Origin: Alphaproteobacteria bacterium
Lineage (GTDB): Bacteria > Pseudomonadota > Alphaproteobacteria > Ferrovibrionales > Ferrovibrionaceae
DNA length: 64,000 bases
Reading direction: 5' to 3'
Assembly (NCBI GenBank): GCA_017307375.1
Contig: JAFKFH010000018.1
Coordinates: forward strand, 124,001 to 188,000
Under the pieces are notes generated by a model. The model saw nothing but the letters and a program-made list of their open reading frames with translations. It did not search any database and was not told the origin of the DNA. Positions within the stretch are counted from its first letter, which is position 1; the number at the start of each line of letters is the position of its first letter. Positions 1 to 64,000 of this stretch are shown here, piece after piece. The position numbers and the translations under genes were made by a program.

Positions 1-211
1 TCCAGATGAACAACGGCAGCGCAGCCAGCGTCCACGAGGCCGAATTGCCCCAGACCGTCGTCGCCAGCACCGAGCCGGCGGGAATGCCCCCGCCGACGAA
101 CTGCATGCCGACCCAGCCGCAGGCCATCAGGGCGATGGCGATCCAGACACCGCCGGCCAGCAGCAGGATGAGGAAGCCCAGCAGCAGGGCGGAAATCTCG
201 AGCATTTCCAT
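1..211 (-). CDS. TRAP transporter large permease (DctM-like), N-terminal part
   Basis: This is the start of the large membrane subunit of a tripartite ATP-independent periplasmic transporter; the rest lies beyond the window edge. The 70 visible residues begin MEMLEIS and run into a very hydrophobic segment, then a Gly-rich stretch, as DctM proteins do. The start codon lies 4 nt after the stop of the small permease gene, so the two are translationally linked. Substrate cannot be told from the permease. Assignment rests on hydrophobicity and on the DctQ neighbour. Confidence 0.8.
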   Translation of the reverse strand, partial: MEMLEISALLLGFLILLLAGGVWIAIALMACGWVGMQFVGGGIPAGSVLATTVWGNSASWTLAALPLFIW

Positions 212-215
212 CGGG

Positions 216-773
216 TCAGACCCCGCTCTGCACGGCGCGCTCGACCGCTTCCTCGGCGGTCTGCGGCGGCGGCTTCTCGTAGCGCGGCTCGCCGCCCATG
301 ACGACGTGGACGAACTCGTCGACGAAGGCGATCATCAGGATCACCAGGCCGCCGGCATAGCCGAGTTGCGGGATCCACAGCGGCACCGCCAGCACGCCCT
401 GGGCCATGTCGTTGAAGCGATAGGACATCCAGGTCATCTGCACGGCGTGCCAGGCGAAGAACCCGACGAAGCCCAGCCCGATGATCAGCGACGCGATCTC
501 GAACACGCGGCGCGAGCGGCCGGAGAACCGGTCGATCAGCAGGCCGACGCGGATCATCTCGCCCGACTTGAAGGTATGGGCGAGCCCCAGGAACGCCGAG
601 GCCGCCATGCACCAGGCGACGAAGTCGTCGCCGGCCGGCACGTTGAGACCGACCTCGCGCCCCAGCGACATCACCATCATCAGCAGGAAGATCGCGACCA
701 GGAAGGCCCCCGCCAACCAGCCGGATACAAGATAAATGCGGTCGAGCGTCGACCGCAGAATCGAACCCATCAT
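216..773 (-). CDS. TRAP transporter small permease (DctQ-like)
   Basis: A 185-residue inner-membrane protein with four hydrophobic segments (about residues 17-37, 53-70, 92-113 and 133-152), the layout and size of DctQ small permeases. DctQ pairs with DctM to drive sodium-coupled uptake of organic acids delivered by a periplasmic binding protein. The ATG is preceded by an AAGGGGG ribosome site about 8 nt upstream; a second ATG follows at once and either could be used. The C-terminal tail is charged and cytoplasmic in character. The binding-protein gene is not in the window. Confidence 0.85.
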   Translation of the reverse strand: MMGSILRSTLDRIYLVSGWLAGAFLVAIFLLMMVMSLGREVGLNVPAGDDFVAWCMAASAFLGLAHTFKSGEMIRVGLLIDRFSGRSRRVFEIASLIIGLGFVGFFAWHAVQMTWMSYRFNDMAQGVLAVPLWIPQLGYAGGLVILMIAFVDEFVHVVMGGEPRYEKPPPQTAEEAVERAVQSGV

Positions 774-918
774 CGTGAATGCCCCCTTTATTGCCGACAG
801 AGTGCGACGGCGACGGGGTCAATGCAATAACCACGCCGGGGTTGTGGATTGGATTTGTCGGCACCCGGGATCCGTGCCAGCCTTCACCGAGCGGGATGAG
901 TTGGAGGGCAGGATTACG

Positions 919-1443
919 GTGTCGTCGCCCCTCGATGCGGTCCGGGACGGTCCGGTCACGCTGGATGTTGAGGACTATAGCCTGCTGTCGCCGTTCCTGG
1001 GCGGGTTCGCACGGTACTGGGAGGCGCGCCGGCGCGGCCGCGACATTCCCGACCGCGCCGACCTCGATGTCCTCGACCTCAAGCCCTGGCTGGGCTGGAT
1101 CAACGTGCTGGACGTGATCGACCAGGGCGAGGATTTCCGCTACCGCGTCTTCGGGACGCATCATGTGGCGCGGCTGGGTGCCGATCTGACCGGCCAGCGC
1201 GCGAGCGAGACCAAGCTGGCGGTGCGCGCCAACTTCACCCGCTTCCTGGGCCGGATCATCGCCGCCCGCCGGCCGGTGCTGACCGTCGTCAACCAGAAGA
1301 ACCTGGACAGCGACCACGTCTACGAATGGCGGCGGCTGGGCGTGCCGCTGACCCGCGGCGGGACGGCGGTCGATACGATCATGGTGCTGGCCGAGGCCGG
1401 CGACCTGACGCTTGTCGCCGCCGGCCCGGTCCTGAGCGCCTGA
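919..1443 (+). CDS. PAS_5 family protein
   Basis: A 174-residue protein resembling the PAS_5 family (PF07310), an alphaproteobacterial single-PAS group of unknown ligand. Visible family features are the 'FARYWEARR' helix, 'LKPWLGWINVLDV' and 'FRYRVFGTHHVARLGADLTG'. The frame is open upstream to 736, but that would overlap the divergent transporter gene. The GTG at 919 has GGAGG at 903-907 and gives the usual family length. It probably senses a small molecule or acts as an adaptor; no output domain is present. Divergent from the TRAP genes and convergent with ltaE. Confidence 0.7.
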   Translation: MSSPLDAVRDGPVTLDVEDYSLLSPFLGGFARYWEARRRGRDIPDRADLDVLDLKPWLGWINVLDVIDQGEDFRYRVFGTHHVARLGADLTGQRASETKLAVRANFTRFLGRIIAARRPVLTVVNQKNLDSDHVYEWRRLGVPLTRGGTAVDTIMVLAEAGDLTLVAAGPVLSA

Positions 1444-1449
1444 GCCCGG

Positions 1450-2487
1450 TCAGCCGGCGCCGATCGCGTGGACGATCACCTCGGCAGCGCGGATGCAGCG
1501 CGCGCGGTCGACATCGAGGTGGGTGGCGACCCGGATGGTGCGAGGCGCGAAGGCAGCGAGCAGCACGCCTTCGGCGCGGGCACGCGCCACCACCGTCGCG
1601 GCATCGGGGGCCGTGTCGGCCAGATGGAAGACGACGATGTTGGTCTGGACGGTCGCCGGATCGAGGATGACGCCGGGCACCCCGGCGAGGCCCTCGGCGA
1701 TCGCCCGGGCGTTGGCGTGATCGTCGCCCAGCCGGTCCAGGTGGTGGTCGAGCGCATGGAGGCCGGCGGCCGCCAGGATGCCGGCCTGGCGCAAGGCGCC
1801 GCCGAACATGCGCCGCGCCCGCACGCCCCGGGCCATGTCGGCGCGGGTGCCGGCGAGAACGCTGCCGACCGGACAGCCCAGCCCCTTGGACAGCGCCACC
1901 GAAACCATGTCGGCCGGCGCGGCCAGCTCGGCAAGGCTGATGCCCGTCGCGGCGGCGACATTGAAGAGTCGCGCGCCGTCGAGATAGACGCCGAGGCCGC
2001 GGTCGTGGGCGGCAGCGGCGATCGCCGCCACCTCGTCTTGCGGGAACACCACGCCGCCGCCGCGGTTGTGGGTGTTTTCGATGACCACGAGGCTGGTCGG
2101 CGGCTGGACGATATGGTCGCGCGGCTTGCAGGCGCGGACCATATCTGCGGCGGTGAACAGCCCGCCCTGCCCGACCACGGCGAACTGGACGCCGGCATTG
2201 GCGGCGGACGCCCCGCTTTCATGCCAGACGATATGGGCTTCGTCGCCGACGACGACCTCGTCGCCCGGCCGGGTCATCAGTTTCAGCGCCAGCTGGTTCG
2301 ACATCGTGCCGGACGGCATGAACAGGGCCGCTTCCTTGCCCAGCAGCCCGGCGATCCGTTCCTGCAACAGGTTGACCGTCGGGTCCTCGCCGTACTGGTC
2401 GTCGCCGACCGGTGCCTCGGCCATGGCCCGCCGCATCGCGTCGGTCGGGCGGGTGACAGTGTCGGAACGCAGGTCGATCGGGGTCAT
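1450..2487 (-). CDS. ltaE: Low-specificity L-threonine aldolase
   Basis: A 345-residue PLP enzyme of fold type I that cleaves L-threonine or L-allo-threonine to glycine and acetaldehyde. Family hallmarks are the N-terminal '[11 protein letters not shown]', the '[12 protein letters not shown]' segment, '[13 protein letters not shown]', 'GARLFN' and the PLP-binding lysine in '[13 protein letters not shown]'. The ATG at 2487 is preceded by AGGAGG (2493-2498), which fixes the start; the open frame further upstream has no family content. It is divergent from the secreted protease gene and its stop is 7 nt from the PAS_5 stop. Confidence 0.9.
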
Positions 2488-2633
2488 GGTTTCCTCCTGG
2501 CGGCGCGATACGCTGCCCGAGGCCGCGCGGCAGTTCAAGACGCCGCCGGACGCCACCGGCATTTTCGGCTGACGCCGCGCGCGGCAACGCCTAGGCTGTC
2601 GGGCTGGGGAGTTTCGAGCGTCGGGGGACGAGG

Positions 2634-4325
2634 GTGGGACATGTCGTGCGGATGATCGCGTTGATCGCGATCGCGGGGCTGCTTGGCAGCATGGGGACTG
2701 CAGCGGCGGCGACCGGGCCGGATGGTGCCACACCGATGCCGATGCCGCGCTCGCTTCCCGAGACGTCCGGGGCGGATCGCGGGCCGCCGCCGGAATTGCT
2801 GCGCATGGATCACGCGACCGGGGAAATCACCACGATCCGTCCGCCCGCTTTCGATGCCGGCGCGCCGCTGTCGGGCGCCCCGGGCATGGCCGCGGATCCG
2901 AGGCCGGCGGAACGCGGCGCCAGCAGCTATGTCGCCGTCGCGCGGGATCCCCGGGTCGTGCTGATCCTGTTCAACAACGCGACCAACGGCGCCCGGAGCT
3001 TGTGCTCGGGGGCGGTCGTCAATCGCTATGTCGTGCTGACGGCAACGCACTGCATCGCCAACGGCAGGACGGCACATACCAACGTGCAGATCATACCTGC
3101 CTATGACCGGACGGCCAGTTCGCCGGAACCCTACGGGCGATACAGCGTCAGATCCAGCACGTGGTATCCGCAGGACTTCTCGGGCGGCAGCCTGCCGGCG
3201 TCCGCCTTCGACTACGACATCGGGTTCTATACGACCAATGAGCCGATCGGCACCCGGACGGGGTGGTTCGGCTGGCAAAGCCAGGTGGCCGACCCGTTCT
3301 ACGGCTCCACCGTGTTCCGGACCCAAGGCTATCCGGCCGAGGTCGTCGGCGATGGCTCGCGACAGCTGGCGCGCAATCTGATCTACGATCGCGTACTGTC
3401 GCGCCGCCAGCAATATTGCTACGACGGCGTCGGCTATGGCGGCTCCAGCGGCAGCGGCGTCCAGGCCGCCGACATCGTCCACTCGGTCAGATCGAACGCC
3501 AACAGCGCCGAATCCTGCGACGTGGTCATTTTCAGCGACATGGCCAGCACCCTGGTGCAGGCGATCAACCAGACCAATCCATCGACGATCGTGCCGGAAA
3601 GCGGGTTCTGGTGGAACGCCAGTCAAGGCGGCCGCGGCTACGCCGTCGAGTACAATGCCACGACCGGCAACCTGTTCATGGCCAGCTTCGTCTACTCGGC
3701 CGATTCGGCGCGTTCACCGCTCTGGTATGTCTCGACTTGCAGTTTTTCGATCACGACCGGCAGCTGCAACGCGACGCTCGAGCAATATGCCGGCGGGCAG
3801 AGCATGAACGGCAGCTATCGCCCGCCTACCCCCTTGGGCTCCCAGGGCACGATGCGCATCGCCTTTTCCAGCGCGACCGCCGGCACGCTGACGCTGCCCA
3901 ACGGCACGTCGGTCGCAATCGTGCGATATCCGTTTGCCGGCACGGCGACGCCTGTCCCCGGCGATGCCGGCGTGCCGCAGACCGGCTGGTGGTGGAATGC
4001 ATCACAAGGCGGGCGCGGCTGGTTCATGGAGGTCCAGAAAACGCCGGAAGGCCGCAACACCCTGTTCCTGGTCGGCTACATGTACGATGCCGGTGGGCAG
4101 GCCAGCTGGCACGTCGCCACCGGCGTCCTGAGCGCGACCAACCTGTTCGAGGGGACGCTGACCCGGCATGAGGGCGGTTCGCCGATCTCGGCGACGACCG
4201 TGACCGGCCCGACGAGCACGAGCAGCCTCGGCTCGGCCACGATCCTGGCCACATCGAGCACGACGGCCCGCCTGTACCTGCCTGGCCCGGGCGGGCCGAT
4301 CGAACTGACCCGCTACAAGCCTTAA
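2634..4325 (+). CDS. Secreted trypsin-like serine protease with two C-terminal '[10 protein letters not shown]' repeats
   Basis: A 563-residue exported protein. A short signal peptide (about residues 1-25, ending AAAA) is followed by a linker and a chymotrypsin-fold domain with a complete triad: His in 'LTATHCI' (about 138), Asp in 'DYDIGF' (about 195) and Ser in 'GGSSGSGV' (about 273). Two repeats of roughly 125 residues follow, beginning '[13 protein letters not shown]' (about 324) and '[13 protein letters not shown]' (about 451). Such repeats occur in secreted proteins of several proteobacteria; their function is not established. GTG 2634 is used here; ATG 2652 is an alternative. The stop overlaps the convergent PLP gene by 4 nt. 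Confidence 0.75.
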
Positions 4326-5329
4326 GGCGCTGCGGCGATCAGCCCTTCGCCGCGCGCGAGGTAGTCGGCGAACACGGTCGAGGCGATATTGGCGCCGCAG
4401 ACCACCAGCCCGACGCGCCTGCCCCGCAGCCGCGCCCGCAACGGCCCGAGCAGGGCGGCGATCGGCGCGGCCGCCGCCGGCTCGACCGCCAGCTTGGCGT
4501 CGCGGAACAGCAGCGCGAGGCCCCGGCACAGTGCATCGTCGGAGACGGTGACGAGGTCGTCGAGATGCCGTCGGCAGAGTTCGAAGGGCAGTTCGACCGT
4601 CATCGGCGGCGCCAGGCTGTCGGCGATCGTCGCGGTCTTGTCCATCCGTGCCGGCGCCCCCTGGTCGAACGAGCGGCGCATGACGTCGGCCCCCTCCGGC
4701 TCGATGCCGAAGACGAGGCAATCGGGCTTGACCAGCTTGATCGCGGTGGCCGCCCCGCTGGCCAGCCCGCCACCGCCGACGGCGATCAGCACGGCGTCGA
4801 GGTCCTTGACCTGCTCGACGAATTCGAGGCCGAGGGTGGCGGTGCCCAGCACCGTCGCCGGGCTGCCGAACGGATGGACGAAGGTGCGACCCTCGCTGGC
4901 GACCAGGTCGTCGACGGTGGCGAAGGCATTGGCGCCGTCGGTCGCCACGATCACCTCGGCGCCATAGCCGCGCACGGCGGCGAGGCGCGCGGGATGGGTG
5001 GTCGGCATCACCACGACCTTGGCCGAGGTGCCGACCGCCTGGGCGGCGAAGGCCGCGGCGATCGCGTGGTTGCCGGCCGAGACCGCGGTGATGCCGCGGG
5101 CACGCTGGCCCTGGTCGAGCTGCAGGCAGTTGTTCAGCGCCCCGCGCGCCTTGAACGTGCCGGTCTTCTGGAAGATCTCGAGCTTCATGTGCACGTCGAT
5201 CCCCTCGGCCCGCAGCGCGGTGGCGACCGGCCCCTGCAGCGGCGCCACCGGTGTGACCGGCAGATGGGCCGCCAGCGCGCCGGCGGTCGCGCGGATGCGG
5301 TCGAGGGTGATCTCGTCGGCGATGCTCAT
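4322..5329 (-). CDS. Threonine/serine dehydratase-like PLP enzyme
   Basis: A 335-residue fold-type II PLP enzyme. The cofactor lysine is in 'TGTFKARGALN' (about residue 59), with 'SAGNHAIAAA' and the phosphate-binding 'GGGGLASG' loop further on. Without a C-terminal ACT domain this is the short form shared by catabolic threonine dehydratases, serine racemases and threo-3-hydroxyaspartate ammonia-lyases, so substrate is uncertain. It probably deaminates a hydroxy-amino acid to the 2-oxo acid and ammonia. Lies tail to tail with the secreted protease gene. Confidence 0.85.
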   Translation of the reverse strand: MSIADEITLDRIRATAGALAAHLPVTPVAPLQGPVATALRAEGIDVHMKLEIFQKTGTFKARGALNNCLQLDQGQRARGITAVSAGNHAIAAAFAAQAVGTSAKVVVMPTTHPARLAAVRGYGAEVIVATDGANAFATVDDLVASEGRTFVHPFGSPATVLGTATLGLEFVEQVKDLDAVLIAVGGGGLASGAATAIKLVKPDCLVFGIEPEGADVMRRSFDQGAPARMDKTATIADSLAPPMTVELPFELCRRHLDDLVTVSDDALCRGLALLFRDAKLAVEPAAAAPIAALLGPLRARLRGRRVGLVVCGANIASTVFADYLARGEGLIAAAP

Positions 5330-5386
5330 GCGGCGGCTCTCCCGGCTACCAGGCGAATCGATGGGGCGCGGAGTGTAGCAGGGCGC

Positions 5387-6718
5387 CTATAGCCGCGCGA
5401 ACCAGCCGGGTATGTCCTCAAATCCGCCGAGCGTCGCGGGATCGCCGTAGAGCCCGGCCAGGAAGGTGCCGCGATGGCTGCCGCCGGCGACGGGGACTCC
5501 GACGGCAAGCGCGCCGCCGGCCGACAACGCCCGGGCGACCATCGCCGGATGGATCGCCTCGTCGGCCAGGCCGTAGTGGAAGCGGATCGGGGCATCGTAG
5601 TCCCAGTAGGATGCCCGGTTGGCGGCAAGCCGGCGCAGGAAGGCGCTGTTGCGCGGATCGGTGAAGCGGTCGAGGAAACCCGGCACCAGCAGGTCGGTGC
5701 CGGTCGGAAACGGTGCGGCCGGATCGAAGTCGGTCTTGTAGTCGTGCCAGTACTTGGCCGCCATTGCCCGGAATTCCGGCCGCACGGCGCTGGCCAGCAG
5801 GCCGTCGAGCCGGTATTGCAGTTCGTAGCTGCCGAGCGCGACGATCATGCAGAGCGATATCCAGGCCGGCAGCGCCGGATAGCTGGTCACCCCTTCGGGC
5901 AGCGGAAAGCTGCCGGTGCCGGTCCAGAACCGCCAGGCCTCGTTGAGATCGTTGAACGGGCTGGCGACCGCGGTGCCCGCGATCTGGCGCGACCGGGCGC
6001 GCAACGCCTGATGCAGCCATTGGGTGTTGAGCGCCCCTTGCGACCAGCCGTGCAGGAACAGCCGCGACGGCCGATGGCCGAGCGCGCGCAGCGCCGCCTG
6101 GCCGGCCGCCAGCATGTCGAGGCAGGTGCGGACGCTGACGCCCTTGACCGCATAGGCCTCGCCGCGGCCGTCGCGAAACGGCCCCTTGCCGACATAGTCG
6201 GCGGCGACGACCGCGTAACCCCGGGCGGCGAAGCGATGGAGGTTGAACAGAGTTTCCAGCGAATCGGCTTCGTCCGAGGTTTCGTAGGCCGGGTCGGCCA
6301 GCCGGGTCAGGTTCGACGGCACCTGGTCGAAGGACAGGATGGTGCCGTGCTGCCAGGACAACAGCGGCAGGTCGCGGCCCTGCCTGCCGGCAGGCAGGGC
6401 CAGGAGGCCGCTGAGCTTCACCGTCTCGCCGGTCTCGGGCAGCACGGTCGTGGTGACGAGGCGATGAAGATCGACATCGAAGCGGGCGCCATGTCTTGCG
6501 GCATCGAAGGCCGGCAGGATGGCGGGGTTGTTGAAGCTCGGAAACGCCTTGGCGACCAGCCGGTCCAGCCGGTCGGCCGCCACCCGGCAGGACCGGTCGA
6601 TCAGCCGCGTCCCGGCGGCGGAGCCGGACGTCGCCGCCAGCGCCGGCAGCGCGGCGGCGGAAGCCGCGGCACCGAGCAGGAAGCCGCGGCGGGTCGCAGG
6701 TCGACGGATGGACGGCAT
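5387..6718 (-). CDS. Tat-exported alpha/beta hydrolase (lipase-like)
   Basis: A 443-residue protein whose N-terminus 'RRPATRRGFLLGAAAS' is a twin-arginine signal followed by an Ala-rich h-region. The body is an alpha/beta hydrolase with nucleophile elbow 'GWSQGAL' (Ser about 226), a likely acid in 'YGLADEAI' and a histidine in 'AGGSHRG' near the C-terminus. 'LSWQHGT' resembles the oxyanion strand of secretory lipases. Probably a periplasmic or surface esterase/lipase; substrate unknown. ATG 6718 is chosen over 6775 because it begins directly at the Tat motif and has a GGGGAGAAA site upstream. Confidence 0.75.
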   Translation of the reverse strand: MPSIRRPATRRGFLLGAAASAAALPALAATSGSAAGTRLIDRSCRVAADRLDRLVAKAFPSFNNPAILPAFDAARHGARFDVDLHRLVTTTVLPETGETVKLSGLLALPAGRQGRDLPLLSWQHGTILSFDQVPSNLTRLADPAYETSDEADSLETLFNLHRFAARGYAVVAADYVGKGPFRDGRGEAYAVKGVSVRTCLDMLAAGQAALRALGHRPSRLFLHGWSQGALNTQWLHQALRARSRQIAGTAVASPFNDLNEAWRFWTGTGSFPLPEGVTSYPALPAWISLCMIVALGSYELQYRLDGLLASAVRPEFRAMAAKYWHDYKTDFDPAAPFPTGTDLLVPGFLDRFTDPRNSAFLRRLAANRASYWDYDAPIRFHYGLADEAIHPAMVARALSAGGALAVGVPVAGGSHRGTFLAGLYGDPATLGGFEDIPGWFARL

Positions 6719-6803
6719 GGCAGGTTTCTCCCCGATCGCAGCCGCCAGTTTCGGCCGGCGCCACGGCATTACCAAGTGCAGGGATGCCGCACCGCGGCGG
6801 GCA

Positions 6804-7226
6804 TCAGAAAAAACGGGCCAGAAACGTCGCCGCGGCCGGCGAAATCCCGCCGATCTTGTCCGTCGCCTGCCGGTAGAACTTGAAGTTCAGCTCGGTTTCC
6901 GGCCGGCCGTCCTCCCAGTCGGTGAAGGGTTTGAGGTCGCCGCGGCCGAGCGGGCGTCGCGCCGGGGCGAGGCACCGGACCGAAACGTCGACCAGCGGCG
7001 TCTGGCGCGCCACGCCCGTCCGGGGCGGAATCGCGCGGGCGGTAATGGCCACGCCGCGGGCGATCAGGCCGCAACCGCCCCGGGTCTCGCTGTCGAACAG
7101 GAAGACGCTGTCGCCGGCGGCGATCATCTTGCCGCCGTACATCGTCCGCTGGCGGACGAAATCGAAGATTTCCGCCGCACGGTCGGCAATGGGTGCCTTG
7201 ATCACATAGGCGGCCGGCCGATCCAT
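6804..7226 (-). CDS. Conserved hypothetical protein, PUA/EVE-like
   Basis: A 140-residue soluble protein. The pattern 'AYVIKAP', then 'GDSVFLFDSE', then a Gly-rich strand 'RGVAITARA' and a late basic/aromatic segment 'ELNFKFYRQ' resembles the PUA-like barrel found in EVE/YTH-type nucleic-acid-binding proteins, but no defining residue can be named and the assignment is an inference. It follows the LysR gene by 25 nt and may be cotranscribed with it. I do not recognise a specific function. Confidence 0.5.
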   Translation of the reverse strand: MDRPAAYVIKAPIADRAAEIFDFVRQRTMYGGKMIAAGDSVFLFDSETRGGCGLIARGVAITARAIPPRTGVARQTPLVDVSVRCLAPARRPLGRGDLKPFTDWEDGRPETELNFKFYRQATDKIGGISPAAATFLARFF

Positions 7227-7251
7227 CCCGTTGTCCCCCGTCGCGCAGTCG

Positions 7252-8142
7252 TCAGTTCAGCAGGCTGTTGGCTCTGAGGCGTGCCACCGCCAGATCGACG
7301 AAGGCGCGGACCTTGGCGGGGGCATGGCGCCCCTCGGGATGGAGGACGTGGATCGGCAGCGGCGGTTCCTCGTAGTCGGCCAGCACGATGCGCAGCTTGT
7401 CCTCGAGCAGCGCGGGGCCGATCTGGTAGTGCAGCACCCGCGCCAGGCCGAGCCCCGTGACCGCCGTGGCGATCGCCGCCTCGTTGGCATTGCACTGCAG
7501 CCAGATATTGATCGTGACCCGGTGGTCGCCGGCGAAGCGCCATTCCGGCGAGGCCCAGGCCCCGGTCGAGGCGACGATGCGGTGGCCGCGCAGATCGGCC
7601 GGCACGGCCGGCACGCCATGCCGCTCGAAATAGCCGGGCGACCCGCAGACGACCCGGCGCACCTGGCCGACCCGGGTTGCCGAAAAACCGGAATCGGGCA
7701 GATGCCCGATACGGATGGCGACGTCGACGCCCTCCTCGATCAGGTTGACCGGCCGGTCGACGAACAGGAGCCGGCCGGATACCGCCGGATAGGTCTGCAG
7801 GTATTCATGCACGATCGGCAGCACGTACATCTGGCCGAACATGCCGGACGCGGTGATGGCGAGCGTGCCGGAGGGCTGGGCGTAGGAACCGGCCGCGGCG
7901 GCCTCCGCCTCGGCGATGTCCGCGAGGATGCGGCGGCAATCGTCGAGATAGCGCCGGCCCGGCTCGGTCAGCTTGACCGAGCGCGTGGTGCGGACGAACA
8001 GCCGGGCGCCGATCAGGTCCTCCAGCGCGGCGACCGCGCGTGTCACTGCCGGCGCACTCATGTGCAGCTGGCGCGCGGTCTCGCCGAAACTGGCGGTCTC
8101 GGCCACCTTGACGAAGATGCGCATTGCCTGCCAGCGATCCAT
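7252..8142 (-). CDS. LysR-family transcriptional regulator
   Basis: A 296-residue LysR regulator: N-terminal winged HTH (residues 1-60, with 'ETASFGETARQLHMSAPAVTRAVAALED'-type spacing around the recognition helix) and a two-lobe effector domain ('SGTLAITAS', 'GVDVAIRIGHLPDS'). ATG 8142 begins the canonical 'MDRWQAMRIFVKV'; the longer frame to 8397 adds non-family residues. It lies downstream of, and on the same strand as, the GST/oxidoreductase/DUF1348 group and is the obvious candidate to regulate it. Ligand unknown. Confidence 0.88.
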   Translation of the reverse strand: MDRWQAMRIFVKVAETASFGETARQLHMSAPAVTRAVAALEDLIGARLFVRTTRSVKLTEPGRRYLDDCRRILADIAEAEAAAAGSYAQPSGTLAITASGMFGQMYVLPIVHEYLQTYPAVSGRLLFVDRPVNLIEEGVDVAIRIGHLPDSGFSATRVGQVRRVVCGSPGYFERHGVPAVPADLRGHRIVASTGAWASPEWRFAGDHRVTINIWLQCNANEAAIATAVTGLGLARVLHYQIGPALLEDKLRIVLADYEEPPLPIHVLHPEGRHAPAKVRAFVDLAVARLRANSLLN

Positions 8143-8225
8143 CCGACGCCCCCGCCCGTTCCGCTCCTCCATAGCAGATGCGCGGAACCGGCAGAAGGCG
8201 GCAGAGGCTGCGGCGGGCCGGCCGG

Positions 8226-8690
8226 CTAGAACCCGAAGTGGCTGAGGCCCGGGTGATCGTCCGGCCGGCGGCCGAGCGGCCAGCGGAACTTGCGGTCGGC
8301 CTCGGCGATCGGGTGTTCGTTGATGCTGGCATGGCGGTGGCGCATCAGCCCGTCCTCGGCGAATTCCCAGTTCTCGTTGCCATAGGCGCGGAACCACTGG
8401 CCGCTGTCGTCGCGATATTCATAGGCAAAGCGCACCGCGATGCGGTTGCCGGTGAAGGCCCAGAGTTCCTTGATCAGCCGGTAGTCGTGCTCGCGGTTCC
8501 ACTTGCGGGTCAGGAACGCCTCGGCCTCGGCGCGGCCACGGGCGAATTCGGCGCGGTTGCGCCAGCTCGTATCCTCGGTATAGGCCAGCACGACCCGGGC
8601 GGGATCGCGGCTGTTCCAGCCGTCCTCGGCCAGGCGGACCTTCTCGATGGCGGTGGCTTCGGTGAACGGCGGCAGTGGCGGGCGTGACAT
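8226..8690 (-). CDS. DUF1348 protein, NTF2-like fold
   Basis: A 154-residue protein matching the DUF1348 family of the SnoaL/NTF2-like superfamily: '[29 protein letters not shown]', '[19 protein letters not shown]', '[29 protein letters not shown]' and a late '[10 protein letters not shown]' are typical. These small cone-shaped barrels bind hydrophobic ligands or act as small enzymes, but no activity is fixed for this family. It sits between a multidomain oxidoreductase and a LysR gene, consistent with a small-molecule detoxification cluster. Confidence 0.85.
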
Positions 8691-8762
8691 CGGGTATCTC
8701 CTTGGAACGGGTCGAAGACCCGGGACGATCGGGGTGATAGGAACTTGAACCTGGTTGCGTGA

Positions 8763-10832
8763 TCAGAGTGCGAGCTGGAGACGGTTTTCGCCGTCCGGTC
8801 CGGCCTCGGCCGGCACCGCGCTGCAGATCAGCACCTCGCCGTCGGCGACGCCGGCGCTCGTCTCCCTGACATAGGTGACCGCACCTTTGAGCAGCCTGGT
8901 CCGGCAGGTGCCGCAGCTGCCTTCGCGGCAGCCGAACTCGGGCGTCAGGCCGCGCGCCTCGGCCAGCTCGAGCAGCGTGCCCGAGCCCGGCGCCCAGCGC
9001 GCCTCCTTCAGCGAATCGACGAAGGTCACGGCCACCGGCACGGTCGAGGGGGCGGCGCGCGGGGCCGCCGGCGCGGCGCCGGCATCGGGCAGGCGCTTCA
9101 GCGACGACGGCCCGAACGCCTCGGCATGGATCCGCCGGTCGCCGATATCGAGCTGCCGCAGCCCGTCATAGAGCGCCTGGGTGAAGGGTGGCGGACCGCA
9201 GAGGTAGAAGTCGTAGTCGTCGAAGGCCAGGTAATGCTTCAGCAGCGCCATGTCGATGCGGCCGGCGACGTCGTAGTCGCGCCCTTCGATGGCGCCGTCG
9301 GGGTCGCTCAGCACGCGGATCCAGCCGACGCTGCCTTCGGCGGCGCGGACCAGCGCGGCGATCTCGCGGCCGAACGGCATCTCGGCCTGCGACCGCGCCG
9401 CCTGGACCAGCACGACCCGGCGCATCCGCTGGCGGCGCAGGCCGTCATAGACGACATGGCGCAGCATGGCGAGCAGCGGGGTGATGCCGACCCCGCCGGC
9501 CAGCAGCACCGCCGGCCTGGCCGCGCCGCTATCGATCGTGAACTGGCCGGCGGGGGCGCGCGCCTCGATGATGTCGCCCACCCGGACATGGTCGTGCAGG
9601 TGGCTCGAGACGACGCCCTCGCGCTTGACGCTGATGCGGTAGAAGCCGTCCGACGGCGCCACCGACAGCGTGTAGGTCCGGATGACCGGGTCGGCCACCC
9701 CCGGCACGGCCACCCGGATCGGCAGGTGCTGGCCCGCGGCGTGGGGAACGAGGCCCGCCCCGTCGGCCGGCCGCAGATGGAACGACCGGATCGACGCGGT
9801 CTCCTCGACGATCCTGGTCACCTCGTAGGGCCGCCAGGCCCGGGCCAGCGCGGCAGCGCCAAGCCGGGCGGCCGCCTCGTCCCAGTCGCCGGTCATCAGC
9901 GTGCTGGGCGACCAGCCGTCGGCCTGGAACGTCCAGCGCAGCGGCAGCGCGCCACGCCGGCGCAGGATCCGGCGCGGGCGGAAGGTCCACAGCCGCTCGG
10001 CCCCCTGGAAGGCGGCGATGTCGGGCGAGTCCAGCACCACCGCGGCCTCGCCGGTCATCTGCAGCAGCTCGCCGCTGGCATGATCGACGAAGACCAGCCC
10101 GGCACGGCCGTTGAGGATGATGTTGCCGAGGGTGGAGAAGAACAGGTTGCCGTTGAAATCCGGCACGGTGAGGGTGCCGTCGGGGCCGAGCCGGACGAAA
10201 CCGGCCTTGCCGCCGCGGTGCGAGACATCGACCTGCCGGCGGCTTTCGCGATCGGCATAGGTCGCGACGAAGAAGGTGTCGGCCGCGGCGATCAGCGCCC
10301 GGGCGGGGGCATCGAGCCCGGCCAGTTCCTCGACGGCGGCAGGCGCCGCCGCGGCCGGCGCCTCGGCGGCGGCGACATCACGCAGCTGGATATAACGCGG
10401 GCAGTTCCCGAAGCTCTGGTCGACGTCGACCCGGAAGCCGGACGCGAGCGGCGCGACGATCCCGTTCATGCGGTTGCGGCGCCGGGTATGCATCTCGATG
10501 CCGAGGAGGCCGACGGGGTCGCCCGCCGCCATGCCCGCCCCGGCCGGGTCGCCGGCATCGGGCGTCGCGGCAATGTCGAGCGTGGTCGGCGTCGGCGAGG
10601 TCATGAAGCCGGGCCGGCCGGCCAGCAGCGTCGCCCAGGGATCGCCCGCGGGGTCGACCGCGCCCAGCACGACGAACGGCAGCTGGGCGTAGAAGTCGCG
10701 ATGCTGGTCGGGCATGTGGTCGCGGATCACCCGCTCGCCGGCGATCGCCATCCGCTCGGCCACGCCCAGCCGTTCCTGGAGATAGGTCTCGCCCGGGTGC
10801 CAGGTGGGCAGCTTTGCCAGTGTCGTGCTCAT
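8763..10832 (-). CDS. PPOX-ferredoxin reductase-2Fe-2S ferredoxin fusion oxidoreductase
   Basis: A 689-residue electron-transfer protein of three parts. Residues 1-320 resemble the flavin-binding pyridoxamine-phosphate-oxidase split barrel. Residues about 340-570 are a ferredoxin-NADP reductase module with flavin motif 'RTYTLS' and NAD loop 'GGVGITPLLAML'. The last 90 residues are a plant-type ferredoxin with 'CREGSCGTC' plus a distal Cys in 'LICSAV'. Electrons would flow NAD(P)H to FAD to 2Fe-2S and on to the barrel flavin or a partner. ATG 10832 is preferred to 10841 because the GAGGGGG site is 9 nt upstream of it but abuts the other. Lies just downstream of the GST gene. Confidence 0.88.
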   Translation of the reverse strand: MSTTLAKLPTWHPGETYLQERLGVAERMAIAGERVIRDHMPDQHRDFYAQLPFVVLGAVDPAGDPWATLLAGRPGFMTSPTPTTLDIAATPDAGDPAGAGMAAGDPVGLLGIEMHTRRRNRMNGIVAPLASGFRVDVDQSFGNCPRYIQLRDVAAAEAPAAAAPAAVEELAGLDAPARALIAAADTFFVATYADRESRRQVDVSHRGGKAGFVRLGPDGTLTVPDFNGNLFFSTLGNIILNGRAGLVFVDHASGELLQMTGEAAVVLDSPDIAAFQGAERLWTFRPRRILRRRGALPLRWTFQADGWSPSTLMTGDWDEAAARLGAAALARAWRPYEVTRIVEETASIRSFHLRPADGAGLVPHAAGQHLPIRVAVPGVADPVIRTYTLSVAPSDGFYRISVKREGVVSSHLHDHVRVGDIIEARAPAGQFTIDSGAARPAVLLAGGVGITPLLAMLRHVVYDGLRRQRMRRVVLVQAARSQAEMPFGREIAALVRAAEGSVGWIRVLSDPDGAIEGRDYDVAGRIDMALLKHYLAFDDYDFYLCGPPPFTQALYDGLRQLDIGDRRIHAEAFGPSSLKRLPDAGAAPAAPRAAPSTVPVAVTFVDSLKEARWAPGSGTLLELAEARGLTPEFGCREGSCGTCRTRLLKGAVTYVRETSAGVADGEVLICSAVPAEAGPDGENRLQLAL

Positions 10833-10897
10833 CGCGGTCATCCCCCTCGGGAAGCGGGCTCGTCGGGCGCGCCGGCCGGCGCGCCCGGCTTCGGGTT

Positions 10898-11509
10898 TCA
10901 GGCGGCGAGGCCGGCCGGGGTGCGGGCGAAGGGCACGAAACCCGGCAGCGCCTCGACCCGGCGCAGGAAGGCGTTGACGGCGGGATAGCCGGCCAGGTCG
11001 ACATTGCCTTCCGGCGCCCGGGCGACGTAGCTGTAGATCGCGACATCGGCGATGGTCGGCCGTGCCCCGGCCAGCCAGTCCTGGATCGCAAGCACGCTTT
11101 CCAGCCGCTGCAGCAGGACATGGGCGCGGGCGATCACCTCGTCGGCATTCAGCCTGGCGCCGAACACGGTGATCAGCCGGGCGGCGGCGGGGCCGTAGGC
11201 GACCTCGCCGGCCGCGACCGACAGCCAGCGCTGTACCGCGGCGGCCCCGGCCGGATCTTCCGGCAGCCAGTCGCCACGGCCGGCCTTCTTGGCGAGATAG
11301 ACCAGGATCGCGTTCGAATCGGCGATGACGACGCCGTCGTCGTCCAGCACCGGTACCTGGCCGAACGGGTTCAGCTTCAGGAACTCGGGCGCCTTGTGGG
11401 CGCCGGCCTTCAGGTCGACCTCGACCAGTTCATGCGGCAGGCCGAGCAGCGAGACGAACAGACGCGCGCGATGGGCGTGGCCCGACAGCGGATGATGATA
11501 GAGTTTCAT
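10898..11509 (-). CDS. Glutathione S-transferase
   Basis: A 203-residue cytosolic GST. The N-terminal thioredoxin-like domain begins '[18 protein letters not shown]' and holds the cis-proline segment '[11 protein letters not shown]' and glutathione-binding '[11 protein letters not shown]'; a helical C-terminal domain follows. It would conjugate glutathione to an electrophile. The start at MKLY matches the family; an upstream frame to 11542 adds a non-conserved leader. It is the first gene of the minus-strand group with the PPOX-reductase fusion 65 nt downstream, suggesting a joint role in xenobiotic or oxidant handling. Confidence 0.87.
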
Positions 11510-11657
11510 GTCCAGGTCCTGCGATGTGATGGCCGGGACCATTCCCGGGCCGCATCGCGAGACTGCTGGATTGCCGCCCGATCGAGAATGACCGGGCTCG
11601 ACACTTCATTGTTTCATTCAGCGGAATTATCAGCCGTGGCTCGCCGGCAAAAGCAGG

Positions 11658-12014
11658 TCATTCCGCCTTGGTGCTGATACGTGCTCCGGGCGGCAAGACT
11701 TCGAGGCTGCGACGATCCAATTGCGCCAGCACCTCCTCGAAGCCGAGACGGGCTTGCCAGCCCAGGCCGTTCCCGGCCCGGCTCGAATCGTAGACACGAT
11801 CGATGCTGCCCGGCAGGCGCCATCCCCGCCGGTCGAACGCGGCCGCAAGGTCCGGCGCGCGGCGCCTGATGACCGAAGCCGCGTCGGTCGCAAGTGCGTC
11901 ACGGTCTTCCTGCGCGAAGGGAGTGGGCGCAGAGACGATGTAGCGCTGGAAATGCGCGCCGCCGTTCGACAAGGCGGCCGCGTGGGCGTCGGCGACGTCG
12001 GTAACATTCCCCAT
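11658..12014 (-). pseudogene. C-terminal remnant of a NAD-dependent epimerase/dehydratase
   Basis: The 118 residues match only the last third of short-chain-type sugar epimerases: 'VTDVADAHAAAL' is the family's 'VDDVARAH' segment and is normally found around residue 200, followed by 'YIVSAPTPF' and the C-terminal 'GWQARLGFEEVL'. The Rossmann domain and the catalytic Tyr-x-x-x-Lys are missing. Immediately upstream (after about 12,015) the DNA changes to a different, lower-GC composition and no upstream exon of the gene is visible. It is therefore a gene cut by an insertion or deletion. Confidence 0.75.
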
Positions 12015-12048
12015 TGCAACCCTCAGGCCGGAGTGTTACCGTTATCTC

Positions 12049-12474
12049 ATGAGCCATGATGCAGCGCTTGAAATCCTAAAATCGGAACGCGACAACATCG
12101 CGGCGGAAATTGATGCGGCTCGGGCAAAGCTGAAGACGCTGACATCGCGGCTAAGTTCGCTTGAAGCATCAATTGCAGCGCTTGTTGGCGCTCCCGAGAT
12201 TGCCAAAGAAAAGGGACCAAGCGGCCCTGGGCTCAAGGCCACGATTTTGCAGATTATCCACGAGTCATCGGGCGGCATCTCCCGCGCCAACATCATGAAG
12301 GCGTTGGCAGAAAGGGGAGTTGAGTCCACCGATAATGCGGTCGGAACGACGCTGTCTCGGCTTAAAACAAGTCAGCAAGCCAGCGTCAACGACGGGCTCT
12401 GGTCAGTTATGGGGGGCGAAACAAAATCGCCCCCCGATAACGAATCAGGGGGCGATCAAGATTTTTTGAACTAA
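12049..12474 (+). CDS. Small coiled-coil/winged-helix protein, unknown
   Basis: A 141-residue protein. Residues 3-45 form a heptad-rich coiled coil ('LKSERDNIAAEIDAARAKLK'), followed by a Gly/Pro linker and a helical segment at about 65-120 ('LKATILQIIHESSGG', 'ISRANIMKALAERG', 'VGTTLSRLKTS', 'LWSVMG') with the pattern of a HARE-HTH-like winged helix. GC is clearly lower than in neighbouring genes. No RBS of note. Its stop is 2 nt before the tRNA-like element. It may be a DNA-binding protein of an acquired element; function not recognised. Confidence 0.6.
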   Translation: MSHDAALEILKSERDNIAAEIDAARAKLKTLTSRLSSLEASIAALVGAPEIAKEKGPSGPGLKATILQIIHESSGGISRANIMKALAERGVESTDNAVGTTLSRLKTSQQASVNDGLWSVMGGETKSPPDNESGGDQDFLN

Positions 12475-12476
12475 TC

Positions 12477-12547
12477 GGGGCCGGAACTGGTCGGGGCACG
12501 GGCCATCCACCTTTACCCCCGAGGGTTCGATTCCCTCCGGCTCCACC
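12477..12547 (+). other. tRNA-like element with acceptor stem and T arm only
   Basis: GGGGCCG (12477-12483) pairs with CGGCTCC (12538-12544) as a 7-bp acceptor stem with one G-U. A perfect T arm, GAGGG-TTCGATT-CCCTC, occupies 12521-12537, and A-CC follows at 12545-12547. Only 37 nt lie between acceptor and T arm, too few for D and anticodon arms. They can fold as a GC hairpin (CGGGG with CCCCG). It resembles the tRNA-like half of tmRNA without a tag frame, or a degraded tRNA-type attachment site. The third CCA base is G. Confidence 0.4.
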
Positions 12548-13934
<1,387 letters not shown>

Positions 13935-13956
13935 GCGGTAGGGTCTCGTTCGGGCC

Positions 13957-13979
13957 GGGGGTTAGTAGCCGAAACCCCC
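13957..13979 (-). terminator. Hairpin after the lipoprotein gene
   Basis: GGGGGTT (13957-13963) and AACCCCC (13973-13979) form a 7-bp stem with a 9-nt loop, 20 nt beyond the lipoprotein stop. No U-run follows, so it may be a weak or factor-assisted terminator. Confidence 0.4.
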
Positions 13980-13999
13980 GAGGATGGCAACGACGAATT

Positions 14000-14296
14000 T
14001 CAGCGATAATACCCGGCCGGAATCGGGTCGGCGTAATAGACCGAGCGCGGGGTCGCCACCGTCAGGTAGGAGCCGGGCGGGCAATAGGCGGTGCCGTCCT
14101 CGCGGAACTTGACGGCCCGGGCGCGGGCCGGGTCCCACACCGCCTCGCGCTCGACCGCGCAATAGCAGTTCAGGGTCTGGCAGGCACCGGCGAGCTTGGC
14201 CTGCTGTTCGGGGCCGGGCGGCGGCACGCAGGCGGAGAGAACCGGGGCCAGCAGGGCGGCGGCGAGAAGCGGCAGGAGGCGGGGGGCGATCGACAT
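14000..14296 (-). CDS. Small lipoprotein, unknown
   Basis: A 98-residue precursor with a hydrophobic leader and lipobox 'PVLSAC' (Cys about residue 23), so it should be lipidated and membrane anchored. The mature part has three further cysteines ('[12 protein letters not shown]') and a '[23 protein letters not shown]' segment ending in Tyr/Arg. The pattern suggests a disulfide-bonded envelope protein; I do not recognise a family. It is divergent from the transketolase gene. Confidence 0.65.
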
Positions 14297-14450
14297 GGCC
14301 GGGACGCTACCATTGCGGCCAAATTGCGGCAATCGCCGCGCCGCGCCCCCGCCCACGGATTCAAAAGTTGACCGCACCCCCGCGAGCGGCCATGTTGCGC
14401 CGCCACAAGGCTCGCCCAATCCGCACAATAATCGACCGAGACCGTCAGCG

Positions 14451-16421
14451 ATGAGCAACGTCAGCCACAACGACATGGCAAACGCCATCCGCGCCCTGGC
14501 CATGGATGCCGTGCAAGCGGCCAATTCCGGCCATCCCGGCATGCCCATGGGCATGGCCGACGTCGCGACCGTCCTGTTCTCGAAGCATCTGAAGCATGCC
14601 CCGGCGCAGCCGCACTGGCCCGACCGCGACCGCTTCGTGCTGTCGGCCGGCCACGGCTCGATGCTGCTCTACGCGCTGCTGCACCTGACCGGTTACGCCG
14701 ACCTGACGCTCGACGAACTGCGCAAGTTCCGCCAGCTCGGCTCGCGCACCGCCGGCCACCCGGAATTCGGCCACGCCGCCGGCATCGAGACCACCACCGG
14801 CCCGCTGGGCCAGGGCCTGGCCACCGCCGTCGGCATGGCGCTGGCCGAGCGCGTGCTGAACGCCCGCTACGGCGATGCCCTGGTCGATCACCGGACCTGG
14901 GTGATCGCCGGCGACGGCTGCCTGATGGAAGGCATCAGCCACGAGGCGATCTCGCTGGCCGGCCATCTGAAGCTCAACAAGCTGATCGTGCTGTTCGACG
15001 ACAACCAGATCTCGATCGACGGCCCGGTCGACCTGACCTGCAACGACGACCAGATCGCCCGCTTTGCCGCCTCCGGCTGGGCGACGCGCAGCGTCGACGG
15101 CCATGATGCCGCCGCGATCGACGCGGCGCTGGCCTGGGCCAAGACCCAGGATCGTCCGGTGCTGGTCGCCTGCCGCACCGTCATCGGCTATGGCGCCCCG
15201 ACCAAGGCCGGCACCGCCGCCACCCACGGCTCGCCGCTGGGCCCCGACGAGATCAAGGGCGCGCGCGAAAAGCTCGGCTGGGCCCACGCCCCGTTCGAGA
15301 TTCCGGCCGAGATCCGCGCCGCCTGGGCCGCCACCGCGGCCGCCGGCACCGCGGCCGCCAAGGATTGGGAAGCACGGCTCGCCGCCTCGGCCGATGCCGC
15401 CGAGTTCGACCGCGTCACCGCGGGCCGCCTGCCCGCCGGCTACGAGGCCGCCTTCGCCGCCTACAAGGCCAAGCTCGTCGCCGACAAGCCGAAATGGGCG
15501 ACGCGCAAGTCGTCGCAGATGGCGCTGGAGGCGATCAACCCGGCCGTGCCCGAAACCCTCGGCGGTTCGGCCGACCTGACCGGGTCGAACAATACCCGCA
15601 CCGCCGGCTGGAAGCCGGTCGGCCCCGGCGCCTACGGCCAGCGCTATGTCCATTACGGCGTGCGCGAACATGCGATGGCCGCGGCGATGAACGGCATCGC
15701 GCTGCACAAGGGGCTGATCCCCTATGGCGGCACGTTCCTCGTGTTCTCCGACTATTCGCGGCCGGCGATCCGGCTGGGCGCGCTGATGGGCCAGCGCGTG
15801 GTCCACGTCATGACCCATGATTCGATCGGCCTGGGCGAGGATGGCCCGACCCATCAGCCGGTCGAGCACATGGCCGCGCTGCGCGCCATTCCGAACCTGC
15901 TGGTCTTCCGCCCGGCCGACGCGGTCGAGACCGCCGAGGCCTGGGACGTCGCCCTGCGCCAGGACAGCCGGCCGTCGCTGCTGGCGCTGACCCGGCAGGA
16001 CCTGCCGGCGGTGCGGCTGGAGGACGGCCCGAACCTGGTCGCCCGCGGCGGCTACGAACTGCGCGCCGCCGACGGCCAGGCCCGCGTCACCCTCTTGGCC
16101 ACCGGTTCGGAAATCGCCATCGCGCTCGAGGCGCGCGACCTGCTGCAGGCCGGCGGCGTGCCGACCCGCGTGGTTTCGATGCCGTGCTTCGAATTGTTCG
16201 ACGAGCAGCCGGAAGCCTACCGCGCCGAGGTCCTGGGCCCCGGCACGGTCAAGGTGGCGGTCGAGGCGGCGATCCGCCAGGGCTGGGACGCCTATATCGG
16301 CACCGAAGGCGGCTTCGTCGGCATGACCGGCTTTGGCGCCTCGGGACCGTTCCAGGAACTCTACAAGCATTTCGGGATTACGCCGGAAGCGGTAGCGGAG
16401 GCCGCGCGCCGCCGCCTCTGA
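14451..16421 (+). CDS. tkt: Transketolase
   Basis: A 656-residue thiamine-diphosphate enzyme of the non-oxidative pentose phosphate pathway, transferring two-carbon ketol units between sugar phosphates. Visible are '[14 protein letters not shown]' at the start, the TPP motif beginning 'GDGCLMEG' (about residues 155-162), the pyrimidine-domain '[13 protein letters not shown]' and '[18 protein letters not shown]'. Length is normal for the family. ATG 14451 begins the conserved '[14 protein letters not shown]' helix region; the frame open upstream is not conserved. Confidence 0.96.
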
Positions 16422-16537
16422 GCGGTTTCAGGCGACTGACACGACCGGACATCTGGCAGGGCGGGGGCCGAGCCACTATCTTATTGGCGCCCGATTCGCA
16501 TGGTCGGATCGGGCCCATGCCGAAAAGGGAGACCGCC

Positions 16538-17743
16538 ATGAGCCTGACCCGTACCCTCGTCGCCGCCACCGTCGCCGCGTCGCTTGCGCTGGCCCCGGCC
16601 CTGGCGGAGGCCCGCGCCGGGTCCAAGTCCTCGGGCGGCAGCAAGGGGTCGAAGACGACGACCACCGCGCCGTCGACGACCTATCCGTCGAACAACCTGT
16701 CGGGTTCGAGCAGCGGGTCGACCTCGTCGACCCCGGTCTATCCGACGCCGCAGAAGGCGCCGCAATCGGCGGTTTCCGGCGGGCAGGCCCTGCCGCCGCC
16801 CAGCTCGACCACGACCAATTCGTCGATCAACCCGCAGGGGGCGACGACCGCGGCGCCCTCGACCGCGGCACCGGCCACCAGCGCGGCGCCGTCGACCGCC
16901 GGCACCAGCAGCACCGCGACCGGCGCGATGGGCGCGCCGCGGGTGGGCACACCCGCGACCCCGGCGCCCGCCGCCCAGCCGTCGTTCATGCAGCGCAACC
17001 CGCTGCTGACCGGCATCGCCGGCGGCCTGCTCGGCGCCACCATCGCCAACAGCCTGTTCGGCAACCATGCCGAGGCCGCCCCGGCCCAGGGCACGGAGAC
17101 CGGTTCGCTGATCGGCACCGTGCTGAAATGGGCGCTGATCCTGGGCGCGGTCGCCCTGGTCGTCTCGATGTTCCGCCGGCTGATGCGCCCGGCCGTCAAC
17201 GGCCCGGCCGAGCCGAGCTTTCGCATGGGTCCCCCGTCGGCCAACCCGGGCGAGCCGCGCATCGCGGTCCCCCAGGCCGGGGCGGCCGGCGCGGCGCCGC
17301 CGGTGACCGACATCGCCAAGCGCATCGCCGGCCCGGACTATGACGCCTTCACCCAGATCCTGACCGGCCTGCAGAACGCCTGGAGCGCCGGCGACATCGG
17401 CGCGATGGCCCGCTGGGCGACGCCGGAGATGCAGCGCTTCTTCGCCGCCGAGCTGTCGCGCAACGAGGCGCGCGGCTTCGTCAACCACATCGAGGATGTC
17501 GAGCTGGTGGCCGGCGACGTGGTCGAGGCCTGGAGCGAGGGGCATACCGAGTTCTGCACCGCCCGCGTCACCTTCGCGGCCCGCGACTACGACGTCGCCA
17601 TCGGCAAGCAGCGCGGCGAGCCCGGCTGGATCGTCGACGGCGACCCGAACCGCAAGGTCGAGGCGACCGAGATCTGGACCTTCGCCCGCCAGCCCGGCCA
17701 GGCCTGGCAGCTGTCGGCGATCGAACAGACCGAGACGGTCTGA
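16538..17743 (+). CDS. Tim44-like domain protein with low-complexity linker
   Basis: A 401-residue exported or membrane protein. A signal/anchor (residues 1-25, 'LVAATVAASLALAPALAEA') precedes a Ser/Thr/Pro/Ala-rich linker (about 30-145), two hydrophobic segments (about 155-172 and 188-212, the second 'VLKWALILGAVALVVSMFRR') and a C-terminal Tim44-like domain (about 265-400: 'QNAWSAGDIGAMARWATPEM'). Such proteins are widespread in proteobacteria with unclear function; the domain is a mitochondrial-import relative that binds membranes. ATG 16538 has AGGGAG upstream. Confidence 0.8.
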   Translation: MSLTRTLVAATVAASLALAPALAEARAGSKSSGGSKGSKTTTTAPSTTYPSNNLSGSSSGSTSSTPVYPTPQKAPQSAVSGGQALPPPSSTTTNSSINPQGATTAAPSTAAPATSAAPSTAGTSSTATGAMGAPRVGTPATPAPAAQPSFMQRNPLLTGIAGGLLGATIANSLFGNHAEAAPAQGTETGSLIGTVLKWALILGAVALVVSMFRRLMRPAVNGPAEPSFRMGPPSANPGEPRIAVPQAGAAGAAPPVTDIAKRIAGPDYDAFTQILTGLQNAWSAGDIGAMARWATPEMQRFFAAELSRNEARGFVNHIEDVELVAGDVVEAWSEGHTEFCTARVTFAARDYDVAIGKQRGEPGWIVDGDPNRKVEATEIWTFARQPGQAWQLSAIEQTETV

Positions 17744-17763
17744 GCGGAGATCAAGCCGGCGGC

Positions 17764-19152
17764 ATGGACGCGACAGCGAACTACGCCGCCGGCATCGACG
17801 CCTACCGCCGTGGCGACACCGCCACGGCCGAGCGGCATCTGCGCCAGGCCCTGGCCGCCCGCCCGGCCTATCCCGAGGCGCTGAACGCCCTGGGGGTGAT
17901 CGCCACCCACCATGGCCGGCCGCGCCCGGCCCGCCAGCTGATGCGCCTGGCCCTGGCGGTCGATCCCGGCTTTGCCGCCGCGATCATGAATTTCGGCCTC
18001 GCCCATACCGCCGAGGACGATGCGGAAGGCGCCCTGCCCTGGCTGATCCGCGCGGTGCTGCTGGCCCCGCACCACGCCCCCGCCTGGAACAACCTGGGCC
18101 TCGCCTTCAACGCGCTGCACCGCCCGGAAGCGGCGGTCGGTGCCTATCGCATGGCGCTGGAACTGCAGGCCCTGCCGGAAGCCCGGATCGGCCTGGCCGA
18201 GGCGCTGACGGCTGCCGGCCAGTTCGGCGAGGCCGCCGAGCTCCTCGGCACGCTGATCGCCGACGAACGCGACGCGACCCGCCGCCGCCGCGCGGTCGCC
18301 ACCCTCTTGGCCCTGCGGGTCAAGCGCGACGGCCCCCATCCGCTGCCGCCCGCGCAGGCCGCGACGCGAAGCGCGCCGGCCATTTCGATCGTCACCTGCT
18401 CGATCAAGCCGGAGCGCTTTGCCGCGCTGAAGGACACCTATGGCCGGGTGCTGCGCGGCCTCGACCACGAGGTGGTCGGCATCCACGACGCCCGTTCGCT
18501 GTGCGAAGGCTACAATCGCGGCCTGGCCCAAGCGCGCGGCGACATCATCGTGTTCAGCCACGACGATATCGAGATCGCCGAGCCCGCCTTCGCCGACCGG
18601 CTGCTGGCGGCGCTCGACCGCTTCGACCTGGTCGGCGTGGCCGGCTCCACCCGCTGCAGCGGCGAGACCTGGGGCCATGCCGGACCGCCGAACCTGGCCG
18701 GGCGGATCACCCAGTACGATGCCGCGGCCGGCAAGTGGGCGGTGCATGCCTTCGGCGGCGGGTGGCCGCATACCGCCGATATCCAGTGCCTCGACGGCGT
18801 CTTCCTCGCCTGCCGCCGCGCCTTAGCCGAGCGGCAGCGCTTCGACGAGACGACCTTCGACGACTTCCACCTCTACGATCTCGATTTTTCCTATGCCGCC
18901 CACCTGGCGGGGTTCCGCGTCGGGGTGGCCGCCGATCTCGGCATCATCCACTGGAGCCACGGGCGGCTGGACCAGCGCTGGCGCGTCCAGGCCGACCGGT
19001 TCCTGGCCAAGTACCGGGGCCGGCTGGCCGATCCCGGGCCGCGCCGGCCCGATCTGGCCTGGCCGGCGGTCGATTTCGCCGCCGCCGGCGACGCGCAGGC
19101 CTATTCGGCCGCGCTGGCCGGCCACCTCGCCGGCTACGGCATCACGGGCTGA
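17764..19152 (+). CDS. TPR-glycosyltransferase fusion
   Basis: A 462-residue protein. Residues 1-190 are tandem tetratricopeptide repeats ('AERHLRQALAARPAYPEALNALG', 'PAWNNLGLAFNALHRPEAAVGAY'). Residues 205-440 resemble a GT-A glycosyltransferase-like domain: 'ISIVTCSIKPERF', 'GYNRGLAQARGDIIVFSHDDIEI' with SHDD as the probable metal/nucleotide site, 'CLDGVFLACRR' and 'DLDFSYAAHLAGF'. Probably transfers a sugar to a protein or envelope glycan. It follows the Tim44 gene by 20 nt and may be cotranscribed. Confidence 0.75.
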   Translation: MDATANYAAGIDAYRRGDTATAERHLRQALAARPAYPEALNALGVIATHHGRPRPARQLMRLALAVDPGFAAAIMNFGLAHTAEDDAEGALPWLIRAVLLAPHHAPAWNNLGLAFNALHRPEAAVGAYRMALELQALPEARIGLAEALTAAGQFGEAAELLGTLIADERDATRRRRAVATLLALRVKRDGPHPLPPAQAATRSAPAISIVTCSIKPERFAALKDTYGRVLRGLDHEVVGIHDARSLCEGYNRGLAQARGDIIVFSHDDIEIAEPAFADRLLAALDRFDLVGVAGSTRCSGETWGHAGPPNLAGRITQYDAAAGKWAVHAFGGGWPHTADIQCLDGVFLACRRALAERQRFDETTFDDFHLYDLDFSYAAHLAGFRVGVAADLGIIHWSHGRLDQRWRVQADRFLAKYRGRLADPGPRRPDLAWPAVDFAAAGDAQAYSAALAGHLAGYGITG

Positions 19153-19501
19153 TGCGCGTGCACTGCGCCTGATCCGGCAGGATCTGGGCGCAGGCCATGT
19201 TGCTGGTGGTGTGGAAGGTGCCGTCGCTCATCCGCCGGATGCCGATGCCGTTGGAAAATTCGAGCCAGCCGAACGAATCGAACCGGCCGGTGATGCCGTT
19301 GGAAAAACCCAGCGCGATGCCGTCGGCCGCCTTCTTCAGGGTCACCGCGCCGTCGTCGAAGGCGAAGCGCCCGTCGGCCAGCAGCCGGGCGGCATGGCCG
19401 TTCGAGCAGGTCACCGCATTCTCGCCCGCCGCCTTGCAGTCGAACGGCTGGTCGAGGCGATAGAGCGCCAGGATGTAGATCACCAGTTCCAGCAGCAGCA
19501 T
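19142..19501 (-). CDS. 'SNG-GRFDSFGW' protein, copy 1
   Basis: A 119-residue protein with a hydrophobic N-terminal helix (residues 1-16, 'LLLELVIYILALYRL') that may anchor or export it. The centre carries 'VTCSNGHAARL' and then 'FSNGITGRFDSFGWLEFSNG', with 'GIRRMSDGTFHT' and a Cys pair near the end. The same pattern recurs in the gene at 20190-20537, so the two are paralogues. I do not recognise a named family. It overlaps the convergent glycosyltransferase stop by 11 nt. Confidence 0.6.
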   Translation of the reverse strand: MLLLELVIYILALYRLDQPFDCKAAGENAVTCSNGHAARLLADGRFAFDDGAVTLKKAADGIALGFSNGITGRFDSFGWLEFSNGIGIRRMSDGTFHTTSNMACAQILPDQAQCTRISP

Positions 19502-19506
19502 CGGCT

Positions 19507-19695
19507 TCACCCTTTCCGTTCGGCGCGCAGGGCGGCGAGGCATTCGGGACACAGGCAGCGCGCGCCCTCGTCGTCCGGCTTCGGCAGGGCGACGTCGTGC
19601 GGCAGGTCCATGCACCAGCAGCCACCGGCCGGACGGCAGCCGAATTCGGCGCCGCAGCGTTGGCAGACCAGCAGTGTCGCAACCGTCTCAGTCAT
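19507..19695 (-). CDS. Cysteine-rich CWC-type small protein
   Basis: A 62-residue protein with eight cysteines: 'CQRCGAEFGC', 'GGCWCMDL' and 'CLCPECL'. This spacing, including the Cys-Trp-Cys centre, matches the cysteine-rich CWC family, probably a zinc-binding protein of unknown role. It overlaps the end of the DNA glycosylase gene and is followed 5 nt later by the small SNG protein gene, so the three look cotranscribed. Confidence 0.75.
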   Translation of the reverse strand: MTETVATLLVCQRCGAEFGCRPAGGCWCMDLPHDVALPKPDDEGARCLCPECLAALRAERKG

Positions 19696-20182
19696 CGAGG
19701 ACATGGCCGAGCGCATCCTGCCACGCCCGGCGCTTGGCGTCATAGCCGAGCGTATGCGCCGGGCTCGACGACGGCAGGACGACATGGCGAACGCCCGGCG
19801 GCAGCAGGCGGGCGCCCGAGCCGGCCTTCAGGCCGTTGAAGGCGACCAGCCGAAGTCCGGGCAGGTGGGCGCAGAGCCCGGCGAGGTCGTTGGGGCGGCC
19901 GTCGCGGATCGCGGCATCGAGGCTGCCCTGCCGCACCGCCTCGGCATAGACGTCCCAGAGGCCGACGCGGCGCGCGGCCAGGCGGGCGAGGCGGTCGGCA
20001 TAGTCCAGTCCGGCGATGTCCTCGCCCAGCACCGCGCCGATCAGCCGCCAGAACTGGTTGCGGGGATGGGCGTAATACCGCCCCTCGGCCAGCGAGCGAT
20101 CGCCCGGCAGCGAGCCGAGCACGAGCAGGCGGGCATCGGCGGGGATGACGCCGGGCAGGCCGGCGCGGGACAGGGGCGACAA
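19688..20182 (-). CDS. Hypoxanthine (deoxyinosine)-DNA glycosylase
   Basis: A 164-residue base-excision enzyme of the uracil-DNA glycosylase superfamily, close to the family acting on deoxyinosine. The N-terminal motif 'LVLGSLPGDRSLAEGRYYAHPRNQFWRLI' gives the glycosidic-bond loop and the base-stacking residues, and 'LPSSSPAHT' is the DNA-intercalation loop. Length is typical. It would remove deaminated adenine from DNA. Its last codons overlap the CWC gene start. Confidence 0.85.
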   Translation of the reverse strand: MSPLSRAGLPGVIPADARLLVLGSLPGDRSLAEGRYYAHPRNQFWRLIGAVLGEDIAGLDYADRLARLAARRVGLWDVYAEAVRQGSLDAAIRDGRPNDLAGLCAHLPGLRLVAFNGLKAGSGARLLPPGVRHVVLPSSSPAHTLGYDAKRRAWQDALGHVLDD

Positions 20183-20189
20183 GACGGGG

Positions 20190-20537
20190 TCAGCTGCGCA
20201 CGCAGCGCACCGCCTTGTCGCCTTGCGGCGTGCAGGACAGCTTGGTCGAGGCGGCGAATTCCTTCTCGCCCAGCCGGCGGATGCCCATGCCGTTGGAGAA
20301 CCGCACCCAGCCGAACGAATCGAAGCGGCCGGTGACGCCGTTGGAGAAGGTCACCTCGCCATCCTTGCGCTTCTCGACCTTGACCTTGTTGTCGATCGTC
20401 AGCGTCTCGCCGGCACCGAAGGTGGCGCTGTGGCCATGGCTGCAGACCACGACGGTCGGGGCGGAACGCTCGCAGACGAACGGATTTTCGGCCGTCGTGA
20501 CCACCAGGATGAACAACGTCGCCTCCAGCAGCGTCAT
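20190..20537 (-). CDS. 'SNG-GRFDSFGW' protein, copy 2
   Basis: A 115-residue paralogue of the protein at 19142-19501. It has the same plan: hydrophobic N-terminus ('LLEATLFILVVTTAEN'), 'VVVCSHGHSATFG', 'FSNGVTGRFDSFGWVRFSNG', 'GIRRLGEKEF' and C-terminal cysteines. The conserved core suggests a small beta-rich domain. Function unknown. Its start overlaps the stop of the upstream membrane-protein gene (ATGA). Confidence 0.6.
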   Translation of the reverse strand: MTLLEATLFILVVTTAENPFVCERSAPTVVVCSHGHSATFGAGETLTIDNKVKVEKRKDGEVTFSNGVTGRFDSFGWVRFSNGMGIRRLGEKEFAASTKLSCTPQGDKAVRCVRS

Positions 20538-20929
20538 GCCGGCATGACCTCCTCCTCGTCCTCGTCGTCATGCGGCCGCCGCCGCTTCTCCTTGGCCTTG
20601 GCCGCCGCGGCCTTCTTGTCGTCGCGATTCTTCTGCGCCGCCTTGGCCGAACCGGTACCGCTGCGATAGCCGGGAAACACCGCGAGCCACCCCGGCGGCA
20701 CGAAGCCGACCCAGAAGGCATAGACCCCGATCATGCCCAGCATGGTCAGCAGGAAGCGGAAGAACAGCACCGACCAGAATTCGACCGGCGAGGCCATCGC
20801 CAGATAGGGATCGGTCGAATAGGCCACCACCGTCGTCGTCGCCGCGATCACGAACAGCGGCGCGCGCGCGCCGTTGATTTCGCGCCGGTCGAGTTCCTTA
20901 CGCCAATCGCTCTGCGTCGTGAAGGTCAT
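20534..20929 (-). CDS. Small membrane protein with basic/acidic tail
   Basis: A 131-residue protein with two hydrophobic segments (about residues 24-40 and 50-78) and a hydrophilic C-terminus rich in Lys/Ala and then in Asp/Glu. 'GFVPPGWLAVFPGYR' lies between membrane and tail. ATG 20929 starts 'MTFTTQSDWRKELDRREI'; a longer frame to 20959 exists. First gene of the minus-strand group that ends at 19142; divergent from rodZ. Not recognised. Confidence 0.55.
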   Translation of the reverse strand: MTFTTQSDWRKELDRREINGARAPLFVIAATTTVVAYSTDPYLAMASPVEFWSVLFFRFLLTMLGMIGVYAFWVGFVPPGWLAVFPGYRSGTGSAKAAQKNRDDKKAAAAKAKEKRRRPHDDEDEEEVMPA

Positions 20930-21122
20930 GCCAGGACTTGCAGCCCGCCTCGTTTGCATTACGCTAGCATCAAAGTCATGGGCCGGGCAGTCGAATCAGC
21001 CGAATCCAGCGTTTCCGGCCCGGAGACGGTTGCGGTCGGAGGCGCTTTCTGTTTCATTACCGGCCCGATTTGACCCCAGGTATGTGAGGGCCGGCCCGGC
21101 GCCGGCGCGTGGCTTTCCCGCG

Positions 21123-22235
21123 ATGACCGAGCAGATCTACGACCAAGAGGGCCAGCGGCCCAGAGGCTATGACGGCGTCGGCATGTCGCTTGCGGCGGCC
21201 CGTCAGCGGCTTGGCCTGTCGCGCGAGGAGGTCGCCGACCGCCTGCGCATCCGCTCGGCCTTTCTCGAGGCGATCGAGCGCGGGCGGTTCGAGCAATTGC
21301 CCGGCCGCACCTATGCGCTCGGCTTTCTGCGCGCCTACGGCGAATTCCTCGGCCTCGACCCCGATGCGGTGATCGAGGCCTATCGCCGCGAGGGCATCGA
21401 GGGCGCCCAGGCCTCGCCCTACCAGTTCCGCATGCCCAAGGCCGAGCATCGCACGCCGCGCATCGGCCTGGTGCTGGTGATGCTGGCGGTCGCCGTGCTG
21501 GCCTATGCCGGCTGGCGCTATGCCCAGGAATTCGGCCTCGGCGAAACCCTGGGCATTCCCGCGGTGCCCGACCGCCTGGCCGAACTGGTGCCGCCGCCCA
21601 AGCCGGTCGAACCGGCCCACACCCCGCCGGCCGACGGCACCGCGGCGACCAGCGCCGCGACCCCGCCGCCCGACGCCGCGACGGCGACGGCCACGCCGCC
21701 GGCCGTCCCGTCGGCCCCGGCTGCGACCGCACCGGCTGCGACTGCACCGGCCGCACCCGCGCCGGCCACCACCGCACCGCCGGCGATCGAGCCGACGCGG
21801 CCCGCGGCGCCGCCGCCCGCGCCCACGGCCGAGGTGCCGCCCCCGCTGCCCGCGACCGGCGCGGTCTATGGCGGCGAGAACGGCGATTCCCGTGTCGTCA
21901 TCCGCGCCAAGGCCGACAGCTGGGTCCAGGTCTTCGGCCCCGGCGAGGAAATGCTGCTGTCGCGCATCCTGCGTGCCGGCGACAGCTACAAGGTGCCGAA
22001 CCGCCCCGATCTGCGCCTGACCACCGGCAATGCCGGCGCGCTCGAGATCCTGATCGAGGGTCAGGCCCTGCCGCCGCTGGGCGCCCAGGGCCAGGTCCGC
22101 CGCAACATCCCGCTCGACGGCGAGAAGCTCAAGGCCGCCGCCGCCAATCCGCCGCCGCCCCCGGCGCCGGCCCGGCGCGAGACCCCGTCCGCGTCGTCGG
22201 CCGCCCCGGCCCTGCCCGTCCAGCCGCAGAACTAG
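21123..22235 (+). CDS. rodZ: RodZ-like cytoskeletal/cell-shape protein
   Basis: A 370-residue bitopic protein. An N-terminal HTH_25 domain (residues about 20-85, '[30 protein letters not shown]') precedes a single transmembrane helix (about 120-138), a long Pro/Ala/Thr periplasmic linker (about 160-245) and a C-terminal DUF4115 beta domain ('[28 protein letters not shown]'). RodZ links MreB filaments to the elongasome. The gene often lies directly before ispG, as here. The frame upstream of ATG 21123 is not conserved. Confidence 0.87.
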
Positions 22236-22306
22236 GCCGGAACCTTGCCAACTCCGAGCCTCGGGGCCATGTTAGGCGCCGGCAGCCCTATGGGACCCCG
22301 AGACCG

Positions 22307-23443
22307 ATGACCGTTCGCGCCTATCGCCAGATCATCCGCCGCAAGAGCCGCCAGATCCGCGTCGGCTCGGTCCTGGTCGGCGGCGATGCGCCGATCACGG
22401 TCCAGACCATGACCAACACCCCGACGGCCGATGCCGCCGCCACGATCGAGCAGATCCGGCGGGCCGAGGCGGCCGGCGTCGATATCGTCCGCGTCTCCTG
22501 CCCCGACGAGGACTCGACGCGGGCGCTGAAGGAGATCGTGCGCGCGGCCAGGGTGCCGGTCGTCGCCGACATCCATTTCCACTACAAGCGCGCCATCGAG
22601 GCCGCCGAGGCCGGTGCCGCCTGCCTGCGGATCAATCCCGGCAACATCGGTTCGGCCGAACGGGTGCGCGAGGTCGTCAAGGCGGCCAAGGATCACGGCT
22701 GCTCGATGCGCATCGGCGTCAATGCCGGCTCGCTGGAAAAGGACCTGCTGGAGAAATACGGCGAGCCCTGCCCCGAGGCGATGGTCGAGAGCGCGCTGGA
22801 CCACGCCCGCATCCTGGAAGACAACGACTTCCGCGAATTCAAGATCTCGGTGAAGGCCTCCGACGTCTTCCTGGCGGTCGCCGCCTACCAGGCGCTGGCC
22901 GAGGCCTGCGACTATCCGCTGCATCTCGGCGTCACCGAGGCCGGCGGCTTCCGCACCGGCACGGTCAAGTCGTCGATCGGGCTGGGGTCGCTGCTGTGGG
23001 CGGGGATCGGCGACACGATCCGCGTCTCACTGTCGGCCGAGCCCGAGGAAGAGGTGCGCGTCGGCTTCGACATCCTGAAGTCGCTGGGGTTGCGCCATCG
23101 CGGCGTCAACGTGATTTCCTGCCCGTCCTGCGCGCGCCAGCAGTTCAACGTGATCAAGACGGTCGAGGTGCTGGAACAGCGCCTGGGCCACATCACCACG
23201 CCGATGACCGTCTCGGTGATCGGCTGCGTGGTCAACGGCCCCGGCGAGGCGCGCGAGACCGATATCGGCCTGACCGGCGGCGGCAACAACGTCCATCAGG
23301 TCTACATCAACGGCCTGCCCGATCACCGGCTGCAGAATGCCGACGTGGTCGACCATCTGGTCGCCCTGATCGAGGATCGCGCGCGCCAGATCGAGGAAGC
23401 CAAGGCGGAAGCCGAGCGACATTCCGCCGCGGCCGCCGAGTAG
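22307..23443 (+). CDS. ispG: 4-hydroxy-3-methylbut-2-enyl diphosphate synthase
   Basis: A 378-residue [4Fe-4S] enzyme of the MEP isoprenoid pathway that reduces methylerythritol cyclodiphosphate to HMBPP. The N-terminal TIM barrel has '[12 protein letters not shown]' and '[11 protein letters not shown]'; the C-terminal cluster domain has '[14 protein letters not shown]' and '[11 protein letters not shown]', giving the three cluster cysteines. Length is normal. The end is a charged Ala/Glu tail. It sits 71 nt after rodZ and 61 nt before hisS. Confidence 0.97.
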
Positions 23444-23504
23444 CGGCCGTCGCTTCTCCCCTGCCCGCCTGCATCGATCCGCCTTTCCGACTGAAGAGAT
23501 TCCC

Positions 23505-24746
23505 ATGGCCAAGTTCCAGTCCGTCCGCGGCACCCATGACCTGTTGCCCGAGGATTTCCGCCGCCACGCCCATGTCGTCGGCACCGCGCGCGAGGTTGCG
23601 GCCAGCTACGGCTTCGCCGAGATCGCCACGCCGATCTTCGAGGTGACCGAGGTCTTCGCCCGCTCGATGGGCGAGACGTCGGACGTGGTGTCGAAGGAGA
23701 TGTATTCCTTCACCGACAAGGGCGGCGAGAACCTGACCCTGCGGCCCGAATACACCGCCGGCATCTGCCGCGCCTTCATTTCGAACGGCCAGATGCAGAA
23801 CGTGCCGTTCAAGGTCTTCGCCCATGGCCCGATGTTCCGCTACGAACGGCCGCAGAAGGGCCGCCAGCGCCAGTTCCACCAGATCGACATCGAGCTGATC
23901 GGCGCGGCCGAGCCGGAGGCCGACGTCGAGGTCATCACGCTGGGCGCCGACATCCTGGACCGCCTGGGCATCCTCGACAAATGCAGCCTGGAGCTGAATT
24001 CGCTGGGCGACCTGGAAAGCCGCGACGCCTATCGCGCGGCGCTCAAGGCCTACTACGCCGGCCATCTCGACGCGCTGTCGGAGGATTCGCGCCGGCGGCT
24101 CGACAAGAACCCGCTGCGCATCCTCGATTCCAAGGACGAGGGCGACCGCGCCATCAACCAGAATGCGCCGCGCATCGGCGACTACTACACCGATGCCGCG
24201 CGCGACTTCCTGGCCCGGGTGCTGGACGGCCTGGCCGCGGCGGGCGTATCGGCCAACGTCAATCCGGCGCTGGTCCGCGGCCTCGACTACTACACCCACA
24301 CCGCCTTCGAGTTCGTCACCACCCATCTGGGCTCGCAGGGGGCGGTGATCGCCGGCGGCCGCTATGACGGGCTGATCGAGCAGTTGGGCGGCCCCTCGAC
24401 CCCCGGCATCGGCTGGGCCGGCGGCATCGAGCGGCTGGCGATGCTGGCGGCGGCCGACCTGGCGGCGCCGCGCCCGCTGGCGCTGGTGCCGATGGGCGAA
24501 GCGGCCGAGCGCCAGGCGATCGCGCTGGCCCGCACCTTGCGGCGCGAGGGCCTGGCCGTCGACCTCGCCTATCGCGGCAACATGCAGAAGCGGCTGAAGC
24601 GCGCCAACAAGGTGCAGGCCGCGGTCGCGGTGCTGATCGGCGACGACGAACTGGCCCGGGGCGTCGCCACGGTCAAGGACCTGGATCAGGGCAGCCAGGA
24701 GAGCATCGCGCTCGACCGCCTGATCGATTATCTCAAGACCCGCTGA
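23505..24746 (+). CDS. hisS: Histidyl-tRNA synthetase
   Basis: A 413-residue class II aminoacyl-tRNA synthetase. Motif 1 lies near 'IATPIFE', motif 2 in '[16 protein letters not shown]', the histidine-specific '[13 protein letters not shown]' at about residue 258 and motif 3 in '[11 protein letters not shown]'. The C-terminal anticodon domain follows. ATG 23505 starts the family '[16 protein letters not shown]'. The stop TGA overlaps the prfA ATG by one base, coupling the two genes. Confidence 0.97.
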
Positions 24747-25822
24747 TGCTGCCCGAGGCCAAGCTCGACAAGGTGCTCGACCGCCACCGGCTGTTGCAGG
24801 CGCAGTTGGCGGAAGGCGCGCTGGGGCCGGAGGTCTTCGGCAAGGCCTCGAAGGAATATGCCGAGCTGTCGCCGCTGGTCGACGGCATCAACGCCTGGCG
24901 CAGCCTGAACCGCGAGGTGCGCGACCTGGAGGAACTCGCCGCATCGGGCGATCCGGAAATGAAGGCGCTGGCCCAGGCCGAGCTGAAGGAGAAGCGCGAG
25001 GCGCTGCCCGAGACCGAGCGGGCGCTGAAGATCCTGCTGCTGCCGCGCGACGATGCCGACGAGCGCAACGCCATCGTCGAAGTCCGCGCCGGCACCGGCG
25101 GCGAGGAGGCAGCCCTGTTCGCCGGCCGGCTGTTCCGGATGTACCAGCGCTATGCCGAGATCAAGGGCTGGAAGGTCGAGGTGCTGTCCTATGGCGAGAC
25201 CGACCTGGGCGGGCTGAAGGAGGGAGTTGCCGAAATCAGCGGGCGCGGCGCCTTCGGCCGGCTGAAGTTCGAATCCGGCGTCCACCGGGTGCAGCGGGTG
25301 CCGGTGACCGAGGCATCGGGCCGCATCCACACCTCGGCCGCGACGGTGGCGGTGCTGCCGGAGGCCGAGGAAGTCGATGTCCGCATCGAGGACAAGGACC
25401 TGCGCGTCGATGTCTACCGTTCGTCCGGCGCGGGCGGCCAGCATGTCAACACGACCGACAGCGCGGTGCGCATCACCCATCTGCCGACCGGCATCGTGGT
25501 CACCCAGCAGGACGAGCGCTCGCAGCACAAGAACCGCGCCAAGGCGCTGAAAGTGCTGCGCGCCCGGCTCTACGAGATGGAGCGGATGACCAAGGATGCC
25601 GCCCGCGCCGCCGAGCGCAAGGGCCAGGTCGGTTCGGGCGATCGGTCCGAGCGCGTGCGCACCTACAATTTTCCCCAAGGGCGCGTCACCGACCATCGCA
25701 TCAACCTGACGCTCTACAAGATCGACAAGGTGATGGAGGGCGAGGCGCTCGACGAGATCGTCGAGGCGCTGATCCACGAGGATCAGGCCAGCCGCCTGGC
25801 CGCCGCCGAGGCCGAGGCCTGA
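24746..25822 (+). CDS. prfA: Peptide chain release factor 1
   Basis: A 358-residue release factor for UAA/UAG codons. The catalytic GGQ loop is in '[17 protein letters not shown]' (about residue 230) and the codon-reading P-x-T tripeptide in '[14 protein letters not shown]', as in RF1 rather than RF2. The start overlaps the hisS stop. The next gene, prmC, encodes the methyltransferase that modifies the GGQ glutamine, a conserved and functionally linked pair. Confidence 0.97.
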
Positions 25823-25834
25823 GGCGCGCGGGGC

Positions 25835-26710
25835 ATGACCCTGCCCCAGCCCCCCCGCCGCGACACCGCGCTCGCCTGGGCGACCTCCCGGCTGCGCGAT
25901 GCCGGCATCGACGAGCCGCGGCTGGATGCGACGCTGCTGCTGTGCGCGGCGCAGGGCATCGGCCGCACCGCGCTGATCAGCGCGCCGGAGGCACCGCTCG
26001 CCGCCGACGAGGCCGCGGCCTTCGCCGCCATGGTGGCGCGCCGCGCCGCGCACGAGCCGGTATCGCGCATCCTCGGCCATCGGGAATTCTGGAGCCTCGA
26101 TTTCCGCCTGTCCGCCGCGACGCTCGATCCCCGGCCGGATTCGGAAATCCTGGTCGAGGCGGTGCTGGACCGTCTGGACGACCGCGCCCGGCCCTGGCGG
26201 CTGGTCGATCTCGGCACCGGCAGCGGCTGCCTGCTGCTGACGCTGCTGCACGAACTGCCGCAGGCCCGCGGTCTCGGCATCGACCGAGCGCCCGGGGCGG
26301 TGGCGATGGCGGCGGAGAATGCGGCAATGCTCGGGCTTGCCGGCCGCGCCGCGTTTCGCGAGGGCGACTGGCTCGCCGGCGTGACCGAGACCTTCGACGT
26401 CGTCCTGTCGAATCCGCCCTACATCGCCTCGGCCGAGATAGCGACGCTCGCCCCCGAGGTGCGGCTGCACGACCCGCAGGGCGCGCTGGACGGCGGCGCC
26501 GACGGGCTCGACGCCTATCGGGCGCTGCTGCCCCAGGCCGCCGCCCGGCTGGCCCCCGCCGGGCTCTGCGCGGTCGAGATCGGCCATGACCAGGCGGCAG
26601 CCGTCGCCACGCTGATGCAGGCCGCGGGATTCGCCGTCGAGCCGGTGCTGACCGACCTCGGCGGTCGCGACCGGGTCGTCGTCGGGCGGCGCAAAAACTT
26701 GTTGGAATGA
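25835..26710 (+). CDS. prmC: Release-factor glutamine methyltransferase
   Basis: A 291-residue SAM-dependent enzyme that N5-methylates the glutamine of the release-factor GGQ motif. A helical N-domain (residues 1-90) precedes a Rossmann methyltransferase with 'VDLGTGSGCLLLTLL' and the diagnostic 'LSNPPYIAS' (about residue 190). It lies 12 nt after prfA. Typical length; ends in a basic 'VVGRRKN'. Confidence 0.95.
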   Translation: MTLPQPPRRDTALAWATSRLRDAGIDEPRLDATLLLCAAQGIGRTALISAPEAPLAADEAAAFAAMVARRAAHEPVSRILGHREFWSLDFRLSAATLDPRPDSEILVEAVLDRLDDRARPWRLVDLGTGSGCLLLTLLHELPQARGLGIDRAPGAVAMAAENAAMLGLAGRAAFREGDWLAGVTETFDVVLSNPPYIASAEIATLAPEVRLHDPQGALDGGADGLDAYRALLPQAAARLAPAGLCAVEIGHDQAAAVATLMQAAGFAVEPVLTDLGGRDRVVVGRRKNLLE

Positions 26711-26913
26711 GGCGGTAACTGGACTAGCTTCTCCCCGCGCCTGATGGATATCGCCGGGTTCTACCCGATGCGAGCTAGCGGCCGAGATGCCGGTCCATCA
26801 CGCAACGGCTCCGACCTTTTGTGGTGTTTGCGCCGGCAGGGCCTTTCAGGCTCTGGCCAGCATTCGATTGACGAGCGAGTCGCGCCCGGTACTGTTCGGC
26901 GCCTCGCCTGTCC

Positions 26914-26928
26914 GGGGGCGGAGCCCCC
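26914..26928 (+). terminator. GC hairpin upstream of the DUF4167 gene
   Basis: GGGGGC-GGA-GCCCCC forms a perfect 6-bp stem with a 3-nt loop, 35 nt before the DUF4167 start, in the 250-nt gap after prmC. It has no U-run. It could end prmC transcription or be a leader structure. Confidence 0.4.
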
Positions 26929-26962
26929 ATCGTTCACAACAACGGTTAGCAAGTACGTCGCA

Positions 26963-27439
26963 ATGAGACCGATGAATCAGAAGCGCCTGCGCGGGGGACG
27001 GAACAGCGGAGGCGGTGGCGGCGGCGGTGGTGGCGGAGGCGGTGGTGGCGGCGGTGGTCGCCGCTCGCATGCCATGGGGTCGAACCGGAACTACGATTCG
27101 AACGGCCCCGATGTGAAGATCCGCGGCACCGCCAGCCATATCTACGAACGCTACTGCCAACTGGCCCGTGACGCCTCTTCGGCCGGCGATCGTGTCGCCG
27201 CCGAGAACTACCTCCAGCATGCCGAGCATTATTACCGCATCATGCTCGCCAATGGCCTGGTCCAGCCCAAGCAGAACGGCCAGGGCCAGGGTCAGGACGG
27301 CAATGGCGCCGAAGGTGGCGAGTCCCAGGGCGAACAGCCCTTCGCCGCCGACGGCAATGCCGGCACCGAGCAGGCCGATCCCCAGGCCGAACAGCCGGTG
27401 ATCGCCGAGGCGCCCCAGCCCGAAGAAGTGACGGCCTGA
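26963..27439 (+). CDS. DUF4167 protein with poly-glycine stretch
   Basis: A 158-residue protein of the alphaproteobacterial DUF4167 family. The N-terminus has 'NQKRLRGGRNSGGG' and an uninterrupted run of glycines (about residues 16-32), then the conserved 'GTASHIYERYCQLARDASSAGDRVAAENYLQHAEHYYRI' (given here in part) and a Gln/Glu-rich acidic tail. RNA binding is often suggested from the Arg/Gly region, without proof. ATG 26963 begins the conserved part; a longer open frame upstream is unlikely. Confidence 0.85.
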   Translation: MRPMNQKRLRGGRNSGGGGGGGGGGGGGGGGGRRSHAMGSNRNYDSNGPDVKIRGTASHIYERYCQLARDASSAGDRVAAENYLQHAEHYYRIMLANGLVQPKQNGQGQGQDGNGAEGGESQGEQPFAADGNAGTEQADPQAEQPVIAEAPQPEEVTA

Positions 27440-27478
27440 AGACTCCGGCTTGAAGATTCCGGCTTGAAGTTTCCGGCC
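27437..27478 (+). repeat. Three 14-bp tandem repeats
   Basis: Units at 27437-27450, 27451-27464 and 27465-27478 (TGAAGACTCCGGCT, TGAAGATTCCGGCT, TGAAGTTTCCGGCC) differ at a few bases. The first TGA is the stop codon of the DUF4167 gene, so the array supplies in-frame and out-of-frame stops after it. Probably a replication-slippage product. Confidence 0.8.
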
Positions 27479-27632
27479 TGATACCGGCTGCCGAGGGTGA
27501 CCCAAGGTCCCCTCGGTCCGCCTGGGTGCTATGCCGATTGACCGGATGCGTCGCCCTGTCACAGGGCGAGGGACTGGCCGCGGCCGCTTGTTCGACCCAT
27601 TTTTCTCTCCAGGCAAAAATCGCCTCGCCCTC

Positions 27633-27662
27633 CTTGTGTGGTGGAATTGTCACACCCACATA
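27633..27662 (+). promoter_or_regulatory. Probable sigma-32 heat-shock promoter of clpB
   Basis: CTTG at 27633-27636 and CCCACATA at 27655-27662, 18 nt apart, fit the alphaproteobacterial RpoH pattern (CTTG with a CCCATnT-like -10). It lies 68 nt before the clpB start. ClpB is a classic heat-shock gene, which supports the reading. Confidence 0.5.
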
Positions 27663-27730
27663 GCGGGTACGGGGCAGGTCCGGATCGCCGATGGCGGGGT
27701 CCGGCCGATGCTGCCGACAGGAGGAGAGAG

Positions 27731-30319
<2,589 letters not shown>

Positions 30320-30330
30320 CCTGTCGTAAG

Positions 30331-30371
30331 ACGCGGGCCCGCGATTTACCCTTGCGGAACCGGGCCCGCGT
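30331..30371 (+). terminator. Hairpin after clpB
   Basis: ACGCGGGCCCG (30331-30341) and CGGGCCCGCGT (30361-30371) form an 11-bp perfect stem with a 19-nt loop, beginning 12 nt after the clpB stop. Only a short T-rich tail follows. Likely ends clpB transcription before the tRNA gene. Confidence 0.6.
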
Positions 30372-30404
30372 CGTTATGGTCCGCGCCGCTTCCTCCTAGA
30401 GCGT

Positions 30405-30480
<76 letters not shown>

Positions 30481-30543
30481 CTCAGGCTATCTGATAGTCT
30501 AAGGACCACTCGGTTATCCCAAGGAAGCTGCCCGGCGGGCTGC

Positions 30544-30617
30544 ATGGCCGACCGTATCTTTCCCGACGATGCTGCGCTGACCGACTTGTGCCGGCGCTAC
30601 CAGATCAGGCGCCTGTC
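30544..30617 (+). pseudogene. 5' fragment of an MNT-type nucleotidyltransferase gene, cut by the prophage
   Basis: The first 25 codons, 'DDAALTDLCRRYQIRRLS', have the pattern that precedes the 'FGS' catalytic motif in small MNT/MntA-like nucleotidyltransferases, commonly partnered with HEPN proteins. The match ends exactly where the prophage terminus TGTA starts at 30618; the reading frame then runs into phage repeats and stops. The rest of the gene should lie beyond the far prophage end. Identification is by motif pattern only. Confidence 0.5.
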
Positions 30618-30630
30618 TGTAGCGCGCCGA

Positions 30631-30664
30631 GAGATTTGGGCAGCGGCGCAAGGAGATTTGGGCA
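30631..30664 (+). repeat. Paired terminal repeats, probable transposase-binding sites
   Basis: GAGATTTGGGCA occurs at 30631-30642 and again at 30653-30664, a 22-bp spacing. They start 13 bp inside the TGTA terminus at 30618. Mu R1/R2 end sites are also about 22 bp long and adjacent, so these are probably the MuA-type binding sites of this end. The 5 bases before the terminus, CTGTC (30613-30617), are the candidate target duplication. Confidence 0.6.
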
Positions 30665-30702
30665 ATTTTCCTCGCCTCACCTGACCGCTGCCACATCAAC
30701 AT

Positions 30703-31518
30703 CTAGCGGCTGCCCGGTCCTGAGATGAGAACTTCCCGAACCTTCTTGCCCTGCCCACCAGCCGCCGACCAGGTGGTTTCGAGGCTCTCGAACGAGAACC
30801 GCTTGAAGACGTCTCGAACGCCCTTGGTGTCGTTCAGGGACATGAGAAACCGACCCTGCAGGCCCGCCAGCACCTCGGCCATCCGCTCGTATTCCGCCCG
30901 GCTGAACAGCTCCTTTCCGTAATAGCCTTCAGATCCCCAATACGGCGGATCCAGGAAGAAGAGCGCGTCCGGTCTGTCGTACCTGGTCACGAACTGATCC
31001 CATGGCAGGCACTCGATCACCACGCCCGCCAACCGGCTGTGAACCTCCTCCAAAATCGGCCCAAGCTTGGTTGTATCGAAGCGGGCTGAAAGGCCCGGTG
31101 AAACCCCGAACGATCGGCCCTGAACCTTGCCCGCGTAGGTAGTCCGCTGGAGGTACAGGAACCTGGCGCGGCGCTCCAGGTCGGTCAGGGTTTCGGGATC
31201 GGTGGCCACGAGGCGCTCGAAGTCGGCTCGGGTGGTCAGCTGGAACTTGATCGTATCGAGGAAGGCCGCCAGATGACGCTGCAGGATCCTGAAGAGGGTT
31301 GTCACATCCCGGCTCAGGTCGTTGATCGCCTCGGCCTTGGGCATCACCCGGCGCTTGAGGAATACGCCGCCGAGGCCCACGAACGGCTCGTAATAGGCAG
31401 CGTGCGGTATCTTCTCGATCCTCTCGACGATCCGGCCGGCCAGGTTGCGCTTTCCTCCGATATAGGCGGCCGGGGTACGAACTGGCCGGACCGCCCGGAA
31501 ATGACTCGACTCTTGCAC
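30703..31518 (-). CDS. Phage DNA adenine methylase (Dam family)
   Basis: A 271-residue N6-adenine methyltransferase of the D12/Dam class: SAM-binding 'YYEPFVGLGGVFLKR' (motif I, about residue 45), catalytic 'LFFLDPPYWG' (DPPY, about 180) and 'AAYIGGKRNL' at the start. It is the last gene before the prophage terminus, the place where Mu keeps mom, and probably protects phage DNA from restriction. GTG 31518 is the only start near the conserved region; the frame open to 32028 overlaps another gene and is not coding. Target sequence unknown. Confidence 0.85.
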   Translation of the reverse strand: MQESSHFRAVRPVRTPAAYIGGKRNLAGRIVERIEKIPHAAYYEPFVGLGGVFLKRRVMPKAEAINDLSRDVTTLFRILQRHLAAFLDTIKFQLTTRADFERLVATDPETLTDLERRARFLYLQRTTYAGKVQGRSFGVSPGLSARFDTTKLGPILEEVHSRLAGVVIECLPWDQFVTRYDRPDALFFLDPPYWGSEGYYGKELFSRAEYERMAEVLAGLQGRFLMSLNDTKGVRDVFKRFSFESLETTWSAAGGQGKKVREVLISGPGSR

Positions 31519-31593
31519 TACTCGACATCCATAAATCCCGCGCCGTCGCGACGGTAGGCGGGGCAGCTTAGGCTGTGCGGGTCGCAACCCCGC

Positions 31594-31620
31594 GGTTAGG
31601 GGCGTTCCCGCGCCCCTACC
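31594..31620 (-). terminator. Hairpin between tail genes and methylase
   Basis: GGTTAGGGGCG (31594-31604) and CGCCCCTACC (31611-31620) pair with one bulged base. It lies in the 128-nt gap between the last tail gene and the methylase and may separate the tail operon from the methylase unit. No U-run. Confidence 0.4.
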
Positions 31621-31646
31621 CCCGTCATTCCTGACGAGGGAATTTC

Positions 31647-31934
31647 TCACTGGGCCGCGACCTGGTCGGCGAGCAGCTCGGCCGCGCTGTTCCCCGGCGG
31701 GGTGTAGACGAGCGATCCGGCGGGCGAGTAGTAGGCGCCGCCGCAGCGGACGAACCCCGGCCCCACGGGCAGTGCATTCCCCTCCGCGTCTTCCCCGTCC
31801 GAATAGTAGACCGACATAGCGCCGGCCTCGGGCGCGTCGGGCGTCGGCGCGGTATCGGCCGGCCACATCTCCACGTTCAGAACCGTCTCGATCGCGGCCC
31901 CGACGTGCATGATCTTGATCCAACGATGAGCCAT
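31647..31934 (-). CDS. Small phage protein, unknown
   Basis: A 95-residue protein starting 'MAHRWIKIMHVGAAIETVLNVEMWPAD' (pattern only), with 'MSVYYSDGEDAEG' and 'RCGGAYYSPAGSLVYTPPGNS'. The Gly/Tyr/Pro content suggests a small beta domain. It is the final gene of the tail operon, 12 nt after the glycine-rich tail protein, a position where phages keep tail-fibre chaperones or adhesin accessory proteins. No family recognised. Confidence 0.55.
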   Translation of the reverse strand: MAHRWIKIMHVGAAIETVLNVEMWPADTAPTPDAPEAGAMSVYYSDGEDAEGNALPVGPGFVRCGGAYYSPAGSLVYTPPGNSAAELLADQVAAQ

Positions 31935-31946
31935 CGGCCCCTCCTC

Positions 31947-32777
31947 TTACGATAACTGGATGTAGGCGCCGCCATAGCCCGAGCTGGGATTTCCGCCTGC
32001 GTAAGATCCGGCGCCGCCCCCGCCCCATCCGCCATCAGCCGACACGTTCACCCATGTATTCTGGGTGAAGCACATGCCCTGATTACCCGGGCCGCGGATG
32101 CCGGCATCAGGGGGGTTCCCCGGCTGAATGGTCGGGGTCAGGCCGGGCCAATTGACCCAGCCGCCATAGGCGCCGACGCCGCCACCGCCTGCGGCCCAAA
32201 CGTTGGCCGTCGCGGTGTTGCCGTTCGCTCCGTTGCCACCTGCAGCGAATTCGAGGCCACCCGCGGCACCGCCTCCGCCGCCGTCGTTGCCGCTGCCGCT
32301 GTTGCCCGCCGACCCGGTCTTGCCCGTATTGTTGGCCAGCCCGCCGCTGGCAGGGACGCCGACCGCCCCCGCGTTGGTCGTTGGCGCGACGCCTCCTGGG
32401 GCCGTCAGCGTGAGCTTGGCAGCGGGCCAGGAAATGGTGGTCGTGCCCCCGGCCGCACCAGGCGCCCCGGCCGCGCCGATAGTCCAGCTGATCGTGGTAC
32501 CCCACAGGTCGGGGGTGACGTCATAGACGCCGGAGGCATTCGACCCGCCGGAGGCGCCGCCGCTGGCCAGGTTGGTGCCGTTTCGCGGACCGCCGCCGCC
32601 GCCCACTGCCATGAGGCGCACCTTGCGCGCGCCATACGGCACGGTGGTCGACGACGACAACGTGGAGAGGATCAGGACCGGCGCGATCGTCGCGACCGCG
32701 TCGGCGGTCCTGCCGATGCCGACCAGCTGAGGCAGCATCGGCATGGCGGTCGCCCGCTTGATGACCCGTGGCTGCAT
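31947..32777 (-). CDS. Glycine-rich tail protein, probable receptor-binding tip
   Basis: A 276-residue protein whose central and C-terminal parts (about residues 60-270) are runs of Gly with Ala/Asn/Ser: 'AVGGGGGPRNG', 'GNDGGGGGAAGG', 'AAGGGGVGAYGG', 'GGWGGGGAGSYAGG'. This resembles the polyglycine-sandwich adhesins (T4-like gp38) and other glycine-rich phage tail tips. The N-terminus (1-55) would attach it to the tail. As the last large tail gene it probably decides host binding. Function is inferred from composition and position. Confidence 0.6.
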   Translation of the reverse strand: MQPRVIKRATAMPMLPQLVGIGRTADAVATIAPVLILSTLSSSTTVPYGARKVRLMAVGGGGGPRNGTNLASGGASGGSNASGVYDVTPDLWGTTISWTIGAAGAPGAAGGTTTISWPAAKLTLTAPGGVAPTTNAGAVGVPASGGLANNTGKTGSAGNSGSGNDGGGGGAAGGLEFAAGGNGANGNTATANVWAAGGGGVGAYGGWVNWPGLTPTIQPGNPPDAGIRGPGNQGMCFTQNTWVNVSADGGWGGGGAGSYAGGNPSSGYGGAYIQLS

Positions 32778-32785
32778 CGCCGGCC

Positions 32786-33574
32786 TCAGTACAGCAGGGA
32801 CACGGCGTTGCAGTCGAGCCGCGCCGGCAGCGCCGAGACGGCCGCCTGCGCTGCCACGATCAGCACGTCGGCGGGGCCGAGCGACAGGCCGCGGTCGGCA
32901 GCCGCCAGGCTGGTGATATCGGCCTCATTGCTGTTGCCGAGCAGCGCCACCGACGCCGTTGCCGCCGCATTGCCGGCGCTCGCCGCCACCGTGAACCGGC
33001 AGACCTGCGCGACGCGGACCAACCGGCAGCCGGGCCAGCTCTCGACGGTAAGCGGCGTGCCGTTGGCCGTCAGCGTAGTCGCCGCGACCGCGGTGATCTG
33101 CACCGCCACGCCGCCGCTGGCCAGCGCGGCCGGCGTGCTCGAATGTTCGGGCGTGCCCTGGCCACCCAGCACGGTCGGGCCGGGGCCGAACACCATCAGC
33201 GTGTCGCCAGGCGTCCAGCCATCGGTGATGAACGATCCGGTAGCACGGCTCACGCTCGACGTCGTCGCGGCCTGCAATGCGCCGGTCGCCCCGGCCGACT
33301 GGGTCGTCAGCACCTGGCCGCGGTAGAGGATCACGTCCTTCGTGCTGGCGTCGGTTGACGCGATGGTCCCGCCGATGATGCGCTGGCCGCCACGGGTGAC
33401 GATGGGCGTGCCCGAGGGCGCTGCGGTGCCTGGCGTCTCGATCAGGGTACTGTCGGGCAGGCGCAGGCCGCCCGGGGCCTGATCGACGAGCATGCGTGCA
33501 CGGGTGCCGGTGGCGGCGATGATGCTGGTGACATACAGCCGCTGGTGAACGACGTTGTTGGCGAACGATGCCAT
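32786..33574 (-). CDS. Phage tail-region protein, unknown
   Basis: A 262-residue Ala/Thr/Val-rich protein without cysteine clusters except two Cys near the end, predicted mostly beta. It begins 'ASFANNVVHQRLYVTSIIAATGTR' and has repeated short 'TLTANGTPL', 'GGTIAST' type strands. Lies between the collagen-like and the glycine-rich proteins, 8 nt before the latter. Probably a virion structural or fibre protein; no family recognised. Confidence 0.6.
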   Translation of the reverse strand: MASFANNVVHQRLYVTSIIAATGTRARMLVDQAPGGLRLPDSTLIETPGTAAPSGTPIVTRGGQRIIGGTIASTDASTKDVILYRGQVLTTQSAGATGALQAATTSSVSRATGSFITDGWTPGDTLMVFGPGPTVLGGQGTPEHSSTPAALASGGVAVQITAVAATTLTANGTPLTVESWPGCRLVRVAQVCRFTVAASAGNAAATASVALLGNSNEADITSLAAADRGLSLGPADVLIVAAQAAVSALPARLDCNAVSLLY

Positions 33575-33593
33575 TCTGGTCTCCTAAGTCTGG

Positions 33594-34202
33594 TCAGGGC
33601 AGGAAGGACTGGATGCGCGACATGTGGGCCAACAGCGCCTGGCCGCGCGCATCGGCGAGGGTCGAAAGGCCGGCCGCGCCGGTATCGCCCTTTGCGCCGA
33701 TCGCGCCCGTGGCGCCAGGCGCGCCACACGACTGCACCCGCCATGCGCCGAACGTGCCGGTGCCGCCGATCGCCGACGCCAGCCCTACGGGCACGGTGAT
33801 GTTGAGCGTGGTGCCGACCCGCGACGCGATCAGCCCGACCATGTAGTTGGCTGCCGACGCATTGCTGGCGACCGTCACCCAGGTCCCTGGGATCAGCGGC
33901 AACGGATCGGTCATCACCAGGGCCTGCGCGCCGACGCCGATCGTCAGGACAGAGGCGGACGTGGTCGACGTGATCGCGAACGCTTGCGCCGCCGCTGCAG
34001 CCTCGGTCGCGGTAGTCGCCGCCCCGGCCGCCGTCGAAGCGGCGTCGAGTGCCGCGGCCCCGACGTCGATATGTGCCTGGCACATATCGAACCAGTTGAC
34101 GTCGGTGCCCCCGTTGGCCATGCCGTCAGGGTTGGTGACCGGATCGTAGTTGCGGCGGTTGAAGCTTCGGCCGCCCGGATAGGTGACGCTATCGACCGGC
34201 AT
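33594..34202 (-). CDS. Tail-fibre-like protein with short collagen-like repeat
   Basis: A 202-residue protein. After an N-terminal region ('SFNRRNYDPVTNPDGMANGGTDVNWFDM') comes an Ala-rich helix (about 50-75), a Thr/Val-rich domain, and five G-x-y triplets 'GAPGATGAIGAKGDTGAAG' near residue 165, followed by a helix at the end. Collagen triplets in phage fibres form trimeric stalks. Directly abuts the next tail gene (34203). A fibre or fibre-attachment role is inferred. Confidence 0.65.
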   Translation of the reverse strand: MPVDSVTYPGGRSFNRRNYDPVTNPDGMANGGTDVNWFDMCQAHIDVGAAALDAASTAAGAATTATEAAAAAQAFAITSTTSASVLTIGVGAQALVMTDPLPLIPGTWVTVASNASAANYMVGLIASRVGTTLNITVPVGLASAIGGTGTFGAWRVQSCGAPGATGAIGAKGDTGAAGLSTLADARGQALLAHMSRIQSFLP

Positions 34203-35087
34203 TCAATACTCCTTCAGGGTCCAGGTAAAAGACGCGCCATTCCCGATGCGCCGGGTGAACGGCTCGGGCGGCATCAACCGGGCGAAGACGACGTCGCGCA
34301 ACCAGTGCTGCGGCTCGCCGGGATCAGGCACGAACGTGAACGGGCGGACCGCATCGTGAGACCGGATCAGGTCGAAAGCGCGGACCATCACTTCATCGCG
34401 CGGCATGTCGTCGATGCTGATGCGGTGAATGAGGCGCTGCGGCCGTTCGTCGAAGATAGGTTCGCCGCTTTCGGTCTCTTCGACGCGGGTCTGGACGCTC
34501 GGCCCGAACTGGTGGCCCCAGTTGAAATTGACGCTGGTCTGCCAGCCCCAGGCAACGTCGCACAGGCCGACCTGCAGATAGCCGGCCGGGTTGGCCTCAT
34601 CGATCAGCCGCAACCGGAACGACTGGACGCGGAACGTCTCGGGCAGCCAGATCGGCCGGATACGGCGATAGGCTGCCAGCTCCGCGTCGCTGGGCCGCCC
34701 GCCGAAAAAATACGGATCTTCCCAGCGCCTGATCACCCAGGGATAGATGCGCGGATAGACGTCGTCGCGCGTCGAGAACATCGGCGACCCGGTGCGCGTC
34801 GGGTTGTCCCACAGGTCCAACTCGAACTCGGCCACCGACGTGAGGTTGTGAGCGACGATGCTGATGCAGCGGACCGGGCGCCGCTGCGGCAGCGTGCCGA
34901 CGAACCAGGTCCGGTCGGCATCGACACCCGTCGTGCGCCAGACATAGAGCAGCGGCAGCGTGCCGAGGTTAGAGAGCGGATAGGCCGCCGCCGCATAGCC
35001 GGCGTCCCCGTCCCAGGTAGCCTCGGCCGACCAGCGCGGGATCGCGAAGACGCAATTGCGGGCGGTGCGGCCTACGCTCATCCCCAC
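34203..35087 (-). CDS. Phage tail protein
   Basis: A 294-residue protein rich in Trp and Arg ('RNCVFAIPRWSAEATWDGDAG', 'WGWQTSVNFNWGHQFG', 'FTFVPDPGEPQHWLRDVVFARL'). The pattern of a discoidin-like N-terminal part and a late 'PFTFVPDP' strand is common in minor tail proteins that follow the tape measure in transposable siphophages. Its start overlaps the stop of the upstream tail gene by 10 nt. Exact role unknown; probably a tail-tip component. Confidence 0.65.
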   Translation of the reverse strand: MGMSVGRTARNCVFAIPRWSAEATWDGDAGYAAAAYPLSNLGTLPLLYVWRTTGVDADRTWFVGTLPQRRPVRCISIVAHNLTSVAEFELDLWDNPTRTGSPMFSTRDDVYPRIYPWVIRRWEDPYFFGGRPSDAELAAYRRIRPIWLPETFRVQSFRLRLIDEANPAGYLQVGLCDVAWGWQTSVNFNWGHQFGPSVQTRVEETESGEPIFDERPQRLIHRISIDDMPRDEVMVRAFDLIRSHDAVRPFTFVPDPGEPQHWLRDVVFARLMPPEPFTRRIGNGASFTWTLKEY

Positions 35088-36667
35088 AGCTCCAGATAGG
35101 CGACGCCGCGCAGCGCGTTGTACTCCATGCCGGTCACCCGGAAGAACTTGCCGCCGGCCAGGCCCCAGCGCGGGTAGATGATGCTGACCACGCGCCCCAG
35201 CTCGACCGCCGTCGCCGTGTCTTCGTCGAGCGCGACCGTCGCCCGGAAACGCTGCCGGCGCCCGAACAGTGCCAGGCGCCGGATGTTCTCGGTCTCGGCC
35301 GCACCTCGATCGAGGAACAGGGTCGCCGGCCCGGCTACGCGGGGACCGGTCGCGTCCTTCTCGTAGCCGTCACCGAACACCAGCTCGGCCGCGCCAGGGT
35401 GCTGCAGCAGGACCGATGCCTGCTCGTAGCTCGCCCAGCGCCAGGCGTTGCGCAGCCAGCCCAGGCGGTCGGGATCGGTGACCGACGCGGCCGGCTCGGC
35501 GATGACGTTCGGATTGTTGTCGAACGCCAGGCGCGAGGCCCAGGCGGGGATCGCAGCCGGGCGCGGTTCCAGCGCCAGCAGCTGCAGTTCGTCGATGCGC
35601 GCGGCATCGCCGCGCTGGAACATGCGGAACGTGGCGACGGGCACGCCGGCCGGGGCATCGAGGCGGGCCAGGCGGAACATGCCGAACCGGTCGAACCCCC
35701 GCCAGCCGCCGATGGTCTCGGCAATCCGGTCGAGCGCCGACGCATAGCTGGTGTCGTCGTTGACGTAGATCCCCAGCTCGGCCGGCTGCAGCGCGTCGAC
35801 CAACGCGATATCGGCGGCGCTGATCGTGGCGAGCGTCGCGACGCCCGAGGCCAGGACCAGGCGCTTGATGATCTGCGCGGCAGTCCGGTCGGCCACCGAG
35901 GCGCCTTCGACCACGTCGGCCGTCACGGTGCCGACCGGCTCGCTACCCGCCCTGGCATAGCCGCCGACCAGACAGGCACGGTACTTGCCCGCAGCCGGCG
36001 CCGTCGCGATCATCTCGGCGACCGAGCCATAGTCGGGCAACTCGCGTTCCCAGGCCGCGCCGTTCGCATAGAAGCCGGGCCAGTCGCCCAGCGCGCCGTC
36101 GTGCGCCTGGAAGATCGGCATCTTCGCTACGCGCATCGGCGCGATGTTTCGGACCTTCCCCCAGCAGCGCGGCTTGCGCTGCCCCTTGATATCCGCAGGC
36201 AGCCCTTCGACGCCGAGCGGCCCGCCGTTGGTCCCCGCATACTTGCTCGGGCAGACCGGCTTGGCGAACAGCTGCTCGCGGTCGCGCAGCCGGATCGAGA
36301 ACTGGGTACGGGTCGACGTCGGTTGTTCGGCGACGCCGGCCAGCAGCGGCGAGAACGCGGCGTAGGGTGCGCGATCGTCGCCGACCAGCACGCGGAAGGG
36401 CTGGCCGGTCCAGCCGGCATCGAGCAGCGCATCGAGCGCGCCATCGTCGTTGCGCACCTCGATCCCGCCGCCGCCGACGTCGCTGCCGCCGCCGATCCGG
36501 CCCGCGCCGAAGATGTCCCTGCGATAGCTCGCCGCCTGGATCAGCCGGGCATCATAGGGGCCGGCAACGCTCGGGTGGTTGTAGCCTGCGCCCGAGGCCC
36601 AGCGGATCGGCTGCAGCGTGCCGAGCGCGTCCACCGCGACCGCGGTTTCGAAGAGGTAGATCCTCAT
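35078..36667 (-). CDS. Minor tail / tail-tip protein
   Basis: A 529-residue protein encoded right after the tape measure, overlapping it by ATGA at 36664-36667, which fixes the start; the frame open to 36961 lies inside the tape-measure gene. It begins 'MRIYLFETAVAVD' and contains 'RLRDREQLFAKPVCP', 'KYAGTNGGPLG' and 'CWGKVRNIAPM'. The hub-like mixed alpha/beta content and position suggest a tail-tip or baseplate-hub component of a siphovirus. No specific family is certain. Confidence 0.7.
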   Translation of the reverse strand: MRIYLFETAVAVDALGTLQPIRWASGAGYNHPSVAGPYDARLIQAASYRRDIFGAGRIGGGSDVGGGGIEVRNDDGALDALLDAGWTGQPFRVLVGDDRAPYAAFSPLLAGVAEQPTSTRTQFSIRLRDREQLFAKPVCPSKYAGTNGGPLGVEGLPADIKGQRKPRCWGKVRNIAPMRVAKMPIFQAHDGALGDWPGFYANGAAWERELPDYGSVAEMIATAPAAGKYRACLVGGYARAGSEPVGTVTADVVEGASVADRTAAQIIKRLVLASGVATLATISAADIALVDALQPAELGIYVNDDTSYASALDRIAETIGGWRGFDRFGMFRLARLDAPAGVPVATFRMFQRGDAARIDELQLLALEPRPAAIPAWASRLAFDNNPNVIAEPAASVTDPDRLGWLRNAWRWASYEQASVLLQHPGAAELVFGDGYEKDATGPRVAGPATLFLDRGAAETENIRRLALFGRRQRFRATVALDEDTATAVELGRVVSIIYPRWGLAGGKFFRVTGMEYNALRGVAYLELWG

Positions 36668-39600
36668 GCGGCCACCGTCATGTAGCCGGTCCACTCGGCC
36701 GAACGGACCAGGGTCGAGAGCGTGCGGATCAGGGTGGTGTCGCTGTCGTGCTGGACGCTGGCGACGTCGCCGATCAGGCCCAGCAGCGCCTGCAGCAGTT
36801 CGTTCGATTGGCCGGTCTGGCGCAGCTGCTCGGCCAGCAGCACCGCCAGGCGCCCGTCGCCGCCGGCCTGGCGCATGCCGCGGGTCTGCTCGGCGTTGTA
36901 GATCCGGGCCGGCCCGCCGAAATACGCGTATTCCGGGCCGCGCTCGCCGACCAGCGCCCAACCGCCTGCATGATCGCCGCCGGACGCGAAGGCCGGCGTC
37001 GGCGGCGCCATCACCGTCACCGATACGATCGGCGCCGGCATCGTCCGCATTGCCGCCGCCAGGTCGCCGATCGCGGTTACGGAAGCTTCGGTCGCCTTCG
37101 CCGTCCTGCCCTGGTCGGCCGCGATCGCGCTGGACTTCAGCAGCACGGCCGCCGTGTCCCTGGCCGTGTTGTCGTTGGCCAGCTTCGAGCCCGCCAGGTC
37201 GACCGCCATCGCCTTCTGCTTGTCGAGCTGGTCGCTCGCATATTTGGCGATCTTCTCGGTCTCGCTGGCCGTGGTCTTCGCGGCGGTCAAGGCCGGCTCG
37301 GCCGTGCTGGCCACCGTGGCGATCGGCCGCTCGATATTGCCCAGCGACGACGCCATGCCGCCCAGCACGACCGCCTGGGCGGCGAGCGTGTCGAGCTGCC
37401 GTTGCGCCGTCGACACCTGGCCCTCCGCGCCCAGCTGCAGCGCCGCAAGGCCCGCGTCGACCTGGGCGAAGATGGCCGCGTACTCCTGGTTGCCGCCATA
37501 GGCAGCCTGGGCCAGCTCCAGATAGGTCTGGGCCTTGCCCGTCACCTCGGCGATGGCCGTCTTGTCGCCGGTTGCAGCCTTCGCCGAGACCGCTTCGAAC
37601 TGGCTTTTGGCATCGGCGAGTTTCGCCATGCCTTCGAGCGGCGACAGCTGGCTGGTCCGCAGATCGTCGCGGAACTTCTTCACGTCCTCGGCGAACTTCT
37701 TGAAGTTCTCGCGGGCGTCGGCGCTGGCGGCTGCAGCCTGCTGGATCGCCAGCGCCTGCGTCTCCATCGCCTGGGTCTCGATCATGCGCGCCCGCACCGT
37801 CGCATCGGTCACGGTCGCCAGTTCCTGCTGTTGCTGGATTTCCAGCAGCCGGCGGTCGATCGCGTCGGCGGCGGCGACGTTCTGCGCCCCGCCTACGGTG
37901 CGCAGGATCGAGGCGGCGGCCTGGCCGCGCCGCTGTTCCAGCGCGATCTGCTGATTGTAGACGTCCATGGCCCGCCGATAGGCGACCACCGCATCTTCGA
38001 CCGCGGCGGTGCGCTGGATCTCCGCGCGCTCGGCCTCGGTGGTGGCATCTTCCAGGGCACGGGCCTGCCGGATGCGGCGCTGATCGTCTTCGGCCTGCTG
38101 CCGGCTGATCAGGCCCATCTCCGCGTACATGTCCTGACGCGACAGGGCCTGGTCTTGCCCCATGCGCCGGTCGGCCTTGGCGCGCGTCTTGGCGACCGCC
38201 GCGTTCTCGGCCGCATTGGTCTTCTCGATATCGCGTGCTTCGGCCTCGGTGGTCGCATCCTCGACCGCGCGCCGCTGCCGGGCCGCACGCTGGCGGTCTT
38301 CCAATTCACGCTGCGACAGGTCGCCGGTCTGGACGGCATAGCCGTCGCGGGTCAGCGCCTGGTCTTCGGCCGAGCGCTTGTCCGCCTTCTTCCGGGCCGC
38401 CGCGACCGCCTCTTCCTCCTTGGTCTGCGTCTTGCGGATCTGGTCGAGCTGGGATGCCGTTGCCCCGCTGTTCTGCGCGTCCACCAGTTCCTGGCGCTGC
38501 GCCTCGGCCCGCGCCTTGTCCTCGGCCTCCCGCGTCCGGCGCGGGTCAATGACGACGGCCGCATTCATCGCTCGCTGGTCGAGTGCTGCCCCGAAGCGCT
38601 TGTCCTGCTCGGCCCAGGCATCTTCCTGCCGCTTGCTGCGCCAGGCGATGAAGCTTTCGGCCTCCTGCTTGGCGCTGTCGGTACCGAGCTGGCCGGCCTC
38701 GGCGCGAAGCTGATCGTCCTGCGCCTTCATCTGCCGCCGCGCCAGGCCGCGCGGATCTTCGACCGCCGCTCGCTGGTCCTGCAGGTTCTGCGACCAGTCC
38801 TTCTGCATCTGCTGCAGGCGTGCGGTCAGCTTGGTCGAGATGGTCGCCGCCGCCTCCGAGGCCGAGACGCCCGCGGCTTCGAGCACGGGGCCAAGCTCGG
38901 CGAACTGGGCCTTGATCGCGGCGACGTCGGCGGCGAAGCCGGTCAGCGGCTTCTTCGCATCGTCGGTCACCGTCTCCAGGCTGGCCAGCGCCTGCTGCCT
39001 GGCGGCGGTCTTCGCGTCCTTCGCTTCCTGGCTGTCGGCGCCGTAGATCGCTTCGGCGTTGCCGATGTACTCCTTGATGCCCTTGGCCTGGGCCTTCGCG
39101 GCGTCCTGGGCCGCGTATTTGAGCGACAGCGCCTGGGCGTCGCGCGTGCCGACGCCGGCCGCCGCCAATGCCTTCGAGCGGTCGAAGCCCTGGGCGAAGT
39201 CGAGATACTTGGTCAGTTGCTCGGTGCTGTCGGCCTTCAGCGCGCCCGAGGCCAGCCGGTCCAGTGCCTTCTGCAGTCCGGCATTGTCGCTCTTGAACAG
39301 CGAACCGCTGTCGGTCGGGCTGGCCGCCGAGCTTTGCGCGGTGCGCCAGTCGCCGTAGTTTTTGTTGTAGGTCTCACGGTCGATCGCCCGGCCGTCGCGG
39401 TCGTAATACGACATGCCGTTGTCGCGGTCGAACCAGGTCGTGATGCCCTGCGCGCGCTGATAGGCAAACTCGCTCATGCCGGCGTCGCTGGCATTGGCGC
39501 CACCCGACTTCGAGCGATCGGTGGTGAACCATCGCTTGGCCAGATCCTCGGCGTTCGCCGCGCCGCCGTACATAGTGCCGATCGTCAGCAGGCCGTTATA

Positions 39601-42600
39601 GGCACCGTTGGCGTTGATGGTATCCTTGTTGACGGCGAAGGAGAGGTCGTACCGGTCCATCGCCGCGTTCATCCAGGTGGCGAACTTGGCCATTTCCTGG
39701 CGATCGGCGGCGTTCGAATAGCCGTCGAGACCGGCCTGGTGAACGTCCGAGGCGGAGAACCGCCCATCCGTCCCGATCTGTCCGCCGGCATAGCCGCGCG
39801 GGCTCTGCTTGTCGCCCCCGAACATGCCGCCGACCAGGTTGCCGAGCATGCCGCCGACCATCGTGCCGATACCCGGCAGGATCATCGTCCCGACTGCCGC
39901 GCCGAGACCGCCGCCGATCGCCTGGCCGTAGTTGCCCGACAGCAGACCGGGCAGGACCGAGCCAGCGATACCGAGGATGTTGGAGAACGACGAGAAGCCG
40001 GCCATGGCGCTGCCGCCGTTGAGCAGGCCGGGGGCCGCCGCCGTCGCCTGGATCATCTCGGCCGCGGTCGCGCTGGTTGCCCCCGACACCGCGTTAGGCA
40101 CGCCCCACCCTATATTGCGCATCGCCCAGGCGTCGATCGCGGGGGAAAGGCTCGACCCGTTGGCGCTGAAAAGGCGGTCGATGCTGCCGAGCGAGAAGCC
40201 ACCCCCACGATCGGGGCTGGCAACCGAGGAACTGGCCGAGTTCGCGCCGGCATAGCCTAGGCTCACCAGCCACGACTGCGGTGCGCCGACCGCAGAGAGG
40301 ACGTTACCGATCACCGGCTTGAAGACGAAGGCGGTGGCGATCTGGCTGGCAGTGCTCAGCAGGAAGGACTTCAGCACCTGGCCGAACGAGAAACCCGCGC
40401 GCTTCGACTTGTCGAACGCGGCTTCAAAGGCGCTCGAAAGCGCGTCCTGGATGCCTTCGGCGGCGCGCGTCCAGATCCGGCCGGTTTCCTCGGCCGCGCG
40501 CTGCTGCTGCTCGGTCGCGACCTTGATGCTGGCCCGCGCGTCGGCGATCTGCAGCAGTTTCTGGCGCTCCTCCTCGCCCAGCCCCGGAAACTGCTGCTGG
40601 ATGCGCAGCTTCTCGCGCATCAGGGCCAACTCGCGCTCCCGCACGTCCGGCAGCGCCTGGGCCAGTTCCAGTTCCCGGCGCTGGATCGCCAGATCGGCCT
40701 CGGCGTCGACAATCTCGCGCCTGGCGCGGATCGTCTCGTTCAGCCGCTCTTCGTCGCGCAGCTGGCCGGTCAGCGTATCGCGCCGGGCCTGGGCTGCCTG
40801 CAGCGCCGCTTCGTCGCCGGTGGCGCGCGCCGCCTCTACATCGGCATAGGAGCGCGCGAGCGCGTCGACCTGGATCTTGGTGTCCGCATAGGCGGCCGAC
40901 GTGCCCTTGGCCGCCTCCGCCACCAGGCCGAGGCGGTACAGCTCGGCCTCGTTCGCGCCGATGGATTTCGCCGCCGCCTCGCCGGCCGCCTTCGCGCCTT
41001 CGTCGAGCAACTGGCGGGCGCGGGCCGCGACGTCGACCTGCTTGTTGTCGAGCTGCTCCAGGCTGGCCTGCCGCGCCGCGTCGGCCTTCAGCCCCTCGCG
41101 CAGCGACTTCTGGTACGAGGCGATTACCGCATCGGTGGCCGTGACCTGGACGAAGCTGGCCTGGTTGCGGTCGCGGATCGCAGCGGCGTCGGCCGCGGTC
41201 GCCTCGGCGACGCGCAGCCTGATCAGGCGCTCCCGCTCGGCGCCCGTGATCCCCTTTTCGTCGGCCTCGGCCTTTGCCTCGGCGGCGGCACGCGCCGCGT
41301 CGCGCGCGTTCTTCTCGGTGCCATAGACGCTCGCCAGCTTGGCGACCGAGGCGGCGACGTCGTCGACTTCCTTCTTCTGGCGCTCGTTCTCGTTCGCCGC
41401 CTCGGCATCCTTTGCCGAGGCCCTGGCCGCCTCGACCTTGCGCAACTGCGCTTCCAGGCTCATCAGTGCCGCTTCTTCGACGGCCGCGTACTGCGCCCGC
41501 CGCTGCGGGTCGATCGCGTTCGAGGCATCGTCGGGGCCGGGCTGGCGCAGGCGCTCCAGGCGGGCGCGGCGCTGGGCGATCTGCCCTTCCAGGTCGGTCA
41601 CCTCGGCCGCCGCACCGCCCTTGGCGCCGCCACGATCGAGGAAATCGGCGATCTTGCCCACCGCCGACGACAGCAGCTCGATCGTCGCGATCACCGGCCG
41701 GCTGGTGGCGATGGCGTCGACGAAGCGCGACCAGGCCCGGCCGAGATTGAGCCAGGCCCGCTCGGCCTGGCTCATCGATCCTGCCTGCAGGCCGGTGAAG
41801 CGGCGATCGAGCGCGGCATAGGCGATTTCCAGGGCGCTGGCGCGTTCGCCGTGCTCGAGCATCGTGCGGATCTGCGACCGCTCGGACGCCGTCAGGAAAT
41901 TGACCGCGTTATCGAACTGCTTCAGCGCCGAATAACCGCCGCTCAGCGCATCCGAAAGCTTCTTCGCCGCGTCGGCCGCCGAATTGCCGAGGCCGGCGCC
42001 CACGTCGGCCGACAGCCCGGCAATCCGGCCGCGATCCGACTGGCTCAGCAGCTGGTTGCGCTGCAGGTTGGCGACGGTGCCGCGCGCCTCTTCCTTGGAG
42101 ACGCCGGCATCCCGCATGGTCTCGACCATCTGGTGCAGCTGCTGGGTCGAGACGAAGGCGTCCTGGCCCATGCCCTTCAGCACGGTCGAGAAGGCGCGGG
42201 TCTCGGCCGCCATGTCGGAGATGCGGCTGATCGCGAAGCCGGCAACAACCAGCACTGCACCGATACCCGTACCGGCCACGGCAGCGCTTAGGGGGATGGC
42301 CCTGAGCGCGCTGCCGACCAAGCTGAATGCCTTGCTGATCCCGCCGACCGCGTCGGCCGCCTGCGGTCCCTGCTGCAGCAGCACCTGCAGCGGAGGCATG
42401 CCGAGCATCAGCGACTGCGCGGCATCGCTCGCCTGCATCGCCAGCTGGCGCTGCTGGTAGGCTGCCAGGCCCGAGGTCCGGGCCAGGTTGTCGTTGGCGC
42501 CGGCCGTCTTCGCCGCCTGCTTGCCAGCCCGGTCCAGTTCGCCGGCCAGCATGCCCGACAGCTGGGCATGACGTTCGGCCGTCAAATGGCCGGCCTTCAA

Positions 42601-42987
42601 GGCGCGGTCGAGCTGGGTTTGCGCCTCCGACGTTCGCTGAAACGCGGCGGCAACCGGGTCGATCGCCGCGACCAGGCGCTGCAGGTCGGCGATTTCCGAC
42701 CTGGTCGCCTCGGCGACCGCCTGGGCGCCAGCCCGCGCTGCCGCCGCCTGCGCGGTCAGGGCCGTGGCGGTCGCATCGGCGGCGCCGGCCATGCCCCGCA
42801 TGTCGCCGGCCGCCGCGCGGGCGGCATCGCCGGCCGAGACCATGCCCTGGGCGGCCGACCTGGTCGCCGCCGAGGCATCGCTGGCCGAAGCCTTGACACC
42901 CTCGATGTCGCCGCCGATCGCGCGCAGCCCGGCGCGGGCCTGCGACGCATCGGCGGATACCTCGATCTTGAGCGCCAGGTTGGTCAA
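36664..42987 (-). CDS. Tail length tape measure protein, 2,107 residues
   Basis: A very long helical protein that fixes tail length. The N-terminus ('LALKIEVSADASQARAGLRAIGGDI') and following 250 residues match the prophage tape-measure class, with a hydrophobic segment near residue 236 and a second Gly-rich one at about 1015-1055. Residues about 1480-1660 hold imperfect 70-residue repeats with 'DQAL' and 'EDATTEAE'. The C-terminus has the tape-measure signature 'GGDHAGGWALVGERGPE'. Its start overlaps the T frame of the chaperone pair. At about 1.5 angstrom per residue the tail would be roughly 300 nm. Confidence 0.92.
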   Translation of the reverse strand: MTNLALKIEVSADASQARAGLRAIGGDIEGVKASASDASAATRSAAQGMVSAGDAARAAAGDMRGMAGAADATATALTAQAAAARAGAQAVAEATRSEIADLQRLVAAIDPVAAAFQRTSEAQTQLDRALKAGHLTAERHAQLSGMLAGELDRAGKQAAKTAGANDNLARTSGLAAYQQRQLAMQASDAAQSLMLGMPPLQVLLQQGPQAADAVGGISKAFSLVGSALRAIPLSAAVAGTGIGAVLVVAGFAISRISDMAAETRAFSTVLKGMGQDAFVSTQQLHQMVETMRDAGVSKEEARGTVANLQRNQLLSQSDRGRIAGLSADVGAGLGNSAADAAKKLSDALSGGYSALKQFDNAVNFLTASERSQIRTMLEHGERASALEIAYAALDRRFTGLQAGSMSQAERAWLNLGRAWSRFVDAIATSRPVIATIELLSSAVGKIADFLDRGGAKGGAAAEVTDLEGQIAQRRARLERLRQPGPDDASNAIDPQRRAQYAAVEEAALMSLEAQLRKVEAARASAKDAEAANENERQKKEVDDVAASVAKLASVYGTEKNARDAARAAAEAKAEADEKGITGAERERLIRLRVAEATAADAAAIRDRNQASFVQVTATDAVIASYQKSLREGLKADAARQASLEQLDNKQVDVAARARQLLDEGAKAAGEAAAKSIGANEAELYRLGLVAEAAKGTSAAYADTKIQVDALARSYADVEAARATGDEAALQAAQARRDTLTGQLRDEERLNETIRARREIVDAEADLAIQRRELELAQALPDVRERELALMREKLRIQQQFPGLGEEERQKLLQIADARASIKVATEQQQRAAEETGRIWTRAAEGIQDALSSAFEAAFDKSKRAGFSFGQVLKSFLLSTASQIATAFVFKPVIGNVLSAVGAPQSWLVSLGYAGANSASSSVASPDRGGGFSLGSIDRLFSANGSSLSPAIDAWAMRNIGWGVPNAVSGATSATAAEMIQATAAAPGLLNGGSAMAGFSSFSNILGIAGSVLPGLLSGNYGQAIGGGLGAAVGTMILPGIGTMVGGMLGNLVGGMFGGDKQSPRGYAGGQIGTDGRFSASDVHQAGLDGYSNAADRQEMAKFATWMNAAMDRYDLSFAVNKDTINANGAYNGLLTIGTMYGGAANAEDLAKRWFTTDRSKSGGANASDAGMSEFAYQRAQGITTWFDRDNGMSYYDRDGRAIDRETYNKNYGDWRTAQSSAASPTDSGSLFKSDNAGLQKALDRLASGALKADSTEQLTKYLDFAQGFDRSKALAAAGVGTRDAQALSLKYAAQDAAKAQAKGIKEYIGNAEAIYGADSQEAKDAKTAARQQALASLETVTDDAKKPLTGFAADVAAIKAQFAELGPVLEAAGVSASEAAATISTKLTARLQQMQKDWSQNLQDQRAAVEDPRGLARRQMKAQDDQLRAEAGQLGTDSAKQEAESFIAWRSKRQEDAWAEQDKRFGAALDQRAMNAAVVIDPRRTREAEDKARAEAQRQELVDAQNSGATASQLDQIRKTQTKEEEAVAAARKKADKRSAEDQALTRDGYAVQTGDLSQRELEDRQRAARQRRAVEDATTEAEARDIEKTNAAENAAVAKTRAKADRRMGQDQALSRQDMYAEMGLISRQQAEDDQRRIRQARALEDATTEAERAEIQRTAAVEDAVVAYRRAMDVYNQQIALEQRRGQAAASILRTVGGAQNVAAADAIDRRLLEIQQQQELATVTDATVRARMIETQAMETQALAIQQAAAASADARENFKKFAEDVKKFRDDLRTSQLSPLEGMAKLADAKSQFEAVSAKAATGDKTAIAEVTGKAQTYLELAQAAYGGNQEYAAIFAQVDAGLAALQLGAEGQVSTAQRQLDTLAAQAVVLGGMASSLGNIERPIATVASTAEPALTAAKTTASETEKIAKYASDQLDKQKAMAVDLAGSKLANDNTARDTAAVLLKSSAIAADQGRTAKATEASVTAIGDLAAAMRTMPAPIVSVTVMAPPTPAFASGGDHAGGWALVGERGPEYAYFGGPARIYNAEQTRGMRQAGGDGRLAVLLAEQLRQTGQSNELLQALLGLIGDVASVQHDSDTTLIRTLSTLVRSAEWTGYMTVAA

Positions 42988-43352
42988 CGGTCCTTGTCCT
43001 CTTCGGCCTGGCCCTGCCGGGCCTTCGACTTGGCCTGCCGATCCTTACGGATCGCGTCGAACTCGTGACATGCGACCCCGGCCATATGACGCATCAGCCG
43101 GTAGCGGTGACGGTTGAGACGGATGCCTTCGAGGCGGCCGATGGTCGCGACCTTGTCCCAGTCCAGCCCTTGCGGGATCGGCTCCATGCCCGGGATGTAG
43201 GACCAGGCTTCGCCGCACCTCACGAAGAGCTGCCAGGCTTTCCAGTGTTCGGGCCAGATCCCGATATCCTGATCGGCTTTGAGACGGTCGGTCTCGGCAT
43301 CGAACGCGGCCAGTTCTTGGGCGGCAGCCTCTGGCCCGATGAGCGCTTCCAT
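42984..43352 (-). CDS. Tail assembly chaperone, T part (DUF1799-like)
   Basis: The 122 residues from ATG 43352 resemble DUF1799 phage proteins: 'WPEHWKAWQLFVRC', 'PQGLDWDKVATIGRLEGI'. The frame stays open further upstream, through 'KDDLANREQERADKVRQLED', to the slippery site at 43448-43454, and no ribosome site precedes 43352. It is therefore probably made mainly as the C-terminal half of a G-T fusion of 276 residues by -1 frameshifting from the upstream gene, as in lambda. Its stop overlaps the tape-measure start. Confidence 0.7.
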   Translation of the reverse strand: MEALIGPEAAAQELAAFDAETDRLKADQDIGIWPEHWKAWQLFVRCGEAWSYIPGMEPIPQGLDWDKVATIGRLEGIRLNRHRYRLMRHMAGVACHEFDAIRKDRQAKSKARQGQAEEDKDR

Positions 43353-43444
43353 GTCTTCGAGCTGGCGGACCTTGTCCGCCCGCTCCTGCTCGCGGTTCGC
43401 GAGGTCATCTTTCGAACCGCGAGCCCAGCGCCGGGCTGCCGCTT

Positions 43445-43813
43445 CTAGTTTCCCAGTTTGGCCTTGCCCTCGTTGACCATCTGCCAGAAGTGGTCATAGA
43501 GCGCGTTCACGGCGCACGGATCTTCGAGCAACACGTCCTTCGCATCCGCGTCGAAGGCCACGGCCTGCCCCTGCTCGTCGACCATGCCTTCCACATTGAC
43601 CAGGATCAGCCGCAACCAGGCCACCCGGCCGTTGGCGGGTTCGCCCTCGGCAGTGAGGCGGGCCTGTTCGGCCAGGACCGCGTCGAACTCGCTGCGCGGC
43701 CGGCGCTCGTAGGTGACGGTGAGCGCCGACTTCGAGACCTTGTCGCCGTCGACCGGCTCCCGGATGTTGACCAGCGACTTGAATGTTTTGCCGCGCGAAA
43801 GGACGTAAGCCAT
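43445..43813 (-). CDS. Tail assembly chaperone, G part
   Basis: A 122-residue protein ('AYVLSRGKTFKSLVNIREPVD', 'YERRPRSEFDAVLAEQARL', 'EDPCAVNALYDHFW') that follows the tail-tube gene and precedes the DUF1799 frame and tape measure. This is the exact place of gpG-type chaperones that coat the tape measure before tail polymerisation. Its stop codon comes directly after GGGAAAC, so a share of ribosomes should shift -1 into the T frame. Assignment rests on context, size and the slippery site. Confidence 0.75.
   Translation of the reverse strand: MAYVLSRGKTFKSLVNIREPVDGDKVSKSALTVTYERRPRSEFDAVLAEQARLTAEGEPANGRVAWLRLILVNVEGMVDEQGQAVAFDADAKDVLLEDPCAVNALYDHFWQMVNEGKAKLGN
43448..43454 (-). other. 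Programmed -1 frameshift site GGGAAAC
   Basis: In the G frame the codons read ctG-GGA-AAC-TAG, a canonical X-XXY-YYZ heptamer immediately followed by the stop. Slipping back one base gives GGG-AAA-CTA-GAA and enters the T frame, which is open from here to 42984. Lambda uses GGGAAAG at the same place. Confidence 0.8.
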
Positions 43814-43856
43814 CGGTGTTTCTCTCTTCGTTGCTTTGGGTTGGAGGCGGGTTGGA

Positions 43857-45104
43857 TCAGGCGACGTCGAGAATGATTTCGTCGTCGCCCGCGTCGGGCT
43901 GAGGTTCGAACGGCATGTCGTAAAAGACGTCGCCGTCCTGGTCCTGGTACTTGGGCCGCAGCAGCTGGCCGCGCGTGCCGCTGAGCATCACGATGTTGCC
44001 GGCCGAGCGGCCGTGCCGCAGGTAGAAGGGGACCATCGTGTGGTTGGTCGCGTAGGCGTAGGGGTTGAAGTCGCCGAGGTTCAAAGCGGCGACCTTGATC
44101 GAGCCGCTGGGCTTGCGGTCGTCGATCGTCACCTCTTCCTGGTTGACGCGGTTCTTGTACTTGACGTCGTTGGCCAGGTTCAGCTGCAGCGACTGCAGGA
44201 TCATGTCGCGGCCGGCCAGCCGGAAATCCGGCGTGTTGCGGTCGGACACTTCGAGCGGGTCGACCCAGCCCGCCCGGTTGAACGCGCCCGGCGCCAGGTC
44301 GACCGGCTCGGCATAGAGGCCGGTGTACTCGAAGGAGAACATCGGGATCTGCTGGACCGTGAACTCGACGCCCACGGTGCCGCGGGATCCGCGGATCCGG
44401 TGCAGGATGCCGTCGACGAAGGTGAAGAACACCACCGAGGCGAAGCTGGACGAGACCGGCCGGTAGCGGACACGCGGCGAGCGCAGCTCGATCGTGAAGA
44501 CGTCGCCGAGGACGAACGCGGTCCCGATCGCCGCAGGCGTGATGGTCGCACCATTGGCCAGGGCAAAGGCCATCCCGGTGGTCATGACCACGCCGGCTGT
44601 ATTGACCGCCGCCAGGCCCAGCCCGGCCGGTGACGAGACGGTGAACGTCGCGACGCCTGACGCGCCGGCTGTGGTGCAGGTCAGGGTGACGACACGATCG
44701 ACCGCGCCGGTATAGGGCGCGGTCGCGGCATAGGTGAACCGGCCCACCGCCGTCTCGGCCGGGACCGCCGCGGCGGCCGTCGTGCCCGCCGCCATCACGG
44801 TCGGCGACAGGCCGCAGCCCTGCAGCAGCGGATCGTAGAGCGGCGCGGTGCCGGCAGCGCCCGAGCCTGCGATTTCCACCTTGAAGGTGAGCTTGGTGTG
44901 GTTGCCGGTGAGCATCTTGCCCTGGTTGCCATAGGCCGGCTGGACCAGGCCGCGCTCGACCGTCTGGCCGTCGATCGGCGTCAGGTCGACGTCCTTCAGC
45001 AGGATCATGTTCGAGGCCGACGTGGGGGTGGCGGCGGGGTCGGCATAGGTCGGCTCGATCATGCCGAGGACCATCCGCTTGGTCATGCGCTTGGTGATGG
45101 CCAT
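43857..45104 (-). CDS. Major tail tube protein
   Basis: A 415-residue protein, beta-rich, starting 'AITKRMTKRMVLGMIEPTYADPA' (phage tail-tube family pattern) and containing 'LTFKVEIAGSGAAGTAPLYDPLLQGCG' typical of the N-terminal tube domain. A Thr/Ala-rich insertion (about residues 105-200) looks like an added surface domain. The C-terminal half returns to tube-like strands ('VEFTVQQIPMFSFEYTG'). It precedes the chaperone pair and tape measure, the standard siphovirus order. Confidence 0.8.
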   Translation of the reverse strand: MAITKRMTKRMVLGMIEPTYADPAATPTSASNMILLKDVDLTPIDGQTVERGLVQPAYGNQGKMLTGNHTKLTFKVEIAGSGAAGTAPLYDPLLQGCGLSPTVMAAGTTAAAAVPAETAVGRFTYAATAPYTGAVDRVVTLTCTTAGASGVATFTVSSPAGLGLAAVNTAGVVMTTGMAFALANGATITPAAIGTAFVLGDVFTIELRSPRVRYRPVSSSFASVVFFTFVDGILHRIRGSRGTVGVEFTVQQIPMFSFEYTGLYAEPVDLAPGAFNRAGWVDPLEVSDRNTPDFRLAGRDMILQSLQLNLANDVKYKNRVNQEEVTIDDRKPSGSIKVAALNLGDFNPYAYATNHTMVPFYLRHGRSAGNIVMLSGTRGQLLRPKYQDQDGDVFYDMPFEPQPDAGDDEIILDVA

Positions 45105-45110
45105 GGCCGG

Positions 45111-45347
45111 TTACTCCTTGCTGCTTTCGCTGGTCTCGGTGCCCTCGCGGTCACGGCGGGGCGGGTTGCTGGGCGCGCGCGGCAGCTTGCGCGCCGGCTG
45201 GGCGGGCGGATCGTCGCCGGCCGCGGTCTCGGCCGCCTGCATCGCCCGGCGCTCTTCGAGCGACGGCATGCGGGTCTGGCTGCCGGGCACCAGGTCATCG
45301 GCGCCGGTTTCGGGGTTGTAGACATAGGTGCCGCCGCTGCGGGCCAT
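45111..45347 (-). CDS. Small charged phage protein
   Basis: A 78-residue hydrophilic protein: 'SGGTYVYNPETGADDLVPGSQTR' followed by a disordered Ala/Pro/Arg/Glu tail. A short conserved N-terminal strand with a disordered tail is common for small proteins encoded next to the tail tube gene. It lies 6 nt before that gene. Function unknown. Confidence 0.6.
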   Translation of the reverse strand: MARSGGTYVYNPETGADDLVPGSQTRMPSLEERRAMQAAETAAGDDPPAQPARKLPRAPSNPPRRDREGTETSESSKE

Positions 45348-45356
45348 CGGTTTCTC

Positions 45357-45827
45357 CTAGACGTGGTGTCGGGTGGTCAGGGCCATCTGGCCGAGATGGA
45401 CCAGCGCGCCCGCGAACATCGCGGGCTGGCTGTCTTCGAGCTGCAGGCCGATGGTCGACCCGGGGCCTTCGCCCGCGCCGGTCGTGGCCACCAGGCCGCC
45501 CAGGTCATCGTCGGCGCGGAAGGCGTCGCGTGCGGCCTCGATCAGCCGGTCGAACTCGGCGGCGCTGTCCTCATCGTTCCAACCGACCACCAGGACGATT
45601 TCGAATACATGCTGAACGTGGTTCCGGCCGCGCCCCTGGGCGGTTTCGAGGGTCGAGCGGCGCCGCACGGTCCAGCCGCGCAGCCGGCCGGCCGAGACGA
45701 ACAGGTCCTTCAGCCGCTTGGCATCGGCCGCATAGCGCAGCCGGTCATGGACGATGCCGGCATCGGGCAGCGCCTGCAGGCGCGTCACGATGGCGGCGAT
45801 GATCTGATCGACGGTCGGGCTGCTCAT
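45357..45827 (-). CDS. Tail terminator-like protein
   Basis: A 156-residue protein. It begins 'SSPTVDQIIAAIVTRLQALPDAG', the helix typical of gpU-like tail terminators and minor tail proteins, then beta strands 'HVQHVFEIVLVVGWND' and 'STIGLQLEDSQPAMFAGALVHLGQM'. Start ATG 45827 overlaps the stop of the upstream gene. It lies between the HK97-gp10-like gene and the tail tube gene, the usual place of a terminator. The frame open to 46823 is not coding. Confidence 0.65.
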   Translation of the reverse strand: MSSPTVDQIIAAIVTRLQALPDAGIVHDRLRYAADAKRLKDLFVSAGRLRGWTVRRRSTLETAQGRGRNHVQHVFEIVLVVGWNDEDSAAEFDRLIEAARDAFRADDDLGGLVATTGAGEGPGSTIGLQLEDSQPAMFAGALVHLGQMALTTRHHV

Positions 45828-46306
45828 CAGCGGGCCGCTTCGGCGAGCGCGTCGGTCAGCGACTGGGTCAGGATCCGCTGCGCCTGGGCCTGGTGCCGGG
45901 CAAGCGCATTGGCGAACACCTTCGCGGCCGGCGTCCCCCGCTGCGCGATTTTGCGTGCGATCCGGAAGGCGATCGAGCGGGCCTCGGGTTCCTTGACGCC
46001 GAAGCGAACCTTCACCCACGGGATAAGCGGGCTGACGGGCGGCATGTGAGGCTTCGAACCCAGTTCGAGCGGCACCGCATAGGCGATGGACGAGCCGACC
46101 GCGCCGACGATCACACCGTCGACGATCTCCATCGGCTGGGACGCGATCGACTGGCCGTACATGCCCGAGGCGCGCGGAGCGGTTTCCTTGGCCTCGCGTT
46201 CCAGCAGCAACTGCACCTGCAGCACGCCGGCCAGCAGCTTCCGCTGGGCGGTCTGGGGCAGCGCGTCGAAGGCGACGCCGGCATTGCCCTGGACGAGGAT
46301 CTCCAT
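45827..46306 (-). CDS. HK97 gp10-like tail completion protein
   Basis: A 159-residue protein with the gp10-family features 'LLEREAKETAPRASGMYGQSI', 'VGSSIAYAVPLELGSKPHMPP' (tyrosine and His-Met-Pro-Pro segment), and a helical C-terminus ending 'LTDALAEAAR'. These proteins join head and tail in siphoviruses. ATG 46306 overlaps the upstream stop; 45827 overlaps the next start, so translation is coupled. Confidence 0.75.
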   Translation of the reverse strand: MEILVQGNAGVAFDALPQTAQRKLLAGVLQVQLLLEREAKETAPRASGMYGQSIASQPMEIVDGVIVGAVGSSIAYAVPLELGSKPHMPPVSPLIPWVKVRFGVKEPEARSIAFRIARKIAQRGTPAAKVFANALARHQAQAQRILTQSLTDALAEAAR

Positions 46307-46995
46307 CAGTAGCCGCTCCAGCCCAGGCCGCGGCGGTTGCGCAGCAGGCCGGCATAGCCCTGCGCCTGCTCGCGATCGAACGAGACGACGACGCCGGCCG
46401 GCGCGGCCCGGTCGGCCGCGACGCCGACATGATCGAGGTACTGCTGCCGCAGGCTCTTGGCCCGTGCGGCGTAGTCGCGGCTGGTCGATCCCGCGTCGAC
46501 CTTGACGACGTCGAGCGTCGGCGCGGTATCGCCCGACCTGGCTGCGGCAAGCTGGTCGAGCAGCGTGGCGGCAGCCCAGCAGGCGACCGCCTCGATATCG
46601 GCGGCCGGGATGGTCGAGCTGTCCTCGGCCACCTGGTGCTGCGCGGTCCAGTGTAGCCAGCAGGCGGTTCCCGCCTGCAGGCTGTCGCGCAGCATGATGA
46701 CGATGCCGGCGGGCGTCTGCCGCAGCTCGACGCCGTCGAGCATGGCGGCGGGAACCAGGCCGGGCGGACACTCGACCGCGGAGAGGGTCGAGAAATCGGC
46801 ATCCCAGCCCGCAGGCAAGGCAATCGTCGCGCCGCCCGGCGCCACGGCCGCTTCGGCCACGCGCAGCAACGGGCGATCGAGCGAGTAGCGCTTGATCGCG
46901 CCGTCGATGGCGCGTTCCCGCGCCTCGTCCGAGACCGTGTCGGCCGAGGCGCGGTCGCGATCGGCGACCAGGGTGCGCAGGGCGGCGCGGGTCAT
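46306..46995 (-). CDS. Head-tail connector/adaptor-like protein
   Basis: A 229-residue protein encoded directly after the capsid gene. 'TVSDEARERAIDGAIKRYSLDRPL' gives an N-terminal helix pair and 'EAVACWAAATLLDQLA' a later one, with a beta middle ('GATIALPAGWDADF'). Position and helix pattern suggest the adaptor (gp6/gp15-type) that docks under the portal. No single family motif proves it. Confidence 0.6.
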   Translation of the reverse strand: MTRAALRTLVADRDRASADTVSDEARERAIDGAIKRYSLDRPLLRVAEAAVAPGGATIALPAGWDADFSTLSAVECPPGLVPAAMLDGVELRQTPAGIVIMLRDSLQAGTACWLHWTAQHQVAEDSSTIPAADIEAVACWAAATLLDQLAAARSGDTAPTLDVVKVDAGSTSRDYAARAKSLRQQYLDHVGVAADRAAPAGVVVSFDREQAQGYAGLLRNRRGLGWSGY

Positions 46996-46997
46996 GA

Positions 46998-49262
46998 TCA
47001 GTCCGCCACCACCGACTTGTAGAACGCCCGCCAGTCAGTGATGTTGCCGCCGTAGATATGGCGGATCTTGTAGGTCAGCTTGTCGGCCACAAACATCGAG
47101 CCGACGTTCGGCATGTCCTGGACGAAGATCTCCGGCTCCTCCTGGCCATCCAGGAAGCCGACTTCAAGGCCCGGGATGTCCAGGGGATCGGCCGCCATCG
47201 CCCAGTCGCTCGGGTCGGTCCAGTACCAGATCGGCAGGACGTCGAGCACGAGCGACTGCACGAAGGTCTTGTCATTGTTCGTGCTGCGCGCCCACAGGTC
47301 GACGGCGGGGCCTTCCTGCTCGGACGAGACCAGGATCGACTTAGGACCGATCCCGAGACGCTCGCCGGAACCCAGTTCAGGCTGGTTCAGCATCGCCAGG
47401 CGCCCCGCCGCCACAGCCCCGGCCGACAGGGCGGCGTAACCGAGGTTGCCATGATCGGCATGAAACAGGGCCTTGCCGTCGTAGATCACCGGGTTGCCCC
47501 TGATGAAATCCAGCACGAACTTCGCCAGCGTGCGCTTGGTCGCGCGCGACAGCTTGACCGGCACCTGGCGGATCGCGCCGACGTCGTCGTTCTTGACCAT
47601 CTCCAGCGTGATGGTCTCCAGGCCGCCGCGCTTGGAGGCGGCATAGGTCGCCTTCTCGTCGCCGGGGCTGGTCAACGCGGTGTAGTCGGCCGACTGGTTG
47701 ACGGCCGGCAGATCGCCATAGCCGCCGATGCGGGTACGTTCCTGGGTCCGAAAGTCGGCGACCGGAACGATATGGGCGATGCGGCGCCAGACGTCGTACT
47801 GCGACGGCTGGCGATAGTCGGCCAGCAGGCGGCGGGTGATCGAGTTGCCCAGGACGTTGGCCCAGCTTGCGCTGCCCAGCGCCTCGCGCAGCCGCACGGG
47901 ATCGCCCTTCGACATGTCGCCGGTGACGCGGGCGTCGCCCGAGATATCGACGTAGATATCGCGGAACGAGCCGGCCGCGCGGTGATCCTTGTGGGCCGGA
48001 TCGAAGAAGGCGTCGAGCCGGTCCTTGACCTTCTCGTCCTGGCCTTCGGTGATGCGCGCCTCGGGCAGGTCGCCCAGCTCGACCCGGCCGCCCGTGGCGA
48101 ACTGGCCGAGATAGTCGGCCTCGGCCTTGATCGCCTCGGTGATACGCGCGTCGGTAAGCTGCTCGTCCGCCAGCAGGCCGGCCAGCACGCGATCCTTCGC
48201 CGCCTGCGGCAGCTTGGAGGCGGCGACGCGGGTGCGGGCCTCGGCGCGCGCTTCGACCAGGCGAAGATCCGCCAGGGTCACGACCTGGTCATCGCCGGTC
48301 TTCTTCGTCGGGGCGGGCGACGGCGGGTTGAGCGCCTCGGCCAGGCGCAGCTGCAGCTCTTCGTCGGAAAGCTTGACCAGGTCGGCGCGGGGATGCCGCG
48401 CCTCCAGCAGCTTGATGATGGCGTCGCGGTCCATGATGTCTCCGGTGGTGGTAGTGGTGGCTTTGGCTTCGAGCAGCTGGACGACTTCGCCGCCCGCGCC
48501 CGGATCGATGATCAGGTCGACGCTATGGACCTTCGTCACCCGCTGGGCTTCGAGGATCCGCTGGCTGCCGACTTGGCGCTTGACGGCACGGGCGTTGGCG
48601 TCGATCGAGAAGCCGAACAGGTCGGCCATGCCCCGATCCCACGCCTCCCGAAGCTTCACGGCGATGCCACCGGTCGGTTCGATCAGGTCGAGCACGGCGA
48701 GGATCTCGCCTTGATCCTTGCCCTTGCCCGGAACGAACTGGGCCTCGGTGAGGCGGCCGATCAGGTTGTCGAAGCTCTTGCCCCGGGCCTTCAGGTGGTC
48801 TTCATCGGACTTGTTGAAGACGCGCGCCCCGTTGAACATGGGCGCCGCCTCGCGCAGCACCGCGTCGGGATAGAAGACGCCGTTGCCGCTCAGGCCGGCC
48901 TTGATGACGCGGATGCGCCAGCCCTTTGCGGGCTTGGCCTGGTCGCCGCCTACGGCCTCACGGATCGCCTGGGCTTCCGTGACACGGACGCTGCCGGCCG
49001 GCCCGAAATTGCGGACCACCTCCTCGGGCTGGCCGAGAGTGACCTGGTTGTCCTCGCCCATCGTGTAGGGATAGCGGTAGAGCCTGGCGCCCTTCTGGGT
49101 CACGACGGCGTCGGGGAACACCGCGACGATGTTGCCCCACATATCGCCGACGATCGGCCTCAGCGCCTCGCGCAACAGGTCGATGATCGACTGAAAATCG
49201 CCAGCGGCGGCCTCGCGCAGGGCAACCTCGCCCCAGATCCCGCTGGCCGGCAGGATCTTCAT
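46998..49262 (-). CDS. Prohead protease-major capsid fusion protein
   Basis: A 754-residue fusion. Residues 1-230 look like a prohead protease region ('WRIRVIKAGLSGNGVFYPDAVL', 'NLIGRLTEAQFVPGKG', 'SVDLIIDPGAGG'). Residues 255-400 are charged and helical, as in scaffolds. Residues 420-754 are a major capsid domain with 'ALGSASWANVLGNSITRRLLADYRQ', 'LFHADHGNLG' and 'KLTYKIRHIYGG'. Such fusions are known in transposable phages. A well-placed internal start at 48434 could give a separate scaffold-capsid product. Start ATG 49262 overlaps the upstream stop. Confidence 0.82.
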   Translation of the reverse strand: MKILPASGIWGEVALREAAAGDFQSIIDLLREALRPIVGDMWGNIVAVFPDAVVTQKGARLYRYPYTMGEDNQVTLGQPEEVVRNFGPAGSVRVTEAQAIREAVGGDQAKPAKGWRIRVIKAGLSGNGVFYPDAVLREAAPMFNGARVFNKSDEDHLKARGKSFDNLIGRLTEAQFVPGKGKDQGEILAVLDLIEPTGGIAVKLREAWDRGMADLFGFSIDANARAVKRQVGSQRILEAQRVTKVHSVDLIIDPGAGGEVVQLLEAKATTTTTGDIMDRDAIIKLLEARHPRADLVKLSDEELQLRLAEALNPPSPAPTKKTGDDQVVTLADLRLVEARAEARTRVAASKLPQAAKDRVLAGLLADEQLTDARITEAIKAEADYLGQFATGGRVELGDLPEARITEGQDEKVKDRLDAFFDPAHKDHRAAGSFRDIYVDISGDARVTGDMSKGDPVRLREALGSASWANVLGNSITRRLLADYRQPSQYDVWRRIAHIVPVADFRTQERTRIGGYGDLPAVNQSADYTALTSPGDEKATYAASKRGGLETITLEMVKNDDVGAIRQVPVKLSRATKRTLAKFVLDFIRGNPVIYDGKALFHADHGNLGYAALSAGAVAAGRLAMLNQPELGSGERLGIGPKSILVSSEQEGPAVDLWARSTNNDKTFVQSLVLDVLPIWYWTDPSDWAMAADPLDIPGLEVGFLDGQEEPEIFVQDMPNVGSMFVADKLTYKIRHIYGGNITDWRAFYKSVVAD
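48432..48443 (-). promoter_or_regulatory. Internal ribosome site and start inside the protease-capsid gene
   Basis: GGAGA (48439-48443) precedes an in-frame ATG (48432-48434) by 4 nt, at the junction between the protease and scaffold-like parts. Initiation here would yield a 478-residue protein without the protease. Lambda makes its scaffold Nu3 from inside gene C in a similar way. Confidence 0.45.
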
Positions 49263-49783
49263 TCGCCTTCACCCTGGCCGTCGCCGTGCTGCTCGCCCTC
49301 GATCAGCTTGCGGCCGTCGACGGTCACGACGCCGATACGGCCATCGGTCCGGCGCTTGGCGCTGAAAACACGGTCGATCGCGATGCCGAGCGCGTCGGCC
49401 GCTTCCCGATGGTCGACGCGCGCCATGTCGATGCCGACAACGAGCGGCGAGCCGCCGATCTCCGGGCCGGCCGTGCCGACCAGGTGCCCGACCACACCGC
49501 CGGCCTGCAGGTCGGCGACGTCCTGGCGCAGCTCGGCCTGGTCGGCGCGCATCTGTTCCAGGCCCGCGGCCAGGCGCGGATAGTCCTCGCGAAGCTGCTG
49601 CACCGCGCGCGCGGTCAGTTCGGCGGCATCCCGCGTCGGCAGGCCGTTGAAGGCCACCACGAGGTCGTCGACACGCGCGGTCAGGGTCGCGACGTCCGCG
49701 ACCACGGCGTTGATGCGGTCGATCAGGGCCGCAAGCGGGTCGGCGGGCGGGGTTTCGGTGTTTGCGACAGGCGGCTTGGCCAT
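49259..49783 (-). CDS. Coiled-coil phage protein, unknown
   Basis: A 174-residue protein. Residues 15-95 are a long heptad coiled coil ('LAALIDRINAVVADVATLTAR', 'LEQMRADQAELRQDVADLQAG'), followed by a small domain 'VGIDMARVDHREAADALGIAIDRVF' and 'VVTVDGRKLIEGE' at the end. First gene after the 24-bp late-promoter motif and directly before the protease-capsid gene, whose start it overlaps. It could be a scaffold or assembly factor; I do not recognise a family. Confidence 0.6.
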   Translation of the reverse strand: MAKPPVANTETPPADPLAALIDRINAVVADVATLTARVDDLVVAFNGLPTRDAAELTARAVQQLREDYPRLAAGLEQMRADQAELRQDVADLQAGGVVGHLVGTAGPEIGGSPLVVGIDMARVDHREAADALGIAIDRVFSAKRRTDGRIGVVTVDGRKLIEGEQHGDGQGEGE

Positions 49784-50269
49784 GGGGCGCTCCAGGTGGA
49801 CGTTGGAGCGACCCTATCGACGGGCCGAAGCGCTGATCATGTGACGGGGGCCAGGTGGCGGCAGTTTTTCGGCGCGACGGTCGCGCGCCTGGCCCGCTGG
49901 CTGGTCCGGCGGAGGCTAACCCGCCGATGCCGGCCTGTCGACCTGCGTTTCGGCCTGGCCGCGGCCTCAGCCCGGACCGTCACGCGGGCGGGCGGTTTAT
50001 CTTCGCCGGCAACCCGTCTCAAACCGTCCCAAACTGGCGGGTCCAAATTTTCCGGGGGCTGACCGCGGCCAGCGCCCGAGGGGCCTGTACGGGGCTGGTT
50101 TTCGGGGGCGGGTTGAATGCCGGGCGACCAGGCGCTAGATTACCACCCTGACCGCCGCGGCAGCGGTGAAATCGGTGTTGCCGTACTGCGCACAGGCTTC
50201 GGCCTGGCCGTGGGCTGCGGCCGGATCTCCCGGCAGGCAGGAAGCGGGTGTTGCGACCCGACGCGGCGG
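49784..50269. other. Intergenic gap between packaging and head operons
   Basis: 486 nt without a convincing gene. It holds the 24-bp promoter-like motif at 49835-49858 near its left side, a CCAGC...GCTGG-TTTT pair on the plus strand around 50,070-50,100 and GC-rich sequence otherwise. A 98-codon plus-strand frame here is antisense to all phage genes and not believable. Confidence 0.55.
49835..49858 (-). promoter_or_regulatory. Late-promoter motif, head operon copy (PI-like)
   Basis: On the minus strand CCACCTGGCCCCCGTCACATGATC. It matches the copy at 57027-57050 at 22 of 24 bases and lies 52 nt upstream of the first head-operon gene. CATGAT can serve as a -10 box. Position equals Mu PI. Confidence 0.55.
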
Positions 50270-51655
50270 TCACATTTCCCCCATCACCAGCTCGTACTGA
50301 GCGCCTGGCCCGACGCCGAGGCGCCTGCCGTCGACCAGTCCGCCGGTAACGATCCAGTTGTGCCGCTGGATATCCAGCCGCTTGTCCCTGTCCCTGAGCT
50401 TGACCACCAACTTGCCCAGCCGCTGTTCGCCCGGCACCTCGAACAGGTAGAGCAGCTGCGGGACGGCGCCGCCTTCCCACAGAACCGCCTTGGGTCGGCC
50501 GAGAACGTCGGCCAGGCGCTTGGCCTGGCTCGCCGGCAAAGCCTGGCCGCGCCCCTGTTTGGCCGGCCTGAACATGTGGGCGATCTGCCGGTCGCCGATG
50601 CCGATGTCGCGCGTGACCAGGTCGACGCCCTTGCGCGCCAGAAACTCGCTCACGGCCGGCGCCAGGCTGCCGATCGTCCGCGCCTCGCCGGTGGCCCGCT
50701 GCTCGCCGCTGGCGACCGCCGCCGCCCAGTCGGCCGCGTCCCGTTCCTGCACCTCGGCCGCCTGGCGGGCGCCGGGGTTGGCCAGTTCATCAGGCGTGTG
50801 CGGCTTGGCGCCGGGATGGGTGACTTCCCAGCTCGCCATCATCGGCAGGCTCTCGCAGCCGCAGTTGATCGTCTCGCCGGGCGGGGCCTTCGGGTCGCGC
50901 GGGTGCATGATCGCGCGGCCGCCGACGTCGAACGCCTCGGCCGGCTTGCGGATCTGGCCATCGGCCAGATCGTGGGTGACGCGGCTGTGACGCTTGCCTG
51001 ACCGCCGCCATTGCTTCTTCAGGCCCGGCAGCAGGTCGGTCGCCTGCAGCTGCCGCTCCTGCGCCGCAACCGAATAGGCCCGGCCGACCTCGGTGCGGAC
51101 GATCGCCGTGGCCCGCGCCCGGCCGCCGTCGACCACGCGGGCGATGCTGGCCACCGCCTCCTCGGGTGCCTGCACGCCCATAACCACCAGCCCCAGGTCC
51201 GAACGGATCTTGCGCGCCGTCTCGGTGCCGACGCCCTTCAGCCGGTCGACCATGAAGGTCTGCATCGCCAGCAGCTGCTCCTGGTCGATCGCCGGCAGTG
51301 CCGCCATCAGCTGCAGGCCGGTCCGGTTGGCAGGCTCGACGGTCAGGCCGGCGCGGATCGGCACGTCGACCAGGTCGATGCCGGCCTGGCGGGCCTCGCC
51401 CGCAGCCTCGGCCGCCGATCGCCCGGCCGCGTCGCCGAACCGCGCCATCTCCCGGTCGACCTCGCCGGCCAGCTGCGTCAGATACCAGCGCTTGTAGTCG
51501 CTGGGCTGGCGCTCCAACGTGGCTCGAATGGCCTTCCCAGCCTCCTCCAGATGCCGCTGCACCGCCTCGATCGCCCCCTTGATCAGCCCGGTACGGCGCT
51601 TGAGCTGGACGCGCCGGGCCGCCCCGAAGGCGCGGTCGCGCCCGCGGTCCTTCAC
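50270..51655 (-). CDS. MuF-like minor head protein with C-terminal toxin-like domain
   Basis: A 461-residue protein. Residues 1-290 are a Mu F / SPP1 gp7-type head-morphogenesis protein: 'VRTEVGRAYSVAAQERQ', 'QWRRSGKRHSRVTHDLADGQ', 'GGRAIMHPRDPKAPPGETINCGCE'. A linker (290-335) leads to an extra domain (about 335-461) with 'IAHMFRPAKQGRGQALP', 'KRLADVLGRPKAVLWEGG' and 'LLYLFEV...KLVVKLRDRDKR'. This resembles the Barnase/EndoU/ColicinE5-RelE-like (PBECR) nuclease tails known on MuF proteins, though I cannot prove it. Start overlaps the portal stop. Confidence 0.8.
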   Translation of the reverse strand: MKDRGRDRAFGAARRVQLKRRTGLIKGAIEAVQRHLEEAGKAIRATLERQPSDYKRWYLTQLAGEVDREMARFGDAAGRSAAEAAGEARQAGIDLVDVPIRAGLTVEPANRTGLQLMAALPAIDQEQLLAMQTFMVDRLKGVGTETARKIRSDLGLVVMGVQAPEEAVASIARVVDGGRARATAIVRTEVGRAYSVAAQERQLQATDLLPGLKKQWRRSGKRHSRVTHDLADGQIRKPAEAFDVGGRAIMHPRDPKAPPGETINCGCESLPMMASWEVTHPGAKPHTPDELANPGARQAAEVQERDAADWAAAVASGEQRATGEARTIGSLAPAVSEFLARKGVDLVTRDIGIGDRQIAHMFRPAKQGRGQALPASQAKRLADVLGRPKAVLWEGGAVPQLLYLFEVPGEQRLGKLVVKLRDRDKRLDIQRHNWIVTGGLVDGRRLGVGPGAQYELVMGEM

Positions 51656-53163
51656 GGACCCTGGCCTTCAGGCACCTGGTTGCCGGGCGCCTGGTCGCCG
51701 CTGGGATCCGGCGCCAGGTCGCTGAAGGCGTCCGCCTCCGCCTGGGCGGCGGCCTCCTCCTCGGCCGCCTGCAGCTCGGCTTCGGGGTCGATCGTCACGC
51801 CGAGGCGCTCGGCGATCGAAGCGATCAGCGCCAGCGCGGTCTGCCGGGACATGAGCTTCTCGCGGACGGCGACCATTGCGCCGGACACGACCTGCTGCAG
51901 GGCAGCGGCATAGGCCGTCGTATCCTTGCGGGACAGCTCCGGGAACTCGGCCGTCACGACGATCGGCGCATCACGCTTGCCCAGGCCCAGCTGATCGCGC
52001 CGCCGCCAGATCACGTAGGTCCCCACTTCCTGCAGGATCAGCCCGATGAGCGCCTGGCGCATTTCCAGGGTCTTCAGGTACGGCTCGGCCATCTCGCCGG
52101 CCGTGGCGCGGTTCACGTCGGCGCCGCCACCGAACCAATGCTCGGGCAGCGACAGCCCGCCCAGGATGTGGTTGCGCAGCAGCCGGGCCAGCAGCGTGCT
52201 GTCGTAAGCGCCGAGCGCAGGACTTTGGGGTTCCCATTCTTCGGCGTCGTTGTGGACACGCACGGCGCCCGGCTTCGGCGGGCTGATCTCCTTCGCACGG
52301 GCCTTGACCTGTTCCGGGGTCGCCCCGTTCAGCGTGACGTCATAGAAGAAGCTGCGCATGAACCGCGCCCGGTCCAACTCGCCGAACAGCAGTTCGTCAT
52401 AGCCGTCGACCCAGTCGATGGCGGCCAGCAGGTCGGACCGGCCGCGCCGCGAATTGCTCAGATCGTTGACCTTGAAGTAAAAGCATTCGCCATCGACAAA
52501 ATCCGCCCGGATTTTCTGTGTCCGGGGCGTGAACACGTCTTCCGGGCCTGCGACGATCACCCGCATCTTGCGCTGTTGATGACGCTTGTTGCGGACCGTG
52601 ACGATGCCAATCGGCTGCTCGGTATTGTCGGGATCGTAGATCACCTCGGCGATCTGCGCCGGATCGAGATAGCCCAGCCGGACGAACCCGTCAGCCTCAT
52701 TCACGAAGGTCGGCCAGCACACTTCGCCATACAGGGACAGCTCCCGCACCTTCTTCGGCAGCTTGGCGTCCATCCGGTTGATCGGGTCGAGCCAGAATTT
52801 ATCCAGCCATTCCTGCTCGCTCGGATCCTCTGTCTTGAGCCGCACGCCGCCCGCCAGCAGGAACGCGATCGGCAGCTCGATCATCGCCCGGCCGAGCAGC
52901 GTGCGCTCCCAGACGAAGTAGGCCATCTGCTGCATGCGGGCCTGGGTCACTGGCGACAGATCGCGGCCATCGTCGCCGGAGAGGCGCCGCCAGCCTTCTT
53001 CGTCGCCGTCGACGTTCCGGCCCGCCGCCTCGGTGACGCGGACCGTCTCCGGTGCCGCAGTCCCGACCGCCGGGGCGGCGGCCGTCGCCTTGAGGAGAGG
53101 CGACGTCGCCGGCCCGGTGTCCCAGGTGAACAGGTCGCCGATCCAGCGGAAGGGGTTCATCAA
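51652..53163 (-). CDS. Portal protein
   Basis: A 503-residue protein in the portal position, between terminase and MuF. Features are 'MIELPIAFLLAGGVRLK' near residue 95, 'LSLYGEVCWPTFVNEADGFVRLGYLDP' and the 'EHWFGGGADVNRATAGEMAEPY' segment that resembles the clip/stem region of SPP1-like portals. A charged, Ala/Glu/Pro-rich tail follows residue 455. Portal rings form the DNA channel and head-tail vertex. Start overlaps the terminase stop; ATG 53160 is an equal alternative. Confidence 0.87.
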   Translation of the reverse strand: MMNPFRWIGDLFTWDTGPATSPLLKATAAAPAVGTAAPETVRVTEAAGRNVDGDEEGWRRLSGDDGRDLSPVTQARMQQMAYFVWERTLLGRAMIELPIAFLLAGGVRLKTEDPSEQEWLDKFWLDPINRMDAKLPKKVRELSLYGEVCWPTFVNEADGFVRLGYLDPAQIAEVIYDPDNTEQPIGIVTVRNKRHQQRKMRVIVAGPEDVFTPRTQKIRADFVDGECFYFKVNDLSNSRRGRSDLLAAIDWVDGYDELLFGELDRARFMRSFFYDVTLNGATPEQVKARAKEISPPKPGAVRVHNDAEEWEPQSPALGAYDSTLLARLLRNHILGGLSLPEHWFGGGADVNRATAGEMAEPYLKTLEMRQALIGLILQEVGTYVIWRRRDQLGLGKRDAPIVVTAEFPELSRKDTTAYAAALQQVVSGAMVAVREKLMSRQTALALIASIAERLGVTIDPEAELQAAEEEAAAQAEADAFSDLAPDPSGDQAPGNQVPEGQGP

Positions 53164-54581
53164 TGGCTCCCAAACATCTGCAGGCGCCGCCGAAACGACT
53201 GCCCCATCATCAGGCCCCGGCCGGCCTCGTCCCGCGCCGGGACGTCATCGTCACGGCGGGCGTCTTCATCGACCGTCTCACCCATGGCCGGCTGCCAACC
53301 GCCGACCGATGAGGCGATGCCGAGGAACGCGGCCCAGGTACGGTCGGCATGGCCATTCGCGTCCCGGTCCGCCGCCAGGCGCAGCGCGCCGGTCGGACCG
53401 ATGCTCGATTTAAGCTGGTGCAGGTCGGAGCGCAGGACCGGATCGCCCATCGGGATCCTGACCTTCCGGTCCTGGAATGCCTGCTTGGCGGCCGTGGCCA
53501 CGTCGAGCCGCCGCGACGATGAGAGGATGACGCCCTCCACCCGCAGCGAGCCATGGCGGGCTTGCGCGTCTTCAACGGGCTTTTCGCCCATGCCGGTCTG
53601 GTCCATGGCCACGCGAACGACGTTGTATCGTCGCATGACGTCGTCGAGCAGCGCGTCCTGCTCGGAGAACGGAATGCGCTGACGGGCGATGATCTCACGG
53701 GTCCAGAGCACGTCGCCGACCTGCTCCCAGACCCAGATGACGTACAGATCCTTGCGCCGGCCGATATCGACGCCGACATAGCACGGACCGCCCCGGTAGC
53801 CGTCGCCGACCAGGCTCGCCGCCTGGTCCTCGCAAGCCCCGATCAGTTCATAGGTCAGCCAGGCCGAAGCCTCGTCGAGCCATTCCAGCTCGTACTCCTG
53901 GCGCCAAAGATCCTCATCACCGCACCCGGCCCGCAGTTCGTCGATATCGCGCGGCAGGCCCTCGGCCACCGCCTGGTAGATGTTCACGACATGCCGCGAC
54001 CAGGTCGCGTCGCTGCCCGACATGATGTCGTAGAACTTGTTGCCCTTGCCGTTCGGCGTCGAGATGACGCGCAGCTTCAGCCCGTCTTTCGAGACCACCG
54101 GGAACACTGCGGCCCAGATCGCCCGGCTATCCTTGTGGAAGGCGAATTCGTCGAGCATGACGTTGGCGCTGAAGCCGCGCGCGGTGTCAGGGTTGGCCGG
54201 CAGGGCGGTAATACGGCTTCCGCCTGGAAAGGTTACTTCCAGCGACTTGTAGACCGCTTCCTCGCCGCGAAAGTCGGTTTCGGTGTAGCGCGGTTCCCAC
54301 TGCCGGGCGACCTTGGCAAGCTCTGCCCGGTAAAGCTCGTAGAAGGCTTTGATCTGCGGCTTGATCGCCTCGTTCATCGCCTCGGCCGCCTGGCGCTCGC
54401 CACGGCTGAGGATGACCCAGCGGGTCCGCCGGCGGGCCATCTCCGCCAGGATGCAATCCTTCACCACCTCGCCCGACGTCGAGTACGTCTTGCCGGACTG
54501 GCGGCCGAACATGCCGGCCTTGAAGCGGGACGTGTCGTCGATCCACCGCTTCTGGTAGGGATAGAACCGGATCAGGGCCAA
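53160..54581 (-). CDS. Terminase large subunit (Mu gp28-like)
   Basis: A 473-residue packaging motor. ATPase domain: Walker A 'FGRQSGKTYS' (about residue 30), Walker B 'VMLDEFAFH' (about 140), 'RVISTPNGKGNKF' as the coupling motif. The RNase H-like nuclease domain starts 'CYVGVDIGRRKDLYV' (about 270), with a further acidic residue in 'RVAMDQTG' (about 330). It cuts and translocates DNA into proheads. It lies after the gp27-like small-subunit gene, the Mu order. Confidence 0.93.
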   Translation of the reverse strand: MALIRFYPYQKRWIDDTSRFKAGMFGRQSGKTYSTSGEVVKDCILAEMARRRTRWVILSRGERQAAEAMNEAIKPQIKAFYELYRAELAKVARQWEPRYTETDFRGEEAVYKSLEVTFPGGSRITALPANPDTARGFSANVMLDEFAFHKDSRAIWAAVFPVVSKDGLKLRVISTPNGKGNKFYDIMSGSDATWSRHVVNIYQAVAEGLPRDIDELRAGCGDEDLWRQEYELEWLDEASAWLTYELIGACEDQAASLVGDGYRGGPCYVGVDIGRRKDLYVIWVWEQVGDVLWTREIIARQRIPFSEQDALLDDVMRRYNVVRVAMDQTGMGEKPVEDAQARHGSLRVEGVILSSSRRLDVATAAKQAFQDRKVRIPMGDPVLRSDLHQLKSSIGPTGALRLAADRDANGHADRTWAAFLGIASSVGGWQPAMGETVDEDARRDDDVPARDEAGRGLMMGQSFRRRLQMFGSH

Positions 54582-54584
54582 GGG

Positions 54585-55142
54585 TCAAAGCCCCAGGTGG
54601 CGAAGGGCGCGTTCGGCAAATTCGGCGGCCAGCACATTGCCATCGGCCCGCTCGGCCGCCGCCATCTCTTCCAGCTTCCTCTTCTGCTCGGCTTCCCACT
54701 CGCGCTTCTTGCGGATCTCCACGTCGAGCGACGTCCGAGCGGCGATGCCGATGTTCTTCTGGATCTCCGACAGCGACTTGATGTCCTTGACGTCGGGAAC
54801 CTCGCCGCGGGCCATCTTGGCGATGATCTTCGAGACGAAGATGTCCAGTGCTTCGAGGTTCGCGCGCCGGACCCGATCGTCATCCCCGTCGCCCAGCTCG
54901 GCCGCCAGGGTATCGTTGACGCCGCGAACCTCGCGCATCATCGAAATGAAGGCATCGTACTCCTGGGTGTGCCGCCCGATCGTCGCCCGCGACGGCATGC
55001 GATCCTCGGAGAGGCCGAGGACGTTCAGCTCCTCGCGCATCGCCGCCATGATGTCGTCGATCGAGGCGCCTTGCTCGCGCAGTTCGGTGATCAGCGCCTT
55101 GATGCGCCTGGGCAGCTTGTCGATCTTCGTCGGGCGCGCCAT
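54585..55142 (-). CDS. Mu gp27-like protein (DUF3486), putative small terminase
   Basis: A 185-residue protein of the DUF3486 family: 'MARPTKIDKLPRRIKALITELREQG' at the start, then a helix-turn-helix-like 'SRATIGRHTQEYDAFI' and a long helical C-terminus ending 'RALRHLGL'. In Mu-like phages it is encoded next to the terminase and is thought to be the small terminase subunit that recognises phage DNA. The frame open to 55232 is not conserved. Confidence 0.85.
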   Translation of the reverse strand: MARPTKIDKLPRRIKALITELREQGASIDDIMAAMREELNVLGLSEDRMPSRATIGRHTQEYDAFISMMREVRGVNDTLAAELGDGDDDRVRRANLEALDIFVSKIIAKMARGEVPDVKDIKSLSEIQKNIGIAARTSLDVEIRKKREWEAEQKRKLEEMAAAERADGNVLAAEFAERALRHLGL

Positions 55143-55146
55143 CGGA

Positions 55147-55449
55147 TCAGCCGACGATCTGCGGGCGCTTGATGCCTTCGACCGTGACGCGGCCCTTCGC
55201 GCAGTCGATGCCGCGGTCGGTGATGCGGGCAACCATGACCGTTTCCTGGAACATCGACGTGGTGATCAGGGCCGTGCTGCGCAGGAATTCGAGGTCCTCG
55301 CGCAGCGTCTCCTTGGTCTCGCGGATGTGGCCGTCCAGGTGCAGCGCCGTCAGCAGCGACCGCTCGTTGGCGTGGCCGTCGAGATCCAGCAACGTCAGCA
55401 GCAGCATGCGGCGACGCTCGGCCTTCAGATGATCGGCGAAGCTGGTCAT
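55147..55449 (-). CDS. Mu gp26-like protein
   Basis: A 100-residue helical protein with 'DHLKAERRRMLLLTLLDLDG', 'NERSLLTALHLDGH' and 'TDRGIDCAKGRVTVEGIKRP', the pattern of a winged-helix fold seen in Mu gp26 relatives. In Mu this gene lies between gp25 and the small terminase, exactly as here. Probably regulatory or morphogenetic; function not established. Confidence 0.8.
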   Translation of the reverse strand: MTSFADHLKAERRRMLLLTLLDLDGHANERSLLTALHLDGHIRETKETLREDLEFLRSTALITTSMFQETVMVARITDRGIDCAKGRVTVEGIKRPQIVG

Positions 55450-55452
55450 GGG

Positions 55453-55878
55453 TCAACGCGCCTTCAGCAGATAGTCTTCGATCCGGGTGACTGCACCTTC
55501 CATGCGCGCCTGGCTTTGAGCCAGGTGCGTGTGGCCCGACTTCAACTCGGCTAAGGTGGTGGTGATCTTCGCCACGTCGTCCTTACTCGGAAGGTGCTCC
55601 ATCTCGGCCTGGATCACCTTCAAATCGGCTTCGAGCGAGACCACCTTCTCGCTCAATTCGTCGAAGCGGTTATCGAGCGCCTGTACAGCCTTGGTGCTGT
55701 CTTCGCTCGTGGCGAGCTGCTTGGCCATCAGATCCATGCGGGCCTGCATCACTTCGAAGTCGGCGCGGGCGGTGAAGATCCCACGTAGCCGCCAAAGCAG
55801 TGCCCCGAACACGAGGCTGCTGACCCCGAGGATCAGTCCGAAGCCGTCATTGGCGATCTTGATAATTTCCTGGAGCAT
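55453..55878 (-). CDS. Mu gp25-like protein (DUF2730)
   Basis: A 141-residue membrane-anchored coiled-coil protein: one hydrophobic helix (about residues 11-30, 'FGLILGVSSLVFGALLW'), then a long coiled coil ('LDNRFDELSEKVVSLEADLKVIQAEM'). Fits DUF2730, found in Mu-like lysis modules and thought to be a spanin-like or accessory lysis protein. Starts at the stop of the holin gene (TGATG overlap). Confidence 0.82.
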   Translation of the reverse strand: MLQEIIKIANDGFGLILGVSSLVFGALLWRLRGIFTARADFEVMQARMDLMAKQLATSEDSTKAVQALDNRFDELSEKVVSLEADLKVIQAEMEHLPSKDDVAKITTTLAELKSGHTHLAQSQARMEGAVTRIEDYLLKAR

Positions 55879-56537
55879 CAGGGCTTCTTCCGGGTGAAGA
55901 TGTTCTTGATCGAGCCGACCGCGTTGCCCAACTGGGCGATCAGGTCGACGCCGGCATCGTCCTCGCCCCGGCCGGTCCGCTTCGAAACTTCGCGCAGCAG
56001 GATGTAGGCCAGAACGATGGTGGTGGCCGGCCAGACGGCGCTATCGAACAGGTAGCGATAGACCGAGCGCTCGCCGAACAGTGCCGGCCCGAGCAGCGGC
56101 AAGGTCTTCTCGCTGCCGAACCAGGCGGCAACCCCGTTCAAGAGGATCGTGAAGGCGTCGATCGCCAGGACGTAGGCCGGGACGAGCATGACGTGGCTCA
56201 TCCGCAGCACGACGCGCGGGCGCGTCGTCATCCGCAGATAGGCGACCTCGGCGGCGGTCTCGGGCGGCAGCGCGTGCAGCAGCTCGGGCGTCACCTCGCC
56301 CTGCTCGTTGGCCAGGCGCTCGGTTTGCGCACGGTAGCTCTCGATTTCCACCTGCATCGCGGCGATCCACGCCGCCTGCTGGTCGGGCGGGGCCGCCTCG
56401 ATCGCCGTCTGCAGCTCGGCCGGGGTCGATGCGGTCGACGGCTTGCCCGTCACCTGCTCGTAGACCCGCTTGCCGGCCGAAAACAGGTCGGCGACGGCCG
56501 AGACGGCACCGATGACGCCCGCGATCACCGGCAGCAT
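55878..56537 (-). CDS. Holin, 3-TM type
   Basis: A 219-residue membrane protein. It has an N-terminal hydrophobic helix (residues 2-18, 'LPVIAGVIGAVSAVADLF'), a Gln/Glu helical region, and two more hydrophobic segments (about 118-140 and 160-185), ending in a basic tail 'IKNIFTRKKP'. This resembles the three-TM holins known from gene transfer agents and alphaproteobacterial phages. Encoded directly after the L,D-transpeptidase-like gene, so it probably forms the lysis pore. Confidence 0.75.
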   Translation of the reverse strand: MLPVIAGVIGAVSAVADLFSAGKRVYEQVTGKPSTASTPAELQTAIEAAPPDQQAAWIAAMQVEIESYRAQTERLANEQGEVTPELLHALPPETAAEVAYLRMTTRPRVVLRMSHVMLVPAYVLAIDAFTILLNGVAAWFGSEKTLPLLGPALFGERSVYRYLFDSAVWPATTIVLAYILLREVSKRTGRGEDDAGVDLIAQLGNAVGSIKNIFTRKKP

Positions 56538-56995
56538 CAGGGCACCTCGGCGATCGTGACGCGGACCAGGTCACCGCCGACGCGGCGGGCAACGGCCGCC
56601 ATGTCGCGGTCGAGCAGGCGCAGGCAGCCGTAGGTCGGCACCAGGCGCCCGTCACCACGCCCGCCATGCACCCACAGCCCCGCGCGCTCAGCCATGGCGG
56701 CGAGCGCCGGGCCGGCCTCGCCGATCAGCTCGATGCCGTAGAGGCCGAGGCGCGGATGCGGGGGCTGGAACGTCGTCAGCCGGGCCGGCGCGTAGCGGCC
56801 CAGCGGCGTATCGCCGTAGGGTCGAACCGGATTGCGGGAAGGGTTGCCAACCTTGGCGGCCTGCTGCCCATCGGCCTTGCCGAGGCAGGCGCCGACCAGG
56901 ACGGGCGACCCTGCCGGGTCGATCAGCCGGAATTCACCGGGCTGGGCGCGGTCGTGGCGCAGATGGGCGGTCAGTAGCCAGGGAGTGTCGCTCAT
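56537..56995 (-). CDS. L,D-transpeptidase-like protein, probable lysis enzyme
   Basis: A 152-residue protein with a YkuD-type catalytic core 'LWVHGGRGDGRLVPTYGCLRL' (shown as His...Cys-Leu-Arg; His about residue 110, Cys about 124). 'PYGDTPLGRYAPARL' precedes it, as in this family. It is in the place where Mu has its endolysin, next to the holin, and could therefore attack or remodel peptidoglycan. A classic muramidase is not seen nearby. ATG 56995 is preferred over GTG 57004, because AAGG lies 8 nt upstream of it. Confidence 0.75.
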   Translation of the reverse strand: MSDTPWLLTAHLRHDRAQPGEFRLIDPAGSPVLVGACLGKADGQQAAKVGNPSRNPVRPYGDTPLGRYAPARLTTFQPPHPRLGLYGIELIGEAGPALAAMAERAGLWVHGGRGDGRLVPTYGCLRLLDRDMAAVARRVGGDLVRVTIAEVP

Positions 56996-57026
56996 GCACG
57001 CCACCTTGCCCGGTGACGCGCGCCCC

Positions 57027-57050
57027 GATCATGTGACCGGGGCCATGTGG
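57027..57050 (-). promoter_or_regulatory. Late-promoter motif, lysis operon copy (Plys-like)
   Basis: On the minus strand CCACATGGCCCCGGTCACATGATC. It begins 1 nt after the stop of the Mor/C activator gene and ends 31 nt before the first lysis gene. Near-identical to the motif at 49835-49858. The position equals Mu Plys, which follows the C gene. Confidence 0.55.
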
Positions 57051-57051
57051 A

Positions 57052-57489
57052 TCAGACAGGCGACGCGAACAGATCGAGCTGCGGGCTGGCTATCGGGGCG
57101 GCCGGCTCATCGGCACCGCCTGCGGTGCCGCCGCTCTCGGCCGCGGCGATCATGCGCTGGACGGTGCGCTGCGCGCAACGCAGTCTCGCGGCGATCCGGG
57201 CGCCCGTCCAGCCCTTCGACGCCAGCCACAGTACCATTGCGCGACGCGAAAGCGGCAGCTGCAGATAGTCGCCGCCGTATATCGGCGCAAGCGCCTCGGC
57301 CAGATCCTGATCGATAAGCTGGCAGATCGAACTGTCCGGCGCAACGATGTGCGGGACGTAGGTCGGCAGACCGCCCAGCGTCTCCACCAGGCGCATCGCC
57401 CGCTCAAGCCCGATATGGTCCGCCAGCTCTCGGACCTGGGGCCGCAGCGCCTCGCGGACCATCGCCTCGGTGATGTTGCGCTCGGCCAT
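57052..57489 (-). CDS. Mor/C-family transcription activator
   Basis: A 145-residue protein with the Mor-family layout: 'LADHIGLERAMRLVETLGGLPTYVP' (dimerisation helices), 'QDLAEALAPIYGGDYLQLPLSRRAM' (the beta-strand and Gly segment), and a helix-turn-helix 'GWTGARIAARLRCAQRTVQRMI'. A hydrophilic tail follows. Mu Mor and C switch on middle and late genes. The downstream 24-bp motif is the likely target. It follows the DUF2786 gene by 1 nt. Confidence 0.85.
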   Translation of the reverse strand: MAERNITEAMVREALRPQVRELADHIGLERAMRLVETLGGLPTYVPHIVAPDSSICQLIDQDLAEALAPIYGGDYLQLPLSRRAMVLWLASKGWTGARIAARLRCAQRTVQRMIAAAESGGTAGGADEPAAPIASPQLDLFASPV

Positions 57490-57490
57490 G

Positions 57491-58198
57491 TCAGTCCCGG
57501 CCGATCAAGGCGACCGGCCCGCCGGCTTGGCCGACACCGTCGTTGATGGCGGTGTTTAGCCCGGCGATATGGCCGGATACCTTCGCGTTCTCGAACTTCT
57601 TGATCACGGGTGCGATAGCCGTGGCCGTCGAGAGCGTATAGCGCCTGCCCATCTCGGCGTCGGCCACCAGGCGTAACGCCACGCCCTCGGGGTTATCGCC
57701 CTTCATCCGCCGGAGTTTCGCCGCAACGCCGATGGCGAAGCCTTCGAGGAACGCGGCGACAGCTAGGCGCTTCGTCTTCGTGGCTCGCCTGCGCCGATAT
57801 TCCGCCGAGCGCTTGAACATACGAACCTCATGGGCGGCGGCGGCCTCGCAAAGATCGTGGATGTAGTGGGCAATCAGCGGGCGCGGCTCGAAGCCCGCGT
57901 AAACGATCTCGATCGGCATGCCGCCGCCGCGGCGGGTGATCATCGCGCAGTCGCAGTACCACGCGATGGTTGGCCAGAGGCGATCGAGCTGGTTGCGGCG
58001 GGTGCGGCCCAGGCCGACAGCTTCTTCCTCAACCATCAGTCCATCCAGATGATCAGGGTCGATGCCGTTCTCGTCCAGCAGCCGGCGCAGCTTCTCGGCC
58101 GCGGCCATCGCCTCGGCCTCGGTGCAGCCGGCCGCCGTCGTCATGGCCATCAGCTTGCGGATCCGCGCGAGCAGGGCTTCGCGATCAGTTGCGCTCAC
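57491..58198 (-). CDS. DUF2786 protein
   Basis: A 235-residue protein. The N-terminal 45 residues match DUF2786 ('LLARIRKLMAMTTAAGCTEAEAMAAAEKLRRLL'), followed by the alpha/beta region (about 60-230) often found with it ('LWPTIAWYCDCAMI', 'HYIHDLCEAAAAHEVRMFKR'). These proteins occur in phages and are poorly characterised. Its start overlaps the gp16-like stop by 4 nt. Confidence 0.8.
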   Translation of the reverse strand: MSATDREALLARIRKLMAMTTAAGCTEAEAMAAAEKLRRLLDENGIDPDHLDGLMVEEEAVGLGRTRRNQLDRLWPTIAWYCDCAMITRRGGGMPIEIVYAGFEPRPLIAHYIHDLCEAAAAHEVRMFKRSAEYRRRRATKTKRLAVAAFLEGFAIGVAAKLRRMKGDNPEGVALRLVADAEMGRRYTLSTATAIAPVIKKFENAKVSGHIAGLNTAINDGVGQAGGPVALIGRD

Positions 58199-58653
58199 GA
58201 CGTTGCCCCCGCCTGCGCACGGCGACGCATCGCCTTCAGCCCCTCGATCATCTTGTTCGCGCCGCTGGGCGTGAGCGCGCCCAACTCCTGGCCCGACATG
58301 CGCCGGATATAGGCATCGAGGGCGGTTTCAGACCGGTCGCGCACCACGCCCATATCCGCCAGTTCGATCCACAGGCCCCGCATCATCCGGTGCTGATCGT
58401 CGTCGGCGTAGCGCGAAGCCTGGGGGCCGGCGCTGGGCCGGCCGCCCTGCTTGCGGACCTTGTCGAGCGTGCGGGCCAGCTCGCGCGCCGACATGGCCCG
58501 CAGGCTGTCCTTTCCGATCTCCCGCTGCAGCCAGGCGCGCCAGGTGTCATCCTCGGCCAGGCCGGCCACCTGGCGGCGGCTCACCTGGATCGCCTGGATC
58601 ACGCGCTTGTTGCTCTCGGGCGAGCCTGCGGCAGCGAAGCGCGGCTTAGCCAT
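58195..58653 (-). CDS. Mu gp16-like regulator (DUF1018)
   Basis: A 152-residue helical protein of the DUF1018 family: 'KRVIQAIQVSRRQVAGLAEDDTWRAWLQREIGKDSLRAMSARELARTLDKVRKQGGRPS' (in pieces), then 'QHRMMRGLWIELADMGVV' and a final helix. In Mu the gp16 gene lies in the semi-essential early region upstream of mor. Thought to be regulatory. Overlaps the 58646-59029 gene by 8 nt. Confidence 0.85.
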   Translation of the reverse strand: MAKPRFAAAGSPESNKRVIQAIQVSRRQVAGLAEDDTWRAWLQREIGKDSLRAMSARELARTLDKVRKQGGRPSAGPQASRYADDDQHRMMRGLWIELADMGVVRDRSETALDAYIRRMSGQELGALTPSGANKMIEGLKAMRRRAQAGATS

Positions 58654-59029
58654 GGGCCACCTTCCGCTTCCTGGCCTTCCGGCGCTTGCGCGGCGCCTTG
58701 TAGGTGCCGGCTTCGACGGCTCGAAGGATCGCGGCCAGCCGTTCGGAGCGGCGCACGAACCGCATATGGGTTTCCCACTCCCGGACCTGATCGACCGCCT
58801 TCTCGACCGCCTCTTCCGCGCGGCGGCGAGCCTCCGGCGCGGGATGCAGATAGATGAACGGCGAGAGCACGAGGCTATAGGCGAACGACAGCGCGATGGC
58901 TTCGCGACTGCCCGCCTTCGTCAGGCGCTCACTGGCCTTGCTGCAGATTTCCCGCATCTCGGCTGGCGACATGCGCTCGACAAGGGCCTGGTCGACCAAC
59001 GTACCGGCATCGACAGCGGCGTCAGTCAT
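58646..59029 (-). CDS. Phage protein with basic tail, unknown
   Basis: A 127-residue mostly helical protein. 'EAIALSFAYSLVLSPFIYLHP' is moderately hydrophobic and the C-terminus 'KAPRKRRKARKRKVAHG' is strongly basic, suggesting nucleic-acid contact. Encoded between DUF1018 and another small gene with overlapping ends. Not recognised. Confidence 0.55.
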   Translation of the reverse strand: MTDAAVDAGTLVDQALVERMSPAEMREICSKASERLTKAGSREAIALSFAYSLVLSPFIYLHPAPEARRRAEEAVEKAVDQVREWETHMRFVRRSERLAAILRAVEAGTYKAPRKRRKARKRKVAHG

Positions 59030-59360
59030 GGCGCACCCCGGCCTGCGGCGTGAAAAGCATGGCGCGATGCTGGTTCGCTGCAGCGGCGACCATCTGATAG
59101 TCGGACGGGCGGGCGAACACCAGGCGCGGCGGCTTGCCCACCCGCTGCTCGACCATCGCCTTCACCCAGCCGTGACCGGGAACGAGCCAGGACATGACGT
59201 CGCCAAGCGGCCGTTCCAGCGGGCCGCGATAGTCGGCCCAATGACGCGGCCCGACGAACACATGGGCGAAGATGCGGCGGCCGATGTCCGAGGCCGGGCA
59301 CGGCAGCATGGAGACGAACGACAGCGACGCGCGAGGCGCGGCGGCGGCGGCTTCGGTCAT
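59022..59360 (-). CDS. Small phage protein, unknown
   Basis: A 112-residue protein, 'SFVSMLPCPASDIGRRIFAHVFVGPRHWADYRGPLERPLG', with one Cys and several Trp. No motif is recognised. It overlaps both neighbours by a few bases, in the compact early region. Confidence 0.5.
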   Translation of the reverse strand: MTEAAAAAPRASLSFVSMLPCPASDIGRRIFAHVFVGPRHWADYRGPLERPLGDVMSWLVPGHGWVKAMVEQRVGKPPRLVFARPSDYQMVAAAANQHRAMLFTPQAGVRHD

Positions 59361-59692
59361 TGGTGATCCTTTCGGGGGGGCAAGGGCGCGGGCGTGCGGG
59401 CGTGCGCATTGATCGCTGCCACGACCTCGGACCGGGGCAGGCCAAGGTCATCGCAGGCGTCCAGCGCGGCACGAAGGAAGGCGCGCGCCAGGCCATCGTT
59501 GGAGAGAGGCGCCAGGCCGGGCGGCAGCGCGTTGGCGTAACTGCCGCCGATAGCGAACAGGCTTTCGCGGATTGCTGCCCGCAGCATCGCCTGACGGTTG
59601 GTCTCTCCGACCGGCATGCTGCTCAAGCCGCCCCGCAGGAACGGGACCGCGGCCAGCACCATCCCCACGAGGAGCGTCCGTTCGACGCTCAT
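59357..59692 (-). CDS. Small phage membrane-associated protein, unknown
   Basis: A 111-residue protein with an N-terminal hydrophobic stretch (about residues 5-20, 'TLLVGMVLAAVPFLRGG') and a helical remainder ('GLARAFLRAALDACDDLGLPRSEVVAAINAH'). ATG 59692 is chosen; the frame open to 59800 overlaps the GapR-like gene. No family recognised. Confidence 0.5.
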   Translation of the reverse strand: MSVERTLLVGMVLAAVPFLRGGLSSMPVGETNRQAMLRAAIRESLFAIGGSYANALPPGLAPLSNDGLARAFLRAALDACDDLGLPRSEVVAAINAHARTPAPLPPRKDHQ

Positions 59693-59735
59693 GGCCGGCC
59701 TCGTGCGTGCACGCGCGATAGCAAGGTCTGTGCCA

Positions 59736-60077
59736 TCAGCGCCCCTCCGCTTCGGCCAGGCGCTCGCGGTACAGGTCGAGTAGCGCCTTCTTCTCGGCAA
59801 GCGCCGCCTTGTCCATCCGCCGCTCGGAGATGACCGTCTTCAGCGTCGGGACATGGAAGCCCATCGATTTGGCTTCGGCATAGATCACCTTCTTGTCGTT
59901 GTTGCTGGCGCGGATCTCCTCTTCGACCTGCTCGACACGCTGGACGAACCCCAAGAGCTGCTCGTCCGCAAAGGCAGCCGCGTTGTGGCCTGGGCCGGCA
60001 TCGGCTGGCGGGGTGGCGTCGGCCACGGCTTCCAGCAGTTTCGCCACGCTGTCGGCTTTGCGCTTGTTCATCTTCAT
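59736..60077 (-). CDS. GapR-like DNA-binding protein (DUF2312)
   Basis: A 113-residue protein. Residues about 38-110 match the GapR/DUF2312 family: 'QLLGFVQRVEQVEEEIRASNNDKKVIYAEAKSMGFHVPTLKTVI' pattern, then 'ALLDLYRERL'. Host GapR forms tetrameric clamps on overtwisted DNA. A phage copy may help replicative transposition or transcription. An N-terminal extension (1-35) is not conserved. The start overlaps the upstream stop by ATGA. Confidence 0.82.
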   Translation of the reverse strand: MKMNKRKADSVAKLLEAVADATPPADAGPGHNAAAFADEQLLGFVQRVEQVEEEIRASNNDKKVIYAEAKSMGFHVPTLKTVISERRMDKAALAEKKALLDLYRERLAEAEGR

Positions 60078-60502
60078 CCCCGCACTGGCTTGAACTTGTC
60101 GCTCATCACCGCGCCGATCGCGGGCTTGGGCATCGCCCAGGCCGGCAGCGTGAGGATGATGCCCTTGCCGTCCTTGACCATTCGGACGGGCACTGCCTTC
60201 CGGTCACCGGGATCGACGCCCACCGGCAACGGCAAGCGGCAGCTGCCCCGCGTCGTCTTGCGGCCCATCCGGGCGAAGGTGAACAGCCCCGCTTCGGAGG
60301 GTGCCAGGCGAACCTTGCCCAGGTGTTCGGCCTCGCCGTAGAAGGCATCGAAGCGGGCATCGTCTGACCACTCGGGCGGCAGGGCCGACAGCTTGAGCGA
60401 AATCAGAATGCGATCGCATTTGCGGCCGCCCGACCCGACCAGAACATCGGGCGCATCTTTCGCCACCCGACTGATCGGGCGCTCGATCTTGGTCCAGCTC
60501 AT
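60074..60502 (-). CDS. Phage protein, unknown
   Basis: A 142-residue protein with 'DVLVGSGGRKCDRILISLKLSALP' and 'GRKTTRGSCRLPLPVGVDPGDRKAVPVRMVKDGKGIILTLPAWA' patterns, mostly beta strands. Overlaps the GapR-like gene start by 4 nt and the upstream stop by 4 nt. Possibly a small DNA- or protein-binding barrel; not recognised. Confidence 0.55.
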   Translation of the reverse strand: MSWTKIERPISRVAKDAPDVLVGSGGRKCDRILISLKLSALPPEWSDDARFDAFYGEAEHLGKVRLAPSEAGLFTFARMGRKTTRGSCRLPLPVGVDPGDRKAVPVRMVKDGKGIILTLPAWAMPKPAIGAVMSDKFKPVRG

Positions 60503-60783
60503 GCCACACCTTCCCGCGCGATCCGCGCTGCCACCTGGCGCCGCAGCTCGGCGGCCCCATAGAGGCTGCTGAGCGGGACCGGGTCCGCCTGGTCGGCGAT
60601 GCCGACCAGCACTGTGTCTGTCCCCGGCGCCACGCGCGCCTCGGCCGTCAGGATGGTTTCCCGATAATCGTCAAGGGCACCGTCGTTTGGGCCGATCCAG
60701 ATGACCGAGGCGCCTACCGGATGCCGCTGGTTCCATTCAGCGCAGATCCGGTCGGCGACGTAGCGCCGGCTAAGGTCGGTCAT
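60499..60783 (-). CDS. Small phage protein, unknown
   Basis: A 94-residue protein ('SRRYVADRICAEWNQRHPVGASVIW', 'YRETILTAEARVAPGTDTVLVGIADQ'). The alternating strands with a final helix give a small alpha/beta domain. Both ends overlap neighbours by ATGA. Not recognised. Confidence 0.55.
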   Translation of the reverse strand: MTDLSRRYVADRICAEWNQRHPVGASVIWIGPNDGALDDYRETILTAEARVAPGTDTVLVGIADQADPVPLSSLYGAAELRRQVAARIAREGVA

Positions 60784-61052
60784 AGGAGCCTCCCGGACGA
60801 GACAGGGGTGGACCGGCTCAGGTCGCGCTTGATCCACTCGCCGAACCGCTGCAGCGCCTTCAGCGCCGCAACTTCGCTCTCGGCCTCGGGAATGCCGGGG
60901 ACCAGCATGGTCGTGTTGTCGTAGGCAAGCCGCGCTCGCGCCTCCACCAGGCGCCGCAAGCGGCGCCCGGGACCAGACACAATGGTGATCGTGCCTCGCG
61001 GCGCCCGCCGGCCGAGGCCGATCTGGCCGGTACGCCAGCAGTAGGCGATCAT
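60780..61052 (-). CDS. Small phage protein, unknown
   Basis: A 90-residue protein, beginning 'MIAYCWRTGQIGLGRRAPRGT', then a helix-rich second half ('RLRRLVEARARLAYDN', 'ALKALQRFGEWIKRDL'). ATG 61052 has a strong GGAGGTG site and is therefore chosen over the longer frame. Not recognised. Confidence 0.55.
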   Translation of the reverse strand: MIAYCWRTGQIGLGRRAPRGTITIVSGPGRRLRRLVEARARLAYDNTTMLVPGIPEAESEVAALKALQRFGEWIKRDLSRSTPVSSGRLL

Positions 61053-61399
61053 GCTGCACCTCCGGCAGTCGCCTTGGGCCAATACTCATCGATCTCAACC
61101 TCGGTCGTCGTATAGAAGCGGTTGATGATGGAGCTGGCTCGATAGCGACCTAACGGGCTATCGGAACCATCAGTGCGGACTTCGATGAACAATGGCTCGG
61201 CGGTCACGTCGGACTTATCGCCATGCTCGCCCTGATCCCAAAGCTCGACCGCTCGTTGAGCGGCGCTCTCTGGGTCCCACGCTTCGACTTGAAACGTCGC
61301 CTGCGCGGATACGACAATTTCGCCGCCTGCATCTTCTGCCTCGGTGATGATGCAGGTGAAGATTGCCTTGGCGACGGTGCGGAGGTTGCGATCACTCAT
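61049..61399 (-). CDS. Small phage protein, unknown
   Basis: A 116-residue acidic protein: 'IFTCIITEAEDAGGEIVVSAQATFQVEAWDPESAAQRAVELWDQ' patterns, then 'RYRASSIINRFYTTTEVEIDEYW'. Mixed strands and helices; no motif recognised. Its stop overlaps the next start by 4 nt; the DUF3164 gene lies 11 nt upstream. Confidence 0.55.
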   Translation of the reverse strand: MSDRNLRTVAKAIFTCIITEAEDAGGEIVVSAQATFQVEAWDPESAAQRAVELWDQGEHGDKSDVTAEPLFIEVRTDGSDSPLGRYRASSIINRFYTTTEVEIDEYWPKATAGGAA

Positions 61400-61410
61400 G
61401 TGCCGGCCTC

Positions 61411-62481
61411 CTATGCCGCGTCCGCAGGCGACAGCGGCTCGCTGCCGGTCACCGTGTCGGGAAACCACTGGAGCGAACCGCCTGCAGCGATCAGGGCCTT
61501 TGCCGCGTTCAAGACGCAGGGAAAGGCATGGCCGGTCACGCTGTCGTGCGTCTCACCGGCCGTGTGCATCTCGTCAAGCAGCCACTGCAGCGCTTCCTTC
61601 ATGTGGGCAAGCTGATCGGTCGAGAGGCCCTCCCACCGCGCCGCGGCGTCGAGCCAGGCAACGAAGTCCTCGGGCGAGACAGCGGGCTTCCCCAGGGCCT
61701 TGAGCGCGTTCTGCAGCCGAGAGGCGGCGAGGGTGAACAATCCCGCCTGCAGCGCCCCTACGGCCACCGAAACATCATCACCGGCCTCTTCGACCGAACG
61801 GCGCAGCGAGCGGCGGTCGAACGCGACCGGCGTCACCTCGATCGCGGCGAGGTTCATCGGGATCATGCGGTATTCTTCCCCCGCCTCGCGGCGCGCGTAG
61901 AACCGCAGGTAGCCCTTGGAGCCGACCACCCGAATGCTGTCGTCGATCGCCCGCTTGATATCGGCCCAGCGCGGATCCGGCAGTTCGCGGCGCCGCAGCG
62001 CCAGGATTGCCTGCACGTCGACCCGGCCTTCCTGCTCGACGCCGAATGCCTGGTTGACCAGGCTGACCAGCAGCGGGTCGGCGCCCTCGGCCCGTTCGAG
62101 GATCAGCGCGTCGAGCAGCTTCTTCGCCGCCTGCAGCTCGGGGCCGAGCTGGATCCGGTCGGCGACGGCAACCTTCACCATCATGTTGCCGTCGTAGCTG
62201 GTGAAAGTACGGTTGCCCTTGGTCTTTTCCGGCCGCTTGACGCCGTATTCCTGGTCGATCAGGGCGTCGAAGGCCGCAATATCCGCGTTGGAATGCGACA
62301 GGAACCGGGCCAGCTCGGCCGACAGATCCTCGGCATAGCCGACCATCTTGCGGACCATCTCATCCATGAGCAGGTCGACCGGCTTGATATTGTCGATCGG
62401 CACGAGCGACCCGCTCGCATCGCGCAGATAGTGCTGCCCGTGCAGCTCGATCGCGCCTTCGGGGATCTTCCGGTTGGTCAT
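61411..62481 (-). CDS. DUF3164 protein with long C-terminal extension
   Basis: A 356-residue protein. Residues 1-210 match DUF3164, a Mu-like early protein: 'HYLRDASGSLVPIDNIKPVDLLMDEMV' (in part), 'NRTFTSYDGNMMVKVAVADRIQLGPELQAAKKLLDALI', 'GYLRFYARREAGEEYRMIPMNLAAI'. Family members usually end here. A further 140 residues, mainly helical ('RRSLRRSVEEAGDDVSVAVGALQAGLF', 'HMKEALQWLLDEMHTAGE'), follow in frame with no stop. Function of both parts unknown. Confidence 0.82.
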   Translation of the reverse strand: MTNRKIPEGAIELHGQHYLRDASGSLVPIDNIKPVDLLMDEMVRKMVGYAEDLSAELARFLSHSNADIAAFDALIDQEYGVKRPEKTKGNRTFTSYDGNMMVKVAVADRIQLGPELQAAKKLLDALILERAEGADPLLVSLVNQAFGVEQEGRVDVQAILALRRRELPDPRWADIKRAIDDSIRVVGSKGYLRFYARREAGEEYRMIPMNLAAIEVTPVAFDRRSLRRSVEEAGDDVSVAVGALQAGLFTLAASRLQNALKALGKPAVSPEDFVAWLDAAARWEGLSTDQLAHMKEALQWLLDEMHTAGETHDSVTGHAFPCVLNAAKALIAAGGSLQWFPDTVTGSEPLSPADAA

Positions 62482-62493
62482 TTGAACAGGCTC

Positions 62494-62922
62494 CTAAGCA
62501 GTTTTGAGAGAGAGGCGAGGACGCCGCGCCGACGACGCGGCGGGCAGGACATTGCACCCGACATGAGGAGGCGGTCGGTCAGGTTCAGACCCATGGGGCA
62601 CCTCGGTTTCGGTGAAGCGCGGCTGCGCCCGGTCGATGCCGATCAGGACGCGAAGCAATGCGGCGGCATGGCTGTCGTTGGCGAGGCAGCGCGTGACGGC
62701 CGCATCGACGTCGGCCTGCACCTGGTCGGGCCGGCGGCCGAACCGCCTGCCCAGGCCGCGATAGCTCGCCCGCGTCGTCAGGCGCATGAGCAGCAGCACG
62801 TCCTGCCGGGCGCGGTTCGCCAGTGTCTGGCCCGTGCTCGCCGCCAGGGCCGCGGGCTGGACGTGGTACAGACCCGCGACCCGCAGCGCGATTTCTTCGA
62901 GCGGAGACGGCGCGCTGCTCAT
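62494..62922 (-). CDS. Small protein with DnaA domain IV-like helix-turn-helix
   Basis: A 142-residue protein. Residues about 37-90, 'ARQDVLLLMRLTTRASYRGLGRRFGRRPDQVQADV', follow the DnaA C-terminal pattern (ARQ...L.R..T..S....G..FG.R...V), the part that reads DnaA boxes. No AAA+ domain is present. The tail (95-142) is Pro/Ser-rich. It could bind origin-like or regulatory sites in phage or host DNA. Confidence in the fold is moderate. Confidence 0.7.
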   Translation of the reverse strand: MSSAPSPLEEIALRVAGLYHVQPAALAASTGQTLANRARQDVLLLMRLTTRASYRGLGRRFGRRPDQVQADVDAAVTRCLANDSHAAALLRVLIGIDRAQPRFTETEVPHGSEPDRPPPHVGCNVLPAASSARRPRLSLKTA

Positions 62923-63269
62923 GCGGCACCGTCCCGCGACGTGACCGGCGTCACATCATCCGCCCGTGCCGCGACGACCAGGCTGCGTAGTGCGTCCGCC
63001 ATGGCCTGGATCGTCACCGGCTGCATCGGCGACCAGGACGTGGCCTTCGCGCGCTCCCGCATGTCGAAGGCGAACCGCCACAGCGTGACGCGCAAGGCGC
63101 TGTCGCTATGGCTCCGGCTGGTCACGCGCGCCAGTTCGTCGGCGCACGAGAACAGCAGGCCGGCCATCGCGATCTGCTGGCCACGGCACTGGTCGCCGTT
63201 GAATGCCAAGCCCTCCAGCTGGCGGACCAGCCACTCGACGCGGGCGCGGGCGGTGTCGATGTCAGCCAT
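62919..63269 (-). CDS. Small phage protein, unknown
   Basis: A 116-residue helical protein: 'DTARARVEWLVRQLEGLAFNGDQ', 'IAMAGLLFSCADELARV', 'TIQAMADALRSLVVAARADD'. The overlap with both neighbours is a few bases. The helices look like a small bundle; not recognised. Confidence 0.5.
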   Translation of the reverse strand: MADIDTARARVEWLVRQLEGLAFNGDQCRGQQIAMAGLLFSCADELARVTSRSHSDSALRVTLWRFAFDMRERAKATSWSPMQPVTIQAMADALRSLVVAARADDVTPVTSRDGAA

Positions 63270-63465
63270 TGGCCACCGCCCGGCGGCCTTCCAGCCGCTC
63301 GACCTCGATCGAGACCAGGCGCAGGCACCCGGCCAGCGCCAGCAGTTCGCCTGCCGGTATCGTGACCAGGTCGACACCGACCGCCACCGCCGAGACGCGC
63401 TCGGCCAGATAGGCGACCGCCTCGGCCGGATGCAGGCGGGGATCGGGGATACGCTGCTCAAGCAT
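63262..63465 (-). CDS. Very small phage protein, unknown
   Basis: A 67-residue protein, 'LHPAEAVAYLAERVSAVAVGVDLVTIPAGELLALAGCLRL', a helix-strand-helix. ATG 63465 has GGGAGG about 7 nt upstream, which fixes the start within a longer open frame. Not recognised. Confidence 0.5.
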   Translation of the reverse strand: MLEQRIPDPRLHPAEAVAYLAERVSAVAVGVDLVTIPAGELLALAGCLRLVSIEVERLEGRRAVANG

Positions 63466-63799
63466 TGTCGCCTCCCTTCTTCTGCGGCATGAAATGCGCG
63501 CAGGTCGGGCAGGTCCGGCGGAACCTCGCGCGCAGTTCGGTATCGGCACCGAAGCGCCGCCGCTGTTCCTGAATGCAGATCTCCCGGCCGAGCATGTCGC
63601 CGATCACCGGGCACCTGACCTGGGCGGTCCGGTAGGCGCCTTCGACACTGGCCTGCACACGGTCGGTACTGGCCCCGTAAGTCCCCTTCAGAACCGCGTC
63701 GATCGACGTGCGGGAATATTCGATCTTGCGCTCGACCGTCTCGTAGCCTTCGCGCCGAACCGCGTCGCGGAGGGTCGTGATCCATGCCGGCTCAGTCAT
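63458..63799 (-). CDS. HTH protein with cysteine cluster, Mu-like early regulator type
   Basis: A 113-residue protein. Residues 5-50 look like a lambda-repressor-type HTH ('TTLRDAVRREGYETVERKIEYSRTSIDAVLKGTYGAS'), followed by four Cys: 'CPVIGDMLGREIC' and 'CPTCAHFMPQ'. This two-part layout is seen in small conserved proteins of Mu-like prophages. Probably a DNA-binding regulator with a metal site. Stop overlaps the next start. Confidence 0.65.
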   Translation of the reverse strand: MTEPAWITTLRDAVRREGYETVERKIEYSRTSIDAVLKGTYGASTDRVQASVEGAYRTAQVRCPVIGDMLGREICIQEQRRRFGADTELRARFRRTCPTCAHFMPQKKGGDNA

Positions 63800-64000
63800 G
63801 GGCCACCGCCGGCATCGTGATGTTCCGGCCGGAGTTCGGGTCGAACAGCTCCCGCTTGGCCGGGCGCCAGACCGGCGCGCGCGGCCCCAGGTCGGTCACG
63901 ATCAGCCAGCGCTTCTCGCCGTTGGACGTCGGGCTGTTCGCCTCGGCCCGCTGCCGCATCTCGACGATCACGCCGGCCCGCTTCAGGACGCGCAGATAGG
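63792..64000 (-). CDS. C-terminal part of a winged-helix phage protein
   Basis: The last 69 residues of a protein whose start lies beyond the window. 'YLRVLKRAGVIVEMRQR' and 'GEKRWLIVTDLGPRAPVW' fit the recognition helix and wing of a winged-helix domain, followed by 'RELFDPNSGRNITMPAV'. Overlaps the next gene start by 8 nt. Too little remains to name it. Confidence 0.55.
   Translation of the reverse strand, partial: YLRVLKRAGVIVEMRQRAEANSPTSNGEKRWLIVTDLGPRAPVWRPAKRELFDPNSGRNITMPAVAHD

Follow-up and report, generated by a model that had tools for sequence, protein, structure and literature searches.

A conserved slippery heptamer abutting the stop codon of a tail-chaperone gene points to -1 programmed frameshifting in a Mu-like prophage

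Introduction

Just before the tape-measure gene of a prophage in an alphaproteobacterial contig, two ORFs overlap, the second of them lying in the -1 frame. The locus raises the question of whether this second frame is translated as an extension of the first, in the manner of lambda G/GT, or as a gene of its own. We analyzed the pair, here called G and T, within a 64,000-nucleotide stretch of the contig, which is referred to as the window. A sequence-only reading of the same DNA had proposed a lambda-type frameshift at a GGGAAAC heptamer in a Mu-like phage. At the sequence level our results agree with that reading except for the junction peptide it predicted, and we consider it very probable that the tail-chaperone gene of this Mu-like prophage uses a standard -1 programmed ribosomal frameshift.

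Materials and Methods

For the conservation survey, 89 loci were taken as input and 11 with an identical T protein were removed, leaving 78 distinct loci. Duplicate sites under other numbers (L002-L004 and L006-L011) were left out. The survey also excludes L047 (T1, for which the region retrieved held no tail genes), L048 and L101-L106; of these, L048 and L104-L106 were inspected separately. One search gave 39 DUF1799 matches, of which 9 without a locus were left out. Seven survey records, S-CBS3 included, came from the phages collection, among the matches listed (40 of 842; 19; 2). The survey script accepted a heptamer if it was in phase and preceded either by 60 or more open zero-frame codons or by a contig edge, with preference given to the AAAAAAC, GGGAAAC, AAAAAAG or GGGAAAG closest to the stop.

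Results

The prophage that carries the pair is Mu-like and has a siphovirus-type tail. GemA, DUF3164 and a Mu gp27-type terminase are encoded in the window, and a Mu-transpos_C ORF is present 1.8 kb beyond it (G000:C36:189776-189955), which bears out the Mu-like label of the sequence-only reading; PF02914 gave no match here, nor any in the control genomes. From its position, the ORF directly upstream of G presumably encodes the major tail protein. The listed frame of the tape-measure ORF shares 4 nt with the stop of T. The features of the locus are collected in Table 1.

Table 1. Features of the overlapping G/T pair and its neighbors, in window coordinates.
Feature	Position	Strand	Remarks
415-aa ORF, directly upstream	45104..43857	minus	major-tail-protein position; no family match
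G-like tail assembly chaperone ORF, 122 aa, zero frame	43813..43445	minus	ATG 43813, stop TAG
AAGG, possible weak Shine-Dalgarno-like stimulator	43465..43462	minus	11 nt upstream of heptamer
Slippery heptamer GGGAAAC (G_GGA_AAC)	43454..43448	minus	abuts zero-frame TAG
Zero-frame stop TAG	43447..43445	minus	adjoins GGGAAAC
T-like -1 frame, 156 codons, predicted C-terminal part of fusion	43454..42984	minus	DUF1799
Perfect 12-bp hairpin, candidate stimulator	43424..43388 (arms 43424..43413, 43399..43388; 13-nt loop)	minus	
Tape-measure ORF, directly downstream	42987..36664	minus	TMP_2 E 1.1e-23

On the minus strand the site reads ...GCC AAA CTG GGA AAC TAG AAG CGG..., and the upstream gene does end in GGA AAC TAG with the heptamer in phase, as had been claimed. 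Since this phase is G GGA AAC (X_XXY_YYZ), both codons are able to re-pair at -1. The -1 frame is open from the heptamer to 42984, where its stop ends, and the proposed fusion length of 276 residues agrees with our arithmetic (122 + 154 aa), the whole spanning 830 nt. GGGAAAC alone is unremarkable, with 5 copies in the window against 5.14 expected. The window has 306 stop-to-stop ORFs with 100 or more codons; in 2 of them a heptamer of any X_XXY_YYZ type abuts the stop, and a long open -1 frame behind such a heptamer was found for this ORF alone (156 codons versus 14). In ten chosen ORFs of this phage, the glycine codon GGA was rare (17/515) and AAC was the usual asparagine codon (119/144).

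The window G protein by itself gave no match in Pfam (PF08748, Phage_TAC_4, included), PHROGs or NCBIfam. Against a profile of 18 relatives it scored 62 bits, the best of 1904 scored shuffles reaching 11.8. Phage_TAC_4 was matched by 7 and phrog_569 by 17 of the 19 aligned G members, and 8 of the 18 relatives matched phrog_313, 'Tail assembly chaperone'. By sequence comparison, the window G is a homolog of this Phage_TAC_4 / phrog_569 / phrog_313 chaperone group; as it has no Pfam match of its own, its assignment goes no further than homology to a group with PF08748 members. The AlphaFold2 model of G had a mean pLDDT of 89, and in a fold test against the HK97 chaperone the chain 2ob9_A came top of 994 aligned chains, weakly (Z 4.4, 80 aligned, rmsd 4.5). 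Foldseek returned nothing from the PDB at E <= 0.001 for the G or T model, and no meaningful relative of the G or T alignment was found in the PDB by sequence. In a fold search against viral models, the named rows included 'Tape measure chaperone' of Serratia phage Scapp (E 6.5e-4). Close G relatives were absent from the viral_contigs and genome_contigs collections; S-CBS3 (two accessions) was the sole G match in the phages collection, and matches to G occurred in 2 other genomes of 398 from the phylum.

The -1 product, which the sequence-only reading had called DUF1799-like, matched PF08809 with 36.4 bits (cut-off 26; E 6.2e-9) over residues 60-117 of the frame. T scored 64.6 bits against a profile built from 18 other T proteins, for which 10.4 was the highest value among 1978 scored shuffles. 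Close T relatives were absent from viral_contigs, the phages collection gave no T match, and T matches were obtained in 4 other genomes of 385 from the class. As close relatives of G and T are so few, the site was assessed on distant ones.

Alternatively, T might be translated as a gene of its own from ATG 43352 or another T-frame start, through translational coupling or reinitiation after the TAG, with the heptamer being incidental. ATG 43352 is the earliest ATG, GTG or TTG in the -1 frame (codon 35 counted from the heptamer) and lies upstream of DUF1799; no AGGA, GGAG, GAGG or AAGG was found at the usual place before it, consistent with the earlier statement that the frame has no ribosome site of its own. 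Alignments A1 and A2 comprise the window and 18 of 35 listed loci, all selected from those with a stop-abutting heptamer. In the two alignments of T, conservation starts at the heptamer-encoded residues K/G-K-L, followed by AA, which is 34 codons upstream of this ATG and argues against a start there. We regard separate initiation at ATG 43352 as unlikely and grade it no lower than that, because its product would still contain DUF1799.

An in-phase heptamer was present in all 78 distinct DUF1799 loci, being AAAAAAC in 45 and GGGAAAC in 30 (75 together), and AAAAAAG, GGGAAAG and AAAAAAT in one each. It abuts the zero-frame stop in 70 of the 78; the eight other loci have gaps of 3, 9, 18, 21, 27, 54, 96 and 105 nt between heptamer and stop, and the assignment of the heptamer in these eight, above all in L013, L040 and L086, is less sure. 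The viral loci and most of the phage loci were found with T queries starting at the heptamer residues. Only the 46 distinct loci in the two sets obtained with the DUF1799 profile (window excluded) are free of this bias, since the profile matches start past the heptamer; among them the heptamer was in phase in 46/46 and abutted the stop in 39/46. As a control, the other ORFs with 100 or more codons in the same loci, 1124 in all, were examined; any such heptamer abutted the stop in five, one of which was L082's own true site. Clustering at 50% T identity gave 49 groups, and in 41 of these all members were stop-abutting.

TGA made up 56 of the 70 abutting stops, compared with 88 of 150 control ORFs, and the base after the abutting stop had no clear bias; the loci are related and the counts ignore kinship, so both observations are left uninterpreted.

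The survey bears on the separate-gene explanation from both sides. Among the 72 loci with a recognizable W motif, 67 have a T-frame ATG, GTG or TTG before this motif, and in 19 a T-frame start with a Shine-Dalgarno-like 4-mer lies at least 15 aa before it; several phage records also give T as a separate gene. A separate gene, however, would not need a heptamer, and the heptamer is in phase at all 78 loci despite a best T identity to the window of 30%. The sequence-only reading had held that ribosome sites for T without a conserved heptamer would speak against it; no locus lacking the heptamer was seen among the 78, and the Shine-Dalgarno-like T starts in 19/72 coexist with it. Independent translation of T is thus judged very unlikely, and we favor ribosomal frameshifting.

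A fusion mRNA made by polymerase slippage on a repetitive run would also join the two frames. The heptamer AAAAAAC does hold an A run, and according to the accessible part of one paper (PMC3711429) the polymerase can slip on A/T runs. In GGGAAAC, on the other hand, which the window shares with the other loci of its type, the longest run is three, and the heptamer keeps its codon phase; we give transcriptional slippage next to no weight. The window is a prophage within a bacterial contig, and the overlap might thus be the accidental remnant of a single G-T gene split by a frameshift mutation during decay. This explanation is extremely improbable, as the same two-frame arrangement was found in ten named phages (S-CBS3, Smarc2, HK639, CUB19, Aval, VarioGold, Ioannina, RcapMu, RcWaterboi and Silvergun) and long head and tail ORFs that match known families flank the pair.

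A hairpin that is a candidate stimulator of frameshifting follows the heptamer in the window (z -2.53 for its region; 5/200 shuffles equally stable). Weaker pairs extend it towards the heptamer, starting 11 nt past it, and its strong core starts 23 nt past, a spacing that exceeds the one usual for such sites. On folding the window sequence, the first 50-nt stretch alone gave z 0.08, and only the 80-nt stretch was notable (z -3.27). Family-wide, the RNA right after the heptamer was significantly structured: across 49 representatives the mean z was -1.24, whereas five control offsets gave values from -0.28 to +0.17 and the adjoining +60 stretch gave -0.49, and paired tests gave p = 6e-4 (+110), 1e-5 (-60) and 2e-5 (-110).

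Shine-Dalgarno-like motifs upstream of the heptamer were found in 33/77 of all loci versus 4-20 of 76-77 at control offsets. With one locus per group the count was 14/49 versus 1-16 of 48-49, and since the enrichment was gone once related loci were removed, a family-wide upstream stimulator was rejected and is not claimed.

Discussion

The homology of G to tail chaperones and the place of the pair directly before the TMP_2 ORF agree with the lambda G/GT-like position first suggested for it. In the mechanism we propose, most ribosomes would translate the 122-aa G and terminate at the TAG. A smaller share, whose tRNA-Gly and tRNA-Asn are paired with GGA AAC, would slip one base back to GGG AAA, probably aided by the adjoining stop codon and the downstream hairpin, and continue to yield a G-T protein of 276 aa. 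If the pair works like lambda gpG/gpGT, the tape-measure protein may be covered by many copies of G and few of G-T, and the DUF1799 part may recruit the tail-tube subunit. The frameshift has been called essential, which is plausible from the lambda case. In the established tandem-slippage model the slip occurs after AAC has been decoded, and lysine at the junction is a minor product. The junction peptide put forward earlier, ...GKLEAAAR, came from a naive -1 reading and is probably wrong; ...AKLGN-LEAAAR is the likelier junction.

The contact between heptamer and stop in 70/78 loci would park the stop codon in the A site, mostly with an Asn tRNA in the P site. On this ground one may speculate, with little confidence, that the zero-frame stop is a working part of the signal throughout the DUF1799 chaperone family, that termination and post-translocation slippage are in competition, and that release-factor supply sets the G:G-T ratio. 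The locus offers a firm, conserved case for DUF1799 as the 'T' portion of frameshifted tail chaperones, and the family-wide contact provides a natural series on which to test what a stop codon contributes to -1 slippage. Apart from these two points, it is ordinary phage biology.

Systems of this kind are already known, with precedents that include Mu-like phages. The lambda gpG/gpGT frameshift was reportedly described by Levin in 1993 and by Xu, Hendrix and Duda in 2004. As in the window, the lambda chaperone gene precedes the tape-measure gene, and, as we propose for the window, it gains a T domain through a -1 frameshift close to its end. The lambda fusion is made at low frequency and the lambda heptamer is GGGAAAG; the T family of the window is DUF1799. 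The role of gpG/gpGT is described in the accessible part of PMC5009743. In Burkholderia phage KL1 (gp18/gp19), the portion available of PMC3483164 places GGGAAAC directly before the chaperone's TGA stop, much as here; its record (NC_018278) has a joined CDS, and KL1 differs in an additional protein gene between T and the tape-measure gene. For Acinetobacter phage Loki (gp12/gp13), a heptamer touching the stop is predicted in the text available from PMC5313236, and it differs from that of the window in its first half. Frameshifted tail assembly genes are likewise described for Mu and the Pseudomonas Mu-like phage PaMx73 in the accessible part of PMC4378225, where the Mu shift is given as -2, unlike the -1 proposed for the window, and the predicted TTTTTTC of PaMx73 lies 43 codons before the stop, whereas the window heptamer abuts it.

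Among ten named phage records inspected at such a pair, one joins the parts (Smarc2, as 'pre-tape measure frameshift protein') and one more notes a potential frameshift. The latter is RcapMu (NC_016165), a Mu-like siphophage of Rhodobacter capsulatus, in which GGGAAAC also abuts the stop, the -1 frame with the DUF1799 gene is open for 119 codons, and the tape-measure gene comes next (RcapMu49/RcapMu50). Its stop is TGA instead of TAG, and AGGAGG stands upstream of its site. RcapMu G and the window G share 25% identity over 85 (E 8e-7), and the T proteins are weakly similar (27% identity, 102 aligned columns, E 0.001). At GGGAAAC-TGA the RcapMu record bears a misc_feature, 'potential -1 frameshift', which is the event that we propose for the window.

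Probable frameshift site of the candidate tail chaperone gene

The sequence-only reading had placed a GGGAAAC slippery site at the end of the zero-frame chaperone-like ORF (G) and had derived from it a 276-aa fusion with the -1-frame part carrying DUF1799 (PF08809; T). When checked on the sequence, its heptamer coordinates, phase and fusion length were all correct. The prophage lies on the minus strand of the window.

Features of the prophage and its surroundings
Feature	Coordinates	Strand	Remarks
415-aa ORF	45104..43857	-	no family match; first in tail-region order
122-aa ORF (G)	43813..43445	-	3' end CTG GGA AAC TAG
Heptamer GGGAAAC	43454..43448	-	phase G_GGA_AAC; adjoined by the stop of G
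-1 frame with DUF1799 (T)	heptamer 43454 to stop at 42984	-	
Perfect 12-bp stem	43424..43413 with 43399..43388	-	at paired region past heptamer
2107-codon ORF with TMP_2	42987..36664	-	after T frame
DNA methyltransferase gene	30703-32028	-	phrog_56, E 2.3e-65; far end of tail region; adjoins possible tail fibre assembly gene
Mu-like early and packaging genes	54585-62481		joined to siphovirus-type tail module
Mu-transpos_C domain	G000:C36:189776-189955 (contig of the window's own genome)		1.8 kb past window

GGGAAAC was found 5 times in the window against 5.14 expected, which is chance level. Its placement, unlike its frequency, exceeded chance; the window has 306 stop-to-stop ORFs of 100 codons or more, in 2 of which an X_XXY_YYZ heptamer of any kind touched the stop without a gap, and only in G did it lead into a long -1 frame. 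The GGA of the heptamer runs against local codon usage, because ten ORFs of the same phage use it for 17 of their 515 Gly codons; AAC was the common Asn codon there (119/144).

At this site the majority of ribosomes would terminate G at TAG, and a minority would slip from GGA AAC to GGG AAA and then read CTA GAA GCG..., giving a product ...AKLGN-LEAAAR... with its end at 42984; a slip ahead of AAC decoding would put Lys instead of Asn at the junction. In lambda, G sits on the tape measure, and the tube protein is brought by the T part of the fusion (PMC5009743). By analogy, G may coat the tape measure here and the fusion, through its T part, may recruit the tube protein. For the window site, slippage and how often it happens are inferred, as is the role as chaperone.

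Conservation of the heptamer among DUF1799 loci

Relatives were gathered in four ways, namely by DUF1799 in the phylum (matches in 30/398 genomes), by DUF1799 in the class (18/385 genomes), by T in viral contigs and from a phages collection (7 records taken), giving 89 loci, 78 of them with distinct T proteins. Conservation of the heptamer in relatives, which the earlier reading had proposed as a check, was borne out, as an in-phase heptamer was present in all 78 distinct loci (AAAAAAC in 45, GGGAAAC in 30, and AAAAAAG, GGGAAAG and AAAAAAT in one each). It touched the zero-frame stop in 70 of the 78, the stop lying 3 to 105 nt further in the remaining 8. In the 46 distinct loci found by the DUF1799 profile (window excluded), whose matches start downstream of the heptamer, the heptamer was present in 46 and touched the stop in 39. 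In the control set, made up of the 1124 other ORFs of those loci that reach 100 codons, 5 touching heptamers occurred, one being the true site of the surveyed locus L082.

At 50% T identity the 78 loci fell into 49 groups, in 41 of which all members touched the stop. The signal has persisted while the protein sequence largely diverged, since the closest surveyed T protein was only 30% identical to that of the window. When the window was aligned with 18 loci, all 18 of the touching-stop kind, G ended in Asn and the -1 frame began with K-K-L or G-K-L in 19/19. One group of 17 surveyed loci (L032, L034, L050-L059, L061, L062, L065, L067, L068) contained both GGGAAAC (14) and AAAAAAC (3); the heptamer's first half has thus changed from G to A or the reverse, with AAC unaltered. 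At G207:C26:258876-259264, on a contig of another surveyed genome, two adjacent DUF1799 matches shared a strand, and the T part may be duplicated or broken there.

RNA structure downstream of the heptamer

Among 49 representatives, the stretch directly 3' of the heptamer folded more stably than shuffled sequence (mean z -1.24), compared with -0.49 at the neighbouring +60 stretch and, at control offsets, -0.28 at +110, -0.13 at +160 and between 0.03 and 0.17 at those lying upstream (paired tests, p = 6e-4 vs +110, 1e-5 vs -60 and 2e-5 vs -110). In the mean pairing profile of the 78 loci, pairing was high at about 6-20 nt and again at 26-40 nt past the heptamer and dipped in between, the pattern expected of a stem-loop. 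In the window, the 80 nt past the heptamer reached -38.7 kcal/mol (z -2.53; 5/200 shuffles equally stable), the stem having a strong core from 23 nt and weaker pairs from 11 nt; the 50-nt stretch was not unusually stable (z 0.08). Family-wide support for an upstream Shine-Dalgarno-like motif was not found among the surveyed loci; the window has AAGG at -11 from the heptamer.

Identity of the two proteins

Searches of Pfam, PHROGs and NCBIfam gave no family match for the window's G alone. Against profiles of the 18 relatives, G scored 62 bits, against 11.8 for the best of 1904 scored shuffles, and T scored 64.6 bits, against 10.4 for the best of 1978. Among the 19 aligned G proteins Phage_TAC_4 was matched by 7, phrog_569 by 17 and phrog_313, 'Tail assembly chaperone', by 8. 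For neither AlphaFold2 model, that of G (mean pLDDT 89) or that of T (pLDDT 86), did the PDB give a match at E<=0.001, by Foldseek for G. On a second-look structural alignment of the G model, the HK97 tail assembly chaperone 2ob9 was the top row with a weak Z of 4.4, and a separate comparison of the G model with viral models gave some named tape measure chaperone; this modelled likeness to tail assembly chaperones is suggestive only. The second row of that second-look alignment (Z 3.9, weak) was 5ir0, ORF19 of a Vibrio cholerae PICI-like element, of unknown function, which might be a satellite's mimic of a tail chaperone.

In PHROGs, the families to which the two chaperone parts belong (phrog_680 and phrog_569) carry the label 'tail length tape measure protein'. 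S-CBS3 has this name on T, HK639 on G and Silvergun on both parts (NC_015465, NC_016158, OZ038342). The label probably spread from PHROGs.

Mu-like setting and comparison with known systems

The Mu-like label given to the phage was supported by GemA, DUF3164 and a Mu gp27-type small terminase upstream, and by Mu-transpos_C beyond the window. The sole Phage_sheath_1 match in the genome was on a different contig, consistent with a non-contractile tail.

In the literature searched, DUF1799 was named in a single paper, whose main text lacked the word frameshift. In the openly readable papers sampled, a stop right behind the heptamer was remarked on for single phages only, and no rule for the whole family was found. 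One of the features that PRFect works with is how far the stop lies from the slippery site (PMC10885494). RcZahn was described as missing clear sequences for the usual frameshift, unlike most phages of the same Rhodobacter study (PMC8601537). The closest case was RcapMu, a Mu-like siphophage in whose record a 'potential -1 frameshift' is marked at its own GGGAAAC-TGA, immediately preceding the DUF1799 gene; the site of RcWaterboi is the same. Heptamers abutting the stop have also been described in KL1 (PMC3483164) and Loki (PMC5313236), the Mu-like phage PaMx73 has a predicted heptamer that differs from the window's (PMC4378225), and Smarc2 is annotated with a joined 'pre-tape measure frameshift protein'. 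Given the precedents of RcapMu, KL1, Loki, PaMx73 and Smarc2, the window site belongs to an already known kind of system.
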